Assembly: GCA_017530735.1 (NCBI GenBank)
Contig: JAFXMB010000158.1
Location: forward strand, 1 to 40,802
Source: Bacteroidaceae bacterium
Lineage (GTDB): Bacteria; Bacteroidota; Bacteroidia; Bacteroidales; Bacteroidaceae
Length of the DNA stretch: 40,802 nt
Direction of reading: 5' to 3'
Position 1 is the first letter of the stretch; the number at the start of each line of letters is the position of its first letter. Shown here one piece after another: positions 1 to 40,802 of this stretch. Below the pieces are notes generated by a model. The model was not told where the DNA came from. It saw only the letters and a program-made list of their open reading frames with translations, and ran no database searches. The position numbers were made by a program, and so were the translations under genes.

Positions 1-252
1 CATTGTGCGGAATTTGTAGATCATGAAGGGCTTGCCCTTGTAACCCACTCTCTCCTGCTTGAAGAATACGGGACCCTTGTCGTAGAACAGGATTGCGGAG
101 AACACCAATATCAGCGGTGAAAAGAGTATCAGGCCAATAATTGAGAAAACGATATCAAAGATCCTTTTCAGTCCAAGCTGAAATGATCCCATTGCATCCG
201 CATGCTCCATACGGTACATGCTGCCGTATCCTTGAAGTTTATAGTTCAACAT
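1..252 (-). CDS. Bacterial sugar transferase, N-terminal part (cut by window edge)
   Basis: The reverse strand reads from an ATG at 252 through GLKRIFDIVFSIIGLILF and FKQERVGYKGKPFMIYKFRT to the window start with no stop. A short polar segment, one hydrophobic membrane helix, and then the QERVG and FxIYKFRTM motifs are typical of the WcaJ/WbaP/PglC-type polyprenyl-phosphate sugar-1-phosphate transferases. These start exopolysaccharide, O-antigen or glycan-linker synthesis by loading a sugar phosphate on undecaprenyl phosphate at the inner membrane. Only about 84 residues are visible and the catalytic region lies outside the window. In-frame ATGs at 219 and 210 are alternative starts. It is transcribed away from fabD. 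The family call is firm; the sugar is unknown. Confidence 0.82.
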   Translation of the reverse strand, partial: MLNYKLQGYGSMYRMEHADAMGSFQLGLKRIFDIVFSIIGLILFSPLILVFSAILFYDKGPVFFKQERVGYKGKPFMIYKFRTM

Positions 253-411
253 TATAATTTTCTGGTTTATAATATAACGCGCACAAAAAGCAATAATTGT
301 GTAGCGGCGCCGAAAAATGTCAATATTCCATTCATAAGCATTCAGAATGATGACTACTTTTGCACTCACAAGCTCTTTGTGTGCATTTTTCAATTGTTGG
401 GAAAAGCCGCG

Positions 412-419
412 CAAAGATA
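412..419 (-). promoter_or_regulatory. Putative -7 box of the sugar transferase gene
   Basis: The reverse strand reads TATCTTTG followed by CGCGG, matching the Bacteroidetes -7 consensus TAnnTTTG and pointing toward the sugar transferase start about 160 nt away. No clear TTTG box is visible about 20 nt upstream, so this is a moderate call. Confidence 0.45.
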
Positions 420-451
420 ATTAATTAAACTGATATACTTAATATTCACAT

Positions 452-1315
452 ATGAAAGCATACGTATTTCCCGGACAGGGTGCCCAGTTCTCGGGCATGG
501 GTAAAGACCTGTATGACCAGTTTGACTGGGCAAAAGAGTTGTTTGCAGAGGCCGATTCAATCCTCGGATTCAAGATTTCAGACATCATGTTCAACGGCTC
601 GGATGAAGATCTGCGCCGCACAGATATAACACAGCCCGCAGTGTTCATCCATTCAGTTGCTGTAGCCAAGTCACACGGCGCTGATTTCAAGCCTGATATG
701 GTTGCAGGACACTCCCTGGGAGAGTTCTCGGCACTTGTAGCCTGCGGCGCACTCTCATTCGAGAGCGGTCTGAAACTGGTTTCACAGCGTGCCAGGGCCA
801 TGCAGAAATGCTGCGAGAAGGTACCCGGCACAATGGCTGCCATCATAGGTCTGGCCGATGACAAAATTGAGGCCATCTGCGCTGACCTGAACGCCAAGGG
901 CATGGTGGTTGTTCCCGCCAATTACAACAGCCCCGGTCAGGTGGTTATCTCAGGTTCAAAAGAGGCCATCGCCGCTGCATGCCCCCTCATGACCGAGGCC
1001 GGCGCAAAGCGTGCCCTGCCCCTGGTTGTAGGCGGTGCTTTCCACTCACCCCTTATGACTCCAGCCAAGGATGAACTTGCACAGGCCATCAGCAACACAC
1101 AGTTCAACAATCCGGTATGCCCCATTTACCAGAACGTTGACGCCAAGCCTCACACCAATCCAGAGGAGATAAAGGCCAACCTTGTAACCCAACTCAACTC
1201 ACCCGTACGTTGGACTCAGAGCGTCCTGAACATGATTGCCGACGGCGCTGAGGAGTTTACAGAGTGCGGTCCCGGCGCAGTCCTGACCGGACTCATCAAG
1301 AGAATCAGAGGCTAA
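452..1315 (+). CDS. fabD: Malonyl-CoA:ACP transacylase FabD
   Basis: Transfers malonyl from CoA to acyl carrier protein in the cytoplasm, supplying extender units for fatty acid synthesis and probably also for the polyene pathway further right, which has no acyltransferase of this kind. The 287-residue length is normal. Visible motifs are the N-terminal FPGQGAQFSGMG, the nucleophile elbow AGHSLGE with Ser88, and GGAFHSPLM with catalytic His198. The start follows an AT-rich leader (TATACTTAATATTCACAT then ATG). A GH13 amylase gene begins 5 nt after the stop, so the two are probably co-transcribed. It is the only malonyl transferase in the window. Confidence 0.97.
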   Translation: MKAYVFPGQGAQFSGMGKDLYDQFDWAKELFAEADSILGFKISDIMFNGSDEDLRRTDITQPAVFIHSVAVAKSHGADFKPDMVAGHSLGEFSALVACGALSFESGLKLVSQRARAMQKCCEKVPGTMAAIIGLADDKIEAICADLNAKGMVVVPANYNSPGQVVISGSKEAIAAACPLMTEAGAKRALPLVVGGAFHSPLMTPAKDELAQAISNTQFNNPVCPIYQNVDAKPHTNPEEIKANLVTQLNSPVRWTQSVLNMIADGAEEFTECGPGAVLTGLIKRIRG

Positions 1316-1320
1316 GACCT

Positions 1321-2994
1321 ATGGAAAAGGCTGTCATCTACCAGATATTCACACGCGTCGGCTGCAACAGCGGAGGCAGGAATGTGCCTGGAGGAGACAT
1401 CCACACCAACGGTTCCGGCAAGCTGGAAAGTTATACTCCCACCGTCCTTGAGAACATCAGGGCGATGGGAGTTACTCATATATGGTTCACCGGTCTGATA
1501 GCCCACGCCTCATGCACAAGCTATAGCAAATACGGCATCCCTGAGTCACATCCGGGAACCGTAAAGGGTCGCGCCGGTTCACCCTACGCAATCCGTGACT
1601 ATTACGACATAGATCCCGACCTGGCACTGTCTGTTCCCGACCGCATGGCCGAGTTCCAGGCACTGGTAGACCGTGTCCACGCAGCCGGTATGAAATTCAT
1701 CATGGATTTTGTACCCAACCACGTGGCCCGCCAATACCGCTCAATTGCCAAACCCGAAGGAATTAAGGACCTTGGAGAGGCCGATGACAAGACGCTTGCG
1801 TTCAGCCCGCAGAACAACTTCTACTACCTGCCCGGACAGGCCCTCTCAGGTGAGCCGGACTGGGGTGATTACAAGGAGTTTCCGGCCCGCGCCACAGGCA
1901 ATGACAAATTCAGCGCAACTCCCACATATTCAGACTGGTATGAAACCGTAAAACTGAACTACGGAGTTGATTACATGGCCGGCGGACAGCGCTGTTTCGA
2001 TCCCGTTCCCGACACCTGGAAGAAGATGCTTGACATACTTTTGTTCTGGGCATCAAAAGGTGTTGACGCGTTCCGTTGCGACATGGCCGAGATGGTTCCG
2101 GTTCAGTTCTGGGACTGGGCCGTATCAAGAGTCAAAAAAGCTCACAAAAAGATACGTTTCATCGCTGAAATCTATAACCCCGGATCCTATTGGGATTACA
2201 TAAACATAGGCCACTTTGACTATATATATGACAAGGTGGGTCTTTACGACACGTTGCGTGCTGTTGTACAGGGTCGTGAATCGGCCACTGCAATAACCCG
2301 CTGCTGGCAGCAGAACGGCGGCAACGGTCCCAGTATGCTTCACTTCATGGAGAACCATGACGAGCAGCGCATAGCGTCCCGATTCTTCGGTGGAACGGCA
2401 CAAAAGGGACGACCTGCCATGATTGTATCGGCTCTTATGGACACCTGTCCTGTCATGGTATATTCAGGTCAGGAGGTTGGAGAACCGGGCATGGACCAGG
2501 AGGGATTCAGCGGACTTGACGGACGCACCACAATCTTTGATTACTGGGCTCCAGACACCCTGACCCGCCTCTATAACAACGGAAAATGGGACGATGCACG
2601 ACTTACAAACGATGAGCGTGAACTCAGGGCCTTCTACTCCACTCTGCTGCGTATCTGCAATCATGAGCATGCCGTACGTGACGGCAGGTTCTTTGACCTT
2701 ATGTACGTGAATCCGCTCTCCGAGTCATTCAATCCCCACAAGCAGTACGCATTTCTGCGTGCCGACGGCAAGGATGCCATCCTGGTGGTGACCAACTTCA
2801 GCGACCAGCCGCTCAACACCACAGTCAATATTCCGCAGCACGCGTTTGACTACATGGAGCTCAGGGAAAAAGACGGCGCTACAGTCAAGGAACTCCTGTC
2901 CGGCCAGACTTTCAAGGCCAACATCCATCCCGACTCCCCCATCCGCGTCACCATCCCCGCCCAATCCGGCATAATCCTGAAATGGCATAAATAA
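1321..2994 (+). CDS. GH13 alpha-amylase family glycosidase, cytoplasmic
   Basis: Predicted alpha-glucan-active enzyme of 557 residues that starts directly with the barrel (KAVIYQIFTRVGC) and has no signal peptide, so it should act on internal glycogen or imported maltodextrins. All four GH13 regions are visible: DFVPNH (129-134), GVDAFRCDMAEM with nucleophile Asp254, FIAEIYNP with acid/base Glu283, and FMENHDEQR with transition-state Asp347. A C-terminal beta domain follows, with GKDAILVVTNFSDQPL near its start. The ATG at 1321 is chosen because upstream in-frame residues belong to the fabD end and the spacing to fabD is 5 nt. Exact specificity (amylase, neopullulanase-like or transferase) cannot be read from the sequence. 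Confidence 0.93.
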   Translation: MEKAVIYQIFTRVGCNSGGRNVPGGDIHTNGSGKLESYTPTVLENIRAMGVTHIWFTGLIAHASCTSYSKYGIPESHPGTVKGRAGSPYAIRDYYDIDPDLALSVPDRMAEFQALVDRVHAAGMKFIMDFVPNHVARQYRSIAKPEGIKDLGEADDKTLAFSPQNNFYYLPGQALSGEPDWGDYKEFPARATGNDKFSATPTYSDWYETVKLNYGVDYMAGGQRCFDPVPDTWKKMLDILLFWASKGVDAFRCDMAEMVPVQFWDWAVSRVKKAHKKIRFIAEIYNPGSYWDYINIGHFDYIYDKVGLYDTLRAVVQGRESATAITRCWQQNGGNGPSMLHFMENHDEQRIASRFFGGTAQKGRPAMIVSALMDTCPVMVYSGQEVGEPGMDQEGFSGLDGRTTIFDYWAPDTLTRLYNNGKWDDARLTNDERELRAFYSTLLRICNHEHAVRDGRFFDLMYVNPLSESFNPHKQYAFLRADGKDAILVVTNFSDQPLNTTVNIPQHAFDYMELREKDGATVKELLSGQTFKANIHPDSPIRVTIPAQSGIILKWHK

Positions 2995-3024
2995 AAAATC
3001 CCGAGCGGCCTGCTCGGGATTTTT
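2994..3024. terminator. Bidirectional intrinsic terminator between the GH13 gene and carB
   Basis: A perfect 10-bp stem AATCCCGAGC / GCTCGGGATT with a 5-nt loop (GGCCT) is flanked by A-runs on the left and T-runs on the right. It therefore forms a rho-independent terminator on both strands, ending the convergent fabD-amylase and carA-carB transcripts. Confidence 0.9.
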
Positions 3025-3026
3025 CT

Positions 3027-6000
3027 TTACTTAAAACTGTCCCAACTCTTGATTGGAATATCGTTGATATCTACGGTGCAGAAGGCATTGATGAACGAAC
3101 TTGCCAAGCGAGCATTGGTTATCAGCGGGATGTTCAGGTCAATGGCGGCACGACGGATCTTGTATCCGTTTGTGAGCTCATGCTGGGTGAGATTCTTGGG
3201 AATGTTCACCACCATGTCAATCTGCTTGTTGTGCAGCATGTCAAGAGCCTGAGGCTGCTGTCCCTCCTCACTGGGCCAGTAAACGCGAGTGTTCTTTATG
3301 CCGTTATCCTCAAGGTACTTTGATGTACCGCCGGTAGCGTACAGGTTGAATCCGTTTGAAACCAGCATCTTGGCAGCATCCAGCATGGCGGCTTTCTGCT
3401 TTGCTGTACCGGTTGAGAGCAGAATGTTCTTCTTGGGGATGCGGTAGCCAACTGAGAGCATTGACTCCAGGATGGCGTAGCGCTGGTCATCACCAAGGCA
3501 GCCTACCTCACCGGTCGATGCCATATCGACGCCCAGTACAGGATCGGCCTTCTGCAGACGGTTGAATGAGAACTGTGAAGCCTTGATACCAACGTAGTCA
3601 ATATCGAACAGGCTCTTCTCAGGTGCCTCTACAGGTATGCCGAGCATGATCTTTGTTGCTATCTCAATCAGGTTGATCTTGAGCACCTTGCTTACGAACG
3701 GGAATGAACGTGAAGCACGCAGGTTACACTCAATTACCTTGATATCGTTCTCACGGGCCAGATACTGGATATTGAAAGGACCGTTTATATGAAGTTCCTT
3801 GGCAATCTGACGGCTGATGCGCTTGATACGCTTAACAGTCTCGACATAGAGCTTCTGGGGCGGGAACTGGATGGTAGCGTCACCTGAGTGTACGCCGGCA
3901 AACTCAATGTGCTCACTGATGGCGTAAGCAATGATTTCACCATCCTTGGCAACGGCATCCATCTCAACCTCCTTGGCGTTCTCGATAAAGCGGCTTACTA
4001 CTACAGGATGCTCCTTTGATACCTCGGCAGCCAGCTGCAGGAATCTCTCCAGCTCCTCCTGGTTGCTGCAAACGTTCATGGCAGCACCTGAGAGCACATA
4101 TGAGGGACGTACCAGTACAGGGAATCCAACCTTATCGATAAACTTGCCTATCTCCTTCATGGATGTAAGCTCGCTCCACTCAGGCTGGTCAACGCCGATG
4201 CGGTCAAGCATGGCTGAGAATTTCTCACGGTCCTCGGCGTTATCAATGTCCTTGGCGCTTGTACCCAGGATAGGCACGTTCATGGCGTCAAGTTTCATAG
4301 CCAGGTTGTTGGGGATCTGTCCGCCGGTTGATACAATCACACCGTAGGGATTCTCCAACTCAATTATATCCATAACGCGCTCAAATGTGAGCTCGTCAAA
4401 GAACAGACGGTCTGTAACGTCGTAGTCGGTACTTACTGTCTCAGGGTTGCAGTTGATAACGATGTTGCGGTAACCCTCCTTGCGGACGGTGTTCAGAGCC
4501 TGAACGCCGCACCAGTCAAACTCAACCGATGAACCGATACGGTATGCACCCGAGCCGATAACGATGATTGACTTCTTGTCATCAAAGAAAGGTATGTCAT
4601 GTGCGCATCCGTTATAAGTCATGTACAGGTAGTTCTCCTTGGCCTGATACTCACCGCCCATGGTATCTATCTGCTTTACGTAAGGTACGATACCCAGGCT
4701 CTTACGCTTGTTACGAACAGAGAGAAGACCGGCCTGTGAGCCCTGTTTCTTCTCCTCACCTATGGCACGTGCAATCTGGAAGTCCGAGAATCCTATCTTC
4801 TTGGCCTTGCGCAACAAATCTTCACTCAGAGCCTCAATGCCCTTAACCTTGTGCAACTGCTTTGAAACATCATGAATACCCTTCAGACGGTTCAGGAACC
4901 ACTTGTCAATCTTGGTAAGTTCATAGATGCGGTCAATGGTGTAACCCTCGCTGAATGCCTGGCTGATAGCGAACAGACGCTTATCGGTAGGCTCCTTGAG
5001 CGCCTTGTCCAGGTCATCGAACTTGATGCTTTTGTTCTCTACGAATCCGTGCATGCCCTGGCCAATCATACGGATACCCTTCTGGATAACCTCCTCAAAG
5101 CTGCGGCCTATTGACATTACCTCACCTACAGACTTCATTGATGAGCCTATCTCACGGTCCACGCCGTGGAACTTGCTCAAATCCCAACGCGGAATCTTGC
5201 ATACAACATAGTCAACTGACGGCTCAAAGAAATCGGTAGTATCCTTGGTGATAGAGTTCTTAAGTTCATAAAGGTTGTAACCCAGACCTATCTTACAGGC
5301 CACGAATGCCAGAGGATAACCCGTTGCCTTTGATGCCAGGGCCGATGAGCGGCTCAAGCGGGCGTTAACCTCGATAACGCGGTAATCCTCACTCTGCGGG
5401 TCAAATGCAAACTGAATGTTGCACTCACCTACTATACCCACGTGACGGGCTATACGGATAGTGAGTTCCTCCAGTTTCTGCACCTCATGGTGAGTAAGTG
5501 TCTGTGTAGGAGCAACCACGATACTCTCGCCGGTATGTATGCCCAGCGGGTCAAAGTTCTCCATTGAGCAGACTATGATTGAGTTGCCGCTGTTATCGTT
5601 CACGCACTCAAACTCTATCTCCTTCCAGCCCTTGAGACTCTTCTCAACCAGAATCTGGGGTGAGAATGAGAATGACTTCTCGGCCAGTTTGTTGAGTTCC
5701 TCCTCATTGTCGCAGAAACCCGAGCCCAGACCGCCCAGAGCGTAAGCCGAGCGGATGATAACCGGATATCCCAGTTCACGTGCAGCTGCGCGTGCATCGT
5801 CCATAGTCTCTACGGCATGGCTCTTTATGGTCTGTACGCCTATCTCATCCAGACGCTTTACAAACAGGTCACGGTCCTCGGTGTCCATGATAGCCTTAAC
5901 CTGAGTACCCAGCACCTTAATCTTATACTTGGCCAGAACGCCGTTCTGCTCAAGAGCCACACCGCAGTTCAGAGCGGTCTGACCGCCGAATGCAAGCAGA

Positions 6001-6254
6001 ATTGCATCGGGACGCTCCTTTGCAATAACCTTCTCTACAAAGAACGGAGTTACAGGATAGAAATAAACTCTGTCAGCAACACCCTCGCTGGTCTGTACAG
6101 TTGCAATATTGGGGTTGATGAGGATGGTCTCTATGCCCTCCTCCTTAAGTGCCTTGAGGGCCTGTGAACCTGAGTAATCGAATTCGCCGGCCTCACCTAT
6201 CTTGAGTGCGCCTGATCCCAGGAGCAGCACTTTCTTGTATTTCTTCAATGCCAT
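3027..6254 (-). CDS. carB: Carbamoyl-phosphate synthase large subunit, CPS I/CAD-like type
   Basis: Makes carbamoyl phosphate from bicarbonate, two ATP and ammonia for pyrimidine and arginine synthesis. The 1075 residues show the duplicated ATP-grasp layout: first half with EFDYSGSQA, SAYALGGLGSGF, VIEVNARLSRSSALASKATGYPLA; second half with GSGAYRIGSSVEFDWCGVQA, RPSYVLSGAAM and ECNLRASRSFPFVSKVL; then a C-terminal MGS-like effector domain from about residue 940. Many stretches (LGSGALKIGEAGEFDYSGSQA, VEKSLKGWKEIEFE, VCKIPRWDLSKFHG, IGSSMKSVGEVM) resemble the eukaryotic CPS I/CAD proteins more than E. coli CarB. The effector domain carries ATGGTS (973-978), WPSEEGQ (Trp993) and VNIPKN (Asn1017), recalling the N-acetylglutamate site of CPS I. 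It starts 12 nt after carA and is co-transcribed with it. Confidence 0.95.
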   Translation of the reverse strand: MALKKYKKVLLLGSGALKIGEAGEFDYSGSQALKALKEEGIETILINPNIATVQTSEGVADRVYFYPVTPFFVEKVIAKERPDAILLAFGGQTALNCGVALEQNGVLAKYKIKVLGTQVKAIMDTEDRDLFVKRLDEIGVQTIKSHAVETMDDARAAARELGYPVIIRSAYALGGLGSGFCDNEEELNKLAEKSFSFSPQILVEKSLKGWKEIEFECVNDNSGNSIIVCSMENFDPLGIHTGESIVVAPTQTLTHHEVQKLEELTIRIARHVGIVGECNIQFAFDPQSEDYRVIEVNARLSRSSALASKATGYPLAFVACKIGLGYNLYELKNSITKDTTDFFEPSVDYVVCKIPRWDLSKFHGVDREIGSSMKSVGEVMSIGRSFEEVIQKGIRMIGQGMHGFVENKSIKFDDLDKALKEPTDKRLFAISQAFSEGYTIDRIYELTKIDKWFLNRLKGIHDVSKQLHKVKGIEALSEDLLRKAKKIGFSDFQIARAIGEEKKQGSQAGLLSVRNKRKSLGIVPYVKQIDTMGGEYQAKENYLYMTYNGCAHDIPFFDDKKSIIVIGSGAYRIGSSVEFDWCGVQALNTVRKEGYRNIVINCNPETVSTDYDVTDRLFFDELTFERVMDIIELENPYGVIVSTGGQIPNNLAMKLDAMNVPILGTSAKDIDNAEDREKFSAMLDRIGVDQPEWSELTSMKEIGKFIDKVGFPVLVRPSYVLSGAAMNVCSNQEELERFLQLAAEVSKEHPVVVSRFIENAKEVEMDAVAKDGEIIAYAISEHIEFAGVHSGDATIQFPPQKLYVETVKRIKRISRQIAKELHINGPFNIQYLARENDIKVIECNLRASRSFPFVSKVLKINLIEIATKIMLGIPVEAPEKSLFDIDYVGIKASQFSFNRLQKADPVLGVDMASTGEVGCLGDDQRYAILESMLSVGYRIPKKNILLSTGTAKQKAAMLDAAKMLVSNGFNLYATGGTSKYLEDNGIKNTRVYWPSEEGQQPQALDMLHNKQIDMVVNIPKNLTQHELTNGYKIRRAAIDLNIPLITNARLASSFINAFCTVDINDIPIKSWDSFK

Positions 6255-6266
6255 AATATCAGGGTG

Positions 6267-7328
6267 TTAGAGTTTTGAAACAAAATCATCATAAATAAAC
6301 ATAGCATCAGTGTTTACCTGATCACTCTCTGAGTGGAACATAACGCCAACCCATGGCTTGCGTGTGTTGTAGATACCCTCAACAGAACCGTCGTTCAGGT
6401 TCTTGAGGTAAACCTTCCACTGACCTACAACTGAATCCTCACGGATTGCGTAGTTGTGGTTCTGTGTGGTAATATAGCAGCGGTCGGTGCCCACCAGCTG
6501 TACCGGCTGGTTCTGGGTGTGGTGACCGAACTTGAGCTTGTATGTATCCATACCGCCGGCAAGACCCATCAGCAGGCATCCCATGCCGATACCCAGTATC
6601 GGGGTATCATTTTTAGCCATGAACTTCTGCAGGGCTGTAACCACCTCACTGCAGTAGCTGGGGTTACCCGGGCCGTCCGATATCACCAGACCGTCCATCT
6701 TGATCTTTGAGTAGTTATAGTTCCAGGGAACGCGAACCACCTTGAGGTCCTCATTGATGAGGCAGCGTACCACGCCGGCCTTGACACCGCAGTCCACCAG
6801 AACCACAGTCTTGGAACCACCCTCATTGTATGTAACAGGCTCCTTGACCGATACCTCCGGGAGCAGATTTGTATATGCATACTCCTCAGGTTTCTGCTTG
6901 CCGTCAAACAGTATCTTGGCGGTCATGCTGCCGTGGTTACGGATGTGCTTGGTCAGCTCACGGGTATCAACGCCTTCAATGCCAACCACCTTCTCACGCT
7001 TCATCCATGAGTCAAGTGACTCCTTGGCGTTCCAGTGGCTGTAGAAATCGCTCTTGTCACTTACAATCAAGGCGCGTGCCTGTGCGTGCTCGCTCTCCGC
7101 ATTGGTGGGAAGCCCGTTCTCATCGGCACTCATGGGCTGGATGCCGTAGTTTCCTATCACCGGATAGGTCATAACAATGAGCTGTCCGCGCGATGCGGGC
7201 TCAGTCAGGATCTCAGGATAACCGGCCATTGCGGTATTGAATACAAGCTCGCCGCTTACGGGCTGATTGTATCCGAATGACTCACCCTTGAATGAGGTGC
7301 CGTCGGCCAAAACTAGTGATACTGTCAT
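6267..7328 (-). CDS. carA: Carbamoyl-phosphate synthase small subunit lacking the nucleophile Cys
   Basis: A 353-residue protein with the normal CarA layout: N-terminal small-subunit domain (LADGTSFKGESFG, FNTAMAGYPEILTEP, YPVIGNYG) and a class I glutamine amidotransferase domain (SDGPGNP at 217-223, YKLKFGH, TQNHNYAI, FHSES). In ordinary CarA the nucleophile sits in GICLGHQ; here the same place reads GIGMGCL (246-252), so the Cys position is Gly248. His332 and Glu334 of the triad remain. The codons GGT ATC GGC ATG GGA TGC are clear in the DNA, with no frameshift. By analogy with ureotelic CPS I, where Cys is Ser, this subunit should not hydrolyse glutamine and the enzyme may use free ammonia. 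Start ATG at 7328 follows a GGAGGAG purine tract. It forms an operon with carB. Confidence 0.93.
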   Translation of the reverse strand: MTVSLVLADGTSFKGESFGYNQPVSGELVFNTAMAGYPEILTEPASRGQLIVMTYPVIGNYGIQPMSADENGLPTNAESEHAQARALIVSDKSDFYSHWNAKESLDSWMKREKVVGIEGVDTRELTKHIRNHGSMTAKILFDGKQKPEEYAYTNLLPEVSVKEPVTYNEGGSKTVVLVDCGVKAGVVRCLINEDLKVVRVPWNYNYSKIKMDGLVISDGPGNPSYCSEVVTALQKFMAKNDTPILGIGMGCLLMGLAGGMDTYKLKFGHHTQNQPVQLVGTDRCYITTQNHNYAIREDSVVGQWKVYLKNLNDGSVEGIYNTRKPWVGVMFHSESDQVNTDAMFIYDDFVSKL

Positions 7329-7363
7329 TTTCTGTAATATTGATCAAATTACTTTACTCCTCC

Positions 7364-7408
7364 TTTAAAAAAGAAAAAAGGGAAAATGTCTTAAACAATT
7401 CCCCCTTT
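7364..7408 (-). terminator. Terminator-like hairpin in the carA leader (possible attenuator)
   Basis: On the minus strand a 10-bp stem, AAAGGGGGAA pairing with TTTTCCCTTT (two G-U pairs), encloses a 12-nt loop and is followed by TTTCTTTTTT. It ends about 36 nt before the carA ATG and lies downstream of a predicted promoter, the arrangement of a transcription attenuator. A second hairpin (TCACCA 7435-7440 with TGGTGA 7458-7463) lies upstream in the same leader. No leader peptide with an ATG was seen. It could instead end a short separate RNA. Confidence 0.6.
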
Positions 7409-7497
7409 ATGAAATGAAATGACTGAAAACACTATCACCACCCGTGGGTTTATGCTTTGGTGAACAGTCAATATTTCCTCTCTTTCTTAACATGCCG

Positions 7498-7505
7498 CAA
7501 AGGTA
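7498..7505 (-). promoter_or_regulatory. -7 box of the carA-carB promoter
   Basis: The minus strand reads TACCTTTG followed by CGGCATG, a full match to the Bacteroidetes -7 consensus TAnnTTTG, about 170 nt upstream of carA. No convincing TTTG box is visible at the usual upstream distance. It implies a leader of about 160 nt. Confidence 0.6.
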
Positions 7506-7684
7506 CTGCTTTTCCCTTAAACCCGCACATCAGAATGAATAAGTTTTCAACAATTGCTCTATTAAATAATGTTATACCGGATAAATATACGGTTTGATAA
7601 AAACAGGTTAGTATAAAAATGGTATCTGATTGGGTTCTATCTGAATGAAAAATCTACGGGTCACACACCATTTTTCTAAGTTTA
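7506..7684. other. Noncoding AT-rich stretch between carA and the defence island
   Basis: This belongs to the 477-base gene-free interval between the carA start and the DUF3800 gene end. I see no ORF, RNA or mobile element in this part. A short direct repeat TATCTGA occurs twice about 15 bases apart near 7620-7650. The remaining parts of the interval hold the carA leader on the left and a candidate small RNA on the right. Confidence 0.5.
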
Positions 7685-7716
7685 TTTGTTTACCAGAAAA
7701 AAAGTAGATATTTTTG
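7685..7716 (+). promoter_or_regulatory. Bacteroidetes-type promoter for a candidate small RNA
   Basis: TTTG at 7685-7688 and TATTTTTG at 7709-7716 match the -33 and -7 consensus with a 20-nt spacer, among the best-formed promoters in the window. No ORF follows on this strand; the next features are a hairpin and a T-run. Confidence 0.6.
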
Positions 7717-7720
7717 TTGC

Positions 7721-7800
7721 AGAAAAGTCCTACTCGGAAGCGAAGGCCTTAGTTCCACTAAGGCGGATAATGTAGCTTAAGCGGGGCTTTTTTCTTTTTT
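7721..7800 (+). ncRNA. Candidate small noncoding RNA, about 80 nt
   Basis: Directly after a good promoter, the plus strand has a perfect 7-bp hairpin GCCTTAG-TTCCA-CTAAGGC (7746-7764), an outer helix possibility CTAC (7730-7733) with GTAG (7772-7775), the palindrome GCTTAAGC (7775-7782), and then GGGGC followed by TTTTTTCTTTTTT. The final hairpin (AAGC-GGG-GCTT) is only 4 bp, so the terminator is weak on paper although the U-run is long. It is convergent with the DUF3800 gene, whose stop lies 6 nt beyond. I do not recognise the RNA family; it is neither a tRNA nor a CRISPR repeat. Transcription is inferred. Confidence 0.4.
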
Positions 7801-7805
7801 CCCCA

Positions 7806-8624
7806 CTACTTATTTCTAAATTCTTTTGTTGTGAATTTCCAATGTCTGTATGGCATTGCCCAATAATCATTTGGAATATTTATGGGAGTAGTTTTGCTTA
7901 TATCAAATATTTCAACTCCATTTGACTCTTGAATTCTTTTCAAGATGTGAAAGAACAATTGCTCTTTAGCTATTGTTCTGTTACCTCTTGAAGTCTTACC
8001 ATCAGGCACAATCATGTTCTTCTTGTTAAGCATAAATGAGATAGATCCAAGAACTATATCCATACATTGCTGAATGGAATGTTTACTGGAGTTTATTTCA
8101 ACTACATCATCTATCCTAATTTTAATTTTTGCTTTTCGAAATCGAGAATTTTGCTGCAATGATAATATATGAGATTTGAATGCATCGCGTTGATCTATGG
8201 GATATGGTATCTCATCAAAATATAGACGTAAGAATATCGGTTTATCTTGTGGAGCATCGTGATATGTCAAGCCAAAAGCATGCTTTACAAACTGATAATA
8301 CAATAGAGAATACCTGTTATGAATCTGTTCTGGATTTAGATTAGACGGCACCTGAGATGTTTCACGGAACATAATACGAACTTTCAACTTGTTCTCTCTA
8401 ATATATGTAAAGAACAGGTCTATCATTTGCTGGTATTTTTCCAGATAGTTTCCAGTAACCTTAACCCACTTAATTTCACCATGTAAGTTGAGTTCAAGTT
8501 TCTTAGCATTCAAGGCATCTTTTATATCATCATAATCTGTATTACGAACAAGGACTCCACCAAAGAAATCAGTATAAAAAATGCCATTGCTTACAGATTC
8601 GTCACAGTATATTATGTATTCCAT
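7806..8624 (-). CDS. DUF3800-type protein, putative RNase H-fold nuclease
   Basis: A 272-residue soluble protein with the DUF3800 pattern: an N-terminal strand ending in YCDES (Asp8, Glu9), a FGGVLV strand (21-26), a mid-domain LRLYFDEIP (Asp137, Glu138), and a late SSKHSIQQCMDIVLGS helix with Asp189. These spaced acidic residues suggest a metal-dependent RNase H-like active site; biochemical activity for the family is, to my knowledge, poorly established. It lies on the same strand as jetABCD, 171 nt after jetD, in equally AT-rich DNA, so it probably arrived with the Wadjet genes, either as an accessory component or as an independent defence gene. The 171-nt gap holds an inverted GATAA/TTATC pair (8704-8718) but no clear promoter. 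Confidence 0.72.
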   Translation of the reverse strand: MEYIIYCDESVSNGIFYTDFFGGVLVRNTDYDDIKDALNAKKLELNLHGEIKWVKVTGNYLEKYQQMIDLFFTYIRENKLKVRIMFRETSQVPSNLNPEQIHNRYSLLYYQFVKHAFGLTYHDAPQDKPIFLRLYFDEIPYPIDQRDAFKSHILSLQQNSRFRKAKIKIRIDDVVEINSSKHSIQQCMDIVLGSISFMLNKKNMIVPDGKTSRGNRTIAKEQLFFHILKRIQESNGVEIFDISKTTPINIPNDYWAMPYRHWKFTTKEFRNK

Positions 8625-8795
8625 TTAAATGATAATTAAAACTGGTATTACAATTATGGTATTATTATCTCAATGCCAATGCATCTTCTATGTCGCACGC
8701 GAAGATAAAGAGATTATCGTTATCTACGATATTATTTCGTCATTTTTGATGTCTTCTATCATTAATATGGCATAGTGCTGCTTTTTATACTGATA

Positions 8796-9644
8796 CTATC
8801 CTATATACCCTTCCTGATCATAAGCACGATGGTATTTATTTATAAGGTCTATTAAGAACTGTATTTCATTGATTTCACAACAAAGATCTTGATACTTCCC
8901 ATATTGCTCGTTATAACGAGTTTTTGACCCAATTACCAATCGCTGCTCAACATCTGAAGGAATCAAATACGTCGATTTATTACCAAGATATTTATGGAAC
9001 TCTGTCAGAAAAATATGAATACCGGCCAAGTCAAAATCGCCAAAATGGACATATCGATTAGGAATCACTTGAAGCCATGAGCGTAGGTCTGTTGATTGAG
9101 GATAGCGAGATACAAAAAGGAATCTATATTTTCCTATTTCTGACTCAAACAACTTTCGTTGTTGACGGATCATTCGGAAATTCTCCATGTTCTCTATACC
9201 AACCACGATGACATCATCAGGAATAATAAACGATTTCCAGTCTGTAATAAAACAAAAACTACCCTCTTTAGGATGAACTACCAGTTCACCTCCATTCAAC
9301 TGACATACTATAGACTCATATGTATTCACTGGGAAACCAGGACAAGAGCGAACCTTGATTAGTTTTGAATTACCTGTTTTTGCTGCCTGTTCCGAACGAG
9401 TCTCATAAGAATCCTTATCTTTATCGCCAATTGTTCGCAACTCTTCATAGTTTGATTGCAAATAACATTTCAGTGCAACATTATCAATTGCCCTGAATGT
9501 CCTCCGACTACCATGCGTCTGCACCGTCAGCAATCCCTCTTTCTGCAGTATCTCTGCAAAATCCTTTCGCAGTGTACTGGCCGATACCGATGCGCCATCT
9601 ATAAGCTGATACAACGTTTTATTCAGTGTCTTTGAAATCTTCAT
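8796..9644 (-). CDS. jetD: Wadjet JetD-like protein with Toprim nuclease domain
   Basis: Predicted DNA-cleaving subunit of a Wadjet (JetABCD / MksBEFG) system. The 282 residues contain an N-terminal winged-helix-like region (SASTLRKDFAEILQKEGLLT) and a C-terminal Toprim-type core: VIVVGIENMENF with Glu151 and Glu154, a middle strand FLFVSRYPQ, and HFGDFDLAGI with Asp203 and Asp205. In studied Wadjet systems JetD cuts plasmid DNA after the SMC motor has extruded a loop. The protein is shorter than the roughly 400-residue JetD I know from type I systems, mostly in the N-terminal arm. Its ATG overlaps the jetC stop by 4 bases, so translation is coupled. Low sequence similarity outside the motifs keeps the subtype open. 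Confidence 0.82.
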   Translation of the reverse strand: MKISKTLNKTLYQLIDGASVSASTLRKDFAEILQKEGLLTVQTHGSRRTFRAIDNVALKCYLQSNYEELRTIGDKDKDSYETRSEQAAKTGNSKLIKVRSCPGFPVNTYESIVCQLNGGELVVHPKEGSFCFITDWKSFIIPDDVIVVGIENMENFRMIRQQRKLFESEIGKYRFLFVSRYPQSTDLRSWLQVIPNRYVHFGDFDLAGIHIFLTEFHKYLGNKSTYLIPSDVEQRLVIGSKTRYNEQYGKYQDLCCEINEIQFLIDLINKYHRAYDQEGYIG

Positions 9645-12600
9645 TTTGCATTAATTGTCATCAAACGCTTGATATGCGTCTGCGACTTGCCGTCCTTTGT
9701 CAGCAAATAGTTGTATTTATACAAATCAGCATTGTAGCCCATTGGTGAACTATTAATCAGGTAGATGTTTCGCACATTGGCAAATTGCAATATGCCACTT
9801 ACATTGCTAGGATGCAGTTTGCCTATTTCATCCATCATACAATGGATTATGAATCCGCCGTTCTTTCTTGAAGCCCTAGTCTTGAACACATTAATGAGCA
9901 ATATATTTACCATCGCCTTCACTAGGATGTCAGTACCATCAGATCCCACATTGTTAATGTGCTCGACCCAACCAGTATTATTGTCGTTCTCCTGAATGCG
10001 AAACTGTAGGCGAAAAGTGTCGCTAAGACTTAGTTCTGTACGAGCCGGTTCATTCTGCAACTGCTTCATAAACCTCTTCAGATAGTCAACCACCTTTTCA
10101 TTTACCCTATCTCGGTCTCCGCCTGAGAATAGGTTGAGTTCACCAATCGTCAGAGAATTTTCCTCTGTGAAATCACGGATTTGGCGTAGTAGTAGCATCA
10201 TCCTATCAGATGATTCTTCAACTCGGAGTTCAATACTACGGATAACTCCTGCAAAGTTGCGCTCTTGGAAGTCACGGTTCACCTCACTGATGATACTGCG
10301 AATCTCAGCGGAATGGTTCATCAACAAACCAACCTCTCGAGAAACACTACGTAAAATGGAATTGTAGTGGTCGCTGACGCGGGCACGATACATCTCAATC
10401 TTGTCATTCTCCACAAATTCTTTTAGGTTGAAGGCGAAGTTTAAATAGTCTTCATCGTATTGCGGTGTGATAAAGTGGAAGGTGTTGTTTGCGCCAAAGT
10501 GGGAATTAAACGAATTAGTTACACGCTTCAGTTCTTCCATCTTTTGTCGCTTTTTGTTGACAGAACCTCGCATCTGTACTACCAATTCTGTCAGTGCAGA
10601 CGTGGAGGAGGACGTCAGATTATCGTGTAGGAATGATTCTGGCAGTACGTTCTCTACTTGGCATAGCTGCTCATATTGTGTCAGACCATCCTTCATAGCA
10701 TTGACCATAGCCTGTTTAGAAGCAAGTAGTTCAGATTGCTCTTTTCGGTCTGCTTCATATCGTTTACGTTTATCTTCATACTGTTGGCGGGTGGTGCTGT
10801 CCTTCGTTTCCAACTGACGTTTCTCTTCTCGAAATTCGAATTCGTGAGAGAAGAGTTCTTCTTCATCCTTACGGAATTCGATCACAAAGTGTCGCTGCTG
10901 GTCAATCTTGTCGAGCACACCTTGTACTCTTTCGCAATCTTTCCGACAGAGGTCTATAGCGTGCGTGTCAGCGCCCTTGCCTTTCAGTTCGTCACGTTCC
11001 TGTCGTTCCAGCATATGTCTGCGTTCGTCAATATCTTTTTCCTTGACGGCTGTTTCTTCCGTTTGTCTCTGCCGGAAAGTGTCAAATTGTTTCTGGAGAT
11101 CGCGTATTGCGGCGTTATAATCACTATCTGCCGCCTTTAAGTCCTTGTCTCGCTTTGTACGCTGTTGTGTGCGGGCTGTTTTCTCCTCATCCAGTACCAG
11201 CAACGTTTCGTTATATACTTTTTTTCGCTTTTCACGTTCTGCGGCCACCATTTCCTTTTCTGCCTGTTCTGTCTGGCGTAAGCGTGTTTCTGCATCCCTT
11301 ATGTTTGTAGGTATCTGCTCCAACCGGACTTTCAGAATAGTCTCTTGTTGCCCTAATTCTGCAATCTTGCCTTTATAATTCTTGCGCAATGCTTCCTGCT
11401 CGTTTTCTGACTGAACTTGTAATTCTGTCATTTCTTTCTTTTTGGCAGCGATGGTCTCTTGCTGCTGTTTCTGCAGGCTGCGATATTCGTCAGGAGTGCG
11501 ATAATGTAGTGGAATTGCTTCTAAGTTGATGCTTACCCCAAATAGTTGGCTATTCTCCGTCAGTTGTGGCGACAAACCTTGTGCATAAAGCACCTGCTGT
11601 TCATCCACAACCTTTCCAATATTATTTTCCCATCCTGGTTTGTTTTGGCTTAACCACTCATAAAATGAACCTTTCCAACGAGTGAGTATTCCCTCCGTTT
11701 CGGACAGTTCTGCTTGTAACTTCTTTAACTGTCTTTGATTATCTTCCAGTTTGTGTTCATAGACCCGTTTTATTTCATTGCTCTCCATCTCCCATTCCTG
11801 CCGAAGGGATTTTAAGCTATTTGATATAATGGTCAATTGGCTTTTTAGTTGTTGTTCCTGGGCCTTGAGGTCTTGAATCTCCATCTCGTAGTCACGTGTC
11901 TCCTTAGCCATCGGATGCCAGTATTGTAACTCCGACAACCGTTTATCTGCCAAGTTATGATTCACTTGCAAAACAGCAAGGCGATCGTCCGATGATGCCA
12001 ACCATTCTCCATATGCATCCTCCACAGTTTTTTTACGTAGATCACGCACTTTCACACTTTTGTCGCGCTCGGTCTGTATTCCATCACGATAGCGTTGCAA
12101 TTCTTCCTTTTGAGTCAGTCCGAATTTACGCCACTCGTCATCAAGTGCAGCATAAAGTGCACGGTATTTCTCAGTCACATCCTTGTATTGCTCTTCTAAA
12201 GCACGAAGAATTTTTTCTTTTTGAGCCTTCTCGATTAGATATTTCTGTTCCTGAGCATTTAATTCAATAATGTCCTTAATACCGATTTCCTCATAATGCT
12301 TACGTTTTTTACGAATGTCGTCCAGTCGCTGTTCACGCTTGCTTATTTCTTTGGTCAAACGGTCATGCTCCTTCTCATACTCATGTTGTATGATACCAAT
12401 TTTATCTTTGAGCTTTCCAAGTTTCTCCTGTATTTCCCGAATCTCTTCTTCAACTAGTGGTAACTGTTCACGAGTACAAGTGACCACATGGTTCAACTGA
12501 TGCCAAGTCTGGGTCATATCATAGTCGAGAGCTATCAGCAAGCGGTAGTTATCCACTACCTTTGCCGCTTTGTTTCGTACAGGTATCTCGCCACTATTGT

Positions 12601-13294
12601 CTTTCCTATACCAACAGTCTATCTCGTCAAACTCCCGTTCAAAGTCAGCCACCAAATGACGATAGTCAGAAAGGCGGATACTGTCCTCCACCTCCGTCAT
12701 TGATTGTATTATGGTATTTTTCACAAAGTCAGCATCCAATTTACTATTTAAGAATACGTTTTGAATGCTTCGTGGTATATTCTGGTATTTTGAACTCTCT
12801 ACAATGGCATATTTGTCATAGCGATGGCTACGGTCGTGTGTATTTCCGAAAATTATGTTACGATATTGGTCGTAAGTCTCAATCTTTGCACTGATGTCAT
12901 TGCTTCCTATTCGTTCACGAATACGAATCCAATCGCTTTCCACACGCCCACTATCATCTACGAACCATGATTTCTGATAAGGCGCATCAATAAAGCGGAA
13001 AACAGCCTTTCCTTGACTGCGATAGGTTATAATAGAGTATGCACTATGTTCGGTCTTTACCTCATACACTATATAAGAGTTACTGTAACGGAAATAAAAC
13101 TCCTCGAACGACTTCTGCCCCTGTTGGATGCCCAATCGCATCTTGTCAGCATTGTAGAAGAATAGTAATGCTCTCAATACCGTACTCTTGCCAACACCTT
13201 GAGTGCCAGAAAAATGAACGTTACCGTCTAGCATCACCTCTGCGTATGGAATATTTGCAGAGTTCAGAAAAATGATTTTGTTCAAATGTCTCAT
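9641..13294 (-). CDS. jetC: Wadjet JetC-like SMC/MukB-type ATPase
   Basis: The SMC-like motor of the Wadjet system, expected to extrude DNA loops using ATP. The 1217 residues show the ABC/SMC layout: Walker A GTQGVGKST (30-38), long coiled-coil arms rich in E, K, R and Q on either side of a presumed hinge around 520-640, then a C-terminal head with NVGSDGTDILVKAM (near 1115-1128, an SxGT-type signature), Walker B FIIHCMMDE with Asp1155 and Glu1156, and a NIYLINSSP strand. It overlaps jetB by 4 bases and jetD by 4 bases. Order and overlaps support a four-protein complex that restricts plasmids. The N-terminal LNKIIFLNSANIPYAEVMLDGNVHFSG is the usual start of this ATPase family. Confidence 0.9.
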   Translation of the reverse strand: MRHLNKIIFLNSANIPYAEVMLDGNVHFSGTQGVGKSTVLRALLFFYNADKMRLGIQQGQKSFEEFYFRYSNSYIVYEVKTEHSAYSIITYRSQGKAVFRFIDAPYQKSWFVDDSGRVESDWIRIRERIGSNDISAKIETYDQYRNIIFGNTHDRSHRYDKYAIVESSKYQNIPRSIQNVFLNSKLDADFVKNTIIQSMTEVEDSIRLSDYRHLVADFEREFDEIDCWYRKDNSGEIPVRNKAAKVVDNYRLLIALDYDMTQTWHQLNHVVTCTREQLPLVEEEIREIQEKLGKLKDKIGIIQHEYEKEHDRLTKEISKREQRLDDIRKKRKHYEEIGIKDIIELNAQEQKYLIEKAQKEKILRALEEQYKDVTEKYRALYAALDDEWRKFGLTQKEELQRYRDGIQTERDKSVKVRDLRKKTVEDAYGEWLASSDDRLAVLQVNHNLADKRLSELQYWHPMAKETRDYEMEIQDLKAQEQQLKSQLTIISNSLKSLRQEWEMESNEIKRVYEHKLEDNQRQLKKLQAELSETEGILTRWKGSFYEWLSQNKPGWENNIGKVVDEQQVLYAQGLSPQLTENSQLFGVSINLEAIPLHYRTPDEYRSLQKQQQETIAAKKKEMTELQVQSENEQEALRKNYKGKIAELGQQETILKVRLEQIPTNIRDAETRLRQTEQAEKEMVAAEREKRKKVYNETLLVLDEEKTARTQQRTKRDKDLKAADSDYNAAIRDLQKQFDTFRQRQTEETAVKEKDIDERRHMLERQERDELKGKGADTHAIDLCRKDCERVQGVLDKIDQQRHFVIEFRKDEEELFSHEFEFREEKRQLETKDSTTRQQYEDKRKRYEADRKEQSELLASKQAMVNAMKDGLTQYEQLCQVENVLPESFLHDNLTSSSTSALTELVVQMRGSVNKKRQKMEELKRVTNSFNSHFGANNTFHFITPQYDEDYLNFAFNLKEFVENDKIEMYRARVSDHYNSILRSVSREVGLLMNHSAEIRSIISEVNRDFQERNFAGVIRSIELRVEESSDRMMLLLRQIRDFTEENSLTIGELNLFSGGDRDRVNEKVVDYLKRFMKQLQNEPARTELSLSDTFRLQFRIQENDNNTGWVEHINNVGSDGTDILVKAMVNILLINVFKTRASRKNGGFIIHCMMDEIGKLHPSNVSGILQFANVRNIYLINSSPMGYNADLYKYNYLLTKDGKSQTHIKRLMTINAK

Positions 13295-13845
13295 AGCTCT
13301 GGTATCTCCTCTTCGTTATAAATCGTTATCAGGTTCACCATTTCCTCTGCATAATGAAAAGCGGCAGTTACTTTGTAAGAATCATCCTCCTCGTTAATCA
13401 GTTCTGCAAATCCCATATTGGTCAATTCGCTAATGAGTTTTTCCACAATATCTTGATTGGTATTCTGCTTACGGAATAATTTACGAGCCTTGTCACGTAA
13501 TTCTACGTCAAGGTTTATGCGCTCCAGAATATGAGTTTTTCTAAACTGGAATCCTGTTGAGAACGTGATGTCGTATGTTTTCAGGAAGTCCAATATGTCC
13601 ACCCACTGTGCAAAACTCTGCAACTTTTGTTCTATGGTCTGTTTAGCCTCTTGGGTACGAGCAAAATAGTAGTAGCCGTCACCTGACTCCAATCTCAGAC
13701 CTAACTCAGAGAAATAAACCTCATAATCGGAATAATTCTCCTCTATATCATCAAAAAGGTGCTTCACTTCCTGATCTGTACTATCAACAGAAAGGAAACC
13801 GCCCTTGCTCATTCGTTCAAATATTTGTTGTGTATTAGCTCGCAT
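13291..13845 (-). CDS. jetB: Wadjet JetB-like KITE subunit (DUF4194-like)
   Basis: Small partner of the JetA kleisin-like protein and the JetC motor. The 184-residue protein has the pattern of MksE/JetB winged-helix proteins: FERMSKGGFLSVDSTDQEVKHLFDDIEENYSDYEVYF split around a SELGLRLESGDGYYYF segment, then a C-terminal winged-helix region ending in DSYKVTAAFHYAEEMVNLI. Its ATG lies inside the end of jetA (11-base overlap) and its end overlaps jetC. No catalytic residues are expected. Assignment rests on gene order, size and the GLRLxxxxGYYYF motif rather than strong similarity. Confidence 0.8.
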   Translation of the reverse strand: MRANTQQIFERMSKGGFLSVDSTDQEVKHLFDDIEENYSDYEVYFSELGLRLESGDGYYYFARTQEAKQTIEQKLQSFAQWVDILDFLKTYDITFSTGFQFRKTHILERINLDVELRDKARKLFRKQNTNQDIVEKLISELTNMGFAELINEEDDSYKVTAAFHYAEEMVNLITIYNEEEIPEL

Positions 13846-15118
13846 ATATCAGTGCATATTCTATGTTTTCAAATGTCTCGTAGTTGTCAGTAAAACGCAG
13901 TTCATCGCTGTGCATAGTTGCCATCTGACAATAGAGTATAATATGGTCATTAAGGGTTCGTGGCAGATGATAGTTATAGTTCCGGATAAACGAGAACAAA
14001 TGTTGCCCCTGTGCTTTGAAGGCATTCCATAGCTCTGTGGTATTAATGTTGTTAATTTCCTCGGTGCTTTCATTCAGGAACTCTTGGTCTAAAGGATCCG
14101 CCTCAGTTCTTGCCATTCGACGCACATCATTCTTTCCTACTATCTTCCTGATTAAAGCGTATGCCTCCTCACTACTTCGAAGCATATCGACTGAAAGAAA
14201 TATGCGATTGTAGGGACGTTTCTCCATCCATAATGGATTGTCATCAGTCAATGTGTGTACAATATTCGTGTCTTCACGCCAGGTCAACTGATCTTTCAGA
14301 TATTTCAACCTACGTATCTTCTTCAAGAGCAAACTCTGCTGCTCTATCTGGTTAATATATTCAATAATCTGATGTTCTATCTCAAGGAGGTTGTGATCGG
14401 CTTCCGTAAAGTCATTGCGCACGTCCATCGTCGTGCGTAGCATCTCTGGGTCGGTAGCCATCTTGAAGAATACTATCTCTCCATCCATCATTTTCTCGCA
14501 CTCTTCAATTAACTGCTTAATACCCTTTCGTTTCTCATCAAGATTCTCAAGTCTAGTCTTTTTAATCTTATAGTTAGGTTCCTGTTTGTAAGCAACGTCC
14601 ACATTGCGTTTCAGGTCGATAACATTCTTTAGGGTTCTTAGCCCAATACGACGAAGCATCTTTCGTACATTACTTTGGTATTGAGTCTTACGATGTTCAT
14701 TAGTTTCTTCAAGGTAATATCCAATATTTTCTTTTAAGGCATCAATGTGTTCCCTCACACTAGCTACGCTTATTTCCTCATTCATGTCAAGCACTTCCTC
14801 GAAGAACTGAACATAAACATCCTCCATCTCCAGAAAGTCACCATTCTCATGAATCACTCCATGATCTATCAGATACTGTACGCGTTCACGTTTGTAATCT
14901 ACAATCTCAAGGGCAAAGTCTGTGCGATAGGTCAATGATTTGCGCCGCTCAAACATATCGCGGAACAAGACCTTCTCCCTATCAAGCATCTTGACCAGTT
15001 CTTCTATTGTTCTAAAGTGAGATAATATCTCCATAAGCACGAGTACCTTTATGGCAAAGTTACTGATTCTATTTCTTCTACCACTTAGTAATAAGATATT
15101 TCTATAATGGGTAAACAA
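13835..15118 (-). CDS. jetA: Wadjet JetA-like kleisin subunit
   Basis: First gene of the defence operon, 427 residues as drawn. The N-terminal third is helical and winged-helix-like (KVLVLMEILSHFRTIEELV, EIVDYKRERVQYLIDHGVI); the middle is a charged helical region (residues 110-260), consistent with a kleisin bridging JetC heads. The visible start is TTG at 15118, two codons after an in-frame stop (15122-15124); the first in-frame ATG is at 15034 (residue 29). Type I JetA (DUF3375) proteins are, as I recall, nearer 480 residues, and an inverted-repeat element begins 16 nt upstream of the TTG. The N-terminus may therefore have been shortened by insertion. Subtype is not resolved. Confidence 0.72.
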   Translation of the reverse strand: MFTHYRNILLLSGRRNRISNFAIKVLVLMEILSHFRTIEELVKMLDREKVLFRDMFERRKSLTYRTDFALEIVDYKRERVQYLIDHGVIHENGDFLEMEDVYVQFFEEVLDMNEEISVASVREHIDALKENIGYYLEETNEHRKTQYQSNVRKMLRRIGLRTLKNVIDLKRNVDVAYKQEPNYKIKKTRLENLDEKRKGIKQLIEECEKMMDGEIVFFKMATDPEMLRTTMDVRNDFTEADHNLLEIEHQIIEYINQIEQQSLLLKKIRRLKYLKDQLTWREDTNIVHTLTDDNPLWMEKRPYNRIFLSVDMLRSSEEAYALIRKIVGKNDVRRMARTEADPLDQEFLNESTEEINNINTTELWNAFKAQGQHLFSFIRNYNYHLPRTLNDHIILYCQMATMHSDELRFTDNYETFENIEYALIYAS

Positions 15119-15133
15119 ATATCAGATTATCAC

Positions 15134-15279
15134 TTTGCCAAAGTGTCCCACAAGAAATCAGGTCACAGCTCTTGTCAAAGGGTTTATTGTGGGACATGAC
15201 AGCATTATAAGTATGTGTCCCACACTAACCCTAGTTAGAATGCGCTCTAACGCTGGTTGGTGTGGGACACTTAGGCAAA
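15134..15279. repeat. 146-bp inverted-repeat (MITE-like) element upstream of jetA
   Basis: Termini TTTGCCAAAGTGTCCCACA (15134-15152) and TGTGGGACACTTAGGCAAA (15261-15279) are 19-bp inverted repeats with one mismatch. The tip GTGTCCCACA recurs inside: inverted with one end mismatch at 15188-15197 and direct at 15215-15224, giving four alternating copies. The right half (15215-15239 with 15246-15270) forms a 25-bp imperfect hairpin: 21 Watson-Crick pairs, one G-T pair, three mismatches and a 6-nt loop. It has no ORF. No clear target duplication is visible. It fills the gap between the GH43 gene end and jetA, so it could be a MITE, an operator array for the jet operon, or a terminator for the upstream transcript. 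Confidence 0.7.
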
Positions 15280-15293
15280 TAAATATAGATCGA

Positions 15294-16631
15294 TTACAGA
15301 GGTTTGTAGTCAAAAGATATAAGACTGGCATCGCCGGCCAGGAAGTATGCGGGACGGAGGGCAAAGAAGCCTTTGTAGTAATTGTGGTGGTAGGTGCCTA
15401 CTGCAGCCTCACGGTAGTATACCTTCCAGTTCTCACCGTCGGCGCTCTTCCATACTGTGGCTGTGTTGCGGTCGTTCAGGATCCTTACATAAAGGTCAGG
15501 GATGCTGTCAACCGCACCTATGTTGGCGTCCTCATTATAGAAGAGGTAGAGTCCTGCGCGGCTGCCTTCACCGATCTTGAAATGAGCGGTTATCTCATAC
15601 TTCTCATCAACGGCAGTTGTAGTCATCAGAGTACCGCCGTCAAATCCGGGCTCCCATCTGGCCCACATGAGCGGATTCTCATAGTGGCGCAGATAGTCGT
15701 AGTCCTGCAGGCCGCCGTTCTTCCACTTGGCTCCGTCCTTCTCAACAAGTACGGGCCAACCGTCTTTGGTCCACTTTACGCTCTCAATGATGGTACTGCG
15801 GCCCAGTGTATGGAAACCGTTGCGGTATGCATGATATACAATGTACCAGTTGCCGTCGGGATCGTCAATCAGAGTGCCGTGGCCTTTTGACCACCACTGC
15901 TCATCGGCCGTGTATGTATGTACCAGCGGGTTATAGGGGCTGTTCTCCCAGGGACCGGTTACGGACTTGCTGCGTGCAACAACGCACATATGGCTGGTGG
16001 GAGGACCGGCTGTACCGCCCTCGGCGCTTACCAGATAGTAGTATTCTCCGCGTTTTACAATCTTGGGCGACTCAAGCCACATGCCCTCGGTCTCCCACTC
16101 CTGGGGATACTGCCACGGGTCATATACCTTCTGGTTGCGTCCTGTGATGCTCAATCCGTCGGCCGACAACGGAGCCACATGTCCGTCATTGGTATAGAGG
16201 TAGCGGTTGCCCTGGTCATCGATTGCGTGACCGGGATCAATTCCGCTTACACGCAGTTTAACAGGTTCGCTCCAGGGGCCTTCCGGCTTATCGGCCGTAA
16301 CCACAAAGTTCTCACCGCTGCTGGTGGGATAATAGATATAGTACTTGCCGTTAACCTTGCACAGGTCCGGAGCATAGATTGAATAGTCATGTCCCTGCAC
16401 CGCACGTGCTATGGGCTCCCAGTGCAGCAGGTCTGTTGAATGCCAGATAAGCAGACCGGGATAGTAGGTGAAGTTGGAATGGGTCATGTAGTAGTCATTA
16501 CCGTCACGGAGGATGGTGGGATCGGGATAATCACCCGGGAATATGCACACCTTCAGGTTCTTATCCTTACAACCGGCCATAAGCAGAGTCACTGCGGCTA
16601 CGGCCATAACGACAAAAGATCTAGTCTTCAT
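15294..16631 (-). CDS. GH43 family glycosidase, lipoprotein
   Basis: Predicted beta-xylosidase or arabinofuranosidase anchored to a cell-envelope membrane. The 445 residues start with a lipoprotein signal peptide (KTRSFVVMAVAAVTLLMAGC, Cys21), then the GH43 beta-propeller with GDYPDPTILRDG (catalytic base Asp37), DGHVAPLS, TEGMWLESPKI (candidate general acid Glu) and SKGHGTLIDDPDGNWYIVYHAYR. A C-terminal beta-sandwich (MWARWEPGFDGGTLM onward) is probably a DUF1349-like or GH43 C2 domain. The ATG at 16631 is preferred over an in-frame TTG at 16637. It starts 16 nt after the last polyene gene on the same strand with no visible terminator, so it may ride on that operon although its function is in xylan use. 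Confidence 0.9.
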   Translation of the reverse strand: MKTRSFVVMAVAAVTLLMAGCKDKNLKVCIFPGDYPDPTILRDGNDYYMTHSNFTYYPGLLIWHSTDLLHWEPIARAVQGHDYSIYAPDLCKVNGKYYIYYPTSSGENFVVTADKPEGPWSEPVKLRVSGIDPGHAIDDQGNRYLYTNDGHVAPLSADGLSITGRNQKVYDPWQYPQEWETEGMWLESPKIVKRGEYYYLVSAEGGTAGPPTSHMCVVARSKSVTGPWENSPYNPLVHTYTADEQWWSKGHGTLIDDPDGNWYIVYHAYRNGFHTLGRSTIIESVKWTKDGWPVLVEKDGAKWKNGGLQDYDYLRHYENPLMWARWEPGFDGGTLMTTTAVDEKYEITAHFKIGEGSRAGLYLFYNEDANIGAVDSIPDLYVRILNDRNTATVWKSADGENWKVYYREAAVGTYHHNYYKGFFALRPAYFLAGDASLISFDYKPL

Positions 16632-16647
16632 AAGCAATATTGTTTAT

Positions 16648-17775
16648 TCAACTCTTTGATTCAATCGGATTAGCGTATATGCCCAGGAATATATCACCCA
16701 GAGCAGGATCGTCGCTGTATCTGTTCAGTTCTGCCATGTGAGCCACGAACGCATCGTATTCATCCTTTGTGTAACGGTCTGCATATCTGGTATTTCCGTA
16801 ACGCAGATCATGGGCAATGAATGAGTTGGGAAACAACTTGTAGTCGCCGCATATACGTTTGTCAATGATTTGTGCAACCTCACGGTGGAACTGTACGTTG
16901 GGAACGTCGCTCAGAGCCTCAAGTTCCTCACGGCGCAGAGGATCGCATATCTGGAAATGCACCCTGCCCTTATCACGCATGATACCGGTCAGTATGCTGT
17001 TCAGGTCCTCGCCCGGTTTCTTTATGTAGGGCTCGCCGTTACGGCTCTCGTAGAGTTCCAAAGCCTTGAGTATATCACATGACTCCCACTCGTATGAGAC
17101 CGATACGGGTACGATATTCAATTCATCAAGTGCATCCACACGGTCCTTGGGACCACTCATACCAAACATCTTTATCACGCCCTGGTCGGTACGGTCAATG
17201 CCGTCCTTGGTGCGGCCGTTGCGCTGGGCAATCCATACGGACTGATGTTTCTCTGTGATTGCGTATCGGATATATTCCGACAGATGGACCGATGTACTGT
17301 AGAGTTCACGCGGATTACGGCCACGGTCCACACGGAACATCTTGTTGCTCTTGCCTATATCAACCACCAGTTCACCCTGCATCAGGTTTGAACCGAATGT
17401 TATCTCTCCCGTATCATGACCGCCATCCCTGTAAAGAGCATACATCAGAATGCATGAATCCAGGACTATGTCCCTGTGGTTACTTACGTACAGGTAACGC
17501 TTGGACGTGTCCAGTTTCTCTATTCCGCCAAGTGAGAATTCCGTAATGGTACCCTCCAGAACCTGCTTGTTCATGGGGATCATGACATCATGCTGGAAAT
17601 CATAGATAGTCCTGATGTTACGGATCTTATCGGCAGCCTGCTCAACAGTCAGTTCCGGAAACACGAACTTGGACACCAACGGGAATGAGTTGTTGGATGC
17701 AATACGCTGCATCGCTGCCGGAATCTCCTCGTCGCGGTACGGACGGATATCATCGAATTTGTGGTAGTCAGTCAT
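16648..17775 (-). CDS. PlsC-type acyltransferase of the polyene operon
   Basis: A 375-residue cytoplasmic-side acyltransferase related to 1-acylglycerol-3-phosphate acyltransferases. The HX4D catalytic motif appears as YVSNHRDIVLDS, followed by a MFRVDRGRNPRELY segment and VWIAQRNGRTKDGID, the equivalent of the FPEGTRS block. No signal peptide or clear transmembrane helix is present. Its ATG overlaps the stop of the CoA-ligase gene by 4 bases, tying it to the operon. In aryl polyene loci such enzymes are thought to attach the polyene acyl chain, or a fatty acid, to a lipid carrier. The acceptor is unknown. It is the last biosynthetic-type gene of the operon. Confidence 0.83.
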   Translation of the reverse strand: MTDYHKFDDIRPYRDEEIPAAMQRIASNNSFPLVSKFVFPELTVEQAADKIRNIRTIYDFQHDVMIPMNKQVLEGTITEFSLGGIEKLDTSKRYLYVSNHRDIVLDSCILMYALYRDGGHDTGEITFGSNLMQGELVVDIGKSNKMFRVDRGRNPRELYSTSVHLSEYIRYAITEKHQSVWIAQRNGRTKDGIDRTDQGVIKMFGMSGPKDRVDALDELNIVPVSVSYEWESCDILKALELYESRNGEPYIKKPGEDLNSILTGIMRDKGRVHFQICDPLRREELEALSDVPNVQFHREVAQIIDKRICGDYKLFPNSFIAHDLRYGNTRYADRYTKDEYDAFVAHMAELNRYSDDPALGDIFLGIYANPIESKS

Positions 17776-19064
17776 TTTCTCTGATCTATGAATTTTACCG
17801 GTTTGCGGCCAGTAGGCGGATAATTGACGGCTTGTATCTCATCTACAGGACATATCTCAATCTCAGGTGCCACACGTATACGCGAACGGAAACTGTCCTT
17901 GAGTTCCTTTACGACATCGAATCCGGGATCATTCTTGAGTCCCACCTTGACCAGCACGTCATCTGTTCCGGCCTTGCTGTTGCGTACAATCACAACATAG
18001 TTCTCTACATAATCCGTATTGTCAAGTACATCGTTTATGGCAGGCGGATAGAGTGTGGTACCCTTAAGTTTGATCATATTGTTCTTACGGCCCAACAGCG
18101 GTGACAGTCGGTATGACCATCGGCCGCAACGGCACTGCTCCACATGCTTGCAGGCAATATCGCCGGTACGGAAACGCAGAAGAGGCATTCCCTCAACCCC
18201 AAGTGTGGTTACAACCACCTCACCGGGCTGACCATCGGCCACGGGCATTCCGTCATCGCCAATAATCTCTACAATGATAAGCTCAGGATGCACATGACCG
18301 CCCATTCCGTACTCGCACTCGCTGAAAGTGGCACCCATCTCGGTCGATGAATATGTGGCAAAGAGTTGAACCTGAGGCCATTTCTCATGTATCTGACGGC
18401 CCAGCAGGTTAAGCTCGAAGTTCTGATCACGCAGCCCCTCACCTATACCTATGATGCGGCGTATGCTGCTGGAGCGGTAATCTATATCGTGAGCCTCGGC
18501 GTATTCTATCAGTTTGAGTATGAATGAAGGCACGCACATTATGGCATCGGGATGGAAACGGCGTATGGTATCCCACTGCAGTTCAGGGATTCCGTTACCC
18601 ACGCGGATAACGCCTGCGCCCATTTCACGGAGTCCCAGGAAATATGCCATACCTGCCATGAAGCGCTTATCAAGTGTGGTCATCAGTTGTACTACGCTGT
18701 CGGCGGTAAGCCCGGCGCAGGTAAATGACTTCTTCTCATTGTAAGCAAGTCGCTGCAGGTCCTTCTCGGTACAACCGAACAGCACCGGATCACCCAGTGT
18801 ACCGGATGTGGTTATGTAGTCAATTATCTTTGTCTTGGGGACACAGCAGAAATCGTCATTGTACAGTTGAAGGTCCTTCTTCTCGGTAAACGGAATGCGG
18901 GTAAGGTCCTCCAGATGCACAATCTTGTTTATGTTTATCCCATAACTGTCAAACACGCGCCTGTAATAGGGCGAGTTCTTCTTGAGATAAACCAGATGTT
19001 TATGCAGCAGATCTTCCTGAAAAGCCTTGATCTCCGCAGCTGATGAAAACTCTATATCATTCAT
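17772..19064 (-). CDS. PaaK-like aromatic-acid adenylate-forming ligase
   Basis: A 430-residue adenylating enzyme of the phenylacetate-CoA ligase branch. Motifs: an N-terminal YYRRVFDSYGI region, the phosphate-binding ITTSGTLGDPV, the adenine-site ATYSSTEMGATF, and LLRFRTGDIA then RLSPLLGRKNNMIKLKG hinge regions, ending in a small C-terminal domain. It should activate an aryl acid (such as a 4-hydroxybenzoate- or coumarate-like starter) as CoA thioester or directly onto a carrier protein, the role of the ligase in aryl polyene synthesis. The ATG at 19064 (MNDIEF) is chosen because it overlaps the hydrolase stop by 8 bases. No ammonia-lyase is in the window to make the acid. Confidence 0.87.
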   Translation of the reverse strand: MNDIEFSSAAEIKAFQEDLLHKHLVYLKKNSPYYRRVFDSYGININKIVHLEDLTRIPFTEKKDLQLYNDDFCCVPKTKIIDYITTSGTLGDPVLFGCTEKDLQRLAYNEKKSFTCAGLTADSVVQLMTTLDKRFMAGMAYFLGLREMGAGVIRVGNGIPELQWDTIRRFHPDAIMCVPSFILKLIEYAEAHDIDYRSSSIRRIIGIGEGLRDQNFELNLLGRQIHEKWPQVQLFATYSSTEMGATFSECEYGMGGHVHPELIIVEIIGDDGMPVADGQPGEVVVTTLGVEGMPLLRFRTGDIACKHVEQCRCGRWSYRLSPLLGRKNNMIKLKGTTLYPPAINDVLDNTDYVENYVVIVRNSKAGTDDVLVKVGLKNDPGFDVVKELKDSFRSRIRVAPEIEICPVDEIQAVNYPPTGRKPVKFIDQRK

Positions 19065-19941
19065 ATAATCCTCTAAGCCAAACCAAAAACTCATCTCTCC
19101 ATTTACGGCTCTCGGGAGAACCGTAAACATCACTCACTCCGAACCCGTGCTTGCCTGTTTCATACAGGATATACTTGTGACTGACACCTGCATCGGTCAG
19201 AGCTTTGTCCAAAATTACAGAATTATGCCAATCTACAACAGGATCGTCCTTACAATTTATCATAAAGACGGGAGGACAGTCTTCAGGGATATGTTCCTCA
19301 ATAGACATCATATCCCTTTTCTTGCTGCTGTACACGCCCCACTCGCCCAGCAGGCCGCGGCGGGAACGGCGGTGTGCATACTCCCCGTTCATGGTGACCA
19401 CGGGATAAATGGCACCCACAAAATCGGGCCTTAAAGAGACCTTGGACGGTCCTTGGGGAAGGTTTGTATAATCAGTATTGCTGAAACAGGCCGATGACAT
19501 AGCCAGATGACCTCCGGCCGAAAAGCCCATCACGCCCACACGTTCAGGGTCGATGCCCAGACTGTCGGCATTCTCACGCACGTATCGGATTGTCCTCTGC
19601 ACGTCACAAATCATATCGGGATGACGGCGGCCGCGGAAAAGGAAACGGTAATGCCAGATGCAAGAGCCCAGTCCTGCGGTACGGTACTGAAGCAGTACGG
19701 CGTTTATGCCGTTGTCACGGAGCCATTCGGACACCTCAATACCCTCGCCCTTTACATCCAGCCAGTGGTAACTGCCGCCGGGACATACAATAACTGTAGG
19801 AGCGTTACGGCTGTCATCTGCCAGATAAGGTGTAATCATCACCTCATCGGCATGCTTTTCCAGGTCAGCCCAAGGAGTAATTGTCTTGCTGCTCGGAATA
19901 ATGACCGCAAGAAAAGAGAACAGCAGGTTTGCAAGCATCAC
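19057..19941 (-). CDS. Alpha/beta hydrolase, BD-FAE/lipase-like, exported
   Basis: A 294-residue esterase-like protein with a hydrophobic N-terminal signal (MLANLLFSFLAVIIP), an oxyanion loop VIVCPGGSYHW near residues 50-60, the nucleophile elbow GFSAGGHLA with Ser141, an acid at INCKDDPVVDWH and a base at GKHGFGV. The layout matches acetyl-xylan/feruloyl esterase-like and hormone-sensitive-lipase-like hydrolases. It overlaps genes on both sides (4 and 8 bases), so it belongs to the polyene operon and may trim or transfer the acyl product in the periplasm. A role in xylan deacetylation is the competing reading, given the nearby GH43 and GH67 genes. Confidence 0.85.
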   Translation of the reverse strand: MMLANLLFSFLAVIIPSSKTITPWADLEKHADEVMITPYLADDSRNAPTVIVCPGGSYHWLDVKGEGIEVSEWLRDNGINAVLLQYRTAGLGSCIWHYRFLFRGRRHPDMICDVQRTIRYVRENADSLGIDPERVGVMGFSAGGHLAMSSACFSNTDYTNLPQGPSKVSLRPDFVGAIYPVVTMNGEYAHRRSRRGLLGEWGVYSSKKRDMMSIEEHIPEDCPPVFMINCKDDPVVDWHNSVILDKALTDAGVSHKYILYETGKHGFGVSDVYGSPESRKWRDEFLVWLRGLYE

Positions 19942-20300
19942 TTACCCAGAAGTTTGAGCAATTCTTCCCTTGTCAACTGACGGTATTTGTACTGAGGATC
20001 GGCATCAAAGTCCACCTCAAAATACTCCTCGTCGTAGAATGAGAGTTTGGAGTTGGTGTTGGGATTGCACTCTACATATACCACATCGGCCGGATTCAGA
20101 CCTTTGGCCTCACATATCTGGTCGGCCAGTTTCCTGCCGGCATATGTAACAGATGTACCGGGATTGTCCTGATAGAGTTCTGTAACAATAACGTACTTCT
20201 TGCCTTCAGATTCACGAATCTTCAGGCCGCATGATGAGGGCATATCCCATTCGCCCTTGAAATCAAATATCTCGTCGTAATAATCCGGTGATACTTTCAT
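19938..20300 (-). CDS. Small conserved-looking protein of unknown function
   Basis: A 120-residue, mostly acidic soluble protein without signal peptide or membrane helix. It contains alternating strand-like segments (KKYVIVTELYQDN, ADVVYVECNPN, EEYFEVDFD) and a charged C-terminal tail LTREELLKLLGK. I do not recognise the family. It overlaps the radical SAM gene stop and the hydrolase start by 4 bases each, so it is translated between them and is probably a partner of one of the two. Codon use looks like its neighbours. Confidence 0.7.
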   Translation of the reverse strand: MKVSPDYYDEIFDFKGEWDMPSSCGLKIRESEGKKYVIVTELYQDNPGTSVTYAGRKLADQICEAKGLNPADVVYVECNPNTNSKLSFYDEEYFEVDFDADPQYKYRQLTREELLKLLGK

Positions 20301-21592
20301 AGATTTACATTTCTTACACTTCTGTCTACATCACGACCGAATGACTTGTTGGCAAGTCGGCGGTCACGCGGGCGGTATGTGCCCTCTTCCATCTCACGCA
20401 GAGCCACGTTGCAGAACAGACGGAACATCTTCTGCTCCTGACTCTCACTGGCATAGAAACTCTTCCATGCGTAATCGTACAGTTCCTGCAGGCGCTCCGG
20501 ACTCATATGCTTGGGCTGGAACACCACCTGACCGGCGTTGTAATGGTTCCAGTCAAAGTCAAATATGCGGCCCTGACGAAGCAGGTCATCATATCCCTTG
20601 GTATGCGGGAACGGAGTCATGACGGTGAACTCGGCCAGATCCAGGTCAATCTCACCCAGGAAATCAATCAGACGCTTTATGTCATCCTCTGTCTGGTTGT
20701 CAAGTCCAAGCAGGATTGTACCCTCAACGCCTATGCCATAGTCATGATAACGCTTAACACGCTCCTTGATGTAGTCCGATGTGTCATAAACGGCCTGATA
20801 TACATACCAGGCGCCTGCCTTGGCGGCCAAATCCAGAACCTCGGGGTCATCCTCAATGGTATGGCTTATCCATTTCTTCTTGAGCGGAGCGATGGCGGTA
20901 AAGAGTTCCTTCTCCCACTCCTTGTTCTGGGCAAGTGAATTATCTACTATAAAGAGGCGGTTGTTGTCAATTGCAGCCATATCCTCCACTACCTTGTCAA
21001 TTGGACGCGGACGGAACTTACGGCCGCCCAGATATGATACGGCGCAGGGATAGCAGCTGAAACGGCATCCGCGGCTGGCATGGAACAGGTCAACCATCTG
21101 AACGCCTTTGTGGTTATATAGTTCACGCTTGTAGAGGTCACGGCGGCAAGGTCCTACAGACTCAATGGGCGGCATATTGCCCATGTAGTTGTATATCTTC
21201 TTCAGGTCACCGTTCACCCAGTCAATCATCATCTGCTCGGAACGGCCCTCGGCCTCACCCAGAAAGACGCTGTCCACATGATTTACCATCTCCTCGGCAT
21301 GAAGCATGGTGGAGATACCTCCCGCTGTAACCAGCTTGCCGCGCTTATGGTACTCATCGGCTATCTCCCAGCCGCGTTTTACCTGTGTACTCAGCATCAT
21401 GGACAGCGCAACGCCGTCACACTCCTCATCAAAATCAATAGGCTCAACATTCTCATCGGTAAATGACACTTCAACCCACTCAGGCAGGGTTGCGGCAAAG
21501 GCAACTGGGCCGTGAGGCGGAAGGTTGAATGTTGTCTGTCCCCTCAGTTTCTGCCATTTAGGATAAATGAGCTTAAGCTTGAAAGTATTCAT
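20297..21592 (-). CDS. Radical SAM protein with B12-binding-like N-terminal domain
   Basis: A 431-residue enzyme. The CX3CX2C cluster motif is SRGCRFSCYPCAVSYLGGR with Cys176, Cys180 and Cys183. The preceding region (GVALSMMLSTQVKRGW, LVTAGGISTMLHAEEM, DSVFLGEAEG, residues 60-116) has the strand pattern of cobalamin-binding domains of class B radical SAM enzymes, though no cobalamin-ligand His is evident. Downstream are VEGTILLGLDNQTEDDIKRLIDFL and the FTVMTPFPHTKGY segment typical of the TIM barrel. Such enzymes carry out methylation, cyclisation or ring changes on unactivated carbons. It sits in the operon 14 nt after the CrtI-like gene. Substrate is unknown; a modification of the polyene or its aryl head is an inference. 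Confidence 0.87.
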   Translation of the reverse strand: MNTFKLKLIYPKWQKLRGQTTFNLPPHGPVAFAATLPEWVEVSFTDENVEPIDFDEECDGVALSMMLSTQVKRGWEIADEYHKRGKLVTAGGISTMLHAEEMVNHVDSVFLGEAEGRSEQMMIDWVNGDLKKIYNYMGNMPPIESVGPCRRDLYKRELYNHKGVQMVDLFHASRGCRFSCYPCAVSYLGGRKFRPRPIDKVVEDMAAIDNNRLFIVDNSLAQNKEWEKELFTAIAPLKKKWISHTIEDDPEVLDLAAKAGAWYVYQAVYDTSDYIKERVKRYHDYGIGVEGTILLGLDNQTEDDIKRLIDFLGEIDLDLAEFTVMTPFPHTKGYDDLLRQGRIFDFDWNHYNAGQVVFQPKHMSPERLQELYDYAWKSFYASESQEQKMFRLFCNVALREMEEGTYRPRDRRLANKSFGRDVDRSVRNVNL

Positions 21593-21606
21593 TAGGTCCT
21601 TTTATA

Positions 21607-23097
21607 TTACTTGTTTGATAATTCTCCTTTAATACCGTCCAGAACGGATTCATCTGCAAATATAGTCTGAATGGTTTCAATTGCAGTCATCGGAACGCCA
21701 CCAATTCCATGCATATTTACATTTTGTCCCGTCATAAGCAGGTTTTTCACCTTGGTTCTGATTGGAATCAGTGATGTTGCAATATCAGTGCTGTCCTTGA
21801 ACAGGCCGTATGCGCCGGCTCTGCGCGTACCCATCCAGTCGCGGAACGTGAGCGGCGACGATGCAAAGATGTCATCGGCCGCCTCCCTGATTCCTGGATA
21901 GCGTTTCTCAACCAGATCCAGCACCCTCTCCGTACGCTCCTTCTTCCAGGCCTCATAAGCCTCTCCACGATGCCCTGTGCGGGTGTTTTCCCATTCCAGC
22001 ACCTCATCAAAGTCCATAAGGCAGTATGCCGTAAGATGTGACGCAAAGCCGTCCCTGCCCTCACCGAAGAAGCAGTTCACTCCGTGAGGCCATTCCTCAC
22101 TCTCATATTCCGCCATCTTCCAGGCGTTATCCGCGCTGTCCACAATGCTGACCGGATGTCCCGGGAAACGCACCTTACCGGGCTTGAGCCTGAGATATAC
22201 CTTAAAGGCCGATGCCGTATCGGGGATACTCTCAATACGTGCACGATAGCCCGATGTAAACGCCTTGCCCTCAATAAGCGGGAACAGCGATGCGGGATGG
22301 ATATCGGATATATACCAGTCACCGCGGTACTCACGACCGTTCTTATCTGTGACACAATCTACGTTAAGGTCCCGTACGCGGACCGATGTCACCTCACAGC
22401 GGGTTAACACACTGCCACCAGCAGCCTCTATGACGCTCTTTAGAGCATCGGCCAACTGACCGGAACCTCCCTCAAACCAGCAGGGGTTCTCCATGAACAA
22501 GGCCGATATCATTATGTGGATATATGACGGAGAGTGTCCGGGAATACCAGCATAAAGCGGATTGACCGATGCCAGCACGGCACGGAGTTCAGGATCACTG
22601 ATATACTTTGCTATGAATGCGTCGGCCGGCATGAAGAACTCATCCGAGTGGTCATTTACGCCGCTCATGCTCTCCAGATAGAAGAGTTTCTCCTCATGTG
22701 ATACGCGGAACACGGCATCCACGTAACGGCGTATGTTATCTTTCTGTTGGGGGAACTTACCTGTCAGATAGTCTATGAATGCTTCACGGCCGGCGGGAAG
22801 GTCATAAGTGCGTGCGCTGTCGGCGTATGTAACGCTCAGCATCATGTCGGACTGCCTAACCTTGAGCCTGTCCATAATGCCAAGATAGCGGCACAGGCTG
22901 TTCAGGATGCCACCCTGGTTGAAACCGCCTGCCACATGCATGCCGGTCTCAAAGGTCTCGCCGCCGCGTGCGAATGTCTGTAGTCCGCCGCCTATCGCAG
23001 CGTTCTTCTCAAGTACGGTAACCTTAACGCCGCGCCTTGCCAAAAGCGCTCCGCAGAACAATCCGCCCATTCCTGCACCAATAATCACCGCCTCCAT
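21607..23097 (-). CDS. CrtI-like FAD-dependent oxidoreductase
   Basis: A 496-residue flavoprotein of the phytoene-desaturase/RetSat-like family. The dinucleotide motif EAVIIGAGMGGLFCGALLARRG with the LEKNAAIGGG continuation lies at the N-terminus, and the C-terminal FAD signature is LMTGQNVNMHGIGGVPMTA. ATG at 23097 is chosen because it begins the Rossmann strand and lies 2 nt after the exporter stop; the frame stays open 31 codons further into that gene. In carotenoid pathways these enzymes desaturate or isomerise long polyenes, so action on the conjugated chain is a reasonable guess, but known aryl polyene assembly needs no desaturase since double bonds come from dehydration. Confidence 0.88.
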   Translation of the reverse strand: MEAVIIGAGMGGLFCGALLARRGVKVTVLEKNAAIGGGLQTFARGGETFETGMHVAGGFNQGGILNSLCRYLGIMDRLKVRQSDMMLSVTYADSARTYDLPAGREAFIDYLTGKFPQQKDNIRRYVDAVFRVSHEEKLFYLESMSGVNDHSDEFFMPADAFIAKYISDPELRAVLASVNPLYAGIPGHSPSYIHIMISALFMENPCWFEGGSGQLADALKSVIEAAGGSVLTRCEVTSVRVRDLNVDCVTDKNGREYRGDWYISDIHPASLFPLIEGKAFTSGYRARIESIPDTASAFKVYLRLKPGKVRFPGHPVSIVDSADNAWKMAEYESEEWPHGVNCFFGEGRDGFASHLTAYCLMDFDEVLEWENTRTGHRGEAYEAWKKERTERVLDLVEKRYPGIREAADDIFASSPLTFRDWMGTRRAGAYGLFKDSTDIATSLIPIRTKVKNLLMTGQNVNMHGIGGVPMTAIETIQTIFADESVLDGIKGELSNK

Positions 23098-23099
23098 AG

Positions 23100-26039
23100 T
23101 CAACTCTCCAGTTTGTTGCACATCTGGGCGTACCACTCCTGATAGAACTTGTGGAATGCCTTGGTACGTTCTCTTGCATCGGCACCCCAACTAAGGTCAT
23201 CGGGTGCCACGCGCTTGCCTACGGTAACGGTGATATGTCCGGGACGCAGCATGAACTCCTCCTTGGGCAGGGCGTAGCCTACTCCGTTCAGACATACCGG
23301 CAGGATATCCAGACCCAGTTCCTGGGCCAGATGGAACGCTCCCTTATGGAAACGCAGTATGGAGCAATCGGCAGACCGTGTACCCTCGGGGAACACCAGT
23401 ATTGAATACCCGCGCTCCACAAGACTGCGGAACTGCGGCATATACTCCTCAATGCCCTCGGCGGCCGGTACGAACTCGGCACGGCGTATCAGTGCCCCGT
23501 AAATGGGATTGCGCCATACCCAGTCATTGGTAACCACAATCATCTTGGGCGTGAGCATCATAAGACACATCAGGTCCAGATGTGACTGATGGTTGCTAAT
23601 AATCACGGCGGGCTTGCTGAAGGTCTCGCCTATGCTGTTATCGAGCGTAAACTTGACGGCAGGCACGCGGCGTATCACCAGATTGGCAAACCTGTAGAGC
23701 AGATTATGCAGGAAACGGTCCTTCCACTCACGCTTACGGCCGATGAATATCACCAGCACCACGGGAGTGCAGACTATAACTGACAGCAGAAGGAATCCGA
23801 AAGCCCACGCACTGCGCAGTATACGCATGATAGAAACCGGCATGACGCGGTTCTTACCATTCTTCATGGTCATCCATCGGAACAGCCACTCAGGCAGGAA
23901 ATGGGCCATGACAACCACCACGAACATGCCCAGTATGGTAATCTCGGCCAGCGAGCGCATGGCCGGATGCCTGGCGAATATAAGCGTGCCTATACCAATG
24001 AACATGAGTATGGCCGATATGATCACGCTCTTACGGCGCTCATCGACAGTTCTCACACCCGTCTTGTATTCACGCAGCAGGCCCTCGGTTATGAAAATGG
24101 TATAGTCATCACCCTGGCCGAATATGAATGTGGCCAGAATTATGCTCACGATGTTGAACTGGATGCCCAGCATGTTCATTATGGAGAGTATCCAGATCCA
24201 GCCCACAGTAAGCGGCAGGAACGATATCAGTGCAAGTTCCAGATTCCTGAACGATATCCACAGGAATGCAAACACAATGAATCCGCAAAGGAACAGAACC
24301 GTATTGAAATCATCTGAAAGCGACTTTACCAGCGATGCCATAACCTCACTCATATTGACCGGAGTGACATCCTGGGCCGATACTATATCCGGCTCTCCGC
24401 TGACCGACTCCAGGAACGGGGCGAACGCGCTCTCCGTGAATCCCTGCTTACGGGCCTCTTCACGGAGTTCTTCAATCACCTGCGGATGATTGTGCCAGAA
24501 CTTGGTCCAACGCTCCGCTACGGCCTCCTTCTGGTCCTCAGGGGCAAGTTTTGCGGCCAGTACCGACAGGCGGTCGGCACCTGCATCCCCTACACTGCCC
24601 GATATGAACTGCAGATCCTCTTTCTGCTGCGCCGTCATGTAGTTGATATGGTTCAGGTCAGTATCGAACTTGCTGCTGCCACCCCATATCAGCATGGCAA
24701 TGGTAATCAGAATGACTGTTGGTGATACTATGCGGCACAGGAGGCTGCTGCCGGTTACAGGCTTGGAATCAACCTTAACCTCCTCTTTTACGGCCTTTGT
24801 GCCCGCCTTGGCAAATACCGGCAGGAATATAAGCGAGAAGATGATTGTGCCCGCCAGCATGAATGAACCGAACAGAGCCAGGTCATGCATGGCCTGCGCC
24901 TTAAGGAACAGCAGGCACAGGAACGCACTCACCGTGGTGACGTTACCCACCAGCAGCGGCACTACCATCTGGGCCAGTGATTCGCGGTTATCGGCCGTAT
25001 CACGCAGAGAATGAAGGAAATGCAGCGGATAGTTTGCGGCAATACCCACTATGACCGAACCCATTCCAATAACGATGACCGATACCGAATCCTTGATGCA
25101 CCCTATCAGTCCCAGTGAGAACAGCGCGCCGAAAAGCAGCGTGGCGGCTATCCAAAGGATATAATCCAGTCGCTTGAATGAGAACCACAGCACCGCCAGG
25201 ATGCCTATTACGGCCAGTCCGACAGCAAGGATACTGTCCTTCTTGATCCTGTCGGCATTGGTGACTGCAATCACGGGGGCACCTACGGATGAAACTTTGA
25301 TGCCGGTTTCTGCTTCAACCTGTGCACCGGTCTTATCCGTGAGTTCAACCAACTGTGCGTTACGGCCCGATTCGCTCTCACCAAAGGGTGATTCAAAGAG
25401 CAGCAGGCCTGCAGGCTCCGTGCGGTGCAGTATATGACCGTCAACAAGACGGTATCCGCCGTCACTGCCTATATCGGCCAGTCCCATCAGTACATCGCCG
25501 AACAGGCCCAGCGGGTCATATGGTATGGTGCTGGCCGTAAAACTGCCCGTGAGCATCTGAAGCGAGCGTTTATCGGCCTCAAGACTCTGTTTTACGTATC
25601 CGGGCTGAGAGAGCAGCGAATCCATGCGGCGGTAATGCTCCGGGGTAAGGAAACTGGGATAATGCTCCTGTACGAACTTTATCAGTTCCAGCGCCACGGA
25701 CTCATCGGCCTCGGCGCTCATATCGGGAACCATCTCTAAAGTGTCAGACTCAAACCACAGGTCTGCAAAGAGATCCATGGCGCTGATTATGTCTTCGTCA
25801 GGTGTACCCTCCGGGGCACGAAATATGACTGCAATGCTGTTCTGCTGTGAAACCGTCTCCATAAACTCAGTCTGACGGCTGTCAGAGCGGTCTATAGGCA
25901 GGAATCCCGCAATATCCTCCTCATAGTGCAACCGGCACAGAGACAATGTGCAAAGGGCTATTATCAGCACCACAATCAGTGCTGCCAGGCCCTTGCGGCA
26001 TTTGAGCCGGTCATATATGCGGAGAAAGAAATCAGCCAT
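23100..26039 (-). CDS. MMPL-type exporter fused to a PlsC-type acyltransferase
   Basis: A 979-residue inner-membrane fusion. The N-terminal about 780 residues have the RND/MMPL plan: a first helix (LAALIVVLIIALCTLSL), a periplasmic domain, a helix bundle (GLAVIGILAVLWFSF, VIVIGMGSVIVGIAANYPLHFLHSL, with a GxxxDY-like NYPLH site), a second helix and periplasmic domain, and a second bundle (FIFGQGDDYTIFITEGLL). The C-terminal domain has the PlsC motifs ISNHQSHLDL (His817, Asp822) and VFPEGTRS (883-889). It likely acylates a lipid acceptor on the cytoplasmic face and exports the product. It overlaps the GT2 gene by 8 bases. Separate exporter and acyltransferase genes are the more familiar arrangement in APE loci. 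Confidence 0.92.
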   Translation of the reverse strand: MADFFLRIYDRLKCRKGLAALIVVLIIALCTLSLCRLHYEEDIAGFLPIDRSDSRQTEFMETVSQQNSIAVIFRAPEGTPDEDIISAMDLFADLWFESDTLEMVPDMSAEADESVALELIKFVQEHYPSFLTPEHYRRMDSLLSQPGYVKQSLEADKRSLQMLTGSFTASTIPYDPLGLFGDVLMGLADIGSDGGYRLVDGHILHRTEPAGLLLFESPFGESESGRNAQLVELTDKTGAQVEAETGIKVSSVGAPVIAVTNADRIKKDSILAVGLAVIGILAVLWFSFKRLDYILWIAATLLFGALFSLGLIGCIKDSVSVIVIGMGSVIVGIAANYPLHFLHSLRDTADNRESLAQMVVPLLVGNVTTVSAFLCLLFLKAQAMHDLALFGSFMLAGTIIFSLIFLPVFAKAGTKAVKEEVKVDSKPVTGSSLLCRIVSPTVILITIAMLIWGGSSKFDTDLNHINYMTAQQKEDLQFISGSVGDAGADRLSVLAAKLAPEDQKEAVAERWTKFWHNHPQVIEELREEARKQGFTESAFAPFLESVSGEPDIVSAQDVTPVNMSEVMASLVKSLSDDFNTVLFLCGFIVFAFLWISFRNLELALISFLPLTVGWIWILSIMNMLGIQFNIVSIILATFIFGQGDDYTIFITEGLLREYKTGVRTVDERRKSVIISAILMFIGIGTLIFARHPAMRSLAEITILGMFVVVVMAHFLPEWLFRWMTMKNGKNRVMPVSIMRILRSAWAFGFLLLSVIVCTPVVLVIFIGRKREWKDRFLHNLLYRFANLVIRRVPAVKFTLDNSIGETFSKPAVIISNHQSHLDLMCLMMLTPKMIVVTNDWVWRNPIYGALIRRAEFVPAAEGIEEYMPQFRSLVERGYSILVFPEGTRSADCSILRFHKGAFHLAQELGLDILPVCLNGVGYALPKEEFMLRPGHITVTVGKRVAPDDLSWGADARERTKAFHKFYQEWYAQMCNKLES

Positions 26040-26784
26040 GCCTCTTACCTTTAATCCGTCTTATCAATGCCGCCGGAACGGCGTACAGCAACGCTCCGAA
26101 GCAGAGAAATGTGTTGAGTAAGGTTATTCTGAAAAAGTCCTGGAACGGACGGAAATGCGATACACGCTCACCATCAGGGGCATACCACACGCGTACCGGC
26201 ACGCCTTGTACGGTCACTCCGTTCCATGCGGCAAACACCAGCAGTTCAAGTTCAGCCTCGTATTTGGATGTTATCAGGCGCATACCGTGCAGTGATTCAA
26301 GCGGATAGATGCGGAATCCTGACTGCGTGTCACTGAGTTTCTGAGCCGTCTGCAAGCGGAACCAGAAGTTTGAGAAACGGTTGGCAAACGTACTCTTGCG
26401 CGGCATGTTCTCACTCGTGAGGTTACGGCAGCCCACAATCAGACGGTCGGGATGCTCCTTTGAGGCTTTTATCATGTCCGGAATGTCCTCAGGGAAGTGC
26501 TGACCGTCAGAATCTATCGTAATGGCATGCGTAAAGCCGTTGTCTCCCGCATAGTAGAGTCCTGTCTTGAGTGCCTCACCCTTACCCATGTTATGCTCAT
26601 GGCTCAGGGTAACCACATCCAGTCCGCAGAGTACGGCCGATGTGTTATCAGTGCTGCCGTCATTGACCACAATCACGTCAGGACACACCTTGAGCGCACG
26701 CTCCACGACGTCGGCCACGGTGCCGCTGTTGTTGTATGTCGGTATTATGACACAGTATCTTAAGTATGTTTCACAAGGACTCAT
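26032..26784 (-). CDS. GT2 family glycosyltransferase, polyprenyl-phosphate type
   Basis: A 250-residue GT-A glycosyltransferase like dolichol-phosphate mannosyltransferase. Motifs are VIIPTYNNSGTVADVV, VVNDGSTDNTS, the metal-binding TIDSDGQHFPEDI and DTQSGFRIYPLES. A C-terminal hydrophobic stretch (ITLLNTFLCFGALLYAVPAALI) followed by basic residues anchors it to the inner membrane. It would transfer a sugar from a nucleotide donor to a lipid carrier or to the polyene itself. It overlaps the preceding dehydratase by 14 bases and the exporter by 8. Together with the EamA-like small transporter upstream it resembles an ArnC/ArnE-F style pair. Confidence 0.9.
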   Translation of the reverse strand: MSPCETYLRYCVIIPTYNNSGTVADVVERALKVCPDVIVVNDGSTDNTSAVLCGLDVVTLSHEHNMGKGEALKTGLYYAGDNGFTHAITIDSDGQHFPEDIPDMIKASKEHPDRLIVGCRNLTSENMPRKSTFANRFSNFWFRLQTAQKLSDTQSGFRIYPLESLHGMRLITSKYEAELELLVFAAWNGVTVQGVPVRVWYAPDGERVSHFRPFQDFFRITLLNTFLCFGALLYAVPAALIRRIKGKRHG

Positions 26785-27163
26785 CGGTAAGGAAAATTGA
26801 GAATTTCAGGAAAAGATCGGACAGGTTGTCCCTTCTGGACACCACGCCCTGAGCCTTAACACCTCCCTCCTCGGCAGTCACCGAAGTAAACAGGACCGAT
26901 ACACGGCTGTCTGCTACAGGAGACATCATGCTAATGAATTTTGCGTTCTTTATATTCTTGATAAACAACTGTTTACCCATCTCAACTGAAAGTAACTCCT
27001 GCAGCATCTGAAGTATGCATACACCAGGTGTTACAGGCTGTCCGGGGAAGTGTGCCTTATAAATAAGATGGTCAGGATTCAGTATAATGTTGAACCCTGA
27101 CTGTCCCTGAGGCAGACCCTCCATACGGGACTCTATCCTGAACAAATCACCATTCAGCCTCAT
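26771..27163 (-). CDS. FabZ-type hot-dog dehydratase (ApeI-like)
   Basis: A 130-residue single hot-dog protein. It has the FabZ active-site loop YKAHFPGQPVTPGVCILQML with the catalytic His, but the usual acidic residue about 14 places later is Gln (ILQML where FabZ has an E). It likely removes water from 3-hydroxyacyl-ACP during polyene extension, working with the second dehydratase at 32732-33154; in described APE systems two hot-dog proteins, ApeI and ApeP, share this step. Its ATG lies 17 bases inside the end of the LolA-like gene. Confidence 0.82.
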   Translation of the reverse strand: MRLNGDLFRIESRMEGLPQGQSGFNIILNPDHLIYKAHFPGQPVTPGVCILQMLQELLSVEMGKQLFIKNIKNAKFISMMSPVADSRVSVLFTSVTAEEGGVKAQGVVSRRDNLSDLFLKFSIFLTDESL

Positions 27164-27761
27164 AGTCTCCGTTAAGTCTCACATTGCTTATCAGTATCTC
27201 GGTGCTGCCTCCGCCCGCATCCTCCATCAGGAGCCGTCGGAGCAGCCTTGTATCTGGATCAAAACCAAGTTCAATCTGACCAAACATCTTCTTCATGTCA
27301 CGGCGCACGGGTATGAGCAGCGCCTTCCACTGGTCTCCCTCATCGGTCACGGTCACTCTGAAGGTGCGTCTGTCCTTGAGCATCTCACCGGACATACAGC
27401 CCAGTATCATGCTTGAGATACCCTTGAAAAGGCGTCCGGCCTCACCTTCAGCACTCTCCGTACCCATTATGATATTGTCACCGTCAACCTTGAGTTTCCA
27501 CGCAAAGGGCTCGGTGTAATCAAGACTGAACCTTGAAGGTTTGATATAGATCATGGTTCCGGATGATTTCTGGGGTTCGTCCATAAGCGGGATACGCCTT
27601 GTCTGGGCAATGTCACACTTCATGGAGGTGATGTTTGAGCTTGCCTTTACAATACTCTCAATCATCTCATCCTCAGTCTGTTGCATATTGACTGTTACAG
27701 CACTTACACCCAGTGCCAGCAGCAGTATCAGACCCGTGACTATGACAAATATCCTCTTCAT
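27147..27761 (-). CDS. LolA-like outer-membrane lipoprotein carrier
   Basis: A 205-residue exported protein starting at ATG 27761 (MKRIFVIVTGLILLLALGVSAV signal peptide), 1 nt after the EamA-like gene. The body is the LolA half-barrel pattern: ASSNITSMKCDIAQTRRIPL, SSGTMIYIKPSRFSLDYTEP, KLKVDGDNIIM and MFGQIELGFDP. LolA proteins bind acyl chains and ferry lipoproteins through the periplasm; the copies in aryl polyene loci are taken to carry the lipid-linked polyene from the inner to the outer membrane. Some upstream in-frame codons exist (to 27785) but run into the preceding gene. Confidence 0.85.
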   Translation of the reverse strand: MKRIFVIVTGLILLLALGVSAVTVNMQQTEDEMIESIVKASSNITSMKCDIAQTRRIPLMDEPQKSSGTMIYIKPSRFSLDYTEPFAWKLKVDGDNIIMGTESAEGEAGRLFKGISSMILGCMSGEMLKDRRTFRVTVTDEGDQWKALLIPVRRDMKKMFGQIELGFDPDTRLLRRLLMEDAGGGSTEILISNVRLNGDYEAEW

Positions 27762-27762
27762 A

Positions 27763-28116
27763 TCATCTGCTGATAAATGCCGCACCTACCAGTATAAGGC
27801 CGATGCCTATCCAGCGGCCAAGCGGAATCTGCTCACCCAGGAAGGCCATTGCGCCCAGCATGCCGAATACAAAGCTCAGACAACTGAGCGGATAAGCCAC
27901 ACTCAGCGGGAAGTTCTTCATAATGTAGAACCACAGTACCGTAGCGCCGCCCATTGAGAGGCCGCAGCCCAGCCACCACCAGTTGGTCAGTTCCTTGCCT
28001 ATGAAGCGCCAGAAGCCCTGATACGGGCTCATATGGTTCAGGGCCAGTTTCATCATCAACTGACCTGCAGCCAACAGAAGGCTCTGCAGCAATGAGTATG
28101 GTATTATCTTCCACAT
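27763..28116 (-). CDS. EamA/SMR-type small membrane transporter (ArnE-like)
   Basis: A 117-residue integral membrane protein with four predicted helices: IIPYSLLQSLLLAAGQLMMK, WWWLGCGLSMGGATVLWFYI, LSVAYPLSCLSFVFGMLGAMA and IGIGLILVGAAFI, with LGEQIPLGRW between the last two. This is the half-size EamA/SMR fold, as in ArnE/ArnF flippases of polyprenyl-phosphate sugars. It overlaps the ketosynthase-like gene by 13 bases. Its likely job is to flip a lipid-linked intermediate or sugar carrier across the inner membrane; it may act as a dimer. Drug efflux is a less likely alternative in this setting. Confidence 0.8.
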   Translation of the reverse strand: MWKIIPYSLLQSLLLAAGQLMMKLALNHMSPYQGFWRFIGKELTNWWWLGCGLSMGGATVLWFYIMKNFPLSVAYPLSCLSFVFGMLGAMAFLGEQIPLGRWIGIGLILVGAAFISR

Positions 28117-29120
28117 ACCGGTTTCAACAGTGCGAATGAATAATGACGTCCCTCAACCACATTCACCACCAGAATGCCCTTGGAGCACTCTATGGCCTTG
28201 CCTGATGCAGAAAGCACCGCAGGTACACCACCCTTCTTAAGGCAGCATGCCGAGGCATAGAATCCTGTGGCCGATGACGAGAAGTTCACCCCGAACAGGG
28301 GCTTGTATCTGAGTTGCGGAACACCCGGAAGAATAGAATCCAGGAATCCGTACCAGGAATCGTTTTCAGAGTTGCCGCTCATGCCCGTCATCACAGCGTC
28401 TATGCCGCCAGCGGTCATATCGGCCAAAACCTGCTTGAGAGTATCCTGAGAGGGTGAATCAAACAGTTTTACACCCTCCAGCGTGCAGTATGCGTTGTCA
28501 GCGCTCTCAGCCATGAGTACCGATACCGCAGCCTCGCTGCATATCTCACCCTCCTTTACATGACCGGCCTTGCGTACAAATCCGGAGAACACGGGCGACA
28601 TCTCATCATGGCTACCCACCAGCGCAGATTCTATCCTGCCTATGCGGAACTGCATCCAGGCGTCATACAGGGCGCTGTCAAATGAGAATCCCTTCTGTGA
28701 GTATGTTGAGTTGTAGCCGTGACATTTTGTATGTATTCCTATCAGGGACGATGCGGTATTATGGGTGGACTGCATGAACTGAGTGGGTTTGAGCAGTTGC
28801 TCACCCTCACGTACCAGTGCATCCAGGAACAACTCCGTATTTTCAATGCTGCCGAATCCCGTACCCGTTATGATGGCGTCAGGATTCTCTATTCCACCCT
28901 CCTGCAGTGCGGACAGTGATGTTGCAAGCGCCCTCTTGAGCAGTTTGCCCATACGGCGGGCGTCACCTGCTGATATGAACTGCTTGAAATCAGGGTCAAC
29001 GGCACGAACGTAATCCTCCGAGTAACTCAGGGGATTCTCCATCCACTCCTCAGAGAGCGGATTCTGGATTGATATCTGCTTGGCAGACAGAATTTTAACA
29101 GATGTCTTTTCCATAATCAT
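28104..29120 (-). CDS. Ketosynthase-like protein without catalytic Cys (chain-length-factor candidate)
   Basis: A 338-residue thiolase-fold protein resembling FabF in outline (AIITGTGFGSIENTELFL, GRIESALVGSHDEMSP, CSEAAVSVLMAES) but with the nucleophile region reading NSTYSQKGFSFDSA, where the Cys position is Ser141, and no HGTxT or GHT histidine motifs downstream. It follows the complete ketosynthase gene at 29117-30316 with a 4-base overlap, the arrangement of a ketosynthase/chain-length-factor pair. It probably forms a heterodimer with that enzyme and helps set polyene length. ATG at 29120 is followed by another ATG two codons later. Confidence 0.82.
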   Translation of the reverse strand: MIMEKTSVKILSAKQISIQNPLSEEWMENPLSYSEDYVRAVDPDFKQFISAGDARRMGKLLKRALATSLSALQEGGIENPDAIITGTGFGSIENTELFLDALVREGEQLLKPTQFMQSTHNTASSLIGIHTKCHGYNSTYSQKGFSFDSALYDAWMQFRIGRIESALVGSHDEMSPVFSGFVRKAGHVKEGEICSEAAVSVLMAESADNAYCTLEGVKLFDSPSQDTLKQVLADMTAGGIDAVMTGMSGNSENDSWYGFLDSILPGVPQLRYKPLFGVNFSSSATGFYASACCLKKGGVPAVLSASGKAIECSKGILVVNVVEGRHYSFALLKPVCGR

Positions 29121-30316
29121 TCCACTGCCGATATTACCAATGACGAATCATTTCCGCCAAATCCGAACGAGTTGCAGAGCACATGACGCAACCTGCAACC
29201 CTTATGCAGATCCATGTTAGGAACTATGCCGTTCTCCATTGGATTCTTAAATGCATAGTTTACAGGTATGAAACCGTTCCTGAGCGCCAGGATACATATG
29301 ACCGTCTCTATTGCGCCCGATGCGCTGGTTGTATGACCTGTCATGGACTTGGTCGATGACACCGGCGGCAGTTCCCGGCCGAAAACACGCATCATAGCCT
29401 GGCTCTCGCTCTCGTCGTTATTGGGAGTTCCCGTACCGTGAGCGTTCACGTAATCTATGTCCGACGGCTTTAAGCCAGCCTCCTTAAGTGCTTTGCTCAT
29501 AGCAAGATATGCACCTTCTCCATCAGGCGATGAAGCGGTCTGGTGGAATGCGTCGCAGGCATTTCCGTAACCTGACAGACGTGCCAGGGCCTTGGCGTTT
29601 CTGGCTGCCGCATGACCGGCCTCCTCAAGCACCACAAAGGCTGCACCCTCACCCAGATTCAGTCCCGCACGATTGGCATCGAACGGACGGCACTGGCTGT
29701 GATCCAGTATCATCAGCGAGTTGAAACCGTTCAGGTGGAACTTGGTTATGCATTCTGAACCTCCCGCCACAACGATATCGGCCTCACCCAGACGAATCAT
29801 ATCGGCAGCCATCTCAATGGCGTTTGCGGCCGATGAACATGCTGTGGATATGGTAGTTATCATCTTGAAACTACCAAACCTGTCGGCTATCATCTCGGAG
29901 CACGAACCGCAGTCATGGGTGCTGATGTAAGCGTTACGGCTGTCATTCTCAATGAAATCCAGGTAGTACTGCTCACTCTTATCCATACCGCCTACGGTAG
30001 TGCCGTTTACAAAACCGCACTCCTTAAGGTCATCACGACTGAGTCCGGCCTGTCCCAGAGCCTCATGCAGGGCAATCATTCCCATCAGTGCCGTACGGGT
30101 TGTGGGAGTACCGGGAGCAATACCCATAAGGCGCTCCATCTCCTCGTCGGACAGTTTGACCTCACCTACCGGAAACTCCGTATGCTCAGTCTTGAGGTAT
30201 TTGAGAGGCCCCACGCCGGTACGTACCTGCAGAAGCGAATCAAGCACCTGTCCGCAATCCTGGCCTATAGCACTGACAATGCCGCAGCCGGTTATCAGCA
30301 CTGATCTCTGAGACAT
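29117..30316 (-). CDS. Beta-ketoacyl-ACP synthase (FabF-like) of the polyene pathway
   Basis: A 399-residue elongating ketosynthase with a full catalytic set: TISTACSSAAN (Cys160), YVNAHGTGTPNND (His293), and SSTKSMTGHTTSASG (Lys323, His328). It condenses malonyl-ACP with the growing acyl-ACP. It begins one base inside the end of the carrier protein gene and overlaps the Cys-less ketosynthase-like gene, its probable partner. Of the three complete ketosynthases in the operon, this one is placed like the main chain-extending KS. Confidence 0.93.
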   Translation of the reverse strand: MSQRSVLITGCGIVSAIGQDCGQVLDSLLQVRTGVGPLKYLKTEHTEFPVGEVKLSDEEMERLMGIAPGTPTTRTALMGMIALHEALGQAGLSRDDLKECGFVNGTTVGGMDKSEQYYLDFIENDSRNAYISTHDCGSCSEMIADRFGSFKMITTISTACSSAANAIEMAADMIRLGEADIVVAGGSECITKFHLNGFNSLMILDHSQCRPFDANRAGLNLGEGAAFVVLEEAGHAAARNAKALARLSGYGNACDAFHQTASSPDGEGAYLAMSKALKEAGLKPSDIDYVNAHGTGTPNNDESESQAMMRVFGRELPPVSSTKSMTGHTTSASGAIETVICILALRNGFIPVNYAFKNPMENGIVPNMDLHKGCRLRHVLCNSFGFGGNDSSLVISAVE

Positions 30317-30573
30317 TATCTGGTGCGGTTTTTCTGAATGAAATCAGCCATCACGTTGATGGACTTGAATATCTCCTTGCCCTTGGCAGGATCCTGCAGC
30401 TTGATGCCGTAGTTCTTCTCCATGAGAACGATAAGTTCCAGTGCATCAATTGAATCAAGGCCAAGGCCTTCACCAAACAGAGGGGCGTCGTTGTCAATGT
30501 CCTCGGGCTTGACGTCCTCAAGGTTAAGTACCTCAATAATCTCCTGCTTCAGTTTAAGAATCAACTCTTCCAT
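30316..30573 (-). CDS. Acyl carrier protein (second of two in the operon)
   Basis: An 85-residue acidic carrier protein. The phosphopantetheine site is GLGLDSIDALELIVLMEK with Ser41; the pattern of four helices and the LxxDSxxxxEL signature are standard. It carries the growing polyene intermediates. It lies 4 nt after the 196-residue ketosynthase-like gene and overlaps the following ketosynthase by one base. Confidence 0.95.
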   Translation of the reverse strand: MEELILKLKQEIIEVLNLEDVKPEDIDNDAPLFGEGLGLDSIDALELIVLMEKNYGIKLQDPAKGKEIFKSINVMADFIQKNRTR

Positions 30574-30577
30574 AATA

Positions 30578-31168
30578 TCATTTGTTTAAGTTATTAATCA
30601 TCAATTGCAATTGTCCTGCCAGCCACCCGGTATCGGCCGCATCCTCCCTGCTTATCAGGGTCACAAAGACCTGAAAATCATCATTCATACGGCTGTCCAC
30701 CCATCCGGCAAGTATGCTCTCCGTATCGGCGTCCTGGAATGCGCAAGCCAGATGAAACGCCATCTGTGATGCATCGGGTTCTTCCAGAACATAGAATGAT
30801 GTCTCGCCGCGCCAGTGGTTGCGTATGGCAATCTCACCGGTCACGATGTTAGGCAGGGTATATACAAACAGTGCCGGACTTGGATAATAATTATCCTTAT
30901 CCTGTATTGTTTCCTGATAATTGCGGTCGGCGCAAAGTGAAGCCGTTGAGCCGAATAGCACTATGGCGCGGCTCCGGATAAACTCTTCGCTATCACATCT
31001 GCGCTCACCTACATTCTTGAGCAGCAACTCAGTAGCCACAAATCCGGCCTTGCTCAGGGTATCCATTTTGTAGAATTTGGGCCAATCGCCTATATGAGTG
31101 CGATACAAATCCGTCAGATTGGCATTACCCTGGTTCAGCACAACAAAGTCAAGTCCTCTACGCTCCAT
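30578..31168 (-). CDS. Short ketosynthase-like protein (ketoacyl-synt_2-like), no catalytic Cys
   Basis: A 196-residue protein. The region LFGSTASLCADRNYQETI followed by YYPSPALFVYTLPNIVTGEIAIRNHWRGETSF matches the N-terminal core of ketosynthases of the ketoacyl-synt_2 type, where the nucleophile Cys would follow; here GETSFYVLEEPD has none. It lacks the C-terminal half with both His motifs, although the gene is intact between neighbours 2 and 4 nt away. It may be a structural partner for one of the ketosynthases. Remnant of a decayed enzyme is the alternative, but the compact fit in the operon argues for function. Confidence 0.7.
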   Translation of the reverse strand: MERRGLDFVVLNQGNANLTDLYRTHIGDWPKFYKMDTLSKAGFVATELLLKNVGERRCDSEEFIRSRAIVLFGSTASLCADRNYQETIQDKDNYYPSPALFVYTLPNIVTGEIAIRNHWRGETSFYVLEEPDASQMAFHLACAFQDADTESILAGWVDSRMNDDFQVFVTLISREDAADTGWLAGQLQLMINNLNK

Positions 31169-31170
31169 AC

Positions 31171-32313
31171 CTACTCCACGAATCTGTATAACAGGGCGGC
31201 ATTGCTTCCGCCGAATCCTGACAGCAGTTTAATGAACTCGCTGCCGTTGCACTCTCTTGTCTCGCTGCTCACGCTTACCGGATAGGTTGTTCCCTGCTCC
31301 CGGTAACCGCGTGTGGCAAGCACCGTATTGTCACGCACCGCATACATGGAAAGAATGCTCTCCATTATGCCTGCGGCGCCCATTGTATGTCCGTAATAGC
31401 CCTTAAGACCCGTTACCGGTACGTCTATCAGTCCGGCGCGATACAGGGCTATTGACTCCATCTCGTCATTGTATGCGGTTGCGGTTCCGTGTACGTTCAC
31501 AAACGCCAGTTCCCCACGGTGGCACTCCTTAAGAACCTCCATAAGACACAGGTAACTGCCCTCGCCCGTACGTGACGGTCCCGATATATGATTGGCGTCA
31601 TTGCGTATGGCGCCACATACAAGTTCCCAGCCGCTCTTCTTCCCATCCGATGCCTCCAGCACCACAGTAGCGGCACATTCACCCAGATTCAGCCCCTTGC
31701 GGTCCTTGTCAAACGGACGGCACGGCTCATCGGATATGGCCTTGAATGAGAGGAATCCCGATATGATAAACGGTGACTGCTCATCGGCCCCAATCACAAC
31801 GGCATAGTCGTAACGTCCGCTGCGCAGGGCACGCATGGCCTCTATCTGTGCGCATACGCCCGATATGCAGGCGTTGCAGACCACGATCGGTTTTCCGGGA
31901 TTGCCAAAGAAACGCATCACCTCACGTGCGGCCTTGGCCAGCAGTACACGCTCCTGATCCACTCCCTCCTGAGACTGTCCCAGGAGTGAAACATTACCCT
32001 TGGTGGTGGATATGATAAAGAGCACCCTCTCTGACGAGGCATCTATGCCGGCATCCCTTAAAGCCTGGACCGATGAGCAAAGCAGGAACTTCTCAAAGAA
32101 GGTATAATTGCCCTGTATGCCAAGTTCGGCGCAAAGACCGTCAATTACGGCGCGGTCCACGCGTGAGAGCACAAAAGGCGTGGTTATATTGCCCATAGAC
32201 TCATAACGCGCCAGTCCTGACCTGCCGGCCTTGACGCTGTCGTAGTTGGAACGTGAGGTTGTTCCCAGCGGCGACACCACGTTATCTGCTATGCATCTTA
32301 TCAATCGAGCCAT
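31171..32313 (-). CDS. Beta-ketoacyl synthase with complete active site
   Basis: A 380-residue ketosynthase from ATG 32313 (MARLIRCIADNVVSPLG); an in-frame GTG four codons earlier is less likely. Catalytic residues: VVCNACISGVC (Cys149), FVNVHGTATAYND (His275), GLKGYYGHTMGAAG (Lys304, His309). The NACISG nucleophile context differs from the TACSSA of classical FabF, suggesting a distinct substrate, for example the aryl starter or a late intermediate. It overlaps the thioesterase end by 13 bases. Confidence 0.92.
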   Translation of the reverse strand: MARLIRCIADNVVSPLGTTSRSNYDSVKAGRSGLARYESMGNITTPFVLSRVDRAVIDGLCAELGIQGNYTFFEKFLLCSSVQALRDAGIDASSERVLFIISTTKGNVSLLGQSQEGVDQERVLLAKAAREVMRFFGNPGKPIVVCNACISGVCAQIEAMRALRSGRYDYAVVIGADEQSPFIISGFLSFKAISDEPCRPFDKDRKGLNLGECAATVVLEASDGKKSGWELVCGAIRNDANHISGPSRTGEGSYLCLMEVLKECHRGELAFVNVHGTATAYNDEMESIALYRAGLIDVPVTGLKGYYGHTMGAAGIMESILSMYAVRDNTVLATRGYREQGTTYPVSVSSETRECNGSEFIKLLSGFGGSNAALLYRFVE

Positions 32314-32717
32314 CTCTTTTTCCACTCCTCATAGAAATCCGGATTGATCCATACCAACTGGTAGTTCAGGTCCATGAACACCTGCACGGAATGGCCTGTG
32401 GCAAGCACATCACCCGTCTCAGGATTCTTTATCTCATAGTCAAACACTATCTTGGCGGCATCGGTCGGCTTGTAGGTAATGGTTATCTCCGGCTTCATAT
32501 CGTATGTGATGGGACTCTTGTACTTGAAAGAGATCTCCACCAGCGGAGCATAATAACCGTTGCCGAATATATCCAGATAGGCTATCCCGTACTCCCGTCC
32601 GAATGCCTCACGGGCATCCTCAAAGTACATCATGTATGAGCCGTGCCATACAATGTTCATGGAATCCACCTCACTGAAGCGGATCTTGAGCGGTACGGTA
32701 GTCTTAAGTTCCTTCAT
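32301..32717 (-). CDS. Hot-dog acyl-CoA/ACP thioesterase (4-hydroxybenzoyl-CoA type)
   Basis: A 138-residue single-domain hot-dog thioesterase. The N-terminal VPLKIRFSEVDSMNIVWHGSYMMYFEDARE matches the YbgC/4-hydroxybenzoyl-CoA thioesterase signature (a D followed by an H near the catalytic site), with FKYKSPITYDMKPEI after it. In APE clusters a thioesterase of this kind (ApeK) releases or edits ACP-bound chains. It starts 14 nt after the dehydratase. Free-acid release versus proofreading cannot be told from sequence. Confidence 0.88.
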   Translation of the reverse strand: MKELKTTVPLKIRFSEVDSMNIVWHGSYMMYFEDAREAFGREYGIAYLDIFGNGYYAPLVEISFKYKSPITYDMKPEITITYKPTDAAKIVFDYEIKNPETGDVLATGHSVQVFMDLNYQLVWINPDFYEEWKKRWLD

Positions 32718-32731
32718 ATCAATCCTAAATA

Positions 32732-33154
32732 TCAGTCCTGCAGTGCAATCTTAAGGTCTGTCTCGGCAATCACCTCATCGGCCACCTGTACGGTTGCATG
32801 TACCAGTGTAACCTGAAACACCTCCTGCACTACATCTATCGTCGTTGTCAGCACCTCGCCCACCAGCGGAGTACGCATCACGCTGAAATTAGTAATGGCG
32901 CCAATTACTCCAATCTTTACTCTCTCGCCCGATGACAGGCTCTTGTATCCCATTCTGGCGGCGCAGGTCTGAGCAATGTTCTCATTCAGACCGGCCACGC
33001 TCAAATGCCCTTCATCGGCAAATATGTTGTCAGGTCTGACCTCAAGAGCGGTAACGGTACGAACCGGATCGTAATGAACCAGACGGTCTATCATCACGAA
33101 CGGCTCCTGCTGCGGCAGGAGTTTGTGTACATCTACCTTTTCAAACTCATTCAT
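32732..33154 (-). CDS. COG4706-type hot-dog dehydratase (ApeP-like)
   Basis: A 140-residue hot-dog protein. The opening VHKLLPQQEPFVMIDRLVHYD is shared by 3-hydroxyacyl-ACP dehydratases of the ApeP kind, and the active-site region reads EGHLSVAGLNENIAQTCAARMGY, with a His and a Glu but without the HFPGxPxxPG loop of FabZ. It probably pairs with the FabZ-like protein at 26771-27163, which keeps the His but lacks the Glu. Its ATG overlaps the acyltransferase stop by one base. Confidence 0.85.
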   Translation of the reverse strand: MNEFEKVDVHKLLPQQEPFVMIDRLVHYDPVRTVTALEVRPDNIFADEGHLSVAGLNENIAQTCAARMGYKSLSSGERVKIGVIGAITNFSVMRTPLVGEVLTTTIDVVQEVFQVTLVHATVQVADEVIAETDLKIALQD

Positions 33155-34068
33155 CAGTCCTTCCAGAAATCATAGTAGTTGAACCACTGCGTGGGATACA
33201 TCCTGACCACTTTCTCCAACTCTGAGGCAAAATTCTGAGCCATATCGGCCATACGTGCCCTGAGCGGGAGCGATTCATCCTGTCTGATATCCCTGACATA
33301 AACCTTGTACGCTCCGTGACTGCGCATTGAGAATACGGCCAGCATGGGAACCTCCTTCTGCACGGCCAGGGCAAACGGTCCCATAGGGAACTGCGCCTCC
33401 TTGCCCAGGAACATGCACTTGATTGATTTGGCCGATCCGAACAGGCGGTCACCCGTCATGCTCACAATCTCACCGCGGTCTATGGCCGCATTCATGCTGA
33501 AGATATGTGACATGCTCTCATCGACCTCAATCAGGTTCACGTTGTGCATGGCCAGGATCTTACGTCTGAAATCCATCATAACCTGGGTCTCACCGCCGTA
33601 AAACAGGCCGTTTACCCTCTTACGGGTCGATGTCAGACCGTAGCCTACCATCTCGTAGTTGCCGGCATGTGAACTCAACTGCACAAATCCGCTCTCACCG
33701 CCCACCAGTTCCATGAACCTTTCGTTGCCGTCCAGTTCATACCGGAACTTCTTACCGGCATAGGCTGCGTATCGGTCTATAATGACCTGGCCGAAACGGT
33801 AATGGTTGGCGTAGACCTTGAGGAAAGACTTTATCCGGCCAAAGCCGAAACGCTGTCTGAAGAATCTGTAGGTTGCCAGATAACTGTCATGATGAAAGAT
33901 CATATAAAACGGCACCACTATCGCCATGAAACAATAGATGATATGCCTGTCAACCACCTTCATCAGGACCACCAGCGACCGTATCATCCACGGCAGACCG
34001 TCAGTCCTACCCTTCCACTCCTTGGGTTTACCCCCTTTCTTAGCCAAGCTTGCTCTCCAGATAGTCAC
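33154..34068 (-). CDS. LpxL/HtrB-type acyltransferase
   Basis: A 304-residue inner-membrane acyltransferase of the lipid A late-acyltransferase family. Visible are an early hydrophobic segment (IIYCFMAIVVPFYMIFH), the catalytic QLSSHAGNYEMVGYGL block (HX4E type), DRGEIVSMTGDRLFG and a FALAVQKEVPML segment. It would transfer an acyl group, perhaps the polyene chain itself, onto a sugar or glycerol hydroxyl. The start drawn is GTG at 34068, 29 bases inside the carrier protein gene; a TTG at 34047 would shorten the overlap. It overlaps the next gene by one base. Confidence 0.87.
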   Translation of the reverse strand: MTIWRASLAKKGGKPKEWKGRTDGLPWMIRSLVVLMKVVDRHIIYCFMAIVVPFYMIFHHDSYLATYRFFRQRFGFGRIKSFLKVYANHYRFGQVIIDRYAAYAGKKFRYELDGNERFMELVGGESGFVQLSSHAGNYEMVGYGLTSTRKRVNGLFYGGETQVMMDFRRKILAMHNVNLIEVDESMSHIFSMNAAIDRGEIVSMTGDRLFGSAKSIKCMFLGKEAQFPMGPFALAVQKEVPMLAVFSMRSHGAYKVYVRDIRQDESLPLRARMADMAQNFASELEKVVRMYPTQWFNYYDFWKD

Positions 34069-34282
34069 AGAACGCGCTGAAGGTCTTTACTCCAGCCATC
34101 TCCTCACTCTTGATCTTGACTCCGAATGTCTTCTCAACAATTACTACGATGTCAATAAAGTCCAGGCTGTCTATGCCCAGGTCTTTCTTGAGCAGTGCAT
34201 CGGGGCAGATCTTCTCCTCGTCAATTTCAAGATCCTCGATCATGAAATTTTTGACTTTGGCTTCAATCTCTTTTCTGTCCAT
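34040..34282 (-). CDS. Acyl carrier protein (first of two in the operon)
   Basis: An 80-residue acidic carrier protein with the attachment site LGIDSLDFIDIVVIVEK (Ser39). Different from the other carrier of the operon (DSLDFID versus DSIDALE), which fits the two-carrier scheme of aryl polyene synthesis, where one ACP accepts the aryl starter and the other carries elongation. It starts 18 nt after the methyltransferase gene. Confidence 0.95.
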   Translation of the reverse strand: MDRKEIEAKVKNFMIEDLEIDEEKICPDALLKKDLGIDSLDFIDIVVIVEKTFGVKIKSEEMAGVKTFSAFCDYLESKLG

Positions 34283-34300
34283 ATGTTATTACTTGTTTGA

Positions 34301-35404
34301 TTATTTCAGTTTACAAACCATGATACTGTGACCTCCCTGGCCCAGATTGTCATGAATGGTCTCCACCTTCATGCCGGCCTGCTCCACCAGACGCTCCATG
34401 CACTCCGAGTGGTACATCTTGCTGTTTCCGTTGGCAATGGCGGTGAAATAGAGGCTGGTCATGGTCAGGCACAACGCACCCGGCTCAAACTTCTGGCGGT
34501 CCCAGAATGTCTCCATTATGTAAAGGCGGGTATCCTTGTCCATGGCACCGGTGGCACGGGTAAGAATACTCAGTATCTCTTCCTCCGAGAAGCAGTCCAG
34601 GAACTGGCTCATCCAGATAGCGTCAAAATGACGTCCCTGGGGGAACTTCTGCGCACGGTCCAGCAGGTTGATACCAAATCCCTCTATGCGGTCGGCACCC
34701 TTCTGTCCTGTGGTCTGCTTGCGCATCATCTCCAACTGCTGCGGCAGATCCATGATGGTAACCTTTACCTTGTCGCTGTAATCGACGCATCGCATTGCCC
34801 ATCGGCCCGTATTACCACCCACATCTACCAATGACTCGGTCTTTGCTCCGTCAAACACAATCTTGAGGGCCTCGTCAAACGAGTGGTCCGAGTAGAAATG
34901 GTCAAATCCGAACCAGCTCTTCTGTACCTGCTCGGGCAGCTCAGAGAGTCCCTCATATACAGTAGGCCAGCTTCCAAAGTGCTCCAGGCCTGCGGGACGA
35001 CCCTCCTTGAGTGATTCCTCAAGCTTGAACCAGCCCTCATAATTGACGTCATGATTAAAGTCAATGTTAACGCGGGTGATGGGATTTGTAAGCAGAAACC
35101 AGCCTGTCTTGGAAAGGCGGAAACGGTCCGTATCAGGATCCAGCAAAACTGTGCCTATAGACAGAGATGCCTCGGTGAGCACCTTTACGGCGTAGAGTGA
35201 CAACTTGGTCTTATCGGCTATCTCCTGCTGGGTAAGACCATCTACGTTATCACGCAGAAGGTCCAGTATTCCGAACTTTATCATCAGGCGTGATGCCTGG
35301 AAAACTATCGGGCCCCATGCTATGAATTCCGCAAGACGCTGTGCGTCGCGGGCGCTCAGGTGCTCTTTGGTGTAAGCCTCCTTCAAGGCTGGTGACAGAT
35401 TCAT
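34301..35404 (-). CDS. SAM-dependent O-methyltransferase
   Basis: A 367-residue small-molecule methyltransferase. The N-terminal winged-helix dimerisation domain (WGPIVFQASRLMIKFGILDLL, LTQQEIADKTKLSLYAVKVL) precedes the Rossmann domain with the SAM motif TESLVDVGGNTGRWAM and VTIMDLPQQLEMM, as in hydroxyneurosporene/caffeate O-methyltransferases. It would methylate a phenolic OH of the aryl head. It overlaps the upstream ketosynthase by 4 bases. Confidence 0.9.
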   Translation of the reverse strand: MNLSPALKEAYTKEHLSARDAQRLAEFIAWGPIVFQASRLMIKFGILDLLRDNVDGLTQQEIADKTKLSLYAVKVLTEASLSIGTVLLDPDTDRFRLSKTGWFLLTNPITRVNIDFNHDVNYEGWFKLEESLKEGRPAGLEHFGSWPTVYEGLSELPEQVQKSWFGFDHFYSDHSFDEALKIVFDGAKTESLVDVGGNTGRWAMRCVDYSDKVKVTIMDLPQQLEMMRKQTTGQKGADRIEGFGINLLDRAQKFPQGRHFDAIWMSQFLDCFSEEEILSILTRATGAMDKDTRLYIMETFWDRQKFEPGALCLTMTSLYFTAIANGNSKMYHSECMERLVEQAGMKVETIHDNLGQGGHSIMVCKLK

Positions 35405-36621
35405 ATCTTCTTGATTACAAGTGCACTGTTGGTTCCTCCGAATCCAAAGGAATTTGACAGTATAGTCCTTAATTCAGTCTGTTTGGTCTCGGCGACAATG
35501 TTTAGTTTGGCCGAGTACTCATCAGGGTTCTCAAAGTTGATGTTGGGAGCCACAAAGCCGTTGTTGAGCATGAGCGTGCAGTAGACTGCCTCACTGGCGC
35601 CTGCCATCCAGCACTCATGTCCGGTCATGGACTTGGTGGAACTTATCCATGCCTTGCGTCCCTCAAAGAGACGTGCCAGTGCCACGGCCTCAAACATATC
35701 ACCCTGCGGTGTGGATGTGGCATGCGCATTGATATAGTCAACGTCATCGGGCTGCACATCGGCCTGCTTTAAGGCACGGCTCATGGCCAGGAACGATGCA
35801 TCGGAATTGGGCTGCGATATACCGCCCGTGCCATTTGATGAGAATCCGTAACCGGCAACCTCGGCCAATATCTTTGCGCCGCGCTTTACGGCATGGTCAT
35901 AATCCTCAAGCACCAGAGCCGCAGCACCGCCGCTGGGAACCAGTCCGTCGCGGTCACGGTCAAACGGACGTGAGGCCTTCTGCGGCTCATCCATACGTAC
36001 CGAGAATGCTGACAGGGCATCAAACGATGCCATAGAGAGATAGTTGGTCTCCTGTGCACCTCCGCACAGAACCATATCCTGCAGCCCCTGCTGTATCATC
36101 ATGTACCCTATTCCTATGGCGTGTGATCCGCTGGCGCATGCAGCACTCAGCGTAAAGTTCACACCGCGCAGATGGAATACGGTACTCATATTCATGTTGA
36201 CGGTCGAGTTCATGGACTGGAATATAAGGCCCGATCCAAGCATGGCGCTGTCCTTGTACTCCTCCATGATACGGTTGGTCTCAATAACAGGTTTGGCCGA
36301 TGAATCATTACCGAATATCACGCCAACTTCATTGGCCAACAGATAATCATCATCTATCCCGGCATTTGCAAAAGCCTCGCGTGATGCCATGAATGCATAT
36401 TCAGCCTCCTCGCTCATACCGGCACGCAGACGGCGGTCCAGCACACCTTTCAGTACCGGTGCGGGAACAATACCTGTCAGCAGAGAGCGGTAGCCATACT
36501 CCTTACGTGCAGGATCTATGCCTATTCCGGATTTGCCTTCAAACAATGAAGCCCTTACCTGGTCAAGATTCTGACCCAGGCAACTCCATATTCCCATTCC
36601 TGTTATTACAACTCTTCCCAT
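35401..36621 (-). CDS. Beta-ketoacyl-ACP synthase (FabF-like), first in the operon
   Basis: A 406-residue ketosynthase from ATG 36621 (MGRVVITGMGIWSCLG); the frame continues 9 codons to a TTG inside the preceding gene, but the ATG gives the normal N-terminus. Catalytic set: LSAACASGSHAIG (Cys162), YINAHATSTPQGD (His300), SSTKSMTGHECWMAG (Lys330, His335). Closest in pattern to FabF. It shares the operon with two other complete ketosynthases; which one loads the starter is not decidable from sequence. Confidence 0.93.
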   Translation of the reverse strand: MGRVVITGMGIWSCLGQNLDQVRASLFEGKSGIGIDPARKEYGYRSLLTGIVPAPVLKGVLDRRLRAGMSEEAEYAFMASREAFANAGIDDDYLLANEVGVIFGNDSSAKPVIETNRIMEEYKDSAMLGSGLIFQSMNSTVNMNMSTVFHLRGVNFTLSAACASGSHAIGIGYMMIQQGLQDMVLCGGAQETNYLSMASFDALSAFSVRMDEPQKASRPFDRDRDGLVPSGGAAALVLEDYDHAVKRGAKILAEVAGYGFSSNGTGGISQPNSDASFLAMSRALKQADVQPDDVDYINAHATSTPQGDMFEAVALARLFEGRKAWISSTKSMTGHECWMAGASEAVYCTLMLNNGFVAPNINFENPDEYSAKLNIVAETKQTELRTILSNSFGFGGTNSALVIKKI

Positions 36622-36637
36622 CAGAAATATTCTGTTA

Positions 36638-37180
36638 TTACCATTCAATACCCAGACGCAGGCCTACGCTTGACAGGTTCCTGCGCTCCGTTAAGGTATT
36701 GTAGCTACTTATACTATTGTCCCAATAACTTTCCGTATAGTCAAAGGGTGCATAGAATGAACCGCATGCCTGTATTGAGAAAGCAAAATCACGGTCCGAA
36801 GCAAACCTGAAACCGAATGACAGGTCTGCGTACGGTTTGGCACCTTCATTGAAGAATGAACCCATCTTCATCTGAACTGTCGGCGAAATCTTGGTCCTGT
36901 AATTGAAGATGTACTTGGCTGCAGCATATATCGGAACGTAAGCGTCACCGGGTGCCACATGCAGGCCTATACCCAAGCCAACAAACATATTGGGTGTATA
37001 GTAGAATCCGTGTGTGGTTGAAATGTCCATTCCGGTTCCAAGTCCATTCACATAGAACAGGTTTGAATACTCCAGATGTCCCTGATAGCCACTGGGTTCA
37101 CGTACTCCGTTAACAACAACCTGTGCATTGGCCGAATAAGCCATTGCAGCAAACAATAAAGAAACAAGAATCTTTTTCAT
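36638..37180 (-). CDS. Small outer-membrane beta-barrel-like protein in the polyene operon
   Basis: A 180-residue exported protein with a signal peptide (KKILVSLLFAAMAYSANAQ) and alternating aromatic strands (GFYYTPNMFVGLGIGLHV, PYADLSFGFRFASDRDFAFSIQ) ending in the outer-membrane-type C-terminus SSVGLRLGIEW. It resembles Bacteroidetes porin-family small barrels (outer-membrane protein beta-barrel domain). Placed 25 nt after the ketoreductase and 16 nt before the ketosynthase start, it may help insert or expose the polyene lipid at the outer membrane. No specific function is known. Confidence 0.8.
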   Translation of the reverse strand: MKKILVSLLFAAMAYSANAQVVVNGVREPSGYQGHLEYSNLFYVNGLGTGMDISTTHGFYYTPNMFVGLGIGLHVAPGDAYVPIYAAAKYIFNYRTKISPTVQMKMGSFFNEGAKPYADLSFGFRFASDRDFAFSIQACGSFYAPFDYTESYWDNSISSYNTLTERRNLSSVGLRLGIEW

Positions 37181-37205
37181 ATAATCTGTTTTGAACTATT
37201 GAAAA

Positions 37206-37934
37206 TCATGTATAGAGACCACCGTTAACGGATATCACCTCACCTGTAATGTAGGCTGCATCGTCCGAAACCAGGAAACCTACGGCCGATGCCACCTCCT
37301 CGGGCTTTCCGAACCGGCCCACAGGAATCATCTTCTTGAGTTCATCCTCAGGGAGTTCCTTGGTCATATCGGTAGCAATGAATCCTGGGGCCACGGCATT
37401 GACGGTAACCTTGCGTGCAGCGACCTCCTGTGCAAGAGCCTTGGTGGCACCTATCAGTGCGGCCTTGGCAGCCGAGTAGTTGGTCTGGCCGGGCAGACCC
37501 TTGATGCCTGACAATGAAGCCATGTTCACTATCCTGCCCCAGCGTTTGGAGAGCATATTCTTGAGCACACGGCGTGTCAGGAAGAAGAAACTGTTCAGGT
37601 TTGTGTTCAGGACGCTGTTCCAGTCATCATCCTGCATGAATATCATCAGGTTATCACGGCGTATTCCGGCATTGTTTACCAGAACGGCGATATAGTCCTC
37701 CGGATGAGCATCCTGCCATTTGTCAACCGCAGCCTCAACCTCGGCCTGGACTGATACGTCAAAAGGCATCAGTTCTGCCTGACCTCCTGCCTCCTCTACG
37801 AGACGCTTGGTCTCTAAGGCTGCTTCCTCGTTTGATTTATAGTTGATGAGAACCGGATATCCCTGTGCTGCAAGCTTTAAGCAGACAGCCCTTCCTAGTC
37901 CTCTTGATCCACCTGTTACCAGCGCGTATTTCAT
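37206..37934 (-). CDS. FabG-like 3-oxoacyl-ACP reductase, first gene of the polyene operon
   Basis: A 242-residue classical short-chain dehydrogenase. Motifs: cofactor TGGSRGLGRAV, VNNAGIRRDN, catalytic Ser in NMASLSGIKG, YSAAK (Tyr and Lys), and the FabG ending EVISVNGGLYT. It reduces 3-oxoacyl-ACP with NADPH in each extension cycle, the role of the dedicated reductase (ApeQ-like) in APE loci. Its promoter is visible about 42 nt upstream of the ATG. The housekeeping fabG should be elsewhere, so no symbol is given. Confidence 0.92.
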   Translation of the reverse strand: MKYALVTGGSRGLGRAVCLKLAAQGYPVLINYKSNEEAALETKRLVEEAGGQAELMPFDVSVQAEVEAAVDKWQDAHPEDYIAVLVNNAGIRRDNLMIFMQDDDWNSVLNTNLNSFFFLTRRVLKNMLSKRWGRIVNMASLSGIKGLPGQTNYSAAKAALIGATKALAQEVAARKVTVNAVAPGFIATDMTKELPEDELKKMIPVGRFGKPEEVASAVGFLVSDDAAYITGEVISVNGGLYT

Positions 37935-37975
37935 ACTAGTATGATTTATTATACTATCATAGATATATTAACTTG

Positions 37976-38007
37976 CAAAATAACCTAAAAAAGCCGATAT
38001 AGCCAAA
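37976..38007 (-). promoter_or_regulatory. Promoter of the polyene operon
   Basis: On the minus strand TTTG (38007-38004), a 20-nt spacer, and TTATTTTG (37983-37976), one base off the TAnnTTTG -7 consensus. The predicted start is near 37969, a leader of roughly 35 nt before the ketoreductase ATG. It lies back to back with the tRNA-Thr promoter. Confidence 0.65.
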
Positions 38008-38017
38008 TTATTTTTAC

Positions 38018-38025
38018 TACCTTCG
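38018..38025 (+). promoter_or_regulatory. -7 box of the tRNA-Thr gene
   Basis: TACCTTCG followed by CGGCC, one mismatch to the -7 consensus TAnnTTTG, 12 nt before the mature tRNA start. A clear upstream TTTG box is not visible on this strand. Confidence 0.55.
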
Positions 38026-38035
38026 CGGCCGAATC

Positions 38036-38110
<75 letters not shown>

Positions 38111-38111
38111 C

Positions 38112-38151
38112 AAAAAAAATAAGACGCCCTACTGGACGTCTTATTTTTTTT
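38112..38151. terminator. Bidirectional terminator between tRNA-Thr and an outer-membrane protein gene
   Basis: A perfect 15-bp stem (A-run plus TAAGACG pairing with CGTCTTA plus T-run) with two further inner C-G pairs and a TACT loop. It has poly-A on the left and poly-T on the right, so it ends both the tRNA transcript and the convergent barrel gene. Confidence 0.88.
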
Positions 38152-38168
38152 GCACCGAAGGCTATTCC

Positions 38169-38762
38169 TTAGAAGAGATAACCAACTGAGATGCTGAAAC
38201 CGCTCTCCTTGTAGTTGAAATTATCCTTATTCTGTGCACGGTTGAGCAGACCAAGGTCATAACCTAACTTTACACGGATAACATCCTGGATATCGCACCA
38301 TGCACCCATTCCCAGGCCAAGGCCGAAACGGCTGATGTCATCTCCGTAATAATCATAAGTAGTATTGCCGTTCTTGCCATTCTTTGAAAGGCCTACATAG
38401 ATTGAAGGTCCTGCATAAACAGAAAGATTGAAACCGTCAGCCAGTTCAAAACCGTAGTTTACATCAACCGGAATCTTAATACCCCATGAAGAGTACTTGG
38501 TATCACCCAGAAGGGCATCTTTTTCAGTTCTTCCGAAATAGCTGACCTCCAGACCGGGCTGAATGCCAAGTGCGTCTGCAATCTCAAAATTCATAGCGCC
38601 TCCCAGGAAGAAACCGGGATTTGAGTTTTTAGTAGTAGTGGTTGTGTTACCTACTGTAGTCTTTCCTGTAGAAGTAATGCTCTGGAATCCCAGATAAGCA
38701 ACCTGAGCGTTAACTGCACTGAATGACAGAATCGCTGCTGCGATTACCAATAATTTTTTCAT
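38169..38762 (-). CDS. Outer-membrane beta-barrel (porin-family) protein
   Basis: A 197-residue exported protein with a signal peptide (KKLLVIAAAILSFSAVNAQ) and a PF13568-like small barrel: GFFLGGAMNFEIADALGIQPGLEVSYFG, IKIPVDVNYGFELADGFNLSVYAGPSIYVGLS, FGLGLGMGAWCDI and the terminal SGFSISVGYLF. Such barrels are common in Bacteroidetes and of unclear function. It has its own -7 box and a shared terminator, so it is a single-gene unit, separate from the polyene operon that holds a related small barrel. Confidence 0.88.
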   Translation of the reverse strand: MKKLLVIAAAILSFSAVNAQVAYLGFQSITSTGKTTVGNTTTTTKNSNPGFFLGGAMNFEIADALGIQPGLEVSYFGRTEKDALLGDTKYSSWGIKIPVDVNYGFELADGFNLSVYAGPSIYVGLSKNGKNGNTTYDYYGDDISRFGLGLGMGAWCDIQDVIRVKLGYDLGLLNRAQNKDNFNYKESGFSISVGYLF

Positions 38763-38793
38763 AATCCTTTTTGTTTGGTTAATAAATATGCTG

Positions 38794-38822
38794 CAAATAT
38801 AAGTTTATTTCAATAAAACCAA
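38794..38822 (-). promoter_or_regulatory. Promoter of the outer-membrane barrel gene
   Basis: The minus strand reads TATATTTG at 38801-38794, a full -7 match, with TTG (38822-38820) 18 nt upstream. The ATG of the barrel gene is about 31 nt downstream of the -7 box. Confidence 0.6.
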
Positions 38823-38844
38823 CCATTTCATCGGTTTTTTTCAC

Positions 38845-40802
38845 CTATTCCAAAGTATACTCGGGCAGTTTGTCCAAAGCAGGAGTCTCATAATTTGAAA
38901 TACGCAGACGGAAACGGCGCAGTTCATCGAGAGTATGCTGAGGCTTTGTGCAATCGTCCGGAATAGGCATATTCGAGAATGTCTGGAAATAAAGCATCAG
39001 CGCATCACGCCACCAGATGGCGTCCTTGGCCTGACGCACCAGTTTGTCATGAATCTGGCCGTAACGGTACGGATCCACGTATTTCTCAACGCTCTCCCAT
39101 GTGCTGATAAAGCCGCGTGCTTCCTGAATACCCTCCTCAAATGTATAGCAAAGCTCGTTCCAAAGGGTACGTCCGCTCTTCATCTTATAATCCCAAGGCA
39201 GATGATGGAACCACAGGATGAGTTCCTTGGGACAAGTATCAACATTGTCATAGAGTGAACGGAGAGGCTCGTGGTACTGTGATACCGCATCGGTTCCTGT
39301 CTTTGAGGTACGGTCAAAACCTATTCCGTCGGCAGCAGCCTTATGATAGTACGCAGGCTCCCAGTCGGGACGTGAAGAGCGGTCCCAAGGTCCGGGGCCA
39401 TAGTGACCGGCACCTGAGAAACAGTGGTGCAGGCCCATAGGCATCTCATACTTGACGCAAGCCTCACGTGACTCCAGCAGCATCTTAGCCACCGGCTCCA
39501 CAAATTTCTTATCGGCTGTGAAGGTCTGCTTGATCCACTCATCGATGATCTGCTCAGAACTCAGGTCCGGATTCCATGCCATGCGGCCGAATGCATACCA
39601 GTTGGCCTGAGCCATGTGGTGTCCGCACCAGTTTACACTGTCACCTATATTTGTAACACCGGCAATTGCACTCCACTGGGAATTACCATGTACCTTACCC
39701 AATGTCTCTGCAGCTACAGTACTACCCTCTCCCTTCTGATAGGTATCGCTGTCCAGGCACTCCTTCCACATGGGGTGCAGATAAACCATATGGTTGCTGT
39801 GCCCCAGATACTCCTGGGTAATCTGCATCTCGGCCATCACATTGGTATGTTCCAACTGACCGAACAGCGGGCTGAACGGTTCACGCGGCTGGAAATCAAC
39901 CGGACCGTTCTTGATCTGGATGATTACGTTGTCACGGAACTGTCCATCCAGCGGCTTGAACTCCTCAACTGCCTGCTTGGCACGGTCGGGTGACTCGGGA
40001 GCATAGACGAACGCTCTCCACATCACGATTCCACCGTAGGGTTTCAGGGCATCGGCAATCATATTGGCACCGTCGGCATGGGTGCGACCGTAGTCCTGCG
40101 GTCCAGACTGTCCCTCAGAGTTTGCCTTAACCAGGAATCCTCCAAAGTCGGGAATTATGCTGTATATCTCGGCAACCTTATCGTTCCACCACTTGATTAC
40201 ATCCTTATCCAAAGGATCGCTGGTCTTGAGACCGGCCAGATGCTTGGGAGCGGCAAAGTTGAGTGACAGATATACCTTGAGATTATACGGACGGAATATA
40301 TCGGCCAGTACCTTAACCTTTTCAAGATACTCGCGGCTGAGCATACGGGCATCGGCATTCACGTTATTGAGAACCGTGCCGTTTATGCCGATGGATGCGT
40401 TGGCGCGTGCATACTCCTCATACTCGGGACGTATCTTACCGGGCAACTCCTCCCATTTCCAGAGTGACTTGCCGGCATATCCGCGCTCCACAGTCAGGTT
40501 TGGGTTATCCCAGTGATTCAGGACACGATATCGGAACGCAGGTTTTTCTGTAACCAGGAACTTGTCCGCAATTTTTATACCACAGTCTGCCAGTCTCTTA
40601 AGATAGAACACGGCATACAGTTTGGCTGCATCGGTATTGGCAGTAACTGCCACATGATTTCCGATACAATTGATGCTGAATCCCTCATCACCTAAGGAAT
40701 TGTTATATATTCCGCTTGCATCAAAGCCTATGTCATTAACCCCAAGGGCATTAAGATCTATCCGCTTACTCTCTATCTTCCAAACGGCCACATCAGAAGG
40801 TC
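38845..40802 (-). CDS. aguA: GH67 alpha-glucuronidase (N-terminus cut by window edge)
   Basis: Removes 4-O-methyl-glucuronic acid from xylo-oligosaccharides. At least 651 residues are in frame; the frame stays open past the ATG at 40791 to the window end, and GH67 enzymes are usually about 680-720 residues, so the secretion signal probably lies outside. Family hallmarks: RVLNHWDNPNLTVERGYAGKSLWKWE, FGGFLVKANSEGQSGPQDYGR, IIQIKNGPVDFQPREPFSPLFG, and MGLHHCFSGAGHYGPGPW. It belongs with xylan use, as does the GH43 lipoprotein at the other end of the polyene operon. The stop at 38845 is followed by an AT-rich gap before the barrel gene. Confidence 0.93.
   Translation of the reverse strand, partial: PSDVAVWKIESKRIDLNALGVNDIGFDASGIYNNSLGDEGFSINCIGNHVAVTANTDAAKLYAVFYLKRLADCGIKIADKFLVTEKPAFRYRVLNHWDNPNLTVERGYAGKSLWKWEELPGKIRPEYEEYARANASIGINGTVLNNVNADARMLSREYLEKVKVLADIFRPYNLKVYLSLNFAAPKHLAGLKTSDPLDKDVIKWWNDKVAEIYSIIPDFGGFLVKANSEGQSGPQDYGRTHADGANMIADALKPYGGIVMWRAFVYAPESPDRAKQAVEEFKPLDGQFRDNVIIQIKNGPVDFQPREPFSPLFGQLEHTNVMAEMQITQEYLGHSNHMVYLHPMWKECLDSDTYQKGEGSTVAAETLGKVHGNSQWSAIAGVTNIGDSVNWCGHHMAQANWYAFGRMAWNPDLSSEQIIDEWIKQTFTADKKFVEPVAKMLLESREACVKYEMPMGLHHCFSGAGHYGPGPWDRSSRPDWEPAYYHKAAADGIGFDRTSKTGTDAVSQYHEPLRSLYDNVDTCPKELILWFHHLPWDYKMKSGRTLWNELCYTFEEGIQEARGFISTWESVEKYVDPYRYGQIHDKLVRQAKDAIWWRDALMLYFQTFSNMPIPDDCTKPQHTLDELRRFRLRISNYETPALDKLPEYTLE

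Follow-up and report, generated by a model that had tools for sequence, protein, structure and literature searches.

A carAB pair with a cysteine-less small subunit

The window, that is the whole stretch of DNA analyzed here (40,802 nucleotides), belongs to a genome of Candidatus Colenecus, a Bacteroidaceae genus given as the former GTDB UBA1179 in PMC8957277. Two complete genes on its reverse strand, carA and carB, encode the small and large subunits of a carbamoyl-phosphate synthetase (CPS):

6267–7328, minus strand: carA, CPS small subunit without the Cys, 353 amino acids; open frame, matching TIGR01368 (374 bits, cut-off 307) and the Pfam families CPSase_sm_chain (PF00988) and GATase (PF00117)
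6585–6587, minus strand: codon 248, GGC (Gly), at the E. coli Cys269 position (codon reading and alignment to E. coli CarA)
6576–6578, minus strand: codon 251, TGC (Cys), at the E. coli His272 position, probably not a relocated nucleophile; other Cys-less copies carry Cys, Ser or Asn here
6327–6335, minus strand: His332-Ser333-Glu334, with the triad His and Glu kept and Pro354 replaced by Ser (alignment and residue table)
3027–6254, minus strand: carB, CPS large subunit, 1,075 amino acids, complete, 12 bases past carA (profile matches; dN/dS 0.037)

At the nucleophile elbow of the window CarA, where a Cys is expected, the sequence reads GIGMGCL. In an alignment to E. coli CarA that is gapless from just before the nucleophile site to the C-terminal end, Gly248 takes the place of Cys269, His332 that of His353 and Glu334 that of Glu355 (positions were counted by hand on the alignments, as were all E. 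coli positions in CarA and CarB). Codon 248 is GGC in the window gene versus TGC or TGT in the seven intact copies compared. A review describes Cys269 and His353 as essential to glutamine hydrolysis. The preliminary description had reported the lost nucleophile, a Cys three residues later and the kept His and Glu, and the alignment bears it out on each of these points. It had also called the reading frame and the neighboring motifs intact, which is right for the open 353-residue frame but not for the motifs: in E. coli numbering, Gln273 is replaced by Leu, Pro354 by Ser, Gly313 by Asn (a residue that 8 of 100 CarA with the Cys also have) and Ser47 by Ala. Ser47 and Gln273 are positions that we take to be glutamine contacts. 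The protein has the domain make-up of TIGR01368, a small-subunit N-terminal domain followed by a class I GATase domain, and lacks the catalytic Cys269 of that family; this suggests that Cys-less carA genes are misnamed by the automatic label ‘glutamine-hydrolyzing’.

Several other features surround the pair. A DUF3800 gene (7806–8624, minus strand), whose product also matches the PADLOC model PDC-M04A (58 bits), has a DUF3800-VIII RNA (RF03075; 7724–7790, plus strand; 52 bits, cut-off 40.2) just past its 3′ end on the opposite strand. Between carA and a GH43 gene lies a condensin-type operon (8796–15118) encoding MksE, DUF3584, DUF7281 and one protein without a Pfam match, none of the four matching PADLOC models. 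The operon is missing at the same spot in two relatives (L193, L189), and the spot looks prone to insertions. From about 20000 to 38000, an FlxJ-family methyltransferase and an FlxB reductase above their cut-offs, together with ketosynthase and acyltransferase homologs, make up a predicted pigment cluster of the flexirubin or aryl-polyene type.

Loss of the cysteine across related genomes

In a sample of 37 Colenecus genomes, the window’s included, 34 carried a CarA of the window type and 20 carried another type, while neither type was found in one 62% complete genome (G003). The nucleophile codon was readable in 33 of the 34 window-type copies, the remaining one (G012) being cut by a contig end ahead of the site, and encoded Cys in none of them. 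Sequencing or assembly error and chance, the former named in the preliminary description as a possible refutation, were thereby ruled out as the source of the loss. Among the 32 distinct window-type sequences, the nucleophile position is occupied by Gly (28), Asp (2) or Glu (2), and Cys269, Gln273 or Pro354 occurs in none. Leu at 273 and Ser at 354 are present in all of them and Ala at 47 in 26, as are, in all 32, the counterparts of His353 and Glu355. Conversely, 100 Cys-containing CarA all had Cys269, Ser47, His353, Pro354 and Glu355, and 99 had Gln273. This residue table holds sequences as fetched rather than a random sample, with identical rows and CarA pieces shorter than 300 amino acids left out.

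A second Bacteroidaceae genus, g233, also lacks the Cys in all seven of its matching CarA. Four are separate proteins with Gly at the nucleophile and His353 replaced by Ala (4/4), and three are fused with CarB in one chain, with Gly at the nucleophile and His353 replaced by Asn (3/3); the fused chain is 1,450 amino acids long, the third copy being cut at 1,342. Aligning Bacteroidales CarA at this column, as the preliminary description had proposed, thus placed the loss in the Colenecus and g233 groups. Outside these groups, the Cys is kept in 100 of 101 distinct CarA, and it is present in all 60 genomes of a Bacteroidota sample from outside Bacteroidales. The one exception is an Omnitrophota (UBA2593) CarA beside carB (L127, 4782–5847), with Ser at the nucleophile and both His and Glu lost, which appears to be a separate event seen on this one contig.

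Gene architecture varied elsewhere, too. Fused CarA-CarB chains of about 1,450–1,650 amino acids with an intact Cys occur in other Bacteroidales (L040, L096, L101–L103). In four Bacteroidaceae contigs CarB looks split: CarA shares one frame with part of CarB in L161 (5809–8737) and L171 (5820–8700), giving 960–976 amino acids, and in L164 and L168 the frame for CarB next to CarA covers just about 565 amino acids.

Cys251, three residues on from the vacant position, could be a relocated nucleophile in an enzyme that still uses glutamine, and it is invariant in Colenecus together with His332 and Glu334. Such a relocation has hardly any chance of being correct, however, as the Cys251 position carries Ser in two of the three fused and Asn in one of the four separate Cys-less copies of g233, Cys occurs at the same position in an intact CarA (L047) and the glutamine-site Gln273 has become Leu in every distinct Colenecus sequence.

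Evolutionary constraint and origin of the Cys-less pair

Median dN/dS for the Cys-less pair was 0.084 for CarA and 0.037 for CarB (28 pairs among eight genomes), compared with 0.043 for CarA and 0.039 for CarB in the intact pair, from 10 pairs each. The Cys-less carA is under purifying selection. Within the Cys-less clade, CarA has drifted faster than CarB (for example, 62% versus 85% identity), whereas CarA and CarB nearly keep pace in the Cys-containing pairs compared.

In a quick CarB tree, the partners of Cys-less CarA formed one clade (SH-aLRT 99) within the main CarB of the family, and the intact second copies of both genera formed another, distant clade (support 100); the two Cys-less groups of g233 did not form a group of their own. 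The window pair thus appears to be the Bacteroidaceae family’s own main carAB, and a horizontal origin was ruled out, the intact copy being the more distant one. A quick CarA tree also joined the three Cys-less groups (support 94), with a long-branch warning, and because of this warning we base a single origin of the loss on the CarB tree. A single loss of the glutaminase is probable, in an ancestor that Colenecus shares with the related genus and that also had a second, glutamine-dependent carAB. Most simply, the old main pair of this two-pair ancestor would have lost its glutaminase, and descendants would later have dropped one pair or the other.

Copy number and downstream genes

A second carAB with an intact Cys, which the preliminary description had suggested looking for, was found on another contig of the window’s own genome (83% complete). 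By similarity, such an intact-type copy is present in 20 Colenecus genomes, and the Cys was confirmed in all six in which it was read. Among the eight Colenecus genomes that are at least 90% complete, all carried the Cys-less pair, three carried the intact type as well (G006, G021, G029) and five carried the Cys-less pair alone: G017 (100% complete), G030 (98%), G001 (97%), G027 (96%) and G031 (90%; its contig is the same as L072). In the genus g233, G474 (92% complete) likewise had a single CarA and a single CarB, which together are the Cys-less pair. The reverse pattern, only the intact type, was seen in two Colenecus genomes at 80–81% completeness (G014, G018) and in one g233 genome (G454, 91%). 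All of these are metagenome-assembled genomes (MAGs), in which the absence of a second copy may reflect a gap in the assembly, though five Colenecus MAGs at 90–100% completeness agree.

The copy numbers and substitution rates bear on whether the Cys-less pair might be a paralog in decay or with a regulatory role, the intact pair doing all the work. The intact pair in the window’s genome, the roughly twofold higher dN/dS of the Cys-less CarA relative to the intact one and the two Colenecus genomes showing the intact type only would all be in line with this. Yet the dN/dS of the Cys-less CarA is far below 1, its matches contain no inner stop and several near-complete genomes revealed no pair besides the Cys-less one, so that we hold decay or a purely regulatory role to be very unlikely.

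Six single-copy genomes each contain two carbamoyltransferase-fold genes, one high-scoring and one lower, which we take as pyrB and an ornithine-type gene. Full-strength argininosuccinate synthase was present in five of the six, with no argG found at full strength in G027. Carbamate kinase was rejected as another source of carbamoyl phosphate, as none scored above the cut-off in any of 14 genomes searched, the six single-copy ones included. Weak matches of 20–25 bits occurred in 11 of the 14; they are probably argB and in eight genomes lie no more than a few kilobases from the ornithine-type carbamoyltransferase. Unless an intact copy has escaped all six assemblies, the Cys-less enzyme has to be the source of carbamoyl phosphate in the single-copy genomes; ammonia is the most plausible donor, since the nucleophile is gone and the glutamine site is changed.

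A PurF-like gene upstream of carA

In several Bacteroidaceae, carA follows a gene whose product, about 627 amino acids long, is a divergent PurF-like protein (115–139 bits, cut-off 350):

L142, 7212–9095: PurF-like gene, upstream of carA
L187, 10280–12157: PurF-like gene, upstream of carA
Others: PurF-like genes, likewise upstream of carA

In L142, a glmS-like gene lies ahead of it. Among nine aligned sequences, the PurF-type start contains an invariant Cys8, presumably the class II nucleophile. In five Colenecus genomes (G031, a genus-mate of the window’s genome, and G030, G034, G027 and G001), the gene adjoins the start of the Cys-less carA, its stop codon overlapping by one base. With CarA itself dead, another glutaminase, most likely this directly upstream-encoded protein, could thus supply ammonia in a coupled way. 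We consider this unlikely, however, as the gene was not found in seven of 14 genomes searched (the window’s own, 83% complete, as well as G017, G006, G010, G029, G021 and G007), its retention differing between Colenecus species, and G017 showed neither a PurF-like gene nor a second carAB. The gene is also not specific to the Cys-less form, as it precedes ordinary Cys-containing carA in L142 and L138.

Changes in the large subunit

We compared CarB at window residues 229, 248 and 310, which we take to be the E. coli ammonia-gate residues 232, 251 and 314 (positions counted from the alignment); they are unchanged in every group. Elsewhere, Colenecus CarB departs from otherwise conserved residues at 12 positions, nine of them within residues 1–400 and three within three residues of the gate. 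With conserved positions as the background, the post hoc P values are 0.048 (residues 1–400) and 0.009 (gate). The fused group (13 positions) gave post hoc values of 0.0008 for the N-terminal half and 0.08 for the gate, and the separate g233 group (seven positions) 0.18 and 0.026, again post hoc. In two control clades (eight and three such positions), the gate was free of changes and the N-terminal half showed no significant excess. Position 250, two residues off the gate, is altered in all three Cys-less groups. These modest, post hoc signals hint at a retuning of CarB in its N-terminal half and on the gate side.

In CarA, the E. coli Gly293 position is occupied by Gln (20), His (11) or Met (1) in the 32 Colenecus sequences. 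A Gln at this position blocks the ammonia tunnel in CPS I; in the Colenecus sequences it is not diagnostic of such a block, His and Gln also occurring there in 71 and 5, respectively, of the 100 Cys-containing CarA.

Host sites of the carriers

According to record titles, relatives of the window’s genome come from ruminants (rumen, reticulum and omasum, with some from buffalo cecum and yak rectum) and from horse feces, which agrees with the ammonium-rich gut or rumen habitat proposed in the preliminary description. A host site could be set against copy number in 30 of the 37 Colenecus genomes; G000 (the window’s genome), G003, G009, G014, G018, G022 and G023 were left out for having no named site or no Cys-less copy. 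We took RUG, reindeer and red-deer records to be rumen and assigned some other sites from the sample names. Two-copy genomes came from the foregut in 16 cases and from the hindgut in none, and genomes with the Cys-less pair only came from the hindgut in 12 cases and from the foregut in two. Put differently, all 12 hindgut genomes had the Cys-less pair only and 16 of 18 foregut genomes had both. When relatedness was taken into account (29 rows), three independent contrasts remained, each pointing the same way (P = 0.25), and the link between host site and copy number is only a lead.

A putative ammonia-dependent enzyme

Together, these findings point to a working CPS that uses ammonia instead of glutamine and keeps its dead glutaminase as a scaffold, a reading of the window pair to which we assign a probability of about 0.77. 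CarB would make carboxyphosphate, take NH3 from solution to form carbamate and phosphorylate the latter. CarA, having no nucleophile and an altered glutamine site, would be incapable of glutamine hydrolysis and may be retained as a structural, perhaps regulatory partner of CarB, similar to the inactive glutaminase-like domain of human CPS I. The silent glutaminase, the CPS I parallel and the use of free ammonia had all been put forward in the preliminary description. The clade-fixed loss, the altered glutamine-site residues and the genomes in which this was the only CPS found support the silent glutaminase; the use of ammonia is what we infer from them, and in some relatives the PurF-like neighbor could in principle supply it. 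One observation speaks against a dead site: the invariance of His332 and Glu334 in Colenecus would be needless there.

E. coli CPS with its nucleophile Cys replaced reportedly keeps ammonia-dependent activity. The unmodified E. coli enzyme is described as requiring very high, ‘likely physiologically irrelevant’ concentrations if it is to use ammonia (PMC6245113), and CarB of the window pair would for this reason have to handle ammonia better. On a broader reading, which we put at slightly better than even odds, bacteria have evolved their own CPS I, one that is obligately ammonia-dependent, keeps its dead glutaminase as a scaffold and has retuned the CarB half that accepts ammonia. This enzyme would be the sole source of carbamoyl phosphate in some hindgut species, several of which show the ammonia enzyme only, and many rumen relatives would run the ammonia and the glutamine enzyme side by side. 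If true, arginine and pyrimidine synthesis of some hindgut species would depend directly on free ammonia, and nitrogen use in the rumen and the horse gut may be tied to it.

Comparison with known systems

The window pair shares both subunits, their domains and the CarB ammonia-gate residues with the bacterial glutamine-dependent CarAB (E. coli; TIGR01368). It differs in having lost the nucleophile and glutamine-site residues, although the family model still names it glutamine-hydrolyzing. A 2018 review presents glutamine as the physiological nitrogen donor and generalizes this to all bacterial CPS (PMC6245113); the Colenecus/g233 clade is a likely exception. In the open-access literature searched on the subject and on the genus name, we recognized no report of a bacterial CarA without its Cys. 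Table 1 of PMC3376133 gives no carAB without a glutaminase in 600 genomes, judged by gene arrangement and not by residues. The same paper covers NadE, a single-domain, ammonia-dependent NAD synthetase, as a case of a bacterial amidotransferase family whose ammonia-only forms work in vivo (PMC3376133); there the glutaminase is absent, whereas in the window CarA it is kept but apparently dead. Free ammonia has also been suggested as a substrate under glutamine shortage for the ordinary carAB of Blochmannia vafer, a symbiont of ants, the enzyme being described as preferring glutamine (PMC3017870); unlike in the window pair, nucleophile loss is not described in the passages concerned.

The closest parallel is vertebrate CPS I. 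In the PDB, both subunits matched human CPS1 (5dot) best (287 and 1,184 bits), a ranking that is no sign of special kinship, as ordinary Bacteroidota CarA may match alike. As in the window CarA, the glutaminase domain of CPS1 is kept, its nucleophile is lost and the Gln273 position is also Leu (GISTGNL). In animals, CPS1 coexists with the glutamine-dependent CAD, much as two carAB pairs coexist here. CPS1 is a fused single chain that resides in mitochondria and is activated by N-acetylglutamate, and its glutaminase-like domain is inactive owing to a Ser in place of the Cys (PMC4655335). The window CarA, in contrast, has Gly at this position and its pair consists of two separate subunits, a Cys-less fusion with the same domain order as CPS I being found only in three g233 genomes. 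We accordingly class the find with bacterial CarAB, as a variant that would work in the manner of CPS I without belonging to it. The enzymes form a natural series within one family, with the Cys, without it but with the His kept, and without both, as separate or fused chains, alone or beside an intact copy, and therefore offer bacterial material in which to test how vertebrate CPS I switched from glutamine to ammonia.
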